Origin: Thelephora terrestris
Lineage: Eukaryota; Basidiomycota; Agaricomycetes; Thelephorales; Thelephoraceae
NCBI GenBank assembly: GCA_015956445.1
Contig: WIUZ02000016.1
Span: 620,001 to 684,000 of the forward strand
DNA: 64,000 nucleotides
Direction of reading: 5' to 3'
Shown here: positions 1-64,000 of the stretch, in pieces
Numbering within the stretch: the first letter of the stretch is position 1
How the letters are laid out: every line of letters starts with the position of its first letter
Program-made: the position numbers and the translations under genes
The notes under the pieces: model-generated
Databases searched by the model: none
Told to the model about the DNA's origin: nothing
The model's input: the letters and a program-made list of their open reading frames with translations, nothing else

Positions 1-805
1 AAGACAGGATACAATAAGACCCCATCTTGTCCTTTTGAAAGATAGCACGGCCAATATGAACGTCGCCTCGTGTACACCAACAGTAAACAAGTGCCCGACA
101 ATAGATGCAACTTGCGATGACCCATTCAGAGTCAGGTCATCGGTCGATAAACGGACAATGAATGAACTCAACCTTACCTACTAAAGCTAAGGCACCCCGC
201 TCAGCGCCATCTCGGTTCCGCGCGGCAAAAAGATACGAGCAAAAGTCGTCTACCGAGCTACTAACACGAAACGGAATGCTAGGGGTCTGTACATGCCACA
301 GTAAAGTATAACGCACCAGGATGGATATGAATTCGTATACAAGACAACATGCGAACAAGCGATGGTCCATGTCCGTCCGTTCACTGTCCCTTGGCTGTCC
401 GTATCCAAAGACTAGTCTGGTCATACAAAACGAGATAGCAAACGTTGAGAGAGGGTGCAAGACAAAAGATGGAAGATCGCAACGTGATCATAAGCAAAAA
501 CCGATAGGCGATAGAAATGTAACAATTCTGGGAGAATTATCAAGGCGGCGGACCGAGAGGGAAACTCACGAGTGGAGTTCATGAAAGAGAAACTAATAAC
601 AAAGCGCATATAAGAGAGGCGGGCCGGCGACCTTGGGAGAGCAAATGGTGATACAAATTTAGGAAAGAAAGATGGTAGCTGGCAGTTAGAGCACGAAAAC
701 TGTGGTCACAGTACAGAAAGATTCTGCCTCCGAAGAATCCAGGATCAACGAGGAGAGAAGGTTGTGGGAGTTGTGGACGTACCGTCGTCGGAGGTTGGAT
801 TAACA
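1..805. other. No gene recognised
   Basis: Only short overlapping open frames are present on both strands, none with a recognisable domain or a convincing splice pattern. The right part probably includes the 3' untranslated region of the YTH gene. Confidence 0.4.
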
Positions 806-3800
806 TCAAAACTGTCCGCTCATGTTCATAAATCCACTGCCCTGACCATGCATACCCGCCGGTCCAGGGCTCGAGTTTCTCATCACACTCTGCATCGCGG
901 CTGGATTGTTGAACTGGTTCGTCATACCCATCCCCATCTGCATCTGTAACATGGGGTTGAACATATTCATACCGAGGCTTCCAAGTCCCGGTGCACCCAT
1001 GTTCATGCCCATACCCATACCGCTCGCTCCCATTTGCTGGGTGGCGAAGGCGAGAGCACTTGGGTTGGACATCGCAAACGGATGCTGTTGGTGACCGTTC
1101 TGGTCAGTCGCCTGGCTGCCTGGTTGCACAGGACTCGATAGGCCTGTGGGCTGTGAAGAAGCATTTTGCACCTGATTCTTTTGCATGGCCTGGAGCTGGA
1201 AGCGAAAAACGTGAGAATGAACCCACGATTGGATGTAACGCCCGAACCTCGTAGAAAGCGAAATCTTGCAATAAGGACGTCCTAGCGGGGTGCGTATGAA
1301 AAATCCGTAACATTTCTTGACCAGCCTCCGGCAGCAGTTCTTGAGTATCTCGAGAGTTGGTGACAGGTTTGCGCTCCTGGGTGTTGCTTGCATCGCAAGC
1401 GTCACTTCACGTCAACGTCAACTAGGATTTACCACGACTTACTTGAGGCGAATGTGACGAAGGCCCGTGTTTGGGATGTCTCTCACAAAGACCCACCTGA
1501 CTTTGAAGACACCCTTCCATTTGTCGGATGCCCACACGGTGCTGCTTCGCGTGTAGTCGACCTGAGTGGAAAGAACCGTCATCAGGGATTCATGTGGTGT
1601 CGGAGCGAGTGGTACTCACCGGCGTTAACATCTCCGCCATCCCACAGAAGTGACCACTGCCAAGCGTCAGGTTTCCATATGATAATGATCGCAGCCGCAT
1701 TTACTGACCTGGCGTTGACACTAAAGAATAGGTAAATAGGTCCCCTCCCGTTTGTTTCCTTAAACGCCTTATCCAATCGCTTGTTGCCGGGATCAGTAGA
1801 GCTCCATATTTCGTACTTCAAGGATTTGTGGACGTCATCTTCCGTGTAGGACTTGATGACGAAGTACCTCGCCTGATGAACTCCAGTCAGTGTGATTTTT
1901 CTGGTAGGCCACAGACACTCACGCAAGGTGGTTTGATGTCGAAATCAACAGGATTGTAGCCCTTCGTAGCCAAAAGGGTCGGAATATCCACAGGAGAGGT
2001 GATCAGGTTTTCAGATCTGATGGGGAATTGGGTTGCAGAAGGGTTCGCATTGGAGTTTACACCCGCGCTCTGATTCTGGCCAAGCTGCCCACCTCCAAGG
2101 ACTACAAAATTATTTTGATTTTGGCCCAGACGAGGAGCCTGTCCTTGATTGCTCAAGAACTGCGGGGGAATCGGGGGAACGTTAGGGATGTCATGGTTTA
2201 CCCCGTTTCCACCTCCATTCCTATAGGATCCGCTAAGGTTAGGGTTCGAAGAGCGCCCAACGATGACCCTCTCTTTCTGCTCCCATTGGCCAGCGCTTGA
2301 GGCGGTTAGCGCACGTTCCCGTTGATTTCCGCCTTGGCCGCGGAACTCAGGGTTCTCCCTCTGCGAGAGCCCGTGCGCAAGAGTCGGCATAGTATACGCC
2401 GAAGCACTAGTGGGGCCTCCAGTGCCTTGGGGAAGTCCCTGTCCACCACGTCCGTCGTTGACATCGGTCACAAGATTGAGTTTCCTGCCGCCGTTCCCTT
2501 GGGTATTGGTCATAGCTGGCGTGGATGCGCCGCTTTGACTCCCTCTCCTCAAGTTCTGCTGGTTGGGCGGGTGGTTGAGGCTGAACCTAGGTGGTGGTGA
2601 CGGTTGGTAAGTGACGGGGGGTTGGTGGGCTTGATTGAGTTCTATGGTGCTCAAAGCACGCTGGACTTCATCCATGGCAGTGTTCTGGTTACTTCCGGGG
2701 GTGATTGATCTGGTAGGAGTCCTCCAGTCATTGTTTCCCGAAGCCCCAGGAGTACCCCAGGGAGAAGATCTACCAAACGTGGGCGGATAGTTTCCTTGGA
2801 CCACGGGAAAATGGGATTCTTCTTCTTGCTCATGACCGTCTTCCTCAGCTCCGGTGGGGCTAGGGCTCTGTCCAGAAGAATACCCTTGAGATTGGTGTGT
2901 TTTGATTGGAGTAGTCTGCAGAGTCCCAGCACGTTTGAGAGCGGTCATCCGTTTCGGGCCAGCGGCGTTGGGGTAGTTTAAGCTTTGATGCCTACGTACG
3001 TTCGCTGCCGGTGGGGGAGAAGGATCGGCGTAATCGAATTGAGAGGCCGACTCCATTGCCTCTTGACTGGAGCCTAGGGAAACCTTTGAGAGTCGTTAGC
3101 GAAGCCGAATATAGTACCATGAAGTGAAAGATCAGGGAAGTGGAAAAAGGGGGAGGGCATCTCAGCCACAGGGTGCAAAGTTCGATCGAAATCTCGGGAA
3201 GACGCCACAAAACTTGGTTTCCTGTCTCCCGTGGGCGGACCCTTGGAATGTGAGTGATAAATGGTCGATAAACCTGACGGTGTTTGGAAGAGTAATCTTA
3301 TTGGAGGACGGAAGGATACTGAGTGGGTGCTTTCCAAGATGGAAAGGGGAAGAACCATGTCGCTTTAGCGGAATAAAGTTGCAGTACTTACTTCATCGTC
3401 ACCTCGGAAGTCATGTATCTCTCGTTCCCAATCTTCCTCCTCGCCTTCATGGCCTGTGATAGCAGAGAGACTATTGAGTGTGCGTGGAGTCAAGGTTCCG
3501 CTTGGTTGAACACGGAGGGCTATCGAAATGGAAAGTGAGATCTTCGGCAGGGCTAATCGGGATATTCATGCAGGAAAAGCAGAAACGTACGGCGTTGAAG
3601 GTGCCTAGTTGGCAGAGAAGTCTGGCGATGAAGGGATGTCGGTTTTTCGCCAACAACGCCCAAGCCGCCGACCCAGTCATCGTCGACAACTTCGTCCTCG
3701 TTGCCATTCCAGACAGGCTGTTCGTCATCAACGAGTTTTGAGCCAGTGCGAGATTTTCTGGAAGAAGAAGAGATTGTGTGATGCCGCCTGATCCCTCCTC

Positions 3801-3861
3801 CTGAGGATTGGGGGGTGGCCGTGCCTGGCTGAGGGGAGACCGTGTTGTTACGTGACTCCAT
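806..3861 (-). CDS. YTH-domain RNA-binding protein (m6A reader), multi-exon
   Basis: The protein has a long low-complexity N-terminal half (Ser/Pro/Gly/Asn-rich) followed by a YTH domain encoded across several exons between about 1,890 and 1,230. Visible YTH landmarks are RYFVIKSYTEDDVHKSLKYE, the cage tryptophan in EIWSST, YLFFSVNAS, then GHFCGMAEM, STVWASDKWKGVFKVRWVF with two further tryptophans, and RDIPNTGLRHIRL. YTH proteins bind N6-methyladenosine in mRNA through an aromatic cage of tryptophans, and control RNA decay or meiotic entry in fungi (Pho92/Mmi1 kin). The C-terminal exon, ending at 806, is Met/Gly/Gln-rich. I chose the start MESRNNTVSP at 3861 because frames connect through a short exon near 3,400-3,460 into MESASQFDY at 3056; that second Met is the alternative start. 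It is divergent from the LIS1 gene. Confidence 0.88.
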
Positions 3862-4133
3862 TGAAGTGTCAAAAACGATGTTTTGAGAGGGGGGAGATGG
3901 TGGAAGAAAGCAAGACACGAGAACAATGGTGGCCGAGGGGATCTAACTCTCGATACACGTGTGGCCAAGGAGACCCACAGGAGTCTGAGACCGAAACGAA
4001 CAACGACGATAACGACAACGACAACGACCGAAGACAAACGGCAATTCACCACAGCCAACGCCGGTTACGACGACGACGACGACTACGACGAAGGCCTAGA
4101 CGACCCCCTCCCCTTCTTTAATTACCACCAGTA
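3862..4133. promoter_or_regulatory. Divergent promoter region, YTH gene / LIS1 gene
   Basis: These 272 bases lie between two outward-facing start codons. They contain a long run rich in ACGAC/GACGAC triplets (about 3,995-4,100). The open frames through it encode only Asp/Arg/Thr-rich low-complexity peptides and are not taken as genes. Confidence 0.5.
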
Positions 4134-5816
4134 ATGTCCCTCCTCTCAGACAGACAGAGAGAAGATCTGTACGCAAAATCACCAATCGTTCGTCTCTTTT
4201 CATCTCTGAACACGCTACTCGCAGTCATAGATCTATCCTCGAATATCTTCATTCCAATGGTTTCGCGGAATCATTTAAATCTCTCTCCTCAGAAACCGGG
4301 ATCAACCACACTCCCGATCCCAAATCCAAATACAACGGCCTGCTGGAGAAAAAATGGACCAGTGTAATTCGTCTGCAGAAGAAGGTATGTCATCCACCTT
4401 TTTTGTGCCCCTTGTCGTGCTTGAATAACGCGGTTGCTCGCAGATCATGGACCTTGAGAATCGCAACGCAAGCCTGCAGGAAGAAGTCTCACTGTCACCC
4501 GCAAAGCGTGCTGCTCTGCAAACAGACTGGGTGCCAAGGGCCCCTGCAGCGTACACGCTGACAGGCCATCGAGACCAAGTTTTACGTGTTGCTTTTCACC
4601 CCTCCTACAATATCATTGCTTCCGCGAGTGACGACTCCACCGTAAAGATCTGGGACTGGGAAACAGGAGAGTTTGAGAGAACTCTCAAAGGCCATACGCG
4701 GTCCGTAAACGACGTCGACTTCGATAGTAAAGGTAACCTCTTAGGCGAGTCTCTCCCGTTGCGTTTTTTCCTGCCCCAGACTTACCACACAATCAAGTCA
4801 CTTGTTCGTCGGATTTATTCATCAAAGTATGGGACACTCAAAACGACTGGAAGAACGTCAAGACGATGGCGGGTCATGACCATACCGTGTCCTCTGCACG
4901 CTTTTTGCCAGGCGATCAATTCATCGTCTCTGCGAGTCGGGACAGGACCATACGAGTATTCGATGTTTCATCAACGTTTGTCGCCCGTCTGGTATTCACG
5001 ACTGCATTCTGAACATTACTGATGGTTAGGCATCTTGTCCGCACTATATCTGGGCATTCAGACTGGGTTAGATATGTCGAGCCCTCCACTGACGGCAAAT
5101 TCCTGGTCAGTGCCTCGAACGATCAGGTTAGTTTCGTACCTTTTTCTCTGTGATTTATGCACTGAAACCTTACAGACGGCGCGCTTGTGGGATTCATTAA
5201 CGGGGGAGATGAAGATGGAATTCCGTGGCCACGATCATATCATCGAGATTGCTGTGTTTGCTCCAGCGGTGGCATATCCTGCGATCAGGGAGCTCGCCGG
5301 CCTTCCTGTGCGTTCCCTTCCCCCAATGATGCTAGGAGACTTATCGATAGTTTCACAGAAAAACGACAGGTCCACCAAGCCCGCCTCTTACATAGCTACC
5401 GCTTCGCGAGACAAAACGATCAAACTGTGGGACTGCCAGACGGGACAGATGCTAAGAAATTTGGTTTGTTTTATCCGTCATTTCACTCTCTCGTCTAAAC
5501 GCACTTTCCTCCATAGGCTGGTCACGATAATTGGGTCAGAGCTCTCGTCTTCCATCCGTCAGGCAAATTCCTTCTCTCTGCTGGTGACGATTATACTATC
5601 CGGGTGTGGGAACTGTCCACAGGTAGATGCATAAAAGTGGTGCAGGCCCATGGACACTTTGTCACGACGTTGACATGGGGACGGCGAGCGATTTCCACCA
5701 CCGATGCAAACGCCAATGGTTCAACTACAACCAACACCGCTGATTCTGCTCCTAAATTTGTAAATGTGGTAGCAACGGGGAGTGTCGACCAGACAATCAA
5801 AATCTGGTTACCATGA
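4134..5816 (+). CDS. PAC1: LIS1/PAC1 nuclear migration protein (LisH + WD40)
   Basis: This is the fungal LIS1 orthologue (NudF/PAC1), which binds the dynein motor and is needed for nuclear migration and spindle positioning. The first exon reads [12 protein letters not shown]; a 56-nt intron (4169-4224) splices in frame to [17 protein letters not shown], the LisH dimerisation motif. Next come [16 protein letters not shown], an intron, and the coiled coil [15 protein letters not shown]40 repeats begin at [16 protein letters not shown] and continue over several short exons ([55 protein letters not shown]), ending [11 protein letters not shown] and a stop. Length and domain order match the family. 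It is divergent from the YTH gene and convergent with the next gene. Confidence 0.95.
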
Positions 5817-6326
5817 TATTTTGGGTGTCGGGTTCCAGTCGTCGCTCTTCTCATTCCTCTGGCTTTCGTTTTGTCATCGTCAATATCTGGATCTCGTTCA
5901 TCGTTCCTTCATGTATGAGTATCCTCCATGTTTAGACCTTTATTTCTCGTTTCCGTGCGCAACCTCATCCTCGCCCTATAAGTACAAGCGTTAAAACCCC
6001 TTCAAACAGGATGAGGGCTGAAGCTGAAGCTGGAAGTCGGTGATCCATAATCTGTGAAGTTGTGTTTATAGCAGTGGTTATCCACAGGCATGCCCTGGCC
6101 TCAGGAGTTCGTGTTTGCCCTTGCGTTACTCTCAGTATACAGTACACACGAACGCTTCCCGCGTACCTGGCCGATCTACTGGTAATGTTGCAAATAGACT
6201 AAATCGGGTCTTGTACTGGAATTGCTATCACTAGGCATATCGACACCTATCCTTTCGCGACGGCAATCGACCACCCAGTCAAAAGAATCGAGGGGGGGGG
6301 GGGAGACTTGAGGAGGGGAAGTCCAC
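5817..6326. other. Convergent intergenic region
   Basis: This lies between the stop codons of LIS1 and the minus-strand gene. It contains a G homopolymer run (about 6,292-6,303) and no supported gene; it probably holds both 3' untranslated regions. Confidence 0.5.
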
Positions 6327-6942
6327 TCATTCAGATGTTTCCTCCTCGTCTTCGTCCAGACTTCCCATATCTCCGGATAACGATTCAGTCTGTTCATCCA
6401 TGTCTTCGATGCTGGCGTCGAGATCTCGCGCGGATTCGTCATTGTCTACTTCTGCGTCGTCTTCTTCAGCTCCTTCTGTTTCGTCAGTCGCATCATCGTC
6501 ACCTCCGGTGTCATCGTCGTCGTCGTCGTCGTCGTCTTCATCTTCGTCCACCTGCAGAGTTACGATGAAAGAGGTTTTGCATTGAAAATGGTTCAATACG
6601 CACATCGTTTTTCTCTTCTTGGTCGGTGAACAACCTGCCGATCGGAACAAGCCAAGCAAATCCCCTTTTTCTGATTTCGTTATTCTGTAAGAAATGGAGA
6701 TGACATGCTGGTACCTCGCAGGGGAGCAAGGAGTTGACGATTTCACTCACCAACCCTTCTACCTCAGCCTCTTCATCGCTGAGGTCGTCCATCTCTCTGG
6801 CGAGATCTCTGACCGCGTTGATCCTGCCATCGGATCTGCCACGAAATGTTGGCGGTTTTGGCTCCCCTCTGCTCGGGACCGGTGGCAAAAGCGCGGGGAA
6901 GTGACCCCCTCTAGGAATAAGAGTAGGAGTGGCGACTGACAT
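6327..6942 (-). CDS. Probable anaphase-promoting complex subunit 15 (Apc15/Mnd2-like)
   Basis: This is a small three-exon gene. Exon 1 starts MSVATPTLIPRGGHFPALL and includes EMDDLSDEEAEVEGLVSE. Exon 2 carries NNEIRKRGFAWLVPIGR and an acidic lead-in; exon 3 is almost entirely acidic (a run of Asp at about 6,517-6,545) and ends DEDEEETSE. The WLVPIGR core followed at once by a long Asp/Glu tail resembles animal APC15, where LVPIG precedes a similar acidic tail. APC15 promotes turnover of the mitotic checkpoint complex on the APC/C. The match rests on this short motif and the overall layout, so another acidic nuclear protein is possible. It is divergent from the Srp40 gene with 163 bases between start codons. 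Confidence 0.55.
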
Positions 6943-7105
6943 CGAGGATCATCACGGTCCCAGCGGTGGCTTTGATCAAAGTGACAAAGTAAGTTAACCG
7001 ATCATCGATCGACTCGTGGGTGCCGGAGGGAAAATTGACCTTCCTCCCTAAGCTCCTTCACCGGTTTTGTCCCCATCGTCACCTGGCGCGGAGAGGGTCG
7101 AGAAT

Positions 7106-8728
7106 ATGTCTCTGGAAACCAGTGACTTGGCGGGTGCGTTTTGTCTCGCGCAATCGATTGAACACGTCATCGACTGAAACTCGGGGACATCCAACAGCTA
7201 CTTATTCTCTCATATATTCGTTCCTGACAGAACGGTCACATTTCAAGGCTGCAGAAGCAGTGAAGAAAGCTGCAAGAGATGTCATCATTATCAAGAATAG
7301 TCAGGGCGGACAGACTCTTCCCATTATTGTGAAGCAGTGGAAGAAGTTTACGGCTGATCAGGGGAAGAAACGGACCTCAATGTACGTATGAGAGCGATCC
7401 ACTTTCCTTGCATTCGGGCTCATAGCCCACTCCCAATAGAATCAAATCTACATGTTCGGAGAGTACTGGTTCTGACACCACTTCTGACTGTATGTTTCTT
7501 GCACGACGTGTTACCCTTTAGTTGACTCACAGGTGCATGCGAAAGGCAGCTTCAGAGGATTCAGAATCGAACTCAGAAGACAGTCCCGGCTCAGGTCAGT
7601 GTTGTGTTCTCCCTTCCAATTATGCCATGTGCTTACTTCACGCTCAGGAACGAACGCTGAACCGGGCTCCCAACTGTCGGGAAACAGCACCCACACCAAA
7701 ACAAAAACGGTCCCATCCCCTCGAAAATCTTCCGACCCAGAGTCAGACGGAGAGTCGGGTTCTGATCCAGACTCCGAATTAGACGGCTCCCTCAGCGATG
7801 AGGTTAAAGAAGTCGCACCGGGTCCAATGAGAAAACTCACCAAGGCCGGGAAGACACCTGCCCGTGCTCCGGTGAAATCAACAGGTGGGTGCCCTGTTCG
7901 GTTTTCAACCACTCATCAACAATTATACCCACAGATTCATCCGACTCAGATTCTGAATCCTCAGAATCCTCGTCCATTGGAGGGAGTGACTCGGAGTCTG
8001 AGGAGGGCGCTCCTACCCCAAAAGATGTGGCCATGGAGGTAGACGGAACCGACTCACTTGTACTTGTGTCCCGTTCGCCGGCGGGTTCAAGTCAAACCCT
8101 CCCCACCCACAAGGCTTCTGACGATAGTGATGGTAACTCCGGGTCCTCGGGGAGTTCGACGTCGTCGGATGATTCTGGCTCTACATCCGGTTCTGATTCC
8201 GACTCCGACGATGTTATCAGCACAGCAAATAAAACGGTGCAAGGAATTGGAAACCCACAAAAGGCGAACCTTGCCAACATGGTTGACACACCTGCGGTCA
8301 GGCCTTCACAAAAAATGGATGGGCCAACTGCCGTTACTAAGAGGCGCCGAGTGGACGACATAGGGACTTCCGTCACCACCTCAATTACCCAGCAGCCCGG
8401 AGCTTCCTATTCCCATCAGAAAGGAAATCCCCGAAAAGTCAATACTCCTTTCTCGAGGATCAAAGTTGACGAGGTCAAGTTCGCAGATGAGAGACTAAAA
8501 GATAACAGATTTGAGTCGCGCAAGGCTGCGGGAAATGACTACGGAGCCAAAGCAAATGCCGATTTGATTGTGACAAAAGGTGCCGGTTTTAGGAAGGAGA
8601 AGAACAAGAAGAAGAGGGGGAGTTATCGGGGCGGAGAGATTACGGTGCGCCAAATTCCTCCGAGACACACGGTCACTAACACCGTGTCTATCTAGATGGA
8701 AAGCCATAGCATCAAGTTTGCCGATTAG
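7106..8728 (+). CDS. SRP40: Nucleolar phosphoprotein Srp40/Nopp140
   Basis: Srp40/Nopp140 is a nucleolar and Cajal-body chaperone of box H/ACA and C/D snoRNPs. I place the start at MSLETSDLA because a 64-nt intron (7134-7197) joins it in frame to ATYSLIYSFL, the family's N-terminal LisH-like segment. The middle consists of Ser/Asp/Glu tracts typical of casein kinase 2 substrates, interleaved with basic, Pro-rich stretches and two further introns. The diagnostic C-terminal SRP40 domain is clear: TPFSRIKVDEVKF, then DNRFESRKAAGNDYGAKAN, KGAGFRKEKNKKKRGSYRGG. A last intron (8645-8695) leads to the exon MESHSIKFAD and a stop, matching the conserved IKF terminus. It is an intact housekeeping gene. 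Confidence 0.92.
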
Positions 8729-9778
8729 GGGCAACTTTCTTGTCACTCTTGACCATATATACCACATCTCGGATAGATGGCATTGCACCTATCGAACACA
8801 AAACACCATCGCCTCATCGTGAAAGGATGGATCGCTGAAAGATCAATTGGGTGTTCCTCATCCTATTACTTCCGGCGAATTGGGAGTCCCCACGAGAATA
8901 TGTAAATTCCGGCGCGTAATCAACCAGGCTCGCTGATGATCACCTGGGTTTTCACTGAGTTTCAATGCCCTCCAGAATGCTCTTAGAGTCTCGCTGCAAT
9001 CCATCTTTCGTCCAAATTCAAAATTACACCTGGATTTTGATGACGATGGGAATCATGCACATCAGGTCGATTTGCGGATTGGTGGGCCGGTCGCCAGTCA
9101 CGTTGCATACTAGGACCCGGAGGATCGCTCTAGCCGCTCGATGTCTGTGGGGAAATCGCAATGCCATTTTCACGTATATCATTCTCAGCGAGTTGGTTTG
9201 CAAATCAGCGAGTGGTCTCTTGTGCAGAGGAACAACAATTGATTAGCCGAGCTTGCGAGGCTCTATGTCTGCGCGGTTTCGAAAAACGTAGATTAAGTAA
9301 GCAAACGTAGTACCTTTTATGGTAATACGCTTTGCTTAGCTAATTTCCGCGAGTCGGCTAAGTTAGCATGGGTTCAAGTACATTGGCAGGACTTTGCGCC
9401 TTTTGCGACCAAAAAATTCCAAGTCTTTACAGCAAAAAAAATTGTATTTAACACGAGTGAATTTCGGAATTGACGAGCTCGGCTCTGCCATGAGGGATAC
9501 CCTCATAAATAACATTTTTTTGGGGAAGTCGTTTTGCAGGTGGAAGAAACGCGGTGCCACATGAAGTGATCGTGGTTTGAGAGTGTCTAGAAGTGCCCCC
9601 TTCTCCCGCTCAGCCATCGAGTAGCGGCTTCGTCCTTTATTTCGACTCTCGGACCGTCCTTGACATTCGACTGGTGTTTCTCCTTATCTTTCCCAGGCAA
9701 CGTTCTCTTTCCTATAAAACCCTTTTCTTCTTCATTCCACTTCATTATTCACCCTCCCCTCACAGCGTTATCCTCGTC
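8729..9778. other. Gene-poor interval
   Basis: No open frame here has recognisable content. The region is moderately AT-rich with scattered short repeats and probably contains the Srp40 3' untranslated region. Confidence 0.4.
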
Positions 9779-10100
9779 ATGCCTAGAAAGCGTCGCATCA
9801 AGTCGGAAGCCACAGGGAAGCCAAATCCAGGCCCGCGGTACGTCTTTGGTTGATTACCCTCCTTTCACCCCTGCCTCGCAACCTGTTCTCATCGATCTCA
9901 ACACCAGCCCTTCCTCTAGCCAGCCCGCTCAGAACTCCCGCCCTTTACCGAATGGTCCCCAGGAGACCGACCGTATTTTGCAGTCCCTCACCGGTTTGAT
10001 CGTACGCACATCCGCGCTGCTTCTGTGGTCGCACGTTGATTCTCTGAATGCATACAGGGTAGCACCGTCACAATCTCTACTAAATTGGTCAGAAGTATGA
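9779..10100 (+). CDS. Possible small or partial gene, basic N-terminus
   Basis: A possible start MPRKRRIKSEATGKPNPGPR is preceded by pyrimidine-rich DNA of the kind seen before other starts here. A likely donor follows it, and the next open frame holds a Pro/Ser-rich stretch (VDYPPFTPASQPVLIDLN, then QETDRILQSLTGLIV). The basic opening resembles MVKRRKNTARKSVGG of the PHD-finger gene at 36.2 kb, which may be chance. I recognise no domain and could not find a convincing 3' half, so this may be a remnant. Confidence 0.25.
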
Positions 10101-10555
10101 ATGGGCCCTAAATTCTACCAGTAGCGAAGGCGACACTACGGGGATGATGTTAAAAGATGTCAAGGAAATTTCCGCTCCTGGAGCCCCCCTCAAGCATTAT
10201 TTCTTCATCGCTTTGACCAATATTGACACATGGGGGTCTGGTCCTTCTATCTCAGAGGCTGTCGGAAAAAAAATACACGTAATTATAATCAATTTTAATC
10301 AAAGAGACCCGTGGAGCCCTGCCAATGGCTCCAATTATAATTGATTGTAATCGAATTATAATCTCAGATTTTTTGCGACAGTGGTCAATGGATGGTAAGC
10401 GGTTACTTTCCACAGGCATTAATATACTCACACAAACATAAATAGCCTCCAAGGCCTCGTTTGATGAGGAGGGATCCACCACCAAACTTGATCGAAGTGG
10501 TCCAGAGTTCAAAGAGTGCAAGCACGAGACTCAAAAGATCGCAAATAGAATCATG
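10101..10555. other. AT-rich interval with inverted TAATC/GATTA motifs
   Basis: Bases 10,276-10,370 contain repeated TTATAATC/TTTTAATC words in both orientations around a GC-richer centre, suggesting a small decayed palindromic element. No gene is supported. Confidence 0.35.
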
Positions 10556-10842
10556 CACTGGGTCCAGGATAGAATAGGTTTCTGGGGATTATTCTAAATA
10601 ATATTCAGAATATAATCAGAATAATAAACATGTCTTATTTTAAACATATTCTAGCCATATCCTAGGATTATTTTATTCAAATCTGATGCCCAGAGCCAAC
10701 TCTACTGAGAGTTCATTTGCATTTGCATATTCCTTGAATGTGGGCAGAATCTGTTTAAAAAATAACACATTTATTATTTTAATTATATTCAGAATATTGT
10801 TTAGAATAATCCCCCAAAACCTATTCTACCCTGGACCCAGTG
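10556..10842. mobile_element. MITE with about 55-bp inverted termini, CACTGGG ends
   Basis: This is a non-autonomous DNA transposon of 287 bp. The left end starts CACTGGGTCCAGG and the right end closes CCTGGACCCAGTG; the arms pair for about 55 bp (AATAGGTTT, GGATTATTCTAAA, AATATTC all recur in reverse). It is flanked by a 3-bp direct repeat ATG (10,553-10,555 and 10,843-10,845). CACT termini plus a 3-bp duplication are the hallmark of the CACTA/EnSpm (CMC) superfamily. The interior is AT-rich with no coding capacity. Confidence 0.78.
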
Positions 10843-10845
10843 ATG

Positions 10846-11786
10846 GGTGTAAGTAAGATCATATAGTTCATGCTACATTCTGAAACCTCCGCAGTCAACT
10901 CCAATCAACGCTCACATTCGTGACGACACCCGTGGTGATCAGAGTGGACTCACCCTGGTAAAGGAAAATCATGCTGTCTCCAGTGCAGAGTGTAAAAAGC
11001 CTGCCACGGATCTTGTCAAGTTCAGCCAATCATTCAAGGTTGGTTCCCAATCACGACCTTTCTTGAGATGAATCAGATTGATTGAACCTCCGATCACAGT
11101 TCAAGAATCCTATTCCTGAAAATTTCCTTCACATCTTGACAAAGATAAGGAGAAACAGAAGCAGATCTCTGATAAGGCAAAACATGGTGTGGTTTCTGAG
11201 ACCGCACGTGCAGTTATCCTGAACACCTCTCCTTCAACCTCTTCAAGGACATAGTGGTTGCCAAACCCTCCACCATTGGTACATCTTGCTTCTGTGGAAA
11301 GGTTTGAAGTTTGACGGTATTCACCCATGACTCCAGCAATAACGTGGTCCTATGGCAGGACAAGGCATTTTTAGCCTTCCCTGTCTATCCCAGAGAATCA
11401 TGAGGAGAGTCTCAAGGTCACTGTGAGTTCACATGAAGCTATTGCAGTCATGTGCTACTTAAGATTAATGCCTAATCCACTCATCTTTGTCTTCATCAAG
11501 GCCAATTTCCAACTCCAGCATGACCTGGGCAGAAATATCCTGAGTGAGGATGTCAGCATGGGTCAACACATTTCCCCCTTGCTACCTGTTTATCCTGACG
11601 GTGCCATAATAAATACTGTATCTGAGAGTGGCACGTCTACAGCCTGGCCACATGAACCTTTCCCTATCACGAATCCACTTCTGGGAACAAAAGATCAGCC
11701 AGGTAGTTAATGAAATTCGTGCCATCAAGACCCATCAAAGCAACCTGAGGGCAGTAAGTGGTTCAGCAGGAAATGAGAGAGTGTCA
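10846..11786. other. Unassigned repeat-like interval
   Basis: Only short frames occur, with no domain recognised. The base composition resembles the LTR-like sequence that follows, so this may be decayed element interior; I cannot support a family. Confidence 0.3.
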
Positions 11787-12120
11787 GGTGATCAGAAGAT
11801 GTCAGGTGATGGGAGCATGATCAAGGCTATGTGTGGGAAACCATCATGTAACTTATCACATGATTTGTTGCACAACCAAACAAGGCCAAAGATAGATGTC
11901 CAAACAGTACCAAATAGTATCATGTGACTTGTTGGATGGGAATATATATAAGGAAAGGTGTCTCAGACCTTTCTCTTTTCCCATCCTCAATCTTCTTTGT
12001 AATCACTATCATTAGTTTCAATATATCAGAGTATACACCATACTCTATTCTCACCCTTCTATTCATTTGATGGGCAAATCAATTGCCTGAAGTGTGAACC
12101 CTCAATACACTCCTAACATC
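11787..12120 (+). mobile_element. LTR-like fossil (possible solo LTR)
   Basis: The stretch opens with TGTCAGGTGA and closes with CTAACA, has a TATATATAA box near 11,943 and a T/C-rich stretch downstream, and is followed by ATTGGTTACAGGTATCAA, which could be a primer-binding-like site. No protein-coding part is attached. Family uncertain; old. Confidence 0.4.
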
Positions 12121-12218
12121 TTCTCATTGGTTACAGGTATCAACCAAGAAAACAAACCCCTCTATCCCCACATCCATCTTCCTCTGCGCCCACATACCAC
12201 CTCCCTATACATCTCCTC

Positions 12219-12839
12219 TGTCAGGGCCACTCTACCCCAACAACTACCAGTGCACTGAGCCAACTCCGCAGAGTACTCACTAGTCCAACTAGCTTGTGAG
12301 AGAACAATCACGTCTCTATTCTTCCGGTAGGTTGTCCGAGGTCACTACAAGTCAGGTTGAAATCCTAAAGAGAAACACAACCTAAACCGTACTTCGTTTG
12401 GTTTAACAAGCAAGGGTTTATCCCTACAACAGGATTGATGACTCCACCAGGTGATCGACTGGACGCTCGAGGTGTTCTAATATGAACACTGAGGTTCTAT
12501 AGTTACAAGGCGCAGTTGACGCGCAGAGCAGGAGGGAGAGCAGATGGGGGATGTCTTGGATCAAACAAGAAACTCTGACTTGTCTTTAACTGCAACTGGG
12601 CTGAGAAGGGCAGAGGATTTCCTGAGGTAACAAAACTAAGGTACTATGATACAGCCACAGTTGCTACTTATACTAAAGGAGTGGCCATGACGTCAATACC
12701 CTAATATACCCTTATCAAGCCAGAACAAAGGGAGATAAGGAGTGTGTGAATGCTAAGTAAGGGAAGCGAGCAAATGTGATGCGTGGGAAGATAAAGGACA
12801 AAGGGCCTTACTAGCGTGTGAAGGATTGCATAAAAGATA
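12219..12839 (+). mobile_element. LTR-like dispersed repeat, TGTCAGGGCC family, copy 1
   Basis: About 620 bp begins TGTCAGGGCCACTCTACCCC. It is matched in reverse over essentially its whole length by 62,456-63,072 and more distantly by 54,597-55,190. TG start, length, a possible TATA-like segment and dispersal suit an LTR of a retroelement. No internal coding region is visible beside it. Similarity to the third-region copy is high, so this pair is younger than the 54.6-kb copy. Confidence 0.55.
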
Positions 12840-12896
12840 CATGGATTCCGACGCGATTCGGCGCCTGAACCCGGCGCCCGTCGCGATTTCCTTAAA

Positions 12897-13062
12897 AGGA
12901 AATTTTCACCAACGTGGCGGAAATTTTCACCAGCATGTCGGAAATTTTCACCACCACGACGGAAATTTTCACCACCACGACGGAAATTTTCACCAACATG
13001 GCGGAAATTTTCACTGACAAGGTGAAAATTTTCACCACCACGGAAATTTTCACTTACACCAG
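12897..13062 (+). repeat. Minisatellite, about 21-bp unit
   Basis: The unit is roughly CGGAAATTTTCACCACCACGA, repeated about seven times with small changes. Each unit has the palindrome GAAATTTTC at its core. The array reads through in three frames but encodes only monotonous peptides. Confidence 0.85.
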
Positions 13063-14456
13063 GGAAATTATCATCAACACCGGCATTTTCACCAACACCA
13101 CCCTCACGTTTTCACCAACCTCCCTTTTCGCTAATGCCTTTTCAGTTGTCCCCAACCAAAGCAGCCTTCTCTGCCAACCTCCCCACCGACTCGCTCACCA
13201 ATTGGGTTGCCACAAATAGCTTCACAAAGTAGTTGCCTAACATAGGTGCCCAAGGTCACCACAGGGCATCTGATATGCTCATGTGGCACCATTTCTGTGA
13301 CAGGGTCGTAGAACACGGTCATTTAACGCTATCATCTGACAGGGTTTTTTAACTTGGTCTTCTGAAGTAGTTCTCCAGCACCATCGTCCGAAGGAGTTGT
13401 CATGGTTAATTTTTGAATTTTTGAACAAAAAATCTTGCGATGTGCGGTCCAGATTGTTGAAAGATTTAACCAAAAAGGGTGAACCGCTAAGATGGCAAAC
13501 ACACCATCAATAAATACTGAGATGGAGGGATTTTGCGACGGGTGAAGTGACGATAGAAGTACGTTGTTGAAGAGAAGAATGGTGGAGTGCTACAGAGGTA
13601 GGAGAACGACGAGAGGCCTGACCAACAGATGCTATCCAGGAGATAGGACTGCAGCTAACATACCAATTCAACTCAACAGTGCTCCCCAGAGAGTTGTCAC
13701 CTAGATAGGAGCATGTACTTCCATCTATCGAACGACCAAGCGGTCGGCTCATGCAAGGGGGCCACCTGGTAGATTGACCGGCAACTCAAGCATCAAGTTT
13801 ACTCGACGGTGGGTACAGTCCTCCCTAGACACGTGAGGAGACCTAGATAGAAGTCAGCAGTTCAACCGAGGGGAGTAACAGGGGTCACTCGACGCTCAAG
13901 GTTGAACTCTCCTTGAGAGAGATATGCAAGGGGGGTTGCTCACCGCTCTCGACAACTCAGCCATCGAGTCAACTCAACGGTGAGATGGTTTGTAGGTTAG
14001 CCATCGCATAGCCTGCACAAAGTCTCTGGACGGTGAGAACTCATAAGTGTGAGTCTAGTGAGAACCTAAAGATGGAGCAAAAGGGCATCGGCTGAACGGG
14101 GATGACGACGGACGAACGGGCAAGGCAAGTGCGACGCGTCATCGATAATTTTTCCTTTTTAGGAATGTACTGCACCCGTGCGAAGTCACCAGTCAGGAAA
14201 CGGCGAAAGCTGAAGAGTGAGAAAAATAGGTGATAATGATAGATCGCTCATCTACAGATTTGAGACTATAACTGCTCAAGACAGGAACATGGAGTTGAAA
14301 TGATGCAAAACGCATGTGAATATAACTGTGGGTGAGATAGGAAGGGGTCAAGGCAAATAAAGGGCACAACACAATGCGGGCGTTCGAAGTTGGTGAGCGA
14401 CTATACCGAAAACAGACCAGTCAACGGATGGAAATGAGAGCTATTGAACAATTCAA
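13063..14456. other. Gene-poor interval downstream of the helicase gene
   Basis: No supported gene. The stretch between about 13,740 and 14,010 repeats short phrases such as CAACTCAAGCATC/CAACTCAGCCATC and ACTCGACGGTG/ACTCAACGGTG, suggesting decayed tandem repeats. Confidence 0.35.
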
Positions 14457-17400
14457 CTACAACTTAAGCCGTGGGTACCACTGCCGGCACAGCCAGGTAA
14501 ACACAGACAAGATCCTGACGTCTTCCGTATCTGCCCCGTAGCTGGTCAACCAGACGGCATAGTCGACCTCAGGATTTTGGCCTGGAGAGAAACCGAAGTC
14601 CTTGCGAAGCTGCTCGAAGAGGTGGGGGGTTTGGAAGATGTGCCAAGCAGCCACAACTGCGCTGTCACTGAACTTACAACCTTTGCCATTGGGGTTGCTG
14701 TGGTAGCCAGCAACGGCGTTTGGTAAGCTACAGAAGTGGCACCTACTTACACCTGTTGGCCAAGTAAAGTTCCTCTTCTTCCAATCGATCCAACGCATCC
14801 CGCTGGCAGAACTGTTGCATTTGAATGGCAGGTGGGGCTTCTTCGAGCATGTGGTTTTGCTGCTGAGTCCACATTCGGAGTGGCAAGGATCGTGACTAGT
14901 CGAACTGATCCTACAGGCAAAACATCCCCCCATTTTCTCCAGGAGACCCATGGCTGAACGGGCATGTCTCACTCTTGCATCTGTTTTTTGCTGGGCGGTC
15001 AGAGCCCCCAGTCGAGTGATTGCAGCAGTTGAGGGGAGAGGCCGTGAGGCTATGGGAAGGGGTAGTGGGGTAGTAGGGAGGGGGTGTGTATCCGACCTGT
15101 GGCTCTGTTCAGTTGGAGTGGAAGGGGGCGTACTAAGTAGGTCGAGAGTAGGTACTATGGTCAATGGGGAGGTGGCTTGTGAAACGAGCGGGTGCAGACG
15201 GCCTTCGCAAAAGTCACATAGAAGGGAGTTCGGAACAAGGGAACAAGGGAGGTCTTCACCATCCATGGTTTTGGAGATTCCTCGTCGCCGACATGATGGA
15301 GTGATGAGAATTTTCTCCATCTCCTCCCGGAAGCAATACGGACTTTCGTTGGGGAGGGGTGTAGGAATGTCGTTGAAAAGCACTGCAACGAGAGATTCTT
15401 GACCACCCCTGCCCCCTCGCCCGGCTCCTTGAATGAAGTCGTACAGGCCAAAGGGACACCCTAGGAAGATGACGGCATTGACTTGGGGGTAATCGACGCC
15501 GTGGAGGAGAGCAGTCGTAGAAACCATCCATTTGGAAGGATGGTCCTTTGAAAACCAAGAGTTCAGTTGTTCGTCCTTTTGTTCGCCGGTCATGTTCCCA
15601 TAAAAAGTGCAGACAGGGAACAAACAGGAGTCAGTAAACTCCTGCAAGTCCCTGAGAGATCGAACGAAGAAGATCCCACGAGCCCCTGGATCCTCCTTCC
15701 ACTCCTCTAGCAGGAGGGTGGCCAGTTGAGCACCGGAAGGGAAGACTGCCTCTGGAGTTGGCAATCCAACGACCTGCAGTCTGTGATTGGGTCGTGCGGT
15801 TGGCAACCTGAGGAGGAGCGTTCTTGGGAGGGGTATTCCGAGGGATTTCAAGAGGACCGGTTCATGACAGGGTGCAAGGGTGGCAGTGAGGAAAACCTTT
15901 TGGCCTGTAACTTCGCGAAGATGGATCATGGACTGCATTTTTGGTCGATAGGTGTCGCATAGGAAAACCGAGTGTGCTTCATCCAAAGTGACCCGCACCA
16001 CCTGTTTGTTCCTGAGAAAACTAGACTAGAGTGAGCTTCTCATGCGAGTAGCATCGAACATAACGTGCTCACTCTTTGGCCTCAGGCTGGTAGACATCGT
16101 CCGTTATCATGATGACCAATTGTACCGTTGTACAGCTGGGTCGGCCATCGAGAGTTCTCTCGTTCCAAAGGAGGAATTTGATCCCGAAAGCATGGGCCTG
16201 CTCAGCGAGCTGGCGACGAAGGGCAGTATAACAGGTGACGACAACAGAGATCCCATTTTCCCCAGCAAGAAGGGGTCCGAAAATAGCGAGGGATTTTCCA
16301 GAACCAGTGGGTAGAACTGCGAGGATGTTCTCAGCTCTATTTTCTAGGATCCCTTGGAGGAGGAGTCTTTGCTTGTCGCTTGTAAAGGTAGACCCAGGCC
16401 GTCCGGTATAGAGGGACAAGACCCGAAGAAGCTCCCCCTCTTTGTCACCCACAGAAGAAGACGGTGTAGATGTGATGAGTTCAGACCCAACGCTTGACTT
16501 GGAGAACATGTTAGAAGGTCTGACAAAGCAGCCAGATCAAGACTTACATCAGGGGGTGTGATTGCGGTTGGGGCCCGATACAGGCCAGGTAGAGATGCCA
16601 GAGAGGCACCTGGCAAATTGGGCACACCGATTGCGGACAAGGCTGCGACTGCCTCGAAAACTGTGTCTCTGATCATCTTTTCGTACTTGACAGAGAATTC
16701 TTCAACAGCAAATGAGAGGCCAGAGGAGATAGCGTGGTGGACCTCGCGCATGATCTCTTTGGAAGAGGGCAGTTGGGGTGGTAGGGAACTAGGGCCTTGC
16801 CAGAATGCCCTTTCAGGTGAGTAGAGGAAGTAGGGTATCGGTCGAACTGGGGAAGGTTCTGGACCAAGGCCAAGGACGGTGTGCAATTTTCTGCACCATT
16901 CGTGGGCAAGACTGTACAACGCAGCCTCCTGGCCAGGTAGATGGTCTATTCGTTGGCCATAGACGCGGTTTGCGACGGCTGAGCTGTGGCCAGCTTGAGA
17001 ATCACCAAACTTTTGAACAGAGGGGTCGATGACAGGAGGAAGGAAGACGTGTTGGATGTTGATTAGAACGTGCCGGAGTTGGGAACCAGTGAGTCGACAC
17101 TTGAAATACTGCTCTGTGAAATTGGAGATGATTCCGGAAAGTCCTCTGGGACCTAATTTCTGCCCCTTCACCACATAGAGAAACTGACAGTAGTTGGCAT
17201 GCTTCTCAGTCCACCCCAAGCTTGCACTTAGGAGGATTTCCACCGGTCGAACCGTGGCGAGATAGTATGTTAGGAGCTCCGCCACCTTCTCAGGGGGGAA
17301 ATGGATGACGGAGGATCTATATCCCTTGAGGGTCGACGACTTTAGATTCCTTCGAAGCAAGAACACTTGGCCATGTGCGATGTAAACATTCCTTTGCGCA

Positions 17401-20231
17401 GACCCATTGCGATAGCGGTCATCCACAACTTCGGTAAGGCGGAGGGGACCAGAGCCTGTGGAGTGAACCAGGAAAGTGATGGCCTCTATAATTGGCTTGA
17501 GGGTGTGGAGGAATTCTTGAGCGGCGCCAGAGTCCACTTCGAAAGTAGGCTTGCCTCCGACAGGGGGGCCTGGTCTTAAAAGAGGTAAATTTGAGGACTT
17601 TGCCATTTCGTAAAGTAGCGGAAGACTTGGTGGCTCTGTCCTGACGTGGTTTATGAAGGAATCCCCGATTTCTTCCGACCGGAAGTCCTCCGATAAACAG
17701 AGAGGTACCTGGACTTCAATCTTCTTACGGCCGGTCAAAGCCAGTAGCTGAGCCCACGTAGCCTCAATCAGTTCGTTGAGACCTGACTGGAGCCTGGATA
17801 AGGATAGATTTCGTCCTCGATACGAAAGAGAGGTGTAATCTGGGTTGTATAGGATGGTGGGATTACCGGGCTCTTTCAGAGCTAAGGTGGAGGCATATTT
17901 CTTTAAGGATATGAGGTCGTCGGAAATTCTGCCTTCTCCGGTCCCCAGGTACTGTTTGCACAGCCTTTCGATGAGGCTAAGACAGGGGAAGCAAGGTTAG
18001 CCAAGTTGAATTCGAATGACAATAGAAGCCTCACGAGACAAAGTTAACGCCGCTGCCCAAATTGTGTAGCGCAGTTTTGAGAACCACAGCTCTTGAGAGG
18101 TAGAGCAGCCTCGATATCGGCTGAGTAACGAGGCCAGCCTTGACGAAAGTTCCTTGTGTTCTGAGGGAGAGCAGAGCCATGTATGAGTGCACGGGACAGG
18201 CCAGGCGTCCCATTACGGTTATGTCAAAGCTTCGCTCTCGGAACAGGACACAAGAGAGAGCCACTTGGAACCTCTGGACATTCTCTTTGGAGGAGCCGGT
18301 CGGGGACATGAGGAACTTCTTATAGTCATCTAATAAGGCACGTTGCTCATCCGTGAATCTGGTGGGGACGGCGTCTGGAGGTAGGTTGAAAACCCTGAGG
18401 CAAAATGCAAGGAGGGATATTGCAGTTCCGCAATAGCGCCGCACACTATCACGTTCTCGCAAGACTTTCCACGGACCCATGTACCTTAACACCAATAGGT
18501 TACCTACGGAAGTGAAAGGTCAGAGAAAACTGCTTACTGGCGGTGGGATTTTAACATGACTGAAACCCGGTGAGAACAGCTCATATGTGCCTCCTCTGCA
18601 TCTGCCCACCAGCTGGGCCCATGGTCTATAAGTTTCATAAGCCAGTCAGGGTCGGAGGTAGGGTTGGGGAAGGAGACCAAAGACTGGAGGTGCGCGATAC
18701 TTGTCTTGTCGGTAAAGTACGGCTGCAGAAGTTGGGGCCATCTTGTAAACCAGTGGATTGATGCACGTTCCTTGTCGTTCTCTGCGGTTGGCATTTCTGG
18801 TTTAGGTAGTTGTCTAAACATATCAATGGCATGGGCGTAGGCAGAGGTGGGCAGAGGATCGGGGTGGGAAAGGGAGGGGTCCACGGAGAAGTAGCGCACT
18901 AGTCCTCCCCGGTTGAAGAGAGTCTGCACGTAGGAAGAGCACAAGGAGGGTGTGGGTTTGCTCTCTTGTGGTTCACGGTGATCAGAGAGATGCCGAGAAA
19001 ATGTGGACTGCGCTCCGAATGCCCGAGAACAGAGGGACCCATCTTCATTCGAAAGGGGGCACAAAAATCCTTCCAGAACCATCAAACCGTCAACAGGCTT
19101 CTGACCAGGGGTCTGAGTATACAGCTCAGTGGCGGAAGTCCGGTAGCCACTGTCCACAAGGGGTTCCACTACTGTGTCTTGTTGACCGGGAGAAAGGACA
19201 GGTCTTCCTGGATGGTAGGTCCTTGAGTGCGAGTTAAGCATGTCCGTAGGAACACCACGGTGGCAGCTGGTGCAAATGAGGATCTTCGCCTCCTCGTTGA
19301 GGCCATAGCCAAAGCTGGAAAGTGGTTGGACGTATCTTAGTTCTAGAAGGTCTGGGTCAGCAGAAGTTTAAAAAAGTAACACATGCAAGCGCTTACTATC
19401 CGTCCCGTACACTGAGCTGGAGTTGTCCACGCGGACATCTTCTGGTTGCAAGGGAGGCTCAGGTGCCTCCAACCCAGACGGTGAGTAATCCTCGGAGGGG
19501 GGTTGGATCCAGGCGGGAAGGTTGAAAGAAGGAGGAACAATCTCATCCTCCTCATCTCCAAAAGCTTCTGACGACGCATCAGAGTGATAGGATTCTTCTT
19601 CCCAGTCCTCATCCTCATCCTCTTCTATCCCTGTATCGGGAGGTCCTCCTTTTTCGCTGACAGAGAGAGGGGGGAAATCGATGGCCATGGCTTGGTTGTT
19701 GTCGTCATCCTCATCCCTGCTGTTGTATTCTTCCCCATCCTCTTCTTCATCGACATCTTCCATATCGATATCTTCGGCAACTGTTGCCAACCCTGAAAAG
19801 GCTGATGTGGTTTGCGAAGACGCCTGGAATGAAGGTCGTCGTGGCAAGGCGGTGACTTTGAGACTGTGGGTTTTTTCACAGTGGGATCTGACCCTGTGGG
19901 GGGTGGCGCCACAAAAGTTAGAGCAGATAGGGCACTGGAACTCCCCTCGACCGTTTTCTCTGTGTAAGAGGGACTTCTTGCCTGTGGGAGGGTGAGTGGT
20001 AGGTCGTTAGGACTTGGATAAGACTGGACGCACCGTCAATAGTGACAAGAACCGGGAAGTGGTGAGCCCGACGGTGATCAGTCAAGGCCTTAGCTGTGGG
20101 AAAGTCTTTGTTGCAAAGAACGCAATGTTTTTTCCCTCCGGCTTAGCAAATTATGGGTCAGCTTAACCGCATAGGTAGTGAACCTCGTCGCTCTACTCAC
20201 AATTTCGGGGAGTTGCAGGAGCTCTGAACAT
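14457..20231 (-). CDS. Zinc finger - OrsD-like - tyrosine-recombinase-like - RecQ-like helicase fusion
   Basis: A single long multi-exon gene of roughly 1,780 codons. It starts MFRAPATPRN and splices to two C2H2 fingers (CVLCNKDFPTAKALTDHRRAH; CPICSNFCG with paired His). An acidic stretch and an OrsD-like region follow (CPLSNEDGSLCSRAF, HLSDHR, YVQTLF). The middle exon, 17,738-16,560, contains TYYLATVRPVEILL, YVVKGQKL, TGSQLRHVLINIQ and QAGHSSAVANRVY, an Arg-Lys-Arg-His-Tyr series spaced like a tyrosine recombinase. The helicase has Walker A LPTGSGKS, LDEAH, FLTATLAP, and QGAGRGGRGG as motif VI. A Cys/His-rich tail ends PRLKL. Introns join in frame throughout, for example 18,487-18,539, so the gene looks intact. 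Related helicases are multi-copy in mushrooms and in subtelomeres of other fungi. The enzyme activity of the recombinase-like part is inference. Confidence 0.88.
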
Positions 20232-21044
20232 TTCGTTGGGACAAAAACAATACGCAGTGGAGCAGATGAAGAGGAGAGGAGAGAGTAAGAGAGTAAGAGA
20301 AATCCAAGCTAGAGAAAGGGGTAGCGTTTAGTCACCTACTTTAAAGCTTCAGGAAGGAGAGGAACACTGACGAGTTGGAAGGCAGTGATGATGGCACCAT
20401 TTAGCATAGGTACCGGACCAGCGGAAGAATTCCAGCGTGTGAACTCCAAACCGGTCCAGAAGACCGTGCGAAGACCGTGGACTCAGCCCAAGGTGGACTT
20501 CATACTGGTTGGATTGGCAAGGCAACCGCCTGGAAAAAAATGCCGCAGAGCATGGGTTGGGGATCTGGGATACACGCGAGGATCGCCTGTCTCGGAAGGA
20601 TCAAGATGACACGGAGGTGGTGGGTTTGGGGTGGAGATCGGGGCTTTAAGTTCACGAGATCCAGGACGTCGCACAACATGAGTTCCCCAAGCGAGGGCCG
20701 AGACCAAAAGGGCGGCACCTAGCAAAGTAAACTTCGCGTAGGTACCCACGCCTCGGTCGAAGGCCGAGAATACGGTGCAGAGTCAACTCGCACGGATTCT
20801 CGTTGGTGGTTGGGGAAGAGCCGCGTCGTCACTATCTGAGCTCCGGGCATGGCGATCAGTGACCGTGATGTGACTGATCTCCAAGGGGCGTCCGATCGGA
20901 ATCCCCTTAGTGTTTTCGACACTTCCACCGCCTCCCCGAGGGTTGACCCTACGGCAGAGTCCCGTCCGCCGAAGTCCATCCTAGCAGTCGGGGGTGTCCC
21001 CCTTAGCGTTGTTCGCCTAATGTCTTCTCGGCACCAATCCCGAC
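20232..21044. other. Upstream region of the helicase gene
   Basis: No gene is supported here. Together with the tandem repeats to its right, it forms the divergent promoter space between the helicase gene and the gene beginning near 22.4 kb. Confidence 0.4.
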
Positions 21045-21478
21045 CGCGAAGACCTCTGCCGTCAATTTTCACTTTTTCGCTCTAGTGCCAACGGAAATCA
21101 TCCGTCTCTCCGCTCGGTAAGCCTTCTCCCCAGGGTCAGATGATTCGATAATTTAGAGTTTTTCACGCAGCCTCTCTCCGTTGCTTGTCAAACTGCCTTT
21201 GGCTCCGTCCCCGACCGTGACAATATCACCACCGTCGATTTTCACTTTTTCGCTCTAGTGCCAACGGAAATCATCCGTCTCTCCGCTTGGTAAGCCTTCT
21301 CCCCAGGGTCAGATGGTTCGATAATTTAGCGTTTTTCATGCAGCCTATCTCCGTTGCTTGTCAAACTCCTTTCGGCCCCATCCCGACCATGACAATCTCT
21401 CTGCCGTCGATTCTCACTTTTTTGCTCTAGCGATGACGGAAACCCTCCGTCTTTCCACTCGGTAAGCCTTCTCTCCGC
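21045..21478 (+). repeat. Tandem repeat, about 170-bp unit, in a divergent promoter
   Basis: Three successive units each contain a phrase like CCGTCGATTTTCACTTTTT, then GCTCTAGTGCCAACGGAAA, and CGGTAAGCCTTCTCC. Starts are near 21,045, 21,210 and 21,380. The first two are highly similar; the third is more diverged and shortened. Confidence 0.8.
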
Positions 21479-22440
21479 AGATCTGCGGAACATCCCACTT
21501 CCTAACCTTTTCCACAGAGTCCACCTTGTGGGGCCGGGGAACTGTCACTCACCTCTGACAATCGTGGAGTTGTCCGTTGTCTCCTTGAACTCCGTTACCA
21601 CGGGGTTTGTTGTCCACTTCAGGTATCCCCGTCCATTTAACCGCTAAAAATCGACGCCTCTCACTGCCAGATTTCCGTTAACCCCATTTAACTTACCCTC
21701 TCCTTGTTCAACACATTTCATAATTCACCAGGAACTTCTCACCCAACGGCTAACTCTTCCATGTCTCTTGCAGTCCACATGGTCGGTTGGGGTTCTGTTC
21801 CGAGTAGTCAACCGTTTCTACCGGCCTTCTCTTCTCGAATGATCTCCACGTTCTGTTTGGTATCCTTCTGTAATTGGTTCCGATTTGTACATGTTCCGTT
21901 TGCCTGAGTTGGAAAGGTCTTTACGTAGCTCTAGAGTTACCCCTGCCGCATCTACACTCCAGGTGAACTTGGCCTCCAAGTAAGGTTTTCCTAGTCCAGG
22001 ACTTACCGTAGAAAGTGAGTTAAATCTTGAGTGTTGAGCAACCCCATCAATTTGCTCAATCAAATTGTCCAACTCCTGTTGTAGGAACAGTCGTTCGCTT
22101 CACTGAGGGAGTTCGGCAACACCGCTTGTCTGTGGGTTCCGAACGGCTACCTCCACAGAATTGGACACTTGCTCCTACACAACTGCCAGCTGTAATGACA
22201 GCGGCGAAAGGAGTTTGAGTAGCCTATCGGAGTCCTCCTGCTCCTCGCTGTCTTTTCTTTCCTCAGCTACCAGGCCCACGTTCCCCCTGTCACCGCTCAG
22301 AGACCCCGTGTGGGAAGGATCTGCAGAGAACCGGACCTTACCCCTGCTGTGTCAAATTTTCTCGCAGGTCCGTGGGTTCCTGAACAACCCTAGTGTCTCG
22401 ACTCTCAACTGATCGGAACGGTTTACAACTATAAGCTGCG
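21479..22440. other. Upstream region of the 22.4-kb gene
   Basis: Pyrimidine-rich DNA without a recognised domain. Extra 5' exons of the next gene could lie here, since that gene's start is uncertain. Confidence 0.35.
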
Positions 22441-25400
22441 ATGATTGGCATCCCGACCCGCCCTGACCACTCGGATCAGTCTGTGTCATTGTCGGTACGA
22501 CTTAAATACAGCCGCGGGATCAATCTAATCATTTTCGAGCGTAGTTTGAACGGAACCGAGGTTGAAGTCCTTGCCGAAATCAACGGCTCCATTCCCCGGG
22601 TAAATCTTCCATCAGCAAAGCTCCGTGGCAGAAGTTCCGTCCTTCCGTCAATCGAACCAGTTCGCAACGGATCTCCCCAGGGTTTTATTCCAAGTCAAGA
22701 AATCGGACGTTTATGTTTCTCTGCCCGGACTGTTCCCGGCAGAAGTATATCTAACCTGGTTTCCTCTTCAGGTGCCTCCACTATCCCCTTATCCCCCGTT
22801 TTCAAGGTTGGGTTGACCCAGCCTCTGAAGTTCATTCCTCCAAGCCCTCAGCTCTCCCAACTCTGGTTCTGCATGCCTTTAAACCTTGTTCCTGAAGGCC
22901 CCACCTTCTCCGGCGATAATCCGGAGAGGTACTGGCCCTTTGGAGCCAGGAACAGCCCCTTGCTCAACGACCCAGCACGAGGAACCCACGAAAGCCTCCT
23001 CCAACTAATCCGGCGATACGCCCCTCACCTGAAAGCATCCTTCGTCAACAACGAGGCCTGGTGGAGTCGGAACTGGGGAACCCCCCAAGTCCATGTGAGA
23101 ACCCCCAATTGGGAGTACCTTCTTTCGTGCTCACGACCTAGTAGATGTTTAAGCACCTCCTGTTCAAGGGGTTAGAAGACATTATGGTGATCTTTAATCA
23201 CAGCCCCGCAGTTCGCCCAGAAAAAATCATTGCGGACCTTTTAGAGGCCAACCTGGAGGCTGAAGAATGCTGGAAAGACCCGACGAAGCATCTCTCTGTT
23301 CGACAGGCCGAGTGTGAGGCTATTCTGGATCCTGTCATCAAAAGGAACGGCTCCATCAACTATGAGAACTCCAATCCCGTCCCTCTAGACATTGGGCCCA
23401 AGCTCGACCTGATTTTTTCAAAGCATTACAAACCAAACGGCCACCGACTTATTGGGAGGACCGAGGATGAACCTTACCAGGTTCAAGACCTGTATGCGTC
23501 AGAGGTCGGGACGCTTTTGGGTAACATCCGTCAGTCTTACAGGTCCAGAGCCATTACACGGCTGGGAAAGGTGTATGGGAAGTCATCCATACCTCTCCTG
23601 TCTATCAGTTCTGTGTACATCCTGTGGGAGATGTGTCAGCTGCCCTATTACAAGAGCCAGCTAGCCCTAGTAAGCTCAACTCTCCAGCGTGTCAGTCAGC
23701 CTATTGACTCTTTATCCAGCTGTATAGGTGGATAGAACCCTTTTCTGAGTCGTTGGGAAACAGGGGCGTTGGTTGTGACTACAGCTCGTCTATGACGAAC
23801 TTCTTCATTGAGGAGGATGACTGTGAACCAGACGTGTTTGCAAAGGTTCGGTTTTTCCACATTCCCGCTTGGGCAGGTTTTGACTGTCCAAACGCAGTTC
23901 TACATGTTCCTCCTGTCTTGTTCTACGGAGTTTTACCTCCTAGCATTGCTGGATGCCTATGTCGCACCCACTCCCATAACCTCAGAGCTCGTCAGGGAGC
24001 AGCTCCTTTCCAAAGACCATGCCGAGGAAGTCCGAAAAGCCATAGGGGACAGGATCAAGGGGGAGGATTCTTTGGGCCCTTACTCAACTTGGCTCAGATG
24101 CAGTAGCCTGGACTTAGAGACCAACGGCTTACTTCTCTATGACCTCATCAAGGAAGGCGTCGTCCAATCATCTCTCTTTGACCTCACGCTTGGCCCCAGG
24201 GCAAAGTCCTTGCAGCTGGGACATTATTCAGAAGTCCACCGGTTCCGGGAATCGATAGAGGACTTCCTTGGGTCAAGCAGACATTGGTGGGATGGAATCA
24301 ACCCCTCCCAGACTGGCCATCGTCCCTGGGTCTCCACAAGGCTTTGGCGAGACTCCGGTTTCGTAACGATTATGGAGAGCTGGCTAAAAGACAGCCAGGA
24401 GTTGCAGAAGTTTCTCGACGAGTTTGAGAGCAACACTTCGATCGTCAACAATCCCCAGGCAACGAACCGCGTCTTCTCTGAGAAAATTGCATTGGAAGTT
24501 TTGAAGTTTGTAAACGTATATAATTCCACTCCAAGTCCTATATTCGAGGTTGACACTGCTTTTACAGTTCCAATCTGATCTTCTCAGTCAGAAGAGGAGA
24601 GAAAAGTTTGACAGGATGCCTATGTCCTTCATCCAGGAATGCGAGATTCTAGGCCTCTTCCAGACTCGGCTTCCCCGCTTTACCCAGCTATTCTTCCACG
24701 ACTTTGAGGAGCATGAGCTTACGTTGAGTTCGGGCCAATCTCTCACATCCACATCCTCCCAGCGTGCAGCAAGGGCCTACCTCCTGTCCGGGATCCGACT
24801 GGAGTCCAAATGTGGATTGTCCGACGCCTGGTACTCCTATGTAGAAGCCCACTCATTCCTCTTCCAAGAAATTGGAAGGACCCCCTTGAAGAGAAGCCTC
24901 GTCCACCCGTACCCCGTTCTCAGCCCCGAGGATGCAGCCACCGTCTACAAGTCTTTTACCTGGGAGAAACAGCATAAGAGGCCAAAGCCTGCTAGGCTGG
25001 CTCCTCTACCTGCTGGAGCAAGGGTCACTCCTCGACCCTTTGCAGTAAGGTCGGCTCTTCTACCCCCTGCAGTCATTTCCAAGCCGCGTTCGTCCAAAGC
25101 TCAGGAACGAGGTTCAAAGCCAACCTCTCACAAGGAGGGTGACTCGACAGGAAAGGAGGAGCCAGCCACTCGCAAGGAGGGTCGCTCAGCAAGAAAGGAG
25201 CAGCTTTCAGGCGAAGAACCTGCCGTCTATACCTCCAGTGTCAAGGTGAAAAAGGAAGAAGAGGAGATGACGGACCTAGAGTTTGGGTCATGGCCAACAA
25301 ATCCGTCCTTCAACAAAGAACTATTCAGGGCCATAGATGACCTTGAACATGGCCCAGGGGCTGACGAACTTGAGTACGTTCCATCTACGATGCCAGAAGA

Positions 25401-25881
25401 GGAGGAGTTGGTACTCCCATCCCATATGGTCACTGGAACCGTCGACGTTGTGGACCATCCGCTCAAGATGGAGGTATTGACAGAGGGGGTCCCAATGGAA
25501 GGGGTAGAGCTGAGCCAACCGACCGGAGGTCACTCGGTTGACAGTCCTCAGGAACGGGGTGAAGATTGGATGGACCAGGTGGACGTCTGGGATGCAGATG
25601 ACGAAGAGTCCATGGAAGAGATCACGGATCCCTCAGATGAAGCCGATGAAGAGTCAATGGACCAGGTTACGGATCCCTCAGATGGAGATGAAGAAGAGTC
25701 CATCTACTCCCAGGGGGAAATCCACAAGTCGGACGGTGAGTAGATTGAGTTTTGTTCACACATCTCGCACTGATAGACTATTGCAGTATACTCTATGGCA
25801 GGCCACAAGCCTACGAGGGCAGAAAAGGATGAGGCCCTACTTAAACTGAAGGAGGCCCGCCGGGTGAAGTACGGACTGTGA
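22441..25881 (+). CDS. Long uncharacterised gene, acidic repeat tail
   Basis: I do not recognise this protein. Frames connect through at least six short introns: QVH to MFKHLLFKGL across about 23,094-23,142; KSQLAL to LYRWIEPFSESL; a 45-nt intron near 23,835; EVLKF to FQSDLLSQKRR near 24,510-24,567; and SDGE to VYSMAGHKPTRAE near 25,740-25,785, stopping after RVKYGL. The N-terminal two thirds look globular, with many Trp, Leu and Glu residues (SSRHWWDGINPSQTGHRPWV). The C-terminal third is Lys/Pro-rich, then strongly acidic, with imperfect tandem units built on EESMEEITDPSD and EESMDQVTDPSD. The start is unsure: a second frame (VKKSDVYVSLPGLFPAEVYL) near 22,700 also looks protein-like and may be a real exon. 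It is divergent from the helicase gene. Confidence 0.68.
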
Positions 25882-26793
25882 AGGACTGCTACCCCAGTCC
25901 CAACCAGCAGGATGGTCCCCGACCAACAAACGTTCGCTCTGATCTCGTCTTCTTCCTCTTGAGCACGCCTCCCATTTCACAATTAGGCTGTTGGACTTAT
26001 TTGAACTTTCGGTCTATTCAAGTTACCTTAGTATACAGCTCGGTTCTTTCACTTTGTTGCCCCATCTTACAAGAGAATGATATCCTTCAGTTGAAATTGC
26101 GCAACACTTCCTACCTGCTACACACGTTAGAGGCCAGAGACCCCAGCAACTGTGCGATCACCTCCGGGTGGCAACAAGTGTTTGAGACGGAGGTTATGTA
26201 TGGATCGTTATCATCAACGAAGGGGGTACAAGTGACATTGAAAGGCAACCAGTCACAAATCGTGGTACTGGAACGCAGATGAAAGCAAGAAAGAAAGTTA
26301 AGAATCAGCCACAATTACCACCCGTGCTGGAATCATCTGCAACGCTCGGCTTTCTCGGCCTTCTCCTGGTGACCCTGTGATCGGAGAAGGGAGGGGGGGG
26401 GTATTCCAAAAAAGGGGTTGATTCTATCATAGGAAGCGGTAGATACATGCGAACGAAAGTACAAGATCTCAAACAGATGTCGACAACATGGGCGACTCTT
26501 GGCGCAGTTCATGAGGATCGCGGACACACTTCTGTGATGGTAAGAAACTCTGGGAAAGCATGAAAATTTCCGGCTTTATTGCAACCCGAGAGGTAAGCCC
26601 TAAAAAGTCGAATTAGACGGACTATCGGCAGCTGCCACAAGTCAATATTTCGCCAGGCATTCGCGCAGGAAAGATTATCCATTGGAAAGGTGAATTTATT
26701 TGAACAGATGACGGGCAGATTGTCTAGCATGGTGGGGAACAAAGGCGCGGATGTGCTAGATGGGGCAAGACAAGTACAGACTTCGGATACAGT
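25882..26793. other. Tail-to-tail intergenic region
   Basis: This lies between two converging genes. It includes a G-run at about 26,391-26,400 and a 134-residue open frame with no recognisable domain; no gene is supported. Confidence 0.4.
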
Positions 26794-29468
26794 TTATGGT
26801 AAGTGGGTGTGAGATAGCCTGTGGGACCGAACAAATTCATTTGCGAGATTGACGACGAGTTCATGGAAAGGGCGACTCCGAGATCGTTCAAACTTGATCT
26901 CGCTCCTCCAATCTTTTCCCTGCATAGCTCTTCCTGTCCCCTCCCTCAACTCGTTCTTCCTCTTCTGGTACCAATGTTCTGCCAGCGGAGCCCACGCACA
27001 GAATTCAAGACCGGAAGTAGACCAGGCAGCAGGTTTCGGCCACCAACTGCTGTGCTTAGGGCGATCCTTTTCGTGCTCTAAAACTCGTGAGTAAAACCAC
27101 TCTGTCACGTTTCAACTGGACTTGCCTGGCCATTTGTACACCCCAACAATCATCTCCTCGTCCTCCAAACAGAGAATGGGGGACCAGTATCGTCGGCCAT
27201 TGATTATGAGGGTTTCACAAGCTCCTTCGTGGAAAGGGTGGACCAAGTCGGACTCTGCGGGTATTGGAAGAACGTCGACAGCAATCCTCCAAAGGATCCC
27301 ACCAGAACACAACGCCGCCACATGAGCATGAGGGTAGAGCTCAAAGAAGTGGGCTACCTCAAGATGGTAGGCCAGGTAGTCTGCGTGAGTCAGGGCTTTA
27401 CCCATCGGGTGGGTCACAGGACCCGGGTTTCGATAGAAGGTCGCTCCTTCCTGGTAGCAGGGGTAGAGGATTTTGAAACGGAGGCCTTTCTGGATGAGAT
27501 TTGAAACGAGTCCTTCAGGTTGGAGGTGCCACTGTTCCCTTTCTATTTGGAGCAGGACCAGGGGGTCCTCGATCAAGAGCTTCCAGGGATAAGCGTCTTT
27601 ATCTCTGACCGTTAACAAGTATGCCTTTCCAACAGGCTGGATGTGAAGGACGGACCCTGACAGCTGCTGAGGGAGCCTGTCTCTGCCAGGATGGGACGGG
27701 TGGAGATCGAAGTCGGCAGTGAGCCCTTTGAGCCCGCCATCGAACAATCTTCGCAAAGTCGTGTCAGGACGTTCTGTGAAAAGGCCAAGTCTTCTAGGAA
27801 AAAATTTGTTGCAGGAGGGATCTTCTTCTCCGGTCAGATGGAGCCCCCAGCTCTTCAAAGCAAAGATGTGGTTATCCAACCAGAGTTCTGCCACGCCTGT
27901 GTCCAGTGAGAACTGAGAGGTCTCAAGCTGATGCAGGAGAGAACCCTCTTGGAAAGTTGGGAGAGGGACATCTACAGCCATCGGATCTTCCTCTATCCAT
28001 TCAAACTCATCCATTTCGTCGCTGGCGAGCTCTTGGTTAAGGTGCATGTTCCGTTCGAAATTGAATTCTTCTGAAGCGTTCCACTGGTTGAGGACGCAGT
28101 CAAACCTGCATGGTTTTTCGGTGAGAAGAAAGTGGAAATGAAACAAAAGTTCTTACCACAGATGACAGCTATCAGTAAGTTCCAGGTCGCGCAGGGCATC
28201 ATGCCTTGTAAGCAGTTCACGAAACCAACCCTCCTTCTGACCATCGTGGACGGTAGTGCTTTCAAACCTATAGTATTTGGCACTCCCAAGGTTTGCAAAG
28301 GACTTTGACGATTGGAGACGGTCCAACATGGCCTGTTTGTGGGGAGAGTTTTCAAGCTCCATAGGTATCTTCTTAACCCGCTCGTTGACATAGTCCATGG
28401 GATGGTCGTAGGTCTGGACCTTCTTGGCAAAAGGTTGGGTGCCATAGATGGGAGGTGGGTCGAGGGGAGGAGGGGTGGTTACCGATGTGGGAAGTGTGGG
28501 GGTTTGTTCTGGGGCCTCTGGTAATGAGGAAGGAATCCAACGTTTGATGTAGTGGCCCTGGTGCAATGAATGGTAGGGGTTTCTGCCGGTACTTGGCCAA
28601 GACACATAGACAGGAACTCCGTAGCGGTACATCGCGTTCACCGCAGGGAAGTCGTACTGTCCGGTACACCGCAAGGCAATACCTGCGAAGTTTCGGCTTG
28701 CATGTATCTCAGAAAGTGTCCTGAAAAGGTGCTTTGCTAAGATATGCGAATTGCGAGCTGTTGAATCGAGTCTTGAATAGACCACAGAGAACAACTGCTC
28801 CAAACTTGGCTCGGGGTTGTTCGGGTTTGTCTCAGTACTCTTGTAAGTACGACTGGCTATGAGGTAGGAGCAGTATCCGAGGAGTCGTTGGAAAGCGTTG
28901 AGGGATTTCGTCATGCACTTCTTTGCAAACTTCAACTGGCTGTGAGTCAACATGTATCCATATTCCGAGGGGCGAAAGGGTTCTCTCTGTTCCAGGGGAC
29001 AGATACGACCAGCACCGATTGCAGAGATGGCCGCGCACAAAACGTATTCGATATTCCCCCACAGAGATATCTGTTCATCATCCAGTTTGTACCCTAACCC
29101 ATTGTGCGTGATGTTGGGGTTGGTCGACATGCCCAAGAACAGGGTGTATTTGAAGGAGATGACGGCAGGAAGGTATGGGTACCATTCGTAGTTGGGCTCT
29201 GACCAGCAAATGGGGTAACCGTGTGGGTTTTTCATAGATCCATAATGAGGGAATGGGTCACGTTTTAGTGGAACTGAAAGTGGATCTGGGAAAAGGTTGG
29301 CATCCCGGTCATCACTGTTCCAGACGGACTTGATAGTTTCGGGATCATGCTTGGGATCTTCAAACGTGGTAAGAAAACTCCCCTGATGCCGGAGAAGCCG
29401 GAGCGTTTCTCCCTGACCCACAGTGAGGATTGGGGCAAAGAGGTGAAGAGCTAAGCACTCACCAGCAT
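26794..29468 (-). CDS. Uncharacterised Agaricomycete family protein, paralogue 1
   Basis: The first coding exon is only ATGCTG (29,468-29,463); an intron (29,413-29,462) leads to GETLRLLRHQGSFLTTFED. Landmarks shared with the gene at 32.1 kb are YPYLPAVISFKYTLF, RNFAGIALRCTGQYDF, YGVPVYVSWPS, a Pro-rich linker, CHLW spliced to RFDCVLNQWNASEEFNF, acidic residues, YPWKLLIEDPLVLLQIE, LVSNLIQKGLRFKIL and FFELYPHAHVAALCSGGILW. The penultimate intron appears to be GC-AG (donor GCAAGT near 27,120), joining YKWP to VLEHEKDRPKHSSWWPK. The end is LANEFVRSHRLSHTHLP. I recall similar proteins, with a W-x(n)-FN-WD-C-EF-like block, as expanded and uncharacterised in mushrooms; that recollection is not proof. 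Function unknown. Confidence 0.82.
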
Positions 29469-29639
29469 GGTATGAAAGTAGAGGGAAGACCACGGGTCAC
29501 AAGGAGAAATCGAAAGTGGGAAGGGGCCAGTCACAAGCCTACAGAAGGTCGTGACCACTTCAGCCTGAGAGTGTATGTTCAAACTTGACTGTGTCCGAAC
29601 GTCCTGGAGGAGTTTGGAGAGGGTGCAGGTGGAATATAG

Positions 29640-30507
29640 TAGAGAGGAGAGAAAGAACTCGACCAAAGGGTCAACCCTGAGGTGAGGCAATGAAGATGAA
29701 GATGGTGGTCGAGAAGCAAAAGACGATAGCAAAATCAGCTTGCTATATAAGGCTGGGCCATTCCCACGGGGAGGCAACCTCTCACGTGGAGAGAAAAAAG
29801 ATGATGGGTAGGGGAAAAGGTGATGGATCGGTAGATCCAGCCAGTGTTCGGTACGGGACATTCCGTAGATCCCAGCAGGAATACTGGGTAAGGACCTGAA
29901 GGGGTGGAAAATCGAGATCTTGACCTACTGGATTTGAACAGAGAAGAGAGATTAGTTCATCGATCAAAGTGACAGGCGGATAAGTGAGCGACATACGATG
30001 GTAAGACGGTTTCTCCACTGTGGAGACTCATGCCCACGATAGATCCCTCCTGAACGAGTAGGCGAGGTGGATGTGAGGCCCAAAGTGTCCAGTGTTGAGA
30101 AAGAAGGGACGGATCGAGGGATCGAAAGCCAGGAGGTGCCGGAAGAAACGGTGTGAAAGGGAAAAGAGAGGGTGGGAGGTAGAGAGCGTAGAACTGTTGC
30201 CTGAGAGTTCAGGTGCAGAAGAGTGCACTCCAACGAGTCAAGTAAACTCGAAGCTGGTCGGAGGGCGACTCGAGCACAGGGGATAACGAGATCAAGGCGG
30301 CAATCTACCAAGGAAGCTGGAGCCATCGCGGCGAGAGCGAGGGAAGCGATCTGCCTGAACCTTGAAGCCGTCGCTGTGAATGAGAGTCAAAGAGAGGGAA
30401 CCCTCCGACGAGTCAAGTAAACTCGAAGCTAGTCGGAGGGCTACTCGAGCGCAGGGTAAACCGCCGCGGCGAGAGAGAGGGGAGGGAGATGGTGGGGGTT
30501 AAGCGTT
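29640..30507 (-). repeat. Inverted-repeat arm, 5' flank of paralogue 1
   Basis: About 860 bp nearly identical, in reverse orientation, to 31,146-31,995. It covers the promoter and probable 5' leader of the minus-strand paralogue, with a TATATAA-like box near 29,742. Within it, a sequence around GAGTCAAGTAAACTCGAAGC is directly repeated at about 30,234 and 30,408. Open frames of 78 and about 120 residues exist in both arms but look like promoter shadows. Confidence 0.88.
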
Positions 30508-31145
30508 AAGCGATGGAAGGAGTTGCAAAGACGACCGATCGTGGCAGATTTTAAGACCAGGCACCGTATCGTCCCGAGATCATCTCCGCTACACCGACAT
30601 CAATACTTAATTGATTGTATTTTATGTAATCGGATGATACACGAAGGACCCCGACCGCTCTGGAGGGTCAGGAACACCGCGAAATGCGGGAACTGGCACC
30701 CTTCTATGGCGGATATGTATATTTGCTGTTCAAACTATTCCTGCGGACAGTCACTCAGTCACCCAGTCACTCACTACAGTCACTTAACCAGTCACTCACT
30801 TAACCAGTCACTCACTTAACCAGATTTTATTCTTTTTTAATCATAATCCACGTGGGACTCTTGAGAAAAATTTCATTCGGCCCATGCCGCGATCAGCCTC
30901 GTAAGTACCCGGAACGAGTCCCGTGAGGTCCCGTGATGATCGTATTTGCAATTGAATTGGTAATTGAATTTGTTCAATTGTTGTCCCAATGGGTGCAAGC
31001 GCCGATCCGTTGATCACATGTTTGCCACAATCAGTCCCGGCACTTTTGTTCCAAAAAAGATTCCGAATCCAAGCTCCGATCCGATGATCACGTGTCGTTT
31101 GCCACGATTTGCCTCCTTCGAGATGACTCCTTCTTTCGCTTGACG
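30508..31145. other. Spacer between the inverted arms
   Basis: About 640 bp of unique sequence. It has a short array of CAGTCACTCACTTAAC units at about 30,757-30,825 and scattered AATTGAATT/CAATTG words near 30,950-30,985. No gene is supported. Confidence 0.6.
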
Positions 31146-31995
31146 GTGACCCCCATCATCTCCCTCCCCTCCCTCTCGCCGCGGCGGTTTACCCTGCGCT
31201 CGAGTAGCCCTCCGACTAGCTTCGAGTTTACTTGACTCGTCGGAGGGTTCCCTCTCTTTGACTCTCATTCACAGCGACGGCTTCAAGGTTCGGGCAGATC
31301 GCTTCCCTCGCTCTCGCCGCGATGGCTCCAGCTTCCTTTGGTAGATTGCCGCCTTGATCTCGTTATCCCCTGTGCTCGAGTCGCCCTCCGACCAGCTTCG
31401 AGTTTACTTGACTCGTTGGAGTGCACTCTTCTGCACCTGAACTCTCAGGCAACAGTTCTACGCTCTCTACCTCCCACCCTCTCTTTTCCCTTCCACACCG
31501 TTTCTTCCGGCACCTCCTGGCTTTCGATCCCTCGATCCGTCCCTTCTTTCTCAACACTGGACACTTTGGGCCTCACATCCACCTCGCCTACTCGTTCAGG
31601 AGGGATCTATCGTGGGCATGAGTCTCCACAGTGGAGAAACCGTCTTACCATCGTATGTCGCTCACTTATCCGCCTGTCACTTTGATCGATGAACTAATCT
31701 CTCTTCTCTGTTCAAATCCAGTAGGTCAAGATCTCGATTTTCCACCCCTTCAGGTCCTTACCCAGTATTCCTGCTGGGATCTACGGAATGTCCCGTACCG
31801 AACACTGGCTGGATCTACCGATCCATCACCTTTTCCCCTACCCATCATCTTTTTTCTCTCCACGTGAGGGCTTCCCCGTGGGAATGGCCCAGCCTTTATA
31901 TAGCAAGCTGACTTCGCTGTCATCTTTTGCTCCCCGACCACCATCTTCCTCCTCATTGCCTCACCTCAGGGTTGACCCTTTGGTTGAGTTTTTGC
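31146..31995 (+). repeat. Inverted-repeat arm, 5' flank of paralogue 2
   Basis: The mirror copy of 29,640-30,507, read toward the plus-strand paralogue. Only scattered substitutions and tiny indels separate the arms, whereas the coding regions they lead into are far more diverged. Confidence 0.88.
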
Positions 31996-32084
31996 TCTCC
32001 CCTCTGCTCCGATCACCCGATCCAGGGAAGACTTGTGCTCTCTACTCCTCCAGGACACACTGTTTACTGTTTTTGTAGTGTACG

Positions 32085-35000
32085 ATGGCGGTAAGTCGTT
32101 TACGCTGTTAGCCTTCATTTGTCACTCACAATCAGCATCAGCTCCGGATTTTTAAATTTGGCAACGACTTAGTCTCGACACTCGAACAGGATCCTGCCCA
32201 TGACCCTTCTCCCGAAACCATGGGACTTGTTTCCCAATCTAACCCCAGATATGACGTTCTCTGGGATCGCAACCTCACCCTTCCCCTCTCTCGCAATCCC
32301 ATCCCTGGCACCCCTGCAGGAAATCCACGTGGCTTCCCTATACATTATTCTCAGCGGGAAAAGTATTGGTTGCCCTATCTCCCTGCTGTGACTTCGTTGC
32401 ATTATCCGATCTTCAGAAACTTTGAAGCAAAACCGACAGTGTCAGGGGAACTACGCAAATTTTTCATTGACCAAAAAGCCTGCGAGCTTTGGTGGAAGAT
32501 TGAAACTGCCATCCTGACTCTGATAAACCGGTTGAAGGCAGGCGGTTACCCCAGCAAGCACCAGGTACCCTTTTACCCCTCCTCCTACCGATACAAATAC
32601 AATTTCGACAAGAGGAGACCTGCCAAAGACGCATCCGTCGCGGCTGTTCTTTCGTTCCATCATATGCTGGCTTACTGTTCATACCTCATCTCATCCCACA
32701 AATCTATCCCCTTTGGTAACGCCGAGCATGAAGATCTGTTCAAAAATCCACAACATGTTGACCGACTCATAAACCGCCGAGATCCCGATGATTCCACCCC
32801 CGCCTTCCTTACAAAACTACTCGGAGCTACGCTAGGTGAAATCAAACAGGGTCGAAACTTTACTGGTGTGGTTGTCAGGTACACGGAAGATTACGGGTAC
32901 GATGTCCTTGAGCTGATGCAGGACTACGGAGTCCCAGTTTACGTCAGCTGGTCCATACCTTTGGGACTCTCTACCTATTCCAAGTTTCCGATGTTCGCAA
33001 TTCTTAACAAGTGGCACCCCCCAGCCCCTTCCTTGTCAGGGTTGGTCCACCCTCGACGCCCAGCCAGTCTCCCTCCCACTACATCCTCCGATCGCCAGCC
33101 TCCACCTGCATCTCCACCTGCCACCCCGAGTCAGAACATGGATCCCCACCAGTATGTTAGGATGAGGAAAGCAAGGATTGATTCCTTTAAGAACAAACCA
33201 CAGAGCTGGTCAAGTCGGCAGCAGGCAGCACAGACTTTCAGCCAGCCTGGAGGTCAAGGTGCTCTGGTCTTCGAGTTCGAACGCACAGAAACGGTGGATG
33301 AAACCACGAACCAAACCGTCCTCGGTTGGCGAAGGTCGCAGATCACTAGGGGGCAAGTAACGCAACAATGGGAAATATTTGAGCGTCGTCATCTCTGGTG
33401 AGCTGCAGTCTTCTTCATTCCCTTCACTCTCTCATTTGGTACTAGGTTCGACTGTGAGCTCAACGAGTGGAACCATTGTGAGGAGTTCAACTTTGCCAAC
33501 GCCACTTCGAATGCGGTCAGCAATTACTACGACGACTACGAGGAAGACGATGAGGAAGACGATTATGAGTTAGATGGCGAAGGCAACAACCCGTCGTGGG
33601 GAGGGCCTGCACCCGCTCGATGGGTGGAACCTCCAGTTCACGAAGAGGAACAAACGCCTCGCCTTGAAGTTGTCGATAGAACAGCTGCAGTTTCCCCGGT
33701 CAGCGGTTCCCCCGATGAAAACTCCTGGTTCGAACGCGACGATGTCGATGACTACGAATATGAAGATGACGAAATGGATGGCGACTATTATGAGGACGGT
33801 GACGACGTCCCAGATGAAGAAGCTTGGGGGGAGCCAGCTCCCATGGAGTATTTTCTAGTGGATGCCAACACTGGATGCCAGCAACCTCAGGCTGGATTCG
33901 TGGACAGATCGGCAGAAGCCCCTCCCCCCAGCCAATCCCCCCTCAGCGTGAAAGATGTTGATGATGTCATTGGGGACGAGCCAGCTCTTCATCGCCTAGC
34001 CGAACTTGAAGACCGGATAGTCGATAACCCGCCTCATACAGATCCTGACGTTGAAATGGACGACATCCCTATTCCAGGTAGCTCGCTACCAAAACCTCCA
34101 CCTCTGATACCCGTTGAAGATTTTGCCTACAAACGATACGGGCTTCTAGTCTCAGGGGACGTTGTCCCTACCGCGGAAGCACGTTGGCCCCAAAGGCTCG
34201 GCTTGAAAGGGAGAACCTTAACCAGCTACATTCAACTCCACGATTCTTTCCTCCAAGGAGTTTGGCCACCCAAGATTTGCGATCTGTCGCCGGATACCAG
34301 CCACCCTGGATTTTCAACTAGGTTTCGGGGCCCAAGGATTTGGATCAGGCATTCCACCGCAACCACTCTGCAGGGGTATATTATCACCCTCACTCGGCAT
34401 CCTCCCGTTAACTGGAAAATTTTCATCGAAGACCCGCTCACCATCCTTCAGATTGACAGGGAAGGGTGGGATCACGACCCTGACAATTTGGTGGCCAACC
34501 TGGTTAGGAAGGGGTTGCCATTCAAGATCCTCAATCCTGAGAGGCTGGAACCTGGCTCGTTTGTTCCCCACCTCAATAGCTTCCCCGTTCCTCACTTCGA
34601 CAGACAACTCGACCGTGCAGACTACATCAATTATCAAAACGAGGCTCTCAGGTTCTTCCAAGCCTACCCACACGCTTACGCTGCAGCTCTGTCTGCTGGT
34701 GGTGTCCTACGGAGGATCGCCATGGACGTCCTCCCCTCACCCCAAGAGTCTGACATCACTCGTCTCTTCCACCTGGAGGCGTGTTCCGAAGCCGTGGTGA
34801 ACGGAGTCCATTACTGGACCCCTGACCTTACCGACGCTCAGGAGGATGTTGTCATTGGAGTCTCTACGTGTCCCCTCTCCTGTAAGGCACCTTATATTAA
34901 TTCTGCAGAGACATTTTACTTACGAGATACAGCTTTTCGACAAGACGGCCATCTCAGCTGGTGGCCAAGATGTACGAATTGGGACTCCTCAGGCCTTGAC

Positions 35001-35189
35001 CTCGGTGCTTGGTCCCCCACGGATGAATTCTGGTACACGGAAAGGAAAGCTGCCCTGATGGCCTCTACTGCAGGGCCTGTCCGGACCCGGGACTGGAAGA
35101 AACGACTCAAGTATGATCCAGCCAACCTCCCCTTCCTCGTAGCCGCTCGAGCCTTGGCCAGGACATCCGTTGCCACCCTTCGCCCGTAA
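32085..35189 (+). CDS. Uncharacterised Agaricomycete family protein, paralogue 2
   Basis: About 1,003 codons in three exons. The first coding exon is just ATGGCG (32,085-32,090); the 45-nt intron 32,091-32,135 joins it to HQLRIFKFGNDLVSTLEQD, aligning with the same region of paralogue 1. The second intron is 33,398-33,445, inside RRHLWFDCELNEWNHCEEF. Shared blocks include YLPAVTSLHYPIF, YGVPVYVSWSIP, a Pro/Ser-rich linker near residue 290, a long Asp/Glu-rich segment, NWKIFIEDPLTILQID, VRKGLPFKILNPE, FFQAYPHAYAAALSAGGVL and LSWWPRCTNWDSSGLDLGAW. No catalytic motif, signal peptide or membrane segment is apparent; the acidic middle suggests a nuclear protein. It is head-to-head with paralogue 1 and looks intact. 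Confidence 0.88.
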
Positions 35190-36216
35190 CCACATCACGG
35201 TGAGTTCCTCTTACTCTTGGCTCCTCCCACTGGCTAAATCTTTTTATACATAAGATATTTTGAGCTTACTTTATACTACGCTGCCATTTGTTACCTCTCC
35301 CCAGTCAATCTCAATGTTGACGTTCTGCAATAAATTCGTCCGATTATTTCCTGCTCTTTTTTGTGGAGCTTGAACGGAAATTCGCCTGAACCTCACTTAG
35401 CTAGTATGCTGGTACCTGTTGTGCAGGTTGCCCAGTAGCTTTGGTAGTGTCTTCGAATGCCCAATATTCTTTTCTTGATCCTGTTTTGTTCTAGGTGTTC
35501 GTTTTACTAAGCACACGTACAAAACGCCTTGGTTCCATTTCCTGGTAATCGATGGGCAAGTCCAAGGATAAGGTCACTGCCATACAATTCCTGCCCTTCA
35601 TGACAAGCAACTGACAGCGACTGTCCCCAGCCCTGAATCTGCTACCTGCCCCTCCTGATCTGCCATTAGATGAGACTGGTCCCAATTGACTTCTCCCTAG
35701 CAAAGACCTCCGCACCTCTTCGACGCCCATGTGCTGCGTGGGTCCAGACTGGGGAGTTGGACGATGGGTATGTATCGTCCTTCTCCCTGTTGGTAGCATC
35801 TCTCTAATCCCGGTTATCTTCATGGGACTGCTTGGGAGGAGTCTGGAGGTCAGAATGACCGAGCTCCTGTCACCTCTAGTCCCTCCCCTCCCCGTTCTCC
35901 AGGGTTGCCTCTGATTTATCGGATGGCAACCGTTCCTACATGTCTCAGAGGAGAGTTGATCCAATCAGAAGCAGGGACTCCCGTGTCAGTCAGTCAATAT
36001 TTGACCCATCCTCTTCCACATCATTCAAACGTTAAATTGCGATTCCTTTTCAGAAAATTTCAGACAGCCACGTGGAAGCAGCCCCAAGCGCTAGCTCCAG
36101 TCGTAGAAAAACGAGTCACCTTTAGATCGAGTCACTTCTCTCTTCTTCTTCCTCCACCACCAATCCTCCCTCCACGTTGCTGTCCCACCCCTTCCAATCA
36201 CAACCCCTCCAGCATC
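35190..36216. promoter_or_regulatory. Upstream region of the PHD-finger gene
   Basis: No gene is supported. TTTATCGGATGGCAACCG near 35,917 resembles phrases near 38,225, 38,417 and 40,358, all outside coding DNA in this cluster. A pyrimidine-rich tract (36,125-36,215) directly precedes the start codon. Confidence 0.35.
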
Positions 36217-37955
36217 ATGGTGAAAAGGCGAAAGAATACTGCACGTAAATCCGTTGGGGGTCTCGCCAAAAGGATAGAACTGGTGCCGGTTCCAGATCGG
36301 CTCCTTAGATCCCGCTCTGCCTCTTCCCGGGGTTCCCGGAGTTCAAGTGTTGCATCTGCGGTCCCTACCCCACCGCCTATGGAGATTGAAGGGGGGGATC
36401 AAGGTGACGTTATGCAGGTAGAGGAGAACCTGGATAAACCAGAAGCGGGCGATCCGTTTACCGATGATGTGCGTCTCCCTCCCTCTCTACTTTTGGGTCA
36501 TCATTCTCATATCCACAGTGGTGTGCACTGTGCTCTGACGGCCACGATACCTTGGTCACATGCAACAACTGCGGTGCTGCAAACTGCGGGACGTGTGTCC
36601 CAGGTCTCATCGAAGTTACCAACCAAGTCTTGAGCACCTGCTATTACAAATGCGTGGGATGTACTCATCGGGGTGCGCTTTTCGAGGTCAGTCGATGCTC
36701 TGGATGAAATACAACGACATCCTGATTAGTTCTTAGGGGCTCTTTTACAAGAGCAGCGGGAAGCCAGTCTTTCCATTGGGTATGGAGGTGGCTACCCACA
36801 ATCTTACCAGTACATACAAGAACCGGCTCAGAACACCTCGATTGGTCATAATCGAGTTCATCCTTGAATCGCTGGTGGACACGGGTACTGCAGGTTCGAT
36901 GTTGTTCATGTCCCTGGTTTCGAACTATACCCGGGAACATAAGGGCAACATCCACCACGAAAAAATCCTCTTCGATCTCAACAACGATGAAGCTCAAAAA
37001 CAACACGAGGCCTCCATGGTGAAAAGGGTGCAGCGTCTCAGAAAGATGTAGGTTTTCTTCTACGCAATATGGAAACCGAGATTCTCACAATGCCTGCCCT
37101 TAGGAATACCTTTGATCATGTGGTCGTCATAGTCCACACGCATTCAGATGATGAAAGGGGCGATCTTTTCATCACTTCCAAGAGCGACGAGTATCAGACA
37201 CCTCTCTCTGCTACCATCGAATATGTAGGCAACCAGTTAACGCTGCAAAGTAAGGCTAAAACAATTTCAAGTTTTTTCAGGTTATCGTTGGCAAAGCCGT
37301 ACGCGACTACGTAGCAGGGATGAAATACTCGTCCTTATTTATGCTTTCGTGTGGATCAGTCGTGCGGGTTGAAGAAGCTAGGAACGAACTCAAGAAGGTT
37401 GCCCAAGAGTAGGCAATGGAGTTACCTCGCTTGCTCGATATCTGACTTTGCTCCAGTTTCTTGATTGTAGACACCTTCGCCTTTGGGGCGAAGAAGGTCA
37501 TCAGCCAGTTCATAGCCATATGGATGATCTCCTATGCCAACAAGGTCATCGTTATGGGGATGTATGCAGACTCTTGCATAATTTCCCTATTGTACTCATC
37601 CGAGATTGGCCACCATACCTCAGTCCTATTTCTCAGCAATCGTCAACGTGGAGCAGATACGATGTCCGTGTCTCGCTATATCTGGGGGCACAGAAACCAA
37701 AGGCCGAACACCCACACTTTCCCCATCGCCTGTCCCTCCTGTCACAGGATTCACCCATGGAACCGTCTCCCAGAAACCGCAGCACACATAGGGGACCCCG
37801 TTGAGCTGCGTTGCAAACTTCTAGATGGTCCCTGGTTATACAAATGTAACGAGTCCTACCAAATCGCTGCACGTCCACCTTCCACCCCAGTAGAGGCCCC
37901 CTACGTTGGCACCTGGTACGCATGTACCTCGGATGGGGATGAACAATCGTCATAA
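36217..37955 (+). CDS. PHD-like zinc finger with caspase/CHAT-like domain
   Basis: The start MVKRRKNTARKSVGG is basic, suggesting nuclear import. A Ser/Pro linker leads, through an intron, to a PHD- or RING-like finger: WCALCSDGHD, then TCNNCGAANCGTC and CYYKCVGC. After GALFE an intron joins GLFYKSSGKPVFPLG. The domain that follows has HVVVIVHTHSDDERGDLFIT (His codons near 37,134 and 37,141), DYVAGMKYSSLFMLSCGSVV (Cys at 37,350-37,352), and FLIVDTFAFGAKKVISQFIA. A His strand, then a small-residue-flanked Cys after a hydrophobic strand, is the layout of caspase and CHAT peptidases. The C-terminus has a possible zinc ribbon (CPSCHRIHPW; WLYKCNES). Peptidase activity is inference. The 3' exons are less certain. 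It lies just upstream of the dioxygenase gene, same strand. Confidence 0.72.
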
Positions 37956-38741
37956 CGGAGATTTTGTGGACGTCTACTTGCTAATTTTCGGCTGCTCTCC
38001 CTACAACCATTTTATACATACGTCTTCCACCACTTGTTTGTTCCTTAACTACGCCTGCCTCATGACAAGATATTTTCCGCAGAAGTTGGTCATTAAACCG
38101 GTGTTTGGGAATTGCCACACAGCCATGGGTGCTCAGACCGTCACAACAACGGTTGAGGGAACTCTCTTTACTGGTTCTTTTCAAATTTCATCTTCAAACA
38201 CCTCTAAGTTCTAATGTCACCTCTGATTTACGGAATGGAAACAGTTTTCCCATTCCAGGGGGGATCCTGCCAGTTGTTTGGGCTCCCTTTCACGCCTACT
38301 CTCCACTCGCGATCTTCTTTCTCTCAGGTGTTCTTGAGCTTTTTGCTTTCTTGTCCAAGGCAAGCTTCCATCGTCTGTGCGGGTCACTTTGGGCCCTGTT
38401 GAGTACTCCCTCCTTCATTAGATGGCAACGTTTCTTACCTGTTGCAGGCAGCTGTGTCAAACTTAGTCGAAGATGTAGCTGACGGCACGAGGCCATCCAC
38501 GTTCCCCGCTTTCGGACCTTATTGCCTGCTGAAGCGGCGTCAATGCCTTGCCAAGCGGCTGGTTCTTTGGGGATCGATGTCCGTGACGGTTAGGTCCAAT
38601 TACAGTTGCCAGCACACAAGGACTATTTATGGTCTCTTTTATCTCTCCATCCCCCCTGTCTCTCCTTCCCCCTCCCCAGTTCACCCATCACCACTGGTGT
38701 GACGTTATACCCAGCAGCCCCCTCCCATACCGTTCCGACCT
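37956..38741. promoter_or_regulatory. Upstream region of the TET/JBP gene
   Basis: No gene is supported. Two versions of the phrase GGATGGCAAC/GGAATGGAAAC occur near 38,232 and 38,418, and a C/T-rich tract (38,640-38,735) directly precedes the start codon. Confidence 0.35.
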
Positions 38742-40098
38742 ATGCCATCCAAAGGTCAAGAATACTTTGGTTGGAGTTACGAAGAGATCTGCCAGGAACT
38801 CTTCGACAACACAGACCCATTGACGGATTTGGAGGAGATTGAGGTTTCCGCGTCGGCTCCAAGAATCAACAAAGTAGCTATCAAGCCCATAGCCGGTACA
38901 CAGGAGAATGAGTCCTCCTCCCAGAATTCAGGGTAAGCCCGTTTGTCTCTCACGTTGAAGCCTTTCACCTACATCCCCCTTGAGGCATCTTCCAACCCGC
39001 GTAAACGAAGCCAGCGTGCTCCGCGGTTTCATCAACCAGGACAAAAAATCGATAGCTGAAGCTAGGGCAGCCAAGGGTCAGATTTCTACGTCCCAGTGAT
39101 CTCCAATTGAAAACTGACACGTTCTATCCTTTCAAGTGGTCTTTGAAGGCTTTGACCTCCGTCAGACTGTTGAAGCTGCAAGAACCAAGGGTGCTAAACC
39201 CAATAATCGTGAACCGGAGCTTGAGACCCGGTGGCTTGACGACAGGCCACGTCTTGCAGTTGACAGGAACGGTATTCCAATCATTCTTCATATCCCCAAC
39301 TGGCATCGTAAAAAATCTTTGGTTGGTGTTTGCACACATTTCTCAGTTTCGTGCTCTGACTTTGAAGCAGGAGAGATTCAATGACCTCTGCTTGAAACTC
39401 GCAGAAAAGACTCCGCCTACTCCTGGTGATAGTGCTGATGGTGGGTATAGGAATTCCCCAGACGCTTACCAGGACGCCGAAGGTGAAGTTTCTGGCCGGA
39501 TAAAACTGGTCACCTGCTGGCACGCAATTGGGCACCCGGTAGGCACCTTTCTTCGATGTTTGTACAAAATTCTAATTTCTATCAGAACGATGCTCCTGTG
39601 CCATCGTCTTCTGTAACTGGGAGTGGACGAAAGTTTGCTGTTGCTACGACTGCCCTCTCTGACTTCAAATTGATCGCAAAACGGCTCAACAAGATCTTAG
39701 AGGTTCTGGACCCAGGAGCCGCATCCCAGTACTTGAACCTACGGCAAACTGCTATGGATAAGGTGCCCTATCTCCGTGCCTTCGATGCTGTGGACCCGTC
39801 ATATTGGCAGGGCAGGATGATCTTGTTCAACTCACAGACACCAGCTCATACGGACAACCGGTGCCCACCCCCAGAATGGACGCCACTCCATGCTGCAGGA
39901 ACTTTCACAGAAGGGGGATGTTTTTATGCTCATGACCTAAAACTCAGAATGAGGTACTTGCCCGGCGACCTCATCTTCTTGAGAGGTTATTCCCTTTCGC
40001 ATAGTGTAAAGCCATGGAAAGGAGGTCAGAGGATCTCTGTTGTCTACTTTACTCACGAGAGTGTTTGGCAACATTTTGACTGTGTTCTCACCTTGTAA
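38742..40098 (+). CDS. TET/JBP-type 2-oxoglutarate/Fe(II) dioxygenase
   Basis: TET/JBP enzymes oxidise 5-methylcytosine or thymine in DNA using Fe(II) and 2-oxoglutarate. Exons splice in frame: MPSKGQEYFGWSYEEICQEL; a short second exon (about 38,985-39,097); VVFEGFDLRQTVEAAR with VDRNGIPIILHIPNWHRKKSL; QERFNDLCLKLAEK with LVTCWHAIGHP; and the core. The HxD iron ligands are in QTPAHTDNRC (His 39,847-39,849, Asp 39,853-39,855), the distal His is in YSLSHSVKPW (40,000-40,002) and the 2-oxoglutarate Arg in GGQRISVVYFTH (40,030-40,032). Introns of about 45-60 nt precede and follow LVTCWHAIGHP. All active-site residues are present, so the gene looks functional. Such genes are expanded in mushrooms and often near KDZ transposons (Iyer et al. 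2014). Substrate is not shown by sequence. Confidence 0.9.
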
Positions 40099-40584
40099 CA
40101 TCTGATCATATCGAGGATACCGTACTCAAGTACTTTTCTGGCAAATCCATGGCAGAACCTCTGCCTCCTTTCCTCAGATGGCCCTGACAATGGGCCGCAG
40201 TGCGATCAGCATGATCACCATTAGTCAAAAGAAAGATGCACGTGACCCAGTAACGGTCACAAAACGCGTGAGGCCCACCGATCAACAGAGCTTCTGCTCG
40301 GCTACATCGCGTTGAGGTTGAACTCCGTTCTCCTTCCTCCGTTCCTCTCCCTCCATCCTCTATTTATTGGATGAAAACCTTTTAACGCCCGTCTTGTTTC
40401 AGCTCTTCCCTCTTGATGTTACTTCCTTTGTTTTTTGTAGGCTACCTTTCTCAACCTCTCGATCCTCGTGGTTACTCTGTGTTTGCCGGAGCCCTGACAG
40501 GTGATTCAAGTTTACCCTTTCTCTCTCTCTCAGCCTGCCCGGTGACTCTGTGTTTGCCGGAGCCTGGATGGGTTGTTTGACCTT
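40099..40584. other. Downstream of the TET/JBP gene
   Basis: No gene is supported. The phrase TTTATTGGATGAAAACC near 40,358 is another version of the upstream motif seen in this cluster. A phrase around GTGACTCTGTGTTTGCCGGAGCC occurs twice near 40,475 and 40,540. Confidence 0.35.
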
Positions 40585-40596
40585 TTTTCCCTAAGA

Positions 40597-41250
40597 GCAA
40601 GCCTGGGTTTCCAGGCCGCTGCTCTCTTGGGACTGGGAACTTCACCACATTTGGGTGTGTTCCCAGTCCTATAGCACGTTCACGTGCGTGTGGGTTCACC
40701 ACTGAGCATGCCTGGGTTTCCAGGCCGCTGCTCTCTTGGGACTGGGAACGTCACCACATTTGGGTGTGTTCCCAGTCCTATAGCACGTTCGTGTGCATGC
40801 GGGTTCACCGCTTTCCCTAAGAGCAAGCCTGGGTTTCCAGGCCGCTACTCTCTTGGGACTGGGAACGTCACCACATTTGGGTGCGTTCCCAGTCCTATAG
40901 CACGTTCGCGTGCGTGTGGGTTCACCACTGAGCATGCCTGGGTTTCCAGGCCGCTGCTCTCTTGGGACTGGGAACGTCACCACATTTGGGTGTGTTCCCA
41001 GTCCTATAGCACGTTCGTGTGCATGCGGGTTCACCGCTTTCCCTAAGAGCAAGCCTGGGTTTCCAGGCCGCTACTCTCTCGGGACTGGGAACTTCACCCC
41101 ATTTGGGTGTGTTCCCAGTCCTATAGCACGTTCGTGTGCATGCGGGTTCACCGCTTTCCCTAAGAGCAAGCCTGGGTTTCCAGGCCGCTACTCTCTCGGG
41201 ACTGGGAACTTCACCCCATTTGGGTGTGTTCCCAGTCCTAAAGCACGTTC
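40597..41250 (+). repeat. Tandem repeat, 108-119-bp unit, six copies
   Basis: Units start with GCCTGGGTTTCCAGGCCGCT and contain GGGACTGGGAAC followed about 25 bp later by GTTCCCAGTCCT, so each can form a hairpin. Two junction types occur, CACTGAGCATGCC and CTTTCCCTAAGAGCAAGCC. Open frames through the array, up to 164 codons, simply reflect a unit length often divisible by three. Confidence 0.9.
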
Positions 41251-41905
41251 CACCTGCAAGTGGATTTGTCCAGAAAGTAGTTTAAAAATCTTTTATATTC
41301 GACAAACAGAGCTCGCGATTCAAGCTAAATCGAGTTCTAATGGAAGAGAGGCAACCCTCCAAGTCACAACATACTTGCCAAGAAGATGTTGGTTCCGTGG
41401 GTAAGTGAGGCCTTCTTGTGCCATTTCCTTTTGTCCTTTGTCTTGCTGGATGTATAGGCCACAGGTAGCATATAGAGGTTGGCACTTGATCACATAATGT
41501 ACAGAGTGATCTCGAAGCCTGTGCAGGTGTTCAAAGCCGTCAACTAACGGAAAGGTATGTCAATAAAATGACTCGATTGATTGATTAAGAGAGTTTGAGA
41601 TGGGAATAATGGGTATTGACTAGATGAAGTATACAGAGCAGGTGTGGAGGTTGCGGGACAGGTGGCAGGCAAGAAGCAAAGCAACAAGAGAGTATGAAAC
41701 ATGCTCTATCGTTGATCTTGTTAACTGCAGAAGATTGGTTCACAATGCCCTCCCGGCAGAACCCATTTTCAATTTTTCCTCTCCTCCCATTCGCTTCCAA
41801 ACATGCCCGTAAACAAGCAATGAAACCAGGACCAATTCCTTACACAGAATTCCTCCCACGATGAGGCAGTGGTACAGGGTAGCTGGGGATGTACGTCAGT
41901 TGCCC
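41251..41905. other. Gene-poor interval
   Basis: No supported gene; ordinary AT-balanced sequence with short frames only. Confidence 0.4.
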
Positions 41906-43036
41906 CTAACACCCTAGGAAAATAAAGCCACGTACGGTAGTTTCCATCCTCTCCCAAAGTGCCTCTCCCCTCTCCTCTGCTGGCTTCCGCTTGTAGAACA
42001 CCTTGACTACAAAGGCAACGTCTGATGGGTCCTCTTCCAAGGGTTCCATCTCCATCATCTTCATCAGAGGTGGCGAAGATGGAACCAGCACCGGTTCCAC
42101 CCTCACCGTAGTCTCTAGGATGATGGGCAAGGGTGTTCCTGCCTCTGAGTTGGTTCCAGTTGCGTTGGTCGCGACCGTATCCTCAGGAGCAGCCCTCTTC
42201 TCAGCATTGCTGATGGCTTTTTTACGAAGGTCCTCTATCACACTCTTACAGTGAAGGCAGTACTTCTTCCACAAGTTGATCGTGTGGTTTGACATCTAAA
42301 GCAAAGGTAGGCAAAACCCTTAAGTTGGCATTGCGCGGTTTTCAACTCAGAACGACGCACCTTGTTGTACAGATGCTTAGCAAGAAGGTCATACTTGAGG
42401 GCTGCATTTTTTCGAAACATTGCTGCAATGTACTGCAACGACTTTACACACTCCGCCTCCTTAAAACGCCGCAACCACTTCGGCACTTCCCCTCTCGGCC
42501 TGCCTTTCCTTGGCTTCTGCACCGGTACCGTTGGATAATCATTAGGATCCATAAGCATCCCCTTCTCATATGAGTCAAACAGGAACTCAGGAGTGACAGT
42601 AGGTTTCTTGCTGTCTTGAGCCTCATACCATGCTTCGTCATGATGGTCTCGTTCCCACCTGTCAAGGACGACATAATCCGCACCCTCCACGTCGTCTGAA
42701 AACCTCCCCCCTTCAACCTAGGGAATGTAGTAATGTTAGGCATGAAATTGTTGAAGGAAAGGTGCTCACTCGGAACAACTTGGCGATCTTTCCTCATTTC
42801 CTGAGGATGATCGGGACAAGGGAGGCCATCTGTTTCTCGACATCATACTCAAAAAGCTTGGGCTGTATGAGTGGTGGGGCGGACATGGTATGTACCCCTG
42901 TGGCGTTGTCAGGTGGCAGAGAGGGAGGAGTAGGATCTGCTCGGATGAGTGAATGAGCTGGCAAGGCTTCAGACGAAGGTCCTCCCGATAAACCACCTAG
43001 GTTGTCAGAATGTGTCAAATCTTGGTGCGACAGCAT
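41906..43036 (-). pseudogene. BRCT-like domain gene, probably broken
   Basis: Minus-strand frames together suggest one gene: LFEYDVEKQMASLVPIILRK, then GKIAKLF, DVEGADYVVLDRWERD, PTVTPEFLFDSYEKGMLMD and PNDYPTVPVQKPRKGRPRG, followed by LLAKHLYNK and a charged C-terminus ending FIFLGC. The order (start of a helix, GKI, ADYVVL, then VTPEFLFDSY) is that of a BRCT domain, which binds phosphopeptides or DNA ends. An in-frame TGA stands between ILRK and GKIAKL (42,794-42,796), and no GT-AG intron removes it. I therefore call it a probable pseudogene, although an unseen splice form is possible. The start (MLSHQDLTH at 43,036 or MSAPPLIQPK at 42,886) is uncertain. Confidence 0.4.
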
Positions 43037-43254
43037 CCCAGCGACCCCTTTGACGAAAGAGCTAAATGAGGGTAGATGCGAGTTCAGATTCAGGATGAGA
43101 TTGAACGAAATGGATGAGTGACTGATCGGATTGCCAGGAGCGATCGATTTGGCTTGATCGGCACAATCCCAAAGAAGCCTGCTTCCCATTGGTACTGTGA
43201 AGACTCCATAGGAATCCAAAATTGGGTAGCAAGTAAAGATCACAAGGACAGATT

Positions 43255-43333
43255 GGGGCAGCGGTTAAGCCCTATGATGAGCCTCTTCGACAGGGTGAAA
43301 CCAAAGTCCAAGGCTGTGGGTTCCATTCCCGCC
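43255..43333 (+). mobile_element. SINE-like sequence with tRNA-Leu-like head
   Basis: GGGGCAGCGGTTAAGCC (43,255-43,271) resembles the A box and D arm of leucine tRNAs (GGCCGAGCGGTTAAGGC). GTGGGTTCCATTCCCGCC (43,316-43,333) resembles a T arm with B box GGTTCCATTCC. The spacing of about 60 bp suits a type 2 tRNA, but the cloverleaf is degenerate and no clean anticodon stem is visible. It is best explained as the promoter head of a SINE; the tail end was not located. Confidence 0.4.
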
Positions 43334-44019
43334 AAAGCCAACATAGTTGTTCCCTATGTATCGGATGTGTGCACACTTCCAATATATGGGCAACTACTTT
43401 TGCTGATAGTTTTGATCCAGACAGTTCAGATTTTTTTTTCTTGGAAAAACTCTCATGCACTGTGCCAAGGGTGAGTATTCCAGACTGTCTGGGGAACTCT
43501 GTTAGGGAGATGGCCAATCACAGTCACACCATTCCAAAGGAACAGAAATACAGACAATCCTCAACTTGTTCTTCACTGAAAAAATGAAATGTGTTTTATT
43601 TTGTTCCAAATAAACTAGATCTCCCATCACAATAGAATTTTTATGCACCAGGGACCTTGACAAACCCGGTGCAAACCCCAACAAACAGAAAGGGGGGTAC
43701 AGGAGCGCACGAAGAATAGGCACAACAAGATAGTAGGAGGTGACGATGACCTGAAAACATGAGTCTGGGCGGTTTTGAAGTGCATTTACAAGGTTGGGCT
43801 GGACCTACCTATCTTCTTGGACATGTTGAGTTGTGGGTGTAGCACAGCAACAGAAGATAGTGTGGGGAGGTACCAGAGGAGCCCGTTGATGAATAGCGTT
43901 GAGCTTCCACAAATACTCAACAGAAGGAAGAAGTTGAAGTCAGCATGCCCCAGGCTGGAGATCCACACCCTTTGGCAAAAAATCAAGAGATCCAAAATTG
44001 ACCTTGCCCCCTTCCATCA
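43334..44019. other. Unassigned interval before the LINE tail
   Basis: No supported gene. It may contain the body of the SINE-like element and ends at the target flank of the LINE. Confidence 0.35.
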
Positions 44020-46610
44020 TTTTTTTTTTTTTTTTTTTTTTTTGGTGCTAGTTTATTGTGTGGAGACACGTGGTGTCTATGTTACACATTACAATCGGCA
44101 AGGTCAGGGGTGGGTGGGGGAGGATATTGGGAGAGGTTTGAATCGGTGCGGCAGGAGACGTGATGGTGGCCCGGTCTCCGCCAGGTTTGTGTACATAACC
44201 CTCTAGCACTTCCCTCCTCTTCGGCCGTTTATCCTTCCTTCCTTTCCTTTACCTTCTTCTCCATCTCGTTCTGGGGGGGAATTTTGAGGGAATAGGTCGA
44301 GCGGACAGACAGGGGGGAGGGGGATAAACCCGGGGTGGATATGGTGTAGCCTAGAGTGTATTAGCGACGGAATGGAGGGGGGTGACTCACCCTTGTGTGT
44401 GCGGCCTCCTTCGCATCGTTAGGCTTTCCTGACATCCATGGCTATCGTTTGGCGAGTGCGGGCTGCTGATAGCGTCTCCCAGCGTTGCTTCATTCTGGTT
44501 CAGTGTTCGATCGAGCGCGTTTCTCTTTCTTCTCTTTCTTCTTTAATACGAGGCCGTCTGCCGGACGTACTTCCCCGAAGGTGGTCCTGAGGCGGTTCGT
44601 GTCGCTGATGAATTGAAGGAGGGGAGGGATGCAAGAGTGATCACTGAACAGGTGGTGTAGGGTGAATTCGTCTCTGCCTATGTTCGCTTGTAGGCGCGCT
44701 CTGGCTCTGGAGTAATGTGGGCAAAAGAAAATGAGGTGTGGGATGGATTCGTGCGTCCCTTGCGGGCAGTGCGGGCAATCGGGCAACTCAGCTCGTTTGA
44801 TCCTAAAAAGGACTTTGTTGACTGGGACATGCGTGGTCCTTAGCTGAGTTAGTAGGCTCGCTTGGTTTCGCTTGAGTTGGGAGATGGTGTGGAGGTAGTC
44901 GTCGGTAGGGAGGGAGTTGTCGATGTCGTTGATGAGTTGGAATCTAGGCGACGCGGCCCACTCCGCGTTCCATCGGGTCTTGAGGTTTTTCTTGAGGACC
45001 TGTCTCGTGGCGGAGATGCTGATCGGTAGGGGTTTGCGTCTTAGGAAAGTTGGGAGTTTCACCGTTTCGCTGTTCTCGCCTTTGGCTGCTGACTTCGCTG
45101 CTGCATCCGCTATCTCGTTACCCTCTATCCCTTCGTGGCCGGGCGTCCAGACAAGGTCAATCTTGCACCATTGTTTCAGCCTCCATTCGTTCCAGCCGTG
45201 GCTTCCGTCCTTCAACTTGGTCCGGCCTTCTCCCATCTTGTATCCGTTGACTTTGATCCCTCGTTTCCGGGCTTGTTGGACCTGGAAGTCTTCGAGTGCG
45301 TCATGGATCCGGTCCAGGATGTGGTGCCCTGGTCTGGATCTCTGTGTGCGGAGGGCCATTAGTACCGCCTGGTTGTCCATGCCGATCGTAACTCGGTTGA
45401 GTCTACAGTTTAGGTCTTTGAGGATCTGAAAAGCAAGGACGACTGCGAGTGCTTCTGCTTCGTAAACAGTGTGTTCAGTGTCTTTACCTAAGTGGTATTT
45501 GAGAGTCTTTGACACTGCACCGTGTCGCATTAGAACCGCTGCCGCCCCTATGTTGTGTTCGAAGCCTGAGCCGTCGGTGTAGATTCTCATGCCGGTCGTT
45601 TGGTTGGCGATCTCTATCGCCTGTTTCCTGTCCTCCTCTATCGTGATGTCGGCTTGAGCTCGGTGATTACGTCGTCTCCTCGAGGTGAGGATTGTTTTGT
45701 AGTTCATCGGCTTCACACCTGTTGTCAGGAAGAGGAGGTGGAGGGGGCTTCTGTGGCGTTTGACTATCCTGTTGACGGCTTTGTGGACTGGCTTGTACAG
45801 GGGGTGGCTGGGTGGGAGTGTGACTAGGCGTGTTGCAGAACGGATTAGACTTTTGAGGAAGAGGAGGTGGGGAGGAGGTAGGGATGCATGGGCATTGAGG
45901 ACGTCACCGGCAGTTGTGCGCATTGCACCTAGGGTCGTAATGACTGCTCGTCTTTGCTCGGAAATGAGCTTCTGCGTGAACTTTACCGCTCCTGTTCTGC
46001 GCTTGCCTGTTGGGGTTGCGTGGGGGATAGTGTACCAGACGTCTGCTGCGTAAGACATCTTTGGTAGCGCAACTGTGGTGTACAGTTTTCTCATTCCCTG
46101 GGCAGATATGCCTGTGGACGTACGCGTGAGCCGTCGAATGAGGTTGACCCAGGCGGCTGCTGCCCTGGCCGCCTTCTCTCTCTGTGCTGTCCATTTGAGT
46201 TTTGGGTCGAAGAGTATACCTAGAAAACGGTAGGTTTGCACCGGAGTGACTGTTGTGAGCTTGTTAGTGTGCGGGCAGGTAAACGTGAGGGGAGTGGGAG
46301 GAAGGGGCTTAGTGGAGAAGTTCATTATAGCGAGCTTGGATAATTCAAATTGGGAGTTGTGGGACTTGGACCAGTCGAAGGCGCCACCCGGTCGCATCAT
46401 CATTTCTGATAGCTTCTTGTGCGTATCGGAGGTGTCTTTGCCTATCGCTAGGAGCGCTACGTCATCCACATAACCGAATTGGAATTCATCACGTGCCGTT
46501 GGTGGGCTGATTTCTAAGAGACCGGCATTGTAGAAGGCATAGTAGATCATCGACAGCGGGCAGCCTTGATTATTGCCGTTGTTGATCAGGATTAAAGGGT
46601 GACTTAGGAC
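44020..46610 (-). mobile_element. 5'-truncated LINE with RT and RNase H, poly(A) tail
   Basis: A 24-bp T run (44,020-44,043) is the poly(A) tail of a minus-strand insertion; it is followed by a 3' untranslated region and the end of ORF2. The 5' end is lost within the reverse transcriptase around 46,600-46,620. Long uninterrupted coding capacity indicates a fairly recent insertion, and 5' truncation is the usual outcome of target-primed reverse transcription. I found no clear target-site duplication by eye. Confidence 0.9.
44490..46606 (-). CDS. LINE ORF2 fragment: reverse transcriptase, RNase H, zinc knuckle
   Basis: The frame is open upstream of the first Met at 46,550, giving PLILINNGNNQGCPLSM (RT block before the active site) and then FGYVDDVALLAIG, the catalytic YVDD. 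Thumb-region blocks include YRFLGILFDPKLKW. RNase H follows with MRIYTDGSGFEHNIGAA (Asp), YEAEALAVVLAFQ (Glu), IGMDNQAVLMAL (Asp) and DLVWTPGHEGIEGNEIAD (His and Asp), so all four acidic residues are present. A CCHC-like knuckle CPHCPQGTHESIPHLIFFC precedes a basic end, SNTEPE. RT plus RNase H with a C-terminal knuckle fits Tad1/I-like fungal LINEs. The endonuclease and N-terminal RT are missing through 5' truncation, so it cannot transpose by itself. Confidence 0.93.
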
Positions 46611-46639
46611 TGTGAGTTAGAACAACAACATTTAATCTC

Positions 46640-47630
46640 CCCCAGGAAGTCTTGAATATCATAGAGGACATCTGTGGGATCAATCCCCACCCACTCTGAA
46701 GAAAATTGGCGGACCGGTTTTTGAGATATTTCCACATCTTTACCAGGAGGAAAAGTGTCCTCTGGGCAAATGTATGAGTGCATTAGAGTCCCATAGTAGG
46801 GTTCCCTAGACTACTATAGGGCCAAGGAGGACCTTCCAGGAGAAATCCAGAATTTTGGAGGTGTCCTGCATGATTTGACTTTGTGCCTCCTGTGTGTTGG
46901 GGAGGAGGTGACCCAAATGGTTCCACAATGCTCTAAAAATCACAGAAGTGGACACATACACCTTGTAGATGCTCATAAGGATGGGGGAGAGGGTTTCAGG
47001 ATTTTTAGGCAAAGGTCTGGACCTCCTGTTTGGACATTTCCATATGCTCACCAGGGGGAACTGGGCAAATGTGTGAGCACATCAGGGTCCAGTATCCACA
47101 TTCCCCAGACTACTATAGCACCAAGGAGGACCTTCCAGGAGAGATCAAGAATTTTGGAGGTGTCCTGCATGATTGGATCCCCTTGTGGGTGTTGGGAGGG
47201 GGTGACCCAAATGGTTCCACAATGCTCTAAAAATCACAGAAGTGAACACATATACCTTGTAGATGCTCATGAGGATGGGAGAGAAGGATTAAAGATTTTT
47301 GGGCAAAGGACTGGCCCTCCTGTTTGGACATTTCCACATGCTCACCAGGGGGAACTGGGCAAATGTATGAGCACATCAAGGTCCCATGTCTGCATTCCCC
47401 AAGCTACTATAGCACCAAGGAGGACCTTCCAGGAGAGATCAAGAATTTTGGAGGTGTCCTGCATGATTGGACCCCCTTGTGGGTGTTGGGAGGGGGTGAC
47501 CCAAATGGTTCCACAATGCTCTAAAAATCACAGAAGTGAACACATATATCTCTTAGATGCTCATAAGCATGGGGGAGAGGGATTCAGGATTTTTGGGCCC
47601 AGACCTTTACCACCAAGATGGGTGCAATGA
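46640..47630 (+). repeat. Satellite array 1, about 294-bp unit
   Basis: Three to four units. The phrase CCCAAATGGTTCCACAATGC recurs near 46,911, 47,205 and 47,500, each followed by CTCTAAAAATCACAGAAGTG. The array's left edge (GGACATCTGTGGGATCAATC, about 46,662) is repeated at the left edge of the second array at about 52,458. A 251-codon open frame (46,875-47,630) is a by-product of the period being a multiple of three. Confidence 0.9.
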
Positions 47631-47929
47631 ATGGTCAGGAGGCATGGGGGTGGATTTGAAATGCTGCAACCAGTGAGCAGGACAGAGAGCACATCTCACA
47701 GTTCCAAGCCCTATGTACAAGGAGCCTGGATAGACTTGAGGTTGTCCCACCCTTGTTGGCTGGGAGAGGAGGGGCCTTGAATGACTGGGCCTTGGCAACT
47801 CTAGGGGGTTGGCTATGAGGCACACTGGTTATCCGCACAGGATAGGATACAACTAGAGAATGCAGAGGCAGAAAGTCAGCAACATGAGGAGTTTAGTGTG
47901 GATATTTTCCCATCCTGCTCTCTTTGAGA

Positions 47930-48080
47930 GGGCGGGTTGAGATGATTCCACAAGGGACTAAAAATCACAGGAGTGCATGTACACACTCAACAGACCTTAC
48001 AAACTGTGGGGACAAAGAATCCAGGGTTTTTGTACAAACATCTGGTCCTCCATCTCCCACCCAGCAAGATGGGAGACTTG
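47930..48080 (+). repeat. Diverged unit of the 294-bp satellite
   Basis: GATTCCACAAGGGACTAAAA, ATCACAGGAGTGCATG and TTCCCACCCAGC-like words follow the same order as in the main array, with many substitutions. It suggests an older, decayed edge of the array. Confidence 0.55.
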
Positions 48081-48179
48081 AAGGTGAGAATGGCAAGACA
48101 GATCACAAGAACCTAGGAGACGAAATACAAGATAATAAGGGGACCACAGGGAAACTCTAACGGTACTGCTAGGCTTCAA

Positions 48180-48830
48180 GAGAGAAGAAGAAGAAAGAGG
48201 AAAAGGAGAGAGAAGCTGGCTGCTTGATTGGGATAAAGGTATTTAGTATTTAGATATATATAAAAGTAGGAAAGCTCTGAGAAGCCAAGGGATAGAGAAG
48301 AAATGAACAAAGGGAAGCTGATAAAAAAGAGAGGAGGGGAGAGATCACATTAGACAGAAGAGAAAAGTAGGAGCAAGACGTGTGGCTGAGAAATAAACCA
48401 AAAGTATTAGTAGCTAGAGAGCATAAATGGTGCAGAGAGGAGGTGCGAAAATGTTGGGGAATGCACAAAGGTGATGGGAAATAAAACCACCACTAAGGGA
48501 GAATGTGAGTTGCAGATATTGACTGTGGGTCTAGAGTTGCAGGTCAGGAACACAGATCACAGGTGGGAGATGATGAATGCAGGTCCAGGGGGTTAAAGAT
48601 GAAACTGAAATACTACAAAGAGAGTAGAACAAAGAAACAATAATAGTCAGACAGATGGAAGGGATATAGAAGTGTGAGAAGGCAGAAAAAAGGTGGGGCC
48701 AGTTCATAAAGAGACAAACAAAGAGAAAGAAAGGCTGTGCCTAGTCAGGATGGTGGACAGGTCTTGGTGACATTTTGTAAGCCTCCTGTGGCAGCTGTTG
48801 AGGGTGAGATAAGGTAGTGTTCAGCCCCAT
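48180..48830. other. Purine-rich interval
   Basis: A long A/G-rich stretch (many AGAAGAAGAAAG and GAGAGG words) with no gene. No stable repeat unit is visible. Confidence 0.5.
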
Positions 48831-48849
48831 CTTTGAATAGATGCATGAC

Positions 48850-49429
48850 AATGTATGGGACATACTACATCCAGGGACCAGCTGTGTCTGCAATTCAATT
48901 GGTGAATATAGGGAGAAAAATACATCATACCGATGCCAAGCTGTGTCTGCAACTCAGTCAATGGGTATTTAGCTTCTTAGAGTCAATAGTAAAAATCACT
49001 ACATCTCTGAAATTTCAGGAACAGTCCAAGCCAATTGCAGATGCAACTTGGCCTTTGAGACTGAAAAGAAATGTAAATCCTGAACAATGCAGAGGAATTT
49101 GGAAGTAATGTGTGAAAACATAAACAAATTCTCAGCCTCCAGCAACTTGACTTTTGGTAAGATACCACATTCAAGCACATAAATATGAAAAGTGCCAGCT
49201 TCATGGGGTGTTAGACATGCTGGGCTTTCTGTACAGAATCTGGCATAGAAAAGGCGTATGAAATCCACCCTTATGTGCACAGAGACAAAACCAATTGCTT
49301 CAGCAACCTAGTCTTTGGTGAGCACCACCTTCCAGCACAAAAATGTGCAAAGCTCCAGCTTCCTGGGGGCATAGACATGCTGGGCTTTACACAAGGTATG
49401 GCAGGGAAGGGTAGAAAAACACACCACAC
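48850..49429. repeat. Diverged copies of the 215-bp satellite
   Basis: CTGTGTCTGCAA followed by TCAATTGG/TCAGTCAA occurs twice (about 48,880-48,965), and later CCAGCTTCATGGGGTGTTAG / CCAGCTTCCTGGGGGCATAG recur (about 49,195 and 49,357). This looks like a decayed edge of the array to its right. Confidence 0.5.
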
Positions 49430-50195
49430 CTCAGAACCCATCGTGTTTGCGACTAGGTCCATCAGTGGGATGCAACCATGGCCTGACTACACTCAAGGAC
49501 CTGTGGCATTTGCCTCTAGGCCCAGGAGCATAAGCCAGTAGGCAAACAAAGAAACAGACACATCACACTCAAGTACCTGTGGTATGTGCCACCAGGTCCA
49601 TGAGCATAACAGAGAAGAGAAAACAGAGAAGTAAATGCATCACACTTCAGAACCTGTTGCGTCTGCAACTAGGTCCATCAGTGAGATGCAACCATGGCCT
49701 GACTACACCCAAGGACCTGTGGCGTTTGCCTCTAGGCCCAGGGGCATAAGCCAGTAGGCAAACAAAGAAACAGACACATCACACTCAGGTACCTGTGGTA
49801 TGTGCCACCAGGTCCATGAGCATAACAGAGAAGAGAAAGAGAGGAATAAACACACCACACCTCAGAACCTGTTGCGTCTGCAACTAGGTCCATCAGTGGG
49901 ATGCAACCATGGCCTGACTACACCCAAGGACCTGTGGCGTTTGCCTCTAGGCCCAGGGGCATAAGCCAGTAGGCAAACAAAAAAACAGACACATCACACT
50001 CAGGTACCTGTGGTATGTGCCACCAGGTCCATGAGCATAACAGAGAAGAGAAAACAGAGAAGTAAATGCATCACACCTCAGAACCTGTTGCGTCTGCAAC
50101 TAGGTCCATCAGTGGGATGCAACCATGGCCTGACTACACCCAAGGACCTGTGGCGTTTGCCTCTAGGCCCAGGGGCATAAGCCAGTAGGCAAAAA
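49430..50195 (+). repeat. Satellite array, about 215-bp unit, four copies
   Basis: Unit starts are near 49,430, 49,645, 49,860 and 50,076, each with CAGAACCTGTTGCGTCTGCA (or a variant), GGGATGCAACCATGGCCTGA, and a phrase about AAGCCAGTAGGCAAACAAAG. The last three units are nearly identical. Confidence 0.9.
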
Positions 50196-50214
50196 AACAG
50201 AAAAGCACATGTCA

Positions 50215-50510
50215 AAACCATGTGAAACACAAGAAAACATAAAAAACGCGTTTTTCATGTGTTAAAGCATGAAAAAACGCGTCATAACATGACCTGACAC
50301 CAAAAAGGCATGAACAGAACAGGTTGAACATATGAAAACATAAAAAACGCGTTTTTTCCATGTCACAGCACAAAGAAAACGCGTTTTTTGTGCATTGACA
50401 TGGAAAAAGCGTGTCATGGTATGGCACAATACCAAAGAAACCTAAAAGACACGAAAAAACACGTTAATTTGAAGCAAAAAATGAAAAAAACACGTACAAA
50501 ACACAAGGCA
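50215..50510. repeat. Short AACGCGTTTT-type repeats
   Basis: Repeated phrases such as CATAAAAAACGCGTTTTT and ATGAAAAAACGCGTCA alternate with CATGACCTGACAC-like stretches. The core ACGCGT is palindromic (an MluI-box-like word), so the block carries several copies of it. No gene. Confidence 0.6.
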
Positions 50511-50873
50511 GGACATAAAGAAAATAGAATTGACTCACCACAACAGAGAAAGAGAATAAACACCACATATCATGTGGACTTCACCACATCAGAGGGTGGA
50601 AGTCACCACATCAGGTGTGGGACACCAGGTAGTGGTGATGACGGGCGAGAGCAAGAGTGGTTGATGGGATCAATGATCACATGTGACAGAATTTATCCTG
50701 ATCGGCGAACGCGCGTTGCCCGAGCGGCGGGCAACTTGTTTTGCCACCTTCACGGCCCCACCAGCTGTGTTGTATTTATTTTCATTCTTCTCATTGTCCT
50801 GTAGTTGTCAACCAAGTGAACGAAAAAAAAATTAAAAAAATTAGAAAAAATTCCAGGACATGGGAAATAACAA

Positions 50874-51181
50874 ACGCGGTCGATCCCGCTAAACGCGCCC
50901 TCGAACGAACGAGAATTGAACGAGGAATGCCTTATTTTCGCCCTGGTTTAAGTTGGCATTGCCAGCTCACCCGCGCGGATTGATGGGATTGATCGAGGTT
51001 GCCCTTTTGGGAAGACATGGCTTCCCCACCAGGTATTCCCAAAAAGGCAGGCACGTTCAATCAATCCCATCAATCCGCGCGGGTGAGCTGGCAATGCCAA
51101 CTCAAACCCAGGGCGAAAATCTGGCATTCCTCATTCAATTCTCGTTCGTTCGAGGGCGCGTTTAGCGGGATCGACTGCGTT
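50874..51181. repeat. Imperfect palindrome (foldback element), about 130-bp arms
   Basis: The left arm runs through CGATCCCGCTAAACGCGCCC, CGAACGAACGAGAATTGAA, TGGCATTGCCAGCTCACCC and CCGCGCGGATTGATGGGATT; the right arm mirrors these from about 51,055 to 51,181. A spacer of roughly 50 bp itself contains CCCTTTTGGGAAG and TTCCCAAAAAGG, so pairing continues nearly to the centre. No coding capacity and no clear target duplication. Confidence 0.8.
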
Positions 51182-51761
51182 TCTCGTTCTCTATATGTCC
51201 GTATTTTTTTAAAATTTTATTTCAAACATTTTTTCCCCAATCTTCGGAGGGCAGCCAAGGCCTGACATGAATAATTGCCAATCTGGATAACCCATGGTTG
51301 TGTCTGGCAGGTTATGATGTGGACACGGATTATTGTGGGTTCAGGTCTTGTGAGCATAGGCACAAGTGGGGGCAGACCGGTCACAGGTCTGCATGGGTCT
51401 GCTTGTACTATATCAGCAGTACGAGTAAGGCCTGTGGACAGCAACAACACAATATATCTGGACCTAGCACAATATAGGTCTGTACAATTTTGCATTTGGT
51501 CACTTGATATTGTGAAACTAGGTATTGGCCATAATGTCATATATACTGTACAAGAAGAAGTTGCTCTCTGGCAGAGAGCACATCAGCAAACTCACGTGCG
51601 ACTTCTGCGACTTCTGCCGCTTTCAACGCTTATCACTAACTTCATAGGTCGAGGGTTCTTTTGGTTCACTTCAGAGTCCTCTTTTGCATGCACTTCCGAG
51701 ATTTATTTCTCCACTTTCAGAAGTGGTTTCAAAGTGACACATAAGTCAAATAAAAAGTGAG
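51182..51761. other. Interval between palindrome and Plavaka fragment
   Basis: No gene is recognised. Part may be the non-coding 3' side of the Plavaka element. Confidence 0.35.
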
Positions 51762-52460
51762 CTATTGAACCAACGGCGACATAACTAATTTGTAAGCATG
51801 GGGATCAATAAAATGATTTACATAGAACACTTTGAATATATCTAGGGATTGGGTATAATTGAATGAATGGTCCAGATGAGAGTTGTTGAAAATTGGAAGA
51901 AGGTGTGCGGCACAAACTATTGAGTCTACGCTTATGACAGACATATTCCGCTGACCGGAAGTTGATTCTGGTTGCATGATGTGCATCCCATTATCATGGT
52001 CAGGTTCATCGTGCCATAATTTGTACCAGTGGACAAGCACACAGGCGTGAGTTTCGGATCCATACCTGAAGGAGAAAAATAAGTAGACACGTGCAACCTG
52101 TAGATCATGCATCCCTATCCCAGGGGTGCCACGCATTGTGACATACACACAGTCATACCGAGGGCCTGGTATTTCGCCCATTCCCCAACAAGAAACAGCC
52201 TGGACCACTTCATGGAACATCCCACCTGGGCCGCATTGGTTGCCGGGGGCAGAGAATATTGACATGGCAGACTTGTACGTGTGGATTTGAGAAACACGGT
52301 TGCCGGTTGAAGGACAGTCACGGTGCAACAGTTGGTGTGGCGGTGTTGTGGAGAGTGGATTGAGGTGATAATACAGATACTTTTGGACAAGGAGACTGAG
52401 GTCCTCTTGATGAATGACAGTACCAAGCGAGTGAAGACAAGTGTAGACTTTTTCAGAGGA
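51762..52460 (-). mobile_element. Plavaka transposase C-terminal fragment
   Basis: The frame contains YKSAMSIFSAPGNQCGPGGM, YDCVYVTMRGTPGIGMHDLQ, VARVYLFFSFRYGSETHAC, VLVHWYKLWHDEPDHDNGMH and VISVDSIVCAAHLLPIFN, ending FYVNHFIDPHAYKLV. This is the characteristic C-terminal block of Plavaka (CACTA-related) transposases of mushrooms. The catalytic N-terminal and central parts are absent: the fragment stops where the 294-bp satellite begins at about 52,458. The remaining frame is open through to a stop at 51,762, so the loss is fairly recent. Plavaka enzymes might have mobilised the CACT-ended MITEs seen here. Confidence 0.75.
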
Positions 52461-53180
52461 CATCTGTGGGATCAATCCCCACCCACTCTGAAGAAAATTG
52501 GCGGACCGGTTTTTGAGATATTTCCACATCTTTACCAGGAGGAAAAGTATCTTCTGGGCAAATGTCTGAGTGCATTAGAGTCCCATAGTAGGGTTCCCTA
52601 GACTACTATAGGGCCAAGGAGGACCCTCCAGGAGAAATCCAGAATTTTGGAGGTGTCCTGCATGATTTGACTTTGTGCCTCCTGTGTGTTGGGGAGGGGG
52701 TGACTCAAATGGTTCCACAATGCTCTAAAAATCACAGAAGTGGACACATACACCTTGTAGATGTTCAGAAGCATGGGGGACAGAGATTCAGGATTTTTGG
52801 GCAAAGGTCTGGACCTCCTGTTTGGACATTTCCACATGCTCACTGGGGTGGACTGGGCAAATGTATGAGCACATCAAGGTCCCATATCTGCATTCCCCTA
52901 GCACCAAGGAGGACCTTCCAGGCAAAAGCTAGAATTTTGCAGGTGTTCTGCATGATTGGACCCCCCCTGTGTGTTGGGAGGGGGTGACCCAAATGGTTCC
53001 ACAATGCTCTAAAAATCACAGAAGTAGACACATATGCCTTGTGGATGCTCAGAAGCATGGGGGGGAGGAATTCAGGATTTTTGGGCAAAGGTCTGGCCCT
53101 CCTGTTTGGACATTTCCACATGCTCACTGGGGTGAACTAGGCAAATTGTATGAGCACATCAAAGTCTCATATCTGCATTA
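52458..53180 (+). repeat. Satellite array 2, about 285-294-bp unit
   Basis: The same repeat as 46,640-47,630, starting at the identical left edge (GGACATCTGTGGGATCAATC). Two full units plus part of a third; the phrase CAAATGGTTCCACAATGCTC recurs near 52,707 and 52,991. The array directly abuts the Plavaka fragment. Confidence 0.88.
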
Positions 53181-53610
53181 AGTTACCAAAAAAGACACTA
53201 CGTTCCCTTACTCAATATGCCTTTTTCGAAACCCCGCAGACATAGAGCCTCCCAAGCTTGGCTAATGAGATATATGGGAGGAGGGTATCATGGCAGAACT
53301 CTATTTCTTTCACTGGTATTCTACCAGGAGTTGATTGGACAATGTTCTTCCCCTGGTCATCGTGATCTCACCACCTTGAAGTTCTTGAAAGGTGCTAGAG
53401 ACTTTTGAGGATCGCTCATCGACAACGTTGGCAACGAAGCCACTGCAATCTTTTCAATCGACTTGATGACCGATGTGGAGTATAGTTTTCTACAAACTAC
53501 AATCGGTCCGAGACATCTGCAATCGCTAACCTCTGGAAGAATCCCAAAAAGCAAGGTGCACGATGGTTTCCCAGAGTCCTATTCACAAATTATGAGGCTT
53601 GGTTGGAGCT
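53181..53610. other. Gene-poor interval
   Basis: Short frames only; no recognisable domain. Confidence 0.4.
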
Positions 53611-53619
53611 CCACCTACC

Positions 53620-53900
53620 TATAGAAACTGGCGGGTGGACAGTTCATCCGTGGTGCCAGTGCGGACTGACTGCCACACTGGCCAGTCCCAGTGTGGACGA
53701 AAGTCCACACTGGGGCAGTGCCAGTGTGGCAGTCAGTCCGCACTGGCACCGCAGAACCTACCTATAGAAACTGGCGGGTGGACAGTTCATCCGTGGTGCC
53801 AGTGCGGACTGACTGCCACACTGGCCAGTCCCAGTGTGGACGAAAGTCCACACTGGGGCAGTGCCAGTGTGGCAGTCAGTCCGCACTGGCACCGCAGAAC
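53620..53900. repeat. Two tandem copies of a long hairpin (about 139-bp unit)
   Basis: Each unit starts near TATAGAAACTGGCGGGTGGA and contains GGTGCCAGTGCGGACTGACT, then GTGGAC-GAAA-GTCCAC at the centre, and the mirrored AGTCAGTCCGCACTGGCACC. Arms are about 47 bp with only a few mismatches and a 4-base loop. The two units are identical or nearly so. Confidence 0.92.
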
Positions 53901-54211
53901 CTCAGGACATAGAAGTGTAGGGGGTTTGATGATAGGTGAATGTTAGGTTGGTTAGGTTGTTAGGTTCGGTCATGGTCTTTCCAAGTAATGACCCCTTTGT
54001 GGACAGTGACCACATATAATCAGCAGTCCTTACTGGATGTTAGGAGGGGTATTATGCTGGACACAACAATGCGGCTGAATAAGGCAAGAGTACATTGGGT
54101 AGGCAAATCATGTGACTATCCAAAAAAAGGCAAGTTTGACAGTCTCCTTAAATGAACTTCTTTCTTAGTAGGTAGTCAACTTCAGGGGACCTGGTCACCC
54201 CCAAATGTTTT
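53901..54211. other. Gene-poor interval
   Basis: No gene; a short GGTTAGGTTGTTAGGTT phrase occurs near 53,947. Confidence 0.4.
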
Positions 54212-54348
54212 TTCAACATATGTTTTTTCCCACATATATTTTTTCCCACATATGTTTTTTTCCCACATATGTTTTTTTCCCACATATGTTTTTTTTCAAC
54301 ATATGTTTTTTTTACCATATGTTTTTTTTACCATATGTTTTTTTTTGC
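54212..54348. repeat. Minisatellite, about 18-bp CATATG/poly-T unit
   Basis: Roughly eight units of the type CACATATGTTTTTTTCCC, with T-run length varying from 6 to 9. The word ACATATGT is palindromic. Confidence 0.88.
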
Positions 54349-54596
54349 TGTTTCCGAAATAGTTTTCCACACGGATTTCCTTGAGATCAAAAAAAAAATT
54401 TCACCGCAAAATGTTGCTGTTAGAAGGGTTGGAGTAAAAGATGAGAGATTATTCGTAAAAGCATTCCAAATATACAGATGTGAGAAACATAAGGCATGGG
54501 GCATGGGCAACAGATACCTATCTATTTCCCATGACTTATGGAGAAAAGATAGCTGAACCCTGTGTTCCTCATGAAACAGTACAAGATTGGTGTCAG

Positions 54597-55190
54597 GGCC
54601 ACTCTTCGCCCTTCAGGTACCAGTGCTGTTGGTGAGTCGCAACTCCAACCAACAAGAAACAATGGGGCAAAGGGGGAACGACTTCCCTATATCCACCCAA
54701 AGTCTACGTGGTCCAAAATGCGATGGACGAGCGTTCTCCGGTAGGTTGTCCGAATTCACAGCAGGAGTGCCGAGCCTCTATCAGATAAATCCCTTTCGTC
54801 TTCTGAGGGCAGATATAAGAGCCCGAGGATGGCGCCTCAAACTGGTGCTTGATTAAGAGAGCGGCGAGGAACTCCTTTTCGTAAGCGCGTTCGCCAATTC
54901 TTAACGCAAGGCTGAGAGAGAGAGGAGAGCAAACGTGTTCAGAGAGTTACTCGATAAGCTCTTCAGTGGCCTACAGCAAATACACCAATGCTGCAAGGAG
55001 AAGAGGACTTCCCGAGATATCAAAGATGGGGAGTCCTCAGCTACTCTACTGGTACTTATATAGAGGAGTGGCCGGGACATAGATAACCCTATCTAATAAT
55101 AACTCGGAGCAAAGAAGGGCCGAGAGTAAGCTGGAACAGTAAGCGGCCCGAGTTATAGAATAGAAATGATAAAGGAATGACTAATGGGTC
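54597..55190 (+). mobile_element. LTR-like dispersed repeat, TGTCAGGGCC family, diverged copy
   Basis: Begins TGTCAGGGCCACTCTTCGCC and shares CGGTAGGTTGTCCGA and TATAGAGGAGTGGCC-type blocks in the same order as 12,219-12,839. It is clearly older or from a different subfamily. The right limit is approximate. No coding part of a retroelement is recognised inside. Confidence 0.45.
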
Positions 55191-55513
55191 AGGGTTCGTG
55201 AGAGAATCCGAAAGGGGTCATGACGTCGTGTGGGAAAGGAATGACAAAGAACAATATCACATGTGAAGACTGACCAATAAGAGGACGACGCGTCAGCTCG
55301 TCCGATCGGGACAACAAAAGACCGAGTGGGGCTTGAATGTCGAGGGCGAATGTATGAGGAGTCTGGACCGGTGAAACGATGGACCGATCCAATGGCGAAT
55401 AGGACGCGAGCGCTGTCGATGGTCGGATAAAGCGTAGCGCGAACCGGCCGTTGGATCCATCAAACTCCCTTCTTCCCAAATCAACACTTCCACCAACCAA
55501 CCACTCATCCATC
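55191..55513. promoter_or_regulatory. Upstream region of coiled-coil gene A
   Basis: Presumed promoter; CA-rich leader CCAACCAACCACTCATCCATC directly precedes the start codon. Confidence 0.4.
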
Positions 55514-57265
55514 ATGCCCATGATCTCTGACCGTGTCTTCCGTGCTGAGAACAGCACTGCTACCATCGAGTCCGCGGATCCTCGATCCGTGCAGAACAAG
55601 AGCTACTTCTTGCCTAATGCCAGCGTGGCGTACCCCAGTTATCGAGAGGTGCGTTGTCACGCGCACGCCGGTGGTTGGCGTTCGACTGACATCGCTTTCA
55701 TAGATCTTCGCGGCCGCCGACAAGGTGGACGCCCGACAACTGGAGGCAACGATCGCCAAGCCTCCCAGCTACCTGACCATGGACGACGAGTTGTGGTATC
55801 ACAACTTGATCGACCACAAGCTGCAGGAGTCGATGCGAGGGGTAACGTTCAACACCGAGTTGCGCATGCCGTATGAGACTCCGGTGGCTTCGTCGCTGTG
55901 GGGTCTTCTGCGAATGGGGATCTACGACTTGGGAAATGGCGAAGGAAGATGGCCTGGGGCTACGCGTTCCCAACACTACACAGCTGCCGTTGGTCACCGC
56001 CTTTGGTTCCTGTTGAGGACGGAACAGAAAGCGGTGAGTCGATCTGTGCATCCCGCTTGTGGGATAACACTGATTGGCTGTAGAATGAGCGGCTGAAGCG
56101 CGAGGTGAAGGAAGCGAAGGACAACGCTCGTAGGATGTACTCGGAGGCGTTGGACATGAAGAAGACGCTGCTCCTAATGAACGATACGCTTCGCGTGACG
56201 TTCGAGAGCGAGATGCTGGCGATGCGAGAGGAACACAACCAATTGGTGGAGTTCTTGAAGGAACGGGACGACACCATCCAGCGGGACCTAATCGAGGTCG
56301 ACCGACGGCTCAACCGTCACAGAAGGGCTCTGAACGAGCTCGACACCAAGGTCGGTGCGACTTCTCCTGGTCTTCACCAAGAGAGCTCATGCCACTTCTA
56401 GGTCGACACGTTAGACGACGCTCTGCCGTTGTTGGGTGCTCGGGTTGAGTCGATGAGCGAGCGGTTGTGCCACTGCCGTACTCGTTCGGTGGCTGCGGTT
56501 CGCGACGAGTCGGGAGACGAGTCGATTCCGGATAGGATGGCTTCCCCAATAGGTCGGGATGCCGGTTGACATATTTGACTTGTCCACTGACATCCCTCTT
56601 AGCGTCTGATGGGTCGTACCGCACGCCTGCACATACCGATGGCGGGGAAGAGGTTGTTCGCGAGACGTCTGAGGAGACGGCCGTCAATCCGATTAGCAGT
56701 TCTCCCGAGTTGGAGTACGCGGGGGAGAACGAGGTGGCCGTTCCGGTTCCGCCTCCGTCGATCTCGCCGGTGCGTGGACAACGTTCTATCCGTGCTCGTC
56801 GATGGGTTCCTTATCGTGGGGCACTTCGTCCAGCCCACCGCATGCGTCCCAGTAATCCAGACGCTGTCCGCCAGGGTGGAGACATCGAGTCCACCGTCCT
56901 ATTCCGACACAACAATGTTGCAGTGTCGCGTGGATCGCGGCGAGTTGATTCCGGTGGAATCCGTCGACGTGAACGGATTGACGAACCTTACGCTCTTGTC
57001 GGTCCAGCGTGCAGCGGAGGCCGTTCGCCTGGTGGCTCAACTGACCGAGAGAGTGGAGGGTTGGTCAGTCCAGAGGACTCTGGATCAGACTACGGTCGAT
57101 TCAGCGAGGAACCGCCTGCGCACCGAGGTTCAGCTGGCCGTCGCTCATTGTCTGGAGGAGGCTCGGGTCGTCGAGATGGTCGACGAGGAAGTCGTCGAGA
57201 GTGCCTCGGAGGGGACGGAGGAGGAGGTTGCCAGTGCTGAGGAGTACTGGCAGACCAGGTCTTGA
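55514..57265 (+). CDS. Coiled-coil gene family member A, unknown function
   Basis: I do not recognise a named domain. The exon chain is: MPMISDRVFRAENSTATIES to PSYRE; intron; IFAAADKVDARQLEATIAKP with LWYHNLIDHKLQESMRG and GHRLWFLLRTEQKA; intron; NERLKREVKEAKDNARRMYS with a long heptad-rich helix to ALNELDTK; intron; VDTLDDALPLLGARVESMSE and IPDRMASPI; a 50-nt intron (56,553-56,602); a Ser/Pro/Glu linker to PPPSISP; intron; then PPSYSDTTMLQCRVDRGELI and a second helix rich in Ala/Glu/Val (RAAEAVRLVAQLTER), ending EEYWQTRS. The central region should form a coiled coil, so a structural or assembly role is plausible. All joins keep frame. A partial near-copy lies at 63.1-64 kb and a distant paralogue at 59.3-61.7 kb. 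Confidence 0.7.
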
Positions 57266-57477
57266 CGATAGAGTCGGTGCTCGTTAGTCTCTGTCCATAG
57301 GGTCGGTGCGGATTCAACTCCGTGGCCATTTGTCTTGTGTCTTCGTCGCGGGTTCACCCACTGTAATATCATCTGTGTCTTGCCTTTTGGATGACGTGTG
57401 AGTCGTGATAAGGAAAATGATAAGATAGGAGGGGGGTATGAGTAAGGAAAGTGGGCGAAAGTTGGGTGTGATAATGG

Positions 57478-58203
57478 TTCAAAAAGGGAATAAAATTCAG
57501 CACGCTGACAATTGGCGCCGAATGGTCAAGGAATGGGAAGCGAACCCTTCGTACCCCAACCCCTACGTCTCGAAAATCACGGTAATGTATTAGTCCTGTA
57601 TGCTGAATGTATCTAACCGTTCTGTTTCGCAGCATCGAAAGTATCCAAGGCTCGGTTGCGACTCAGTCAGGAAGAGGTCACGGAGGCAGAAAGTGGCAGG
57701 GAACCACTCCACAAGGCCTCTCCATCTGTTTTCATACGTGTGGGCCTTGAACTGGAGGACCAACAGTACGGTTTTGCCATTTAATGGTGTCTCTAATGTC
57801 TAATCTCCAGACAGGTACGCTTTACAGTCTGCATTCACCGTGAAGACGCGCTCCAACATCCAGAAAGCAACACTCCTGGAGCGCCGGATTGCACTTCTTC
57901 ACCAAATCAAGAAGTGGCGCGAGTTACAGGTGGTATGTATGCCTGGGGTACTCAACATCGGCGGCTCTGATCCGGAATCCTCACAAAAGGAGAACCTCAA
58001 GCCAGAGTCAATCAAATGGTGGCTACCCTCCCACCTCAAAGACACTAACAAATGTCCCTCTGTGTTGCCGGCGTCATCAACGCTGAGAAGGACTTCCGAT
58101 TTGCACAGCTTCAAGACTCCCTCGACGACCTGCGCAGGGCGCGGCATGTTCGTTACGGGCTAATCCTGTTTCACAAGATCCAATCCACAGGCAAGGGCCA
58201 GAT
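57478..58203 (+). mobile_element. KDZ-type transposase relic (3' part)
   Basis: The translated pieces match the C-terminal half of Kyakuja-Dileera-Zisupton transposases of mushrooms: NPSYPNPYVSKIT, an intron, ARLRLSQEEVTEAESGR, VFIRVGLELEDQQ, ERRIALLHQIKKWRELQVVC then MPGVLNIGG, ESIKWWLPSHLKD, and AGVINAEKDFRFAQLQDSLD followed by DLRRARHVRYGLILFHKI. The piece from about 58,060 on is in another frame than the one before it, so at least one frameshift is present. The catalytic N-terminal part is not seen to the left. The relic ends at the MITE insertion beginning at about 58,204. KDZ elements are typical companions of TET/JBP genes in these fungi. Confidence 0.75.
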
Positions 58204-58954
58204 ACTGGGGGCAAGGGGTCACTTACCCAGCAATTACATTGTGATTAAATTGTGATTTTTTAGACAATGTATCCAGCCTGTGGCCAGGAGGTACATGCTG
58301 AGTTCTTTTAGAAAGGACCCATCAATGTGACCACAATGTGGCCAGTGGGTCCATCTTGATCACTTTCAAAAAGTACCCATCAATTCGATCACAATGTGCC
58401 CTGTGGGTCCATGCAGAATGCATTGTAAAAGTATTCATCAAAGTGGCCACTGGGCACTTTGTGAAAGAAACCTCTGGGTTCTTTCACAATTTTGCTTACA
58501 ATGTGTCCAGCATACCCCTGAGCCACTCATTGAGAGTTCTTTCATAAAGTATCCAGCAATGTGTCCACAAAGTATTTAACCAGATACTCAATGGTTTTCT
58601 TGAGAGTTAGTTGTGAAATCCAACCACATTGAGAATTTATTGTGAAAACATTGAGAAGAACCCCCTGGGGACATTGTGGTCACATTGCAGGGTACTTTTT
58701 GAAAGAACTCTCAATGAGTGGCTCAGGCACCAAGTAGGATAAATTATAAATAATATTATGAAAGAAAACCCTGGTTTCTTTCGCAAAGTGCCCAGTGGCC
58801 ACTTTGATGAATACTTTTACAATGTATCCTGCATGGACCCACAGGGCACATTGTGATCGAATTGATGGGTACTTTTTGAAAGTGATCAAGATGGACCCAC
58901 TGGCCACATTGTGGTCACATTGATGGGTCCTTTCTAAAAGAACTCAGCATGTAC
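58204..58954. mobile_element. CACTA-like foldback MITE, right end missing
   Basis: The left end ACTGGGGGCAAGGGGTCA is shared with the MITE at 59.75 kb. From 58,289 onward the left half (GTACATGCTGAGTTCTTTT, CCATCTTGATCACTTTCAAA, GGCCACTGGGCACTTTGTGA) is mirrored by 58,680-58,954. The outermost 85 bp on the left have no partner on the right, where unrelated sequence starting TGTCAGG takes over. It lies inside the KDZ relic. Confidence 0.72.
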
Positions 58955-59283
58955 TGTCAGGAACATGGTATTTTTAAACTTTTTATAACACACTCTTTCT
59001 TCGAACTCTTCTTACCATTTCTTATGTTTGAATGATTCACACTCCCTTTCCTTCACTCCCATCATTCTAAACACACACAACGCGCAATCCATTCACGGCA
59101 AATCCGAACAACATGGCTATATATGGTGCTATCAACATCCTATCAAAAGTCGACTCTATCTATGGCAGGCCTCATGGTCATCAGCGTTCCATCCCAGAGA
59201 TCAAAGGACCTGCCCCTCCTCGCAAGGATCTCTCCGAACATGGCGTCCCCATCCTCCGCACTCAACTGAACATCTAGTTCAAG
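58955..59283. other. Unassigned sequence beginning TGTCAGG
   Basis: The interval starts with the same TGTCAGG word as the LTR-like repeats. No family can be assigned, and only short frames are present. Confidence 0.3.
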
Positions 59284-61710
59284 TCAATACAAAGAGACTC
59301 CCTCGTAGGGTCCCACTAGTCTCCCAGAGGTCACTGAACTTCGGAACACCTGGTCCCACATCTCCATCACCGGGTGACTGCTCGGCAGAGGTGTTGATGT
59401 AGTCGAAGAGAGACCCTCCGTCTCCCTCATCGGAGGCCTGGGCAGGATCCTGTACTGCGAGTCAAGTGAGGTGCCAACGCTGGACCTCCGACTCGACCTG
59501 TCGGTTGGGACGGTTGACCCAGTATCGCAATGGTCTTCCCGCACCTCGACCAGACTCATCACCATCCGACTCAACTGGACGCGGATAAGGATTAGCCGAG
59601 GGTGCCATACGATGAGCAAGACGGCGTCGAGAGCGTTTACAATGCTGCCCCTTAGTCACCGGACGTACCTCGGCGACCCTCGGAGCATCTTTGGCTCGGT
59701 CCACGACCATGTCCTCGATCAGCACCAATTGGCTGATCGGCTGCAGCGGGCACACTGGGGGCAAGGGGTCAAATACCCAGTGGGTACATGCTGAATACAT
59801 TGTGATCACAGTCAAAAAGTGATCACAATGTGCCCAGTGGGGAAAATTTGAATACATTCAAAATGTACCTGGCCATGTGAACCCAATGTGCCCAGTGGGC
59901 ACATTTTGATTGCGATCACAATGTACCCATCAATGTGATCTCAATGTGCCTGCTGTGCACATTTTAATTTCTTTCACAATGTCCCCATCAATGTGTTCTC
60001 AATGTACCCAGCTCATTACATAATAGTTTCTTTCACAATGTTGTCCACAATGTGTCCAGCATGTGGCTGAGCCACTCATTCAAAATTCTTTCACAAAGTA
60101 TCCAGTGATGTGTCTAGAATGTGTACAGCCATACACATAGTGATTTCTTTGAAAGTTCATGATGAAATTGAACAATATTGTGATTACATTGTGATTACTT
60201 CAAAAAGAACCCCCTGGGGACATTATGGACACATCACTGGATACTTTGTGAAAGAAGTTTGAATGAGTGGCTCAGCCACATGCTGGACACATTGTGGACA
60301 ACATTGTGAAAGAAACTATTATGTAATGAGCTGGGTACATTGAGAACACATTGATGGGGACATTGTGAAAGAAATTAAAATGTGCACAGCAGGCACATTG
60401 AGATCACATTGATGGGTACATTGTGATCGCAATCAAAATGTGCCCACTGGGCACATTGGGTTCACATGGCCAGGTACATTTTGAATGTATTCAAATTTTC
60501 CCCACTGGGCACATTGTGATCACTTTTTGACTGTGATCACAATGTATTCAGCATGTACCCACTGGGTATTTGACCCCTTGCCCCCAGTGGCAGCGCCTAC
60601 AGTTTTCCTTGTTGGACTCGGCCAAGGTAGAAGCCGGAGCCGGAGTCGGGATGGAAGCCTCATTCTCTACCGGAGGTGTGGCATAGGAAGACGGGTTAGG
60701 CAATGGGAGTATCACCTCGTCGGCGTACTCCAACTCGAACGGAACATCGGCCGTACCCTGTCCAACCAACACAGGACCTTCCTTGCAATTGCAGGTCTTG
60801 TCCTGCAGGGACTCAACCTGTGCGGTCAAGACGGACACCAGATCCTCGAGTTCCTCGATCTAGAAAGTGTCAGCTTCCCTCATTTTGTTTTCGAGATGAG
60901 AAAAGCTACCTTAACACTTTCATTCCCGATCTTTTTTGAATGCCTGTCCAGGCGATCATCCCTCATATCCAACGCTCTCCTGATGTTGTTGTCCCTAACC
61001 TTCAACCCGGCAACTAGCTCCTGATGGTTGGCAATCATCACCGCCAACGCGTCATTCGTTCCCTGCTGGAAGGCGGCAATGGTCTCCTTCATCAAGAGAC
61101 CCTCTGCGGACAGACAAAGCACATCGGCCTTCGCCTCCTTCACCTCGCGCTCCAATCGTTCAACCTAGGCAGTTTGGTTAGTCGAGAGTCATACTCGAAT
61201 ATCCAAATGGAAAACCTACCCGGCTTTCCCCCTCTCGAACAAGCAACCACAACAGTGTGGTGGAAGTGGTGGCATGGCAGATGGCCCAAGGAACAGTAGC
61301 CCCATGCTCCAACAGGTCCTGATCATAGATACCCCTCTGCAGGGTGTACCAGAGCTCCTTCTTGATCGGATGCTCTAGTTCTCCAAACCTACCCCTCATC
61401 TGGAAGATCACCTTCTCAGTGATCATGGACTGAACCCAGAGCTCGTCATCCCAGGTCAACCCCATCAAATGTGGGATCGTCTCCCTGAGACGTTCGGCAT
61501 CCACCTGCTTGACTACCTCCAAGATTTAATTGGGAAAGAGTTAGAAATAGCACAAAAGTATTTCAAACTCCCCCCCACCTGTTCATCGGTGGTGTAGGGA
61601 ACCCCTGCCTCATTGGCATAGGTCTTGTGGTTGGCGGCACAGTGGTCGATACAGGAGATGGTGGAGATACCTTTGGCGACTTTGTAGGTGTGGTTGTTTG
61701 GGAAGGACAT
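59284..61710 (-). CDS. Coiled-coil gene family member B, with a MITE inside
   Basis: This is a distant paralogue of gene A. The start MSFPNNHTYKVAKG with YANEAGVPYTTDE parallels gene A's first exon; WDDELWVQSMITEKVIFQMRG and LWYTLQRGIYDQDLLE parallel DDELWYHNLIDHKLQESMRG and LWGLLRMGIYDLG; VERLEREVKEAKADVLCLSA parallels NERLKREVKEAKDNARRM. Introns fall at matching places. Later come IEELEDLVSVLTAQVESLQD and a Cys-containing stretch, ESNKENCRRC, at which an 837-bp CACTA-like MITE is inserted (59,753-60,589). Coding-like sequence continues on the far side (QPISQLVLIEDMVVDRAKD) to a stop at 59,284. With the MITE in place the protein would end soon after the junction (GQGVKYPVGTC), so this copy is likely disrupted unless the insert is spliced. 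Confidence 0.65.
59750..59752. repeat. Target-site duplication GCA (left)
   Basis: This is the 3-bp direct repeat flanking the foldback MITE; the partner copy is at 60,590-60,592. Three-base duplications are typical of CACTA-type transposition. Confidence 0.8.
59753..60589. mobile_element. CACTA-like foldback MITE (837 bp, nearly all inverted repeat)
   Basis: It starts CACTGGGGGCAAGGGGTCAA and ends TTGACCCCTTGCCCCCAGTG. The two arms, about 390 bp each, are mirror images over almost their entire length, so the element is one giant hairpin built from internal repeats of ATCACAATGTGCCCAGTGGG-like words. A perfect GCA duplication flanks it. No coding capacity. The near-identity of the arms and the intact ends suggest a recent insertion. 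Confidence 0.9.
60590..60592. repeat. Target-site duplication GCA (right)
   Basis: Partner of 59,750-59,752 on the other side of the MITE. Confidence 0.8.
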
Positions 61711-62455
61711 GTTGGTAAGATGATGGGGAAGTTGCTGGTGTTGCTGATCAAGGATGGCTCCAAGAAGACGTCCTTCTTATAGCCTAGATTGGCGATCCTT
61801 CACGTGACCTATCTCGACGCACCTCATTGGTCCGGGTCACATCAACTTCCGCCCCTGTACCATCATCATTGGCTTACTACATCAAGCTGACACCTCAGCC
61901 CGCGGGACGGCCTTGGAAGAACTTCGTTCCGGAACGCCTAGAACAAACGTGCACTAAAAATAGGTCTCATGACCTTGACGACTTTATTACGACCCTGATG
62001 ACTCATTTATGACATCACGATAACGACCAACCCTGGACCCTGATCACACACGTGGACAGTCACATCACAGTCTCCTAACCGGAGGAAGGAATTGCCGCTA
62101 CTTGGAAGAATCGCCTTAGGATACTTCTGGTTAGCTCAGCAAATGTGGAAGTAGCCGTTAGCGTGAAACACCGGCGAAGCATGTAATCCCTCATGTCCCA
62201 TGAGTCTAGGCCCAACCTCCTCATGTTCGGACGTACGTTGAGGTTGCCACTAGTCCGTGATGCTGTTACCGCCTACAGACAACAAGGGATGATGAATGGT
62301 CTCTATCTTTGGCCTCTCCAAAGGAAGCATCCAAGAAGATTCTCACCTGACCCTTGGGTGTGATCCCCAGGAACGAACTTTCATGACCCCATGCCCCTTT
62401 TTCTTTTAGGACTAGTGTTATCTTTACCCCTATGTTTCATGCGGACGTTCCTTAT
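61711..62455. other. Upstream region of gene B and spacer
   Basis: No gene is supported. It presumably includes the promoter of gene B and runs up to the LTR-like repeat. Confidence 0.4.
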
Positions 62456-63072
62456 CTTTTATGCAATCCTTCACACGCTAGTAAGGCCCTTTGTCCTTTA
62501 TTCTCCCATGCGTCATATTTGTTCGCTTCCCTTACTTAGTGTTCTCACACTCCTTATCTCCCTTTGTTCTATCTTGATAAGGGTATATTAGGGTTACTGA
62601 CGTCATGGCCACTCCTTTAGTATAAGTAGCAACTGTGGCTGTATTGTAGTACCTTAGTTTTGTTACCTCAGGAAATCCTCTGCCCTTCTCAGCCCAGTTG
62701 CAGTTAAGGCCAAGTCAGAGTTTTCTGTTTGAACCCAAGACATCCCCCATCTGCTCTCCCTCCCGCTCTGCGCGTCAACTGCGCCTCGCAACTATAGAAC
62801 CCCAGCGTTCACATTAGAACACCTCGAGCGTCCAGTCAATCACCTGGTGGAGTCATCCATCCTGTTGTAGGGATAAACCCTTGTGTGTTAAACCGAACGA
62901 AGTACGGTTTAGGTTGGGTTTCCCTTTAGGATTTCGACCTGACTTGTAGTGACCTCGGACAACCTACCGGAAGAATAGAGAAGTGATCGTTCTCTCACAA
63001 GCTAGTTGGACTAGTGAGTACTCTGCGGAGTCGGCTCAGTGCACTGGTAGTTGTTGGGGTAGAGTGGCCCTG
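62456..63072 (-). mobile_element. LTR-like dispersed repeat, TGTCAGGGCC family, copy 2
   Basis: This is the reverse-oriented counterpart of 12,219-12,839 with high similarity throughout, ending GGCCCTGACA. It abuts, at about 63,073, a partial copy of coiled-coil gene A. No internal retroelement coding region is recognised. Probably younger than the 54.6-kb copy. Confidence 0.55.
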
Positions 63073-64000
63073 ACACTGATCGAGGTCGACCGACGGCTCA
63101 ACTGTCATAGAAGGGCTTTGAACGAGTTGGACACCAAGGTTGGCGTGATGTTCCCCTGTATTGATGGAGGAAACTCATTCCACTTCTAGGTTGATACGCT
63201 GGATGATGCTCTGCCATTGTTGGGCGTCCGGGTCGACTCAATGAGTGAGCGACTGTGCCACTGCCGTACTCGTTCGGTGGCTGCTGTCCGTGATGACTCC
63301 GAGGATGAGTCGATCCCAGACAGGATGGCTTCGCCGGCTTCTGACGGGTTGTACCATATGCCAACATGTACTGAGGGCGGGGAGGAGGTCGTTCGCGAGA
63401 CATCCGAGGAGATGGCCATCAACCTGGTCAGCAGTTCGCCCGAGTTGGAGTATGAGGAAGAGAATGAGGTGGCTGTTCCAGTTCCTCCTCCTTCAGTCTC
63501 TCCGGTGCGTGGACAGCATTCCATTCGTACTCGTCGATGGGTTCCTTACAACAGTGCTCGTCGTCCAGCCCATCGAATGCAACCCAGCAATCCCAACGTC
63601 CTCTTTGGAGGAGTCCTCAAGTCCACCTTCCTATTCTGATGTGACAATGTTGCAGTGTCGCCTGGATTGCGGCGAGCTGATCCCTTTGGAGTCCGTAGAC
63701 GTGAACGAGTTAACGAACCTTACACTCTCATCGGTCCGGCGTGCAGCGGAGGCTGTGCGGTTGGTGACTCAACTGACTGAGAGGATGGAGGGGTGGTCAG
63801 CGCAGAGGACTCAGAGTTGGGACCAGACCTTGGTCGATTTAGTGAGGAGCTGCCTTCGCGCCGAAGTTCAGCTGGCCATCGCTCATTGTCTGGAGGAAGT
63901 GCGGGTCGTCGAGATGGTCGACGAGGAAGTCGCCGAGAGTGCCTCAGAGGGGACGGAGGAGGAGGAGGTTTCCAGTGCTAAGGAGTACTGGCAGACTAGG
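63073..64000 (+). CDS. Coiled-coil gene family member C, partial
   Basis: Closely similar to gene A from IEVDRRLNCHRRALNELDTK onward: VDTLDDALPLLGVRVDSMSE (after an intron at the same place), ERLCHCRTRSVAAVRDDSED, PDRMASPASDGL, VPVPPPSVSP, an intron, PPSYSDVTMLQCRLDCGELI and EEVSSAKEYWQTR, running off the window. Everything upstream of that point in gene A is missing; the LTR-like repeat stands there instead. It also lacks the 50-nt intron that gene A has after MASP. Being 5'-truncated, it is probably not a working gene, but the remaining frame is well kept. Confidence 0.68.

Follow-up and report, generated by a model that had tools for sequence, protein, structure and literature searches.

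A telomere-linked-helicase-like gene of Thelephora terrestris with a putative divergent tyrosine-recombinase domain between its OrsD and RecQ-like helicase parts

Organization of the gene and its copies

The window (the whole stretch of 64,000 nucleotides of Thelephora terrestris DNA that was analysed) contains on its minus strand a gene composed of a C2H2/OrsD part, a middle region that resembles tyrosine recombinases (YR) and a RecQ-like helicase. Its parts, in window coordinates, are the following:

20,232-14,460, minus strand: whole gene, with C2H2/OrsD part, middle region and RecQ-like helicase
19,368-20,232, minus strand: 5' part, with a putative start ATG at 20,232, exons with C2H2-like fingers (CPICSNFCGATPHRVRSHCEKTH) and then an acidic stretch; splice sites predicted
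18,981-19,298, minus strand: OrsD domain (PF12013, earlier name DUF3505), inside exon 19,367-18,537; hmmscan E 1.8e-7, 32 bits, above the Pfam cut-off
18,031-18,519, minus strand: exon without a Pfam match; open frame, 62% identity to paralog B
16,548-17,993, minus strand: exon that encodes the YR-like region, followed by a C-terminal linker of low conservation; putative donor GTAAGT at 16,547
16,839-17,531, minus strand: proposed YR-like catalytic domain (residues 155-385 of the exon translation)
16,069-16,536, minus strand: helicase N-lobe, DEAD/DEAH, GSGKS intact; PF00270, E 3.3e-6
14,460-16,025, minus strand: C-lobe of the helicase, which opens with the DEAH box and contains QGAGRGGR, then a Cys-rich tail; PF00271, E 2.2e-13

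The opening few codons of exon 17,993-16,548 may be intron, and exon 18,031-18,519 would contain or precede a core-binding domain. No Pfam finger was significant in the scanned exon of the 5' part (best zf-4CXXC_R1, E 0.051). The helicase has RecQ-like DEAD and Helicase_C domains with intact motifs; the start of the helicase of paralog D (profile A2) matches RecQ/WRN/BLM structures (best E 3.5e-6), with RecQ-family structures heading the list, and the 47 matches of this profile among PDB sequences are all helicases or related ATPases, located at its helicase end, with no recombinase among them. The order OrsD-YR-helicase is common to paralogs A, B, D and E. Identity to paralog B is 36% in the linker and 71% in the catalytic part, where pN is 0.18 and pS 0.80 between A and B; the YR-like region is under purifying selection.

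Near-identical copies of the gene are found on five contigs, inside shared subtelomeric blocks that measure some 6 to 17 kb or more (the block comparison listed Blast pieces of more than 300 bases). Eight of the 12 places with OrsD are located less than 50 kb from a contig end (at most 15% would be expected), and the contig ends beside the C4 and C11 copies bear TTAGG arrays; the window copy is 318 kb from its own contig end. This subtelomeric, multicopy character groups the gene with the known telomere-linked helicases (TLH), such as UTASa/UTASb of Ustilago maydis, TLH1 of Magnaporthe and tlh1/2 of S. pombe, and with the telomere-linked repeats of Colletotrichum higginsianum, which carry a helicase and DUF3505 (PMC10532341, PMC5576322). 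By the features given in the descriptive passages of these two sources, the likeness extends to the subtelomeric location, the multiple copies, the RecQ-like DEAD/Helicase_C domains and, in some, OrsD (DUF3505), whereas those passages mention no recombinase domain (PMC10532341, PMC5576322).

The original prediction suggested that the gene would be a self-contained mobile or DNA-rearranging machine. In its mobile form this means an entire YR transposon of Crypton or Starship type with its own helicase, and the near-identical copies on five contigs would agree with it. Such a transposon is very improbable, because the copies are parts of larger blocks that end differently each time (against four contigs, at window 12,898, 12,961, 13,148 and 14,240 on one side), some of them interrupted by other repeats, and neither a shared terminal repeat nor a target site was seen when these four contigs were compared with the window. 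Starship captains (DUF3435) and Cryptons are fungal YR enzymes, from which the window gene differs in having a RecQ-like helicase and OrsD and in showing no element ends; DUF3435 had no match in this genome, a model that was also silent in every control genome.

Candidate catalytic residues

The following residues of the middle exon were considered:

17,439-17,441, minus strand: proposed catalytic Arg I (GPLRLTE), invariant in all four families, together with its E
17,340-17,342, minus strand: proposed catalytic Lys (NLKSS), invariant in all four families
17,247-17,249, minus strand: Arg of RPVE, initially taken as R1; invariant, with a spacing wrong for Arg I
17,073-17,075, minus strand: proposed catalytic Arg II (SQLRH), invariant; Ser replaces the His of HxxR
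16,986-16,988, minus strand: proposed catalytic His III (AGHSS), invariant in all four families
16,959-16,961, minus strand: proposed nucleophile Tyr, nine residues past His III, invariant in all four families

All five candidates (R-K-R-H-Y, in this order) are thus invariant across the four paralogous families of this genome; identity with the window copy is 71, 29 and 25% in the other three. The motifs quoted in the original prediction (ATVRPVEILL, with R at 17,249-17,247, YVVKGQKL, TGSQLRH, QAGHSS and ANRVY) are all in place, its distance of nine residues from His to Tyr is exact, and loss of the Arg and Tyr residues, which it had named as its refutation, was not found among the paralogs of this genome. 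Of its five residues, R 17,075, H 16,988 and Y 16,961 show no variation among the families and are kept here, whereas R1 and K had been mis-assigned. The Arg of RPVE is invariant, yet it precedes Arg II by only 58 residues, where Cre has 119 and lambda Int 99, and because this spacing is too short the Arg of GPLRLTE is preferred as Arg I. The Lys of VVKGQ varies (K, K, H and V across the four families), for which reason it was dropped as catalytic Lys in favour of that of NLKSS.

The usual His of HxxR (box II) had been noted as absent from the window copy, which has Ser, and it is in fact missing in all four families (S, S, N and S). This replacement, together with an R2-to-H stretch six residues longer than that of Cre and with no site-specific recombination site or product having been seen, would suit a domain that keeps the YR fold and has lost DNA cutting, persisting as a DNA-binding relic in a telomere-linked helicase. 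This relic, a sub-case of the reading preferred below, is possible but rather unlikely, because the other five residues, with the Tyr among them, stay unchanged even in the family of 25% identity, a conservation that mere DNA binding would not require, and because substitutions of the HxxR His also occur in active YR relatives (telomere resolvases and topoisomerase IB).

Comparison with known tyrosine recombinases

The R1-K-R2-H-Y spacing is 33-89-29-9 residues, and 35-90-31-9 in the most diverged (fourth) family, a Cre-like spacing (28-91-23-9 in Cre, and 23-76-22-9 in lambda Int). In residue order, spacing and register the domain resembles lambda Int, Cre and the XerD-like integrase of Thermus phage G20c, and it shares with tyrosine recombinases the segment LF..g.plt..lS..l....LRH. 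The pattern alone is weak evidence, because in its loose form it arises by chance in 71-132 of 20,000 residue shuffles per sequence and just 3 of 12 phage integrases match it. The test of register is stronger: MAFFT alignments with 11 phage integrases, made in three modes, brought the five residues into register with lambda Int in the local and global ones, the third putting R1 and K out of place, and 4 of 2000 block-shuffled controls equalled the five-in-register result; individual family members aligned singly had 1-4 of the five residues in register.

Profiles were built with 11 integrases, out of 12 proteins obtained from 13 integrase loci (one unannotated record was left untranslated), with the exclusion of that of Streptococcus phage phiST1, whose end is short of the second catalytic box. 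A larger set of 93 YR sequences was derived from 110 scanned loci, which gave 102 frames with a YR domain that were thinned, with 11 sequences added; 160 close relatives of lambda Int and Cre were left out. The best non-family match of the family HMM, among 335 ORFs and the 12 integrases, was the Thermus-phage integrase (13-16 bits), which is in register as far as the LRH box and represents a single kind of phage, since g20c and L220 agree at 99%. None of 5580 shuffled YR domains scored more than 6.8 bits with this HMM, 3 of 300 block-permuted family HMMs scored equally well on the 12 integrases, and the phage-integrase HMM, run in reverse, listed none of the four family members. hhalign places R2, H and Y in register both with the 11 and with the 93 YR sequences, with a real score of 22.0 against 12.7 +/- 2.4 for column shuffles (1 of 500 as high); the score was reached by 19 of 500 block shuffles, and in the smaller test (11 YR sequences) the score obtained there was under the block-shuffle 99th percentile. 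The hhalign probabilities were 0.8-5%, and a forced global alignment covered 5 columns only and was not usable. The profile comparison with YR sequences is borderline.

Searches of Pfam, PHROGs and NCBIfam (the latter with three proteins) gave no recombinase match for the exon or its paralogs, the best PHROGs entry being an 'excisionase' family (E 0.35, one of four members). The domain also differs from tyrosine recombinases in being undetected by PF00589, a model that matched nothing over the whole genome and was matched in 14 of 14 control genomes. Profile A4 retrieved one antibody chain from the PDB sequences (E 0.93), and when viral and prokaryote contigs were searched for related domains, 32 and 83 stretches had the pattern, none of them confirmed. 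Two AlphaFold models, made from single sequences only, had pLDDT values of 36.6 and 34.8; at this low confidence, both show three adjacent strands, with the Lys between the last two, and then helices, and neither has Arg I within a helix. Foldseek, run with the first of these low-confidence models, gave no YR enzyme among the best 50 of 247 rows; the PhiC31 integrase rows (E 0.85 and 2.6) belong to a serine-type enzyme and are noise, as are the other rows.

The silence of every family library tried, the lack of a usable model and the block shuffles that reach the hhalign score would be compatible with an unrelated helical, DNA-binding or protein-binding domain, in which R-K-R-H-Y would be a coincidence among the 23 invariant columns of the region; RPVE is equally conserved, and we know of no YR role for its Arg. 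A coincidence of this kind is nevertheless unlikely in view of the register test, of the g20c match (no shuffled domain at 7 bits or more) and of the correct order and spacing of the residues. Judging from sequence comparison, this gene, which is telomere-linked-helicase-like, probably (at about 0.72) has a divergent tyrosine-recombinase catalytic domain between OrsD/C2H2 and the RecQ-like helicase. With two of the five residues reassigned, the middle exon is still best read, much as originally predicted, as a YR-like core joined to OrsD/C2H2 and a helicase.

Proposed activity and significance

We infer a YR fold, catalysis, partners and a DNA target for the gene product, and a mechanism can be proposed that, as a whole, is tentative and somewhat short of an even chance. 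The finger/OrsD part would guide the protein to subtelomeric DNA or to a partner in chromatin, the YR domain would nick and rejoin DNA via Tyr 16,961, aided by R-K-R-H, and the RecQ-like motor would open or migrate the recombination intermediate; the gene would in this way promote subtelomere exchange, by which its own block could spread from end to end.

Telomere-linked helicases, long a puzzle, are located near chromosome ends in fungi as far apart as smuts, fission yeast and mushrooms. Should the part that precedes the helicase prove to be a tyrosine recombinase, their role becomes a question for the bench, namely, whether a Tyr-DNA bond is formed and with which subtelomeric sequence. A YR domain within these helicases was not described in the literature searched and, if the reading is true, this would be, to our knowledge, the first case in eukaryotes of a tyrosine recombinase fused with a RecQ-type helicase. 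OrsD proteins in general were also considered as YR carriers, a reading that was dropped because no YR motifs were seen by eye in the short frames behind OrsD in the C8:950k gene. It is doubtful that fungal OrsD-type telomere-linked helicases are generally YR-helicase fusions, which would then be telomere-resolvase-like subtelomeric recombinases with a Tyr nucleophile and a RecQ motor, maintaining or spreading chromosome ends. Such fusions might act at window 46,591, where the neighbouring telomere-proximal element has its fixed inner end.

Domain order and candidate catalytic residues

The window (C8:620,001-684,000) belongs to a genome of 40.6 Mb in 60 contigs, and appears fungal by its exon structure and gene content. 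The telomere-linked helicase (TLH)-like gene under study combines the following elements.

Features of the gene, in gene order
20,232 (putative start) to 14,460 (end), minus strand: gene with OrsD and helicase domains, splice sites inferred
First exons: C2H2-like fingers, followed by OrsD (PF12013, E 1.8e-7)
18,519-18,031, minus strand: exon without family match, between OrsD and the next exon
17,993 to about 16,548, minus strand: tyrosine recombinase (YR)-like exon
After the YR-like exon: DEAD (PF00270, E 3.3e-6)
After DEAD: Helicase_C (PF00271, E 2.2e-13)

The middle domain is probably a YR by identity (probability about 0.72), a reading for which the heaviest point, as judged from sequence, is the invariance of the proposed catalytic residues at 25-29% identity, in the right order, spacing and register. 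The window family (A) was aligned with three paralogous families, B (contig C6), D (position 725k of the window's own contig, C8) and E (contig C14), a broken copy on contig C1 being left out. Across the catalytic stretch B, D and E are 71%, 29% and 25% identical to A, and 23 columns are invariant. Arg I and its Glu (GPLRLTE/GPLRLSE/PPSRGTE/GPARGTE box), Lys (NLKSS/HTKTT/YNKTS), Arg II (LRH/FRD), His III (GHSS/GHGS/AHSS/GHSP) and Tyr, nine residues past His and in E the latter of a neighbouring pair, are all conserved without exception. The R-K-R-H-Y spacing is 33-89-29-9 (35-90-31-9 in E), where Cre has 28-91-23-9 and lambda Int 23-76-22-9, counted from what we take to be their catalytic residue numbers, the residue letters being confirmed in sequence. 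Between A and B the catalytic part is the most similar, at 71% (upstream part 60%, linker 36%); pN there is 0.18 and pS a saturated 0.80.

The original prediction had taken the Lys of YVVKGQKL as catalytic, a position that varies (K, K, H and V across the four families) and is discarded here. Its first Arg, that of RPVE, is indeed conserved, but lies only 58 residues ahead of Arg II, and the absence of the HxxR His that it described is borne out (Ser, Ser, Asn and Ser). That the domain could still cut and rejoin DNA seems to have somewhat less than an even chance; the gap between the two estimates corresponds to a relic in which the YR fold was kept and cutting lost, which we consider unlikely.

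Alignment, profile and structure comparisons

When MAFFT aligned the four families with 11 phage integrases, the local and global modes each brought 5/5 residues into register with those of lambda Int, and the genafpair mode 3/5. When the family was shuffled in 12-column blocks, all five were in register in 4/2000 cases and four in 30/2000; a smaller control gave 5/5 in 0/100 block and 0/60 column shuffles. Single family members alone brought 1-4 of the five into register.

The hhalign score against the 11 integrases was 20.9, with Arg II, His and Tyr in register; column shuffles (n=300) gave a mean of 12.5 (sd 2.3, maximum 21.7) and block shuffles (n=300) a 99th percentile of 21.1 and a maximum of 23.6, and forcing a global alignment yielded 5 columns only. 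Against 93 YR domains the score was 22.0 (reversed, 13.6), a value reached by 1/500 column and 19/500 block shuffles, and hhalign probabilities over both comparisons were 0.8-5%. Among 12 integrases and 335 ORFs, the top non-family match of the family HMM was the XerD-like integrase of Thermus phage G20c (E 6.6e-4), in register at the end of the alignment, the LRH box; shuffled integrases (n=6000) reached 7.6 bits at best, and 3/300 block-permuted HMMs reached 13 bits. G20c and its near-twin L220 were the only ones of the 93 YR domains above 7 bits (shuffled domains, 0/5580). In the reverse search, the integrase HMM listed 0/4 family members, and no recombinase match to the YR-like exon or its paralogs was found in the curated libraries (Pfam, PHROGs, NCBIfam), nor any in PDB sequence profile searches. 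The hhalign block-shuffle control and these silent curated models weigh most heavily against a YR, and the probability was held at 0.72 because the block-shuffle results bear no more.

Two AlphaFold models built without alignment had low confidence (pLDDT 36.6 and 34.8). Both have three adjacent strands with Lys between the second and the third, Arg II within a helix and Arg I outside helix, and in the longer one His immediately precedes the helix containing Tyr. In YRs the Lys lies between strands, Arg II in a helix, and His precedes the Tyr helix, an order that the predicted layout, Arg I excepted, matches as a hint only at such confidence. Foldseek with the 36.6 model gave no informative match.

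Copies and probable subtelomeric exchange

The YR-like exon has 13 matching stretches in its own genome. DNA is 99-100% identical on the window's contig and on C12, C4, C10 and C11; other repeats break up the C10 and C11 copies, and that of C4 is without its 5' part. Diverged copies are found on C6 (59-62%) and at C8:725k (28-29%), and damaged ones on C1 (broken, rearranged) and C60 (broken). The stretch C1:1,330,001-1,340,000 copies the C6 paralog at 92% on the DNA level, one half inverted relative to the other, with the inversion break at the Arg I box.

OrsD occurs at 12 genome places, those beyond the exon matches being C14/C19, C8:950k/C22, C8:887k and C3; 8/12 are no more than 50 kb from where a contig ends, against at most 15% expected (binomial 6e-5, duplicates not being independent). 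Contigs C4 and C11 terminate in TTAGG arrays with some TTAGGG, about 2.5-2.9 kb past the shared block, a pentamer not usual among fungi; the end of C12 showed no such array. On C4, C11 and C12 the gene is oriented towards the contig interior. The window copy lies 318 kb from the end of its own contig, so either it is a subtelomeric block copied to an internal position or the contig is joined there.

On one side, the shared block ends at window 12,898 (C10), 12,961 (C11), 13,148 (C4) and 14,240 (C12), the first two positions falling inside a tandem repeat or right at it. On the opposite side, the C4 copy is truncated at 19,086, the C11 block ends at 23,556, that of C10 reaches about 29,455 (the limit of the C10 sequence compared) and that of C12 30,775. 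Because these edges differ from copy to copy, the blocks fit exchange between subtelomeres and not transposition of a fixed-end unit, which speaks against the self-contained mobile machine originally proposed.

Open frames in the same region
22,435-25,740, plus strand: multi-exon-looking frames of no known family, adjoining the helicase gene divergently in the shared subtelomeric block
27,115-29,496, minus strand: long open frame, in a block common to C10 and C12
32,112-35,186, plus strand: long open frame

The last two point apart, have no significant Pfam match and are apparently related, by eye (RFDC-LN-WN--EEFNF).

Proposed action and the telomere-proximal repeat

In the most likely scheme, whose observed part is the parts list, conservation and location only, fingers and OrsD would provide targeting, the YR core would cleave and rejoin strands, and the RecQ-like motor would open or migrate joints, all at chromosome ends. 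In the excerpts consulted of each paper, TLH repeats of U. maydis carry OrsD in UTASb (PMC10532341); those of C. higginsianum combine a helicase with DUF3505, the older name of OrsD, and the term 'tyrosine recombinase' has 0 occurrences in that paper (PMC5576322); some Ganoderma telomeres have RecQ genes nearby (PMC10817607); in a 2025 Fusarium study, which contains no word starting 'recombinase', TLHs figure as neighbours of telomeric retrotransposons (PMC12857005); DUF3505 proteins are counted only (PMC4469406); and TLH is named only in a legend (PMC8381367). No paper linking a tyrosine recombinase with a TLH or with OrsD was found in the open-licence PMC literature. The one paper there to bring RecQ, tyrosine recombinase and subtelomeres together concerns Trypanosoma cruzi, and the one to do so for RecQ helicases, tyrosine recombinases and Basidiomycota does it in its reference list.

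Elements at the repeat
46,591-53,615: telomere-proximal repeat whose inner end (46,591) is fixed, also on C4, C11 and C10
44,493-46,616, minus strand: open frame matching RNase H (E 1.7e-8) and, weakly, zf-RVT

The inner end, ATTAAAGGGTGACTTAGG (also given as ATTAAAGGGTGACTTAGGACTGTGAG), adjoins sequences that differ between the window, C4, C11 and C10 (two bases in), the C4 and C11 junctions both lying within CCAGARCCATYA. A 24-base piece of this end is found at 11 genome positions, and the repeat cuts the helicase gene in C4. That the YR-helicase might act on this end is speculation. The RNase H frame is a retrotransposon remnant adjoining the 46,591 end.
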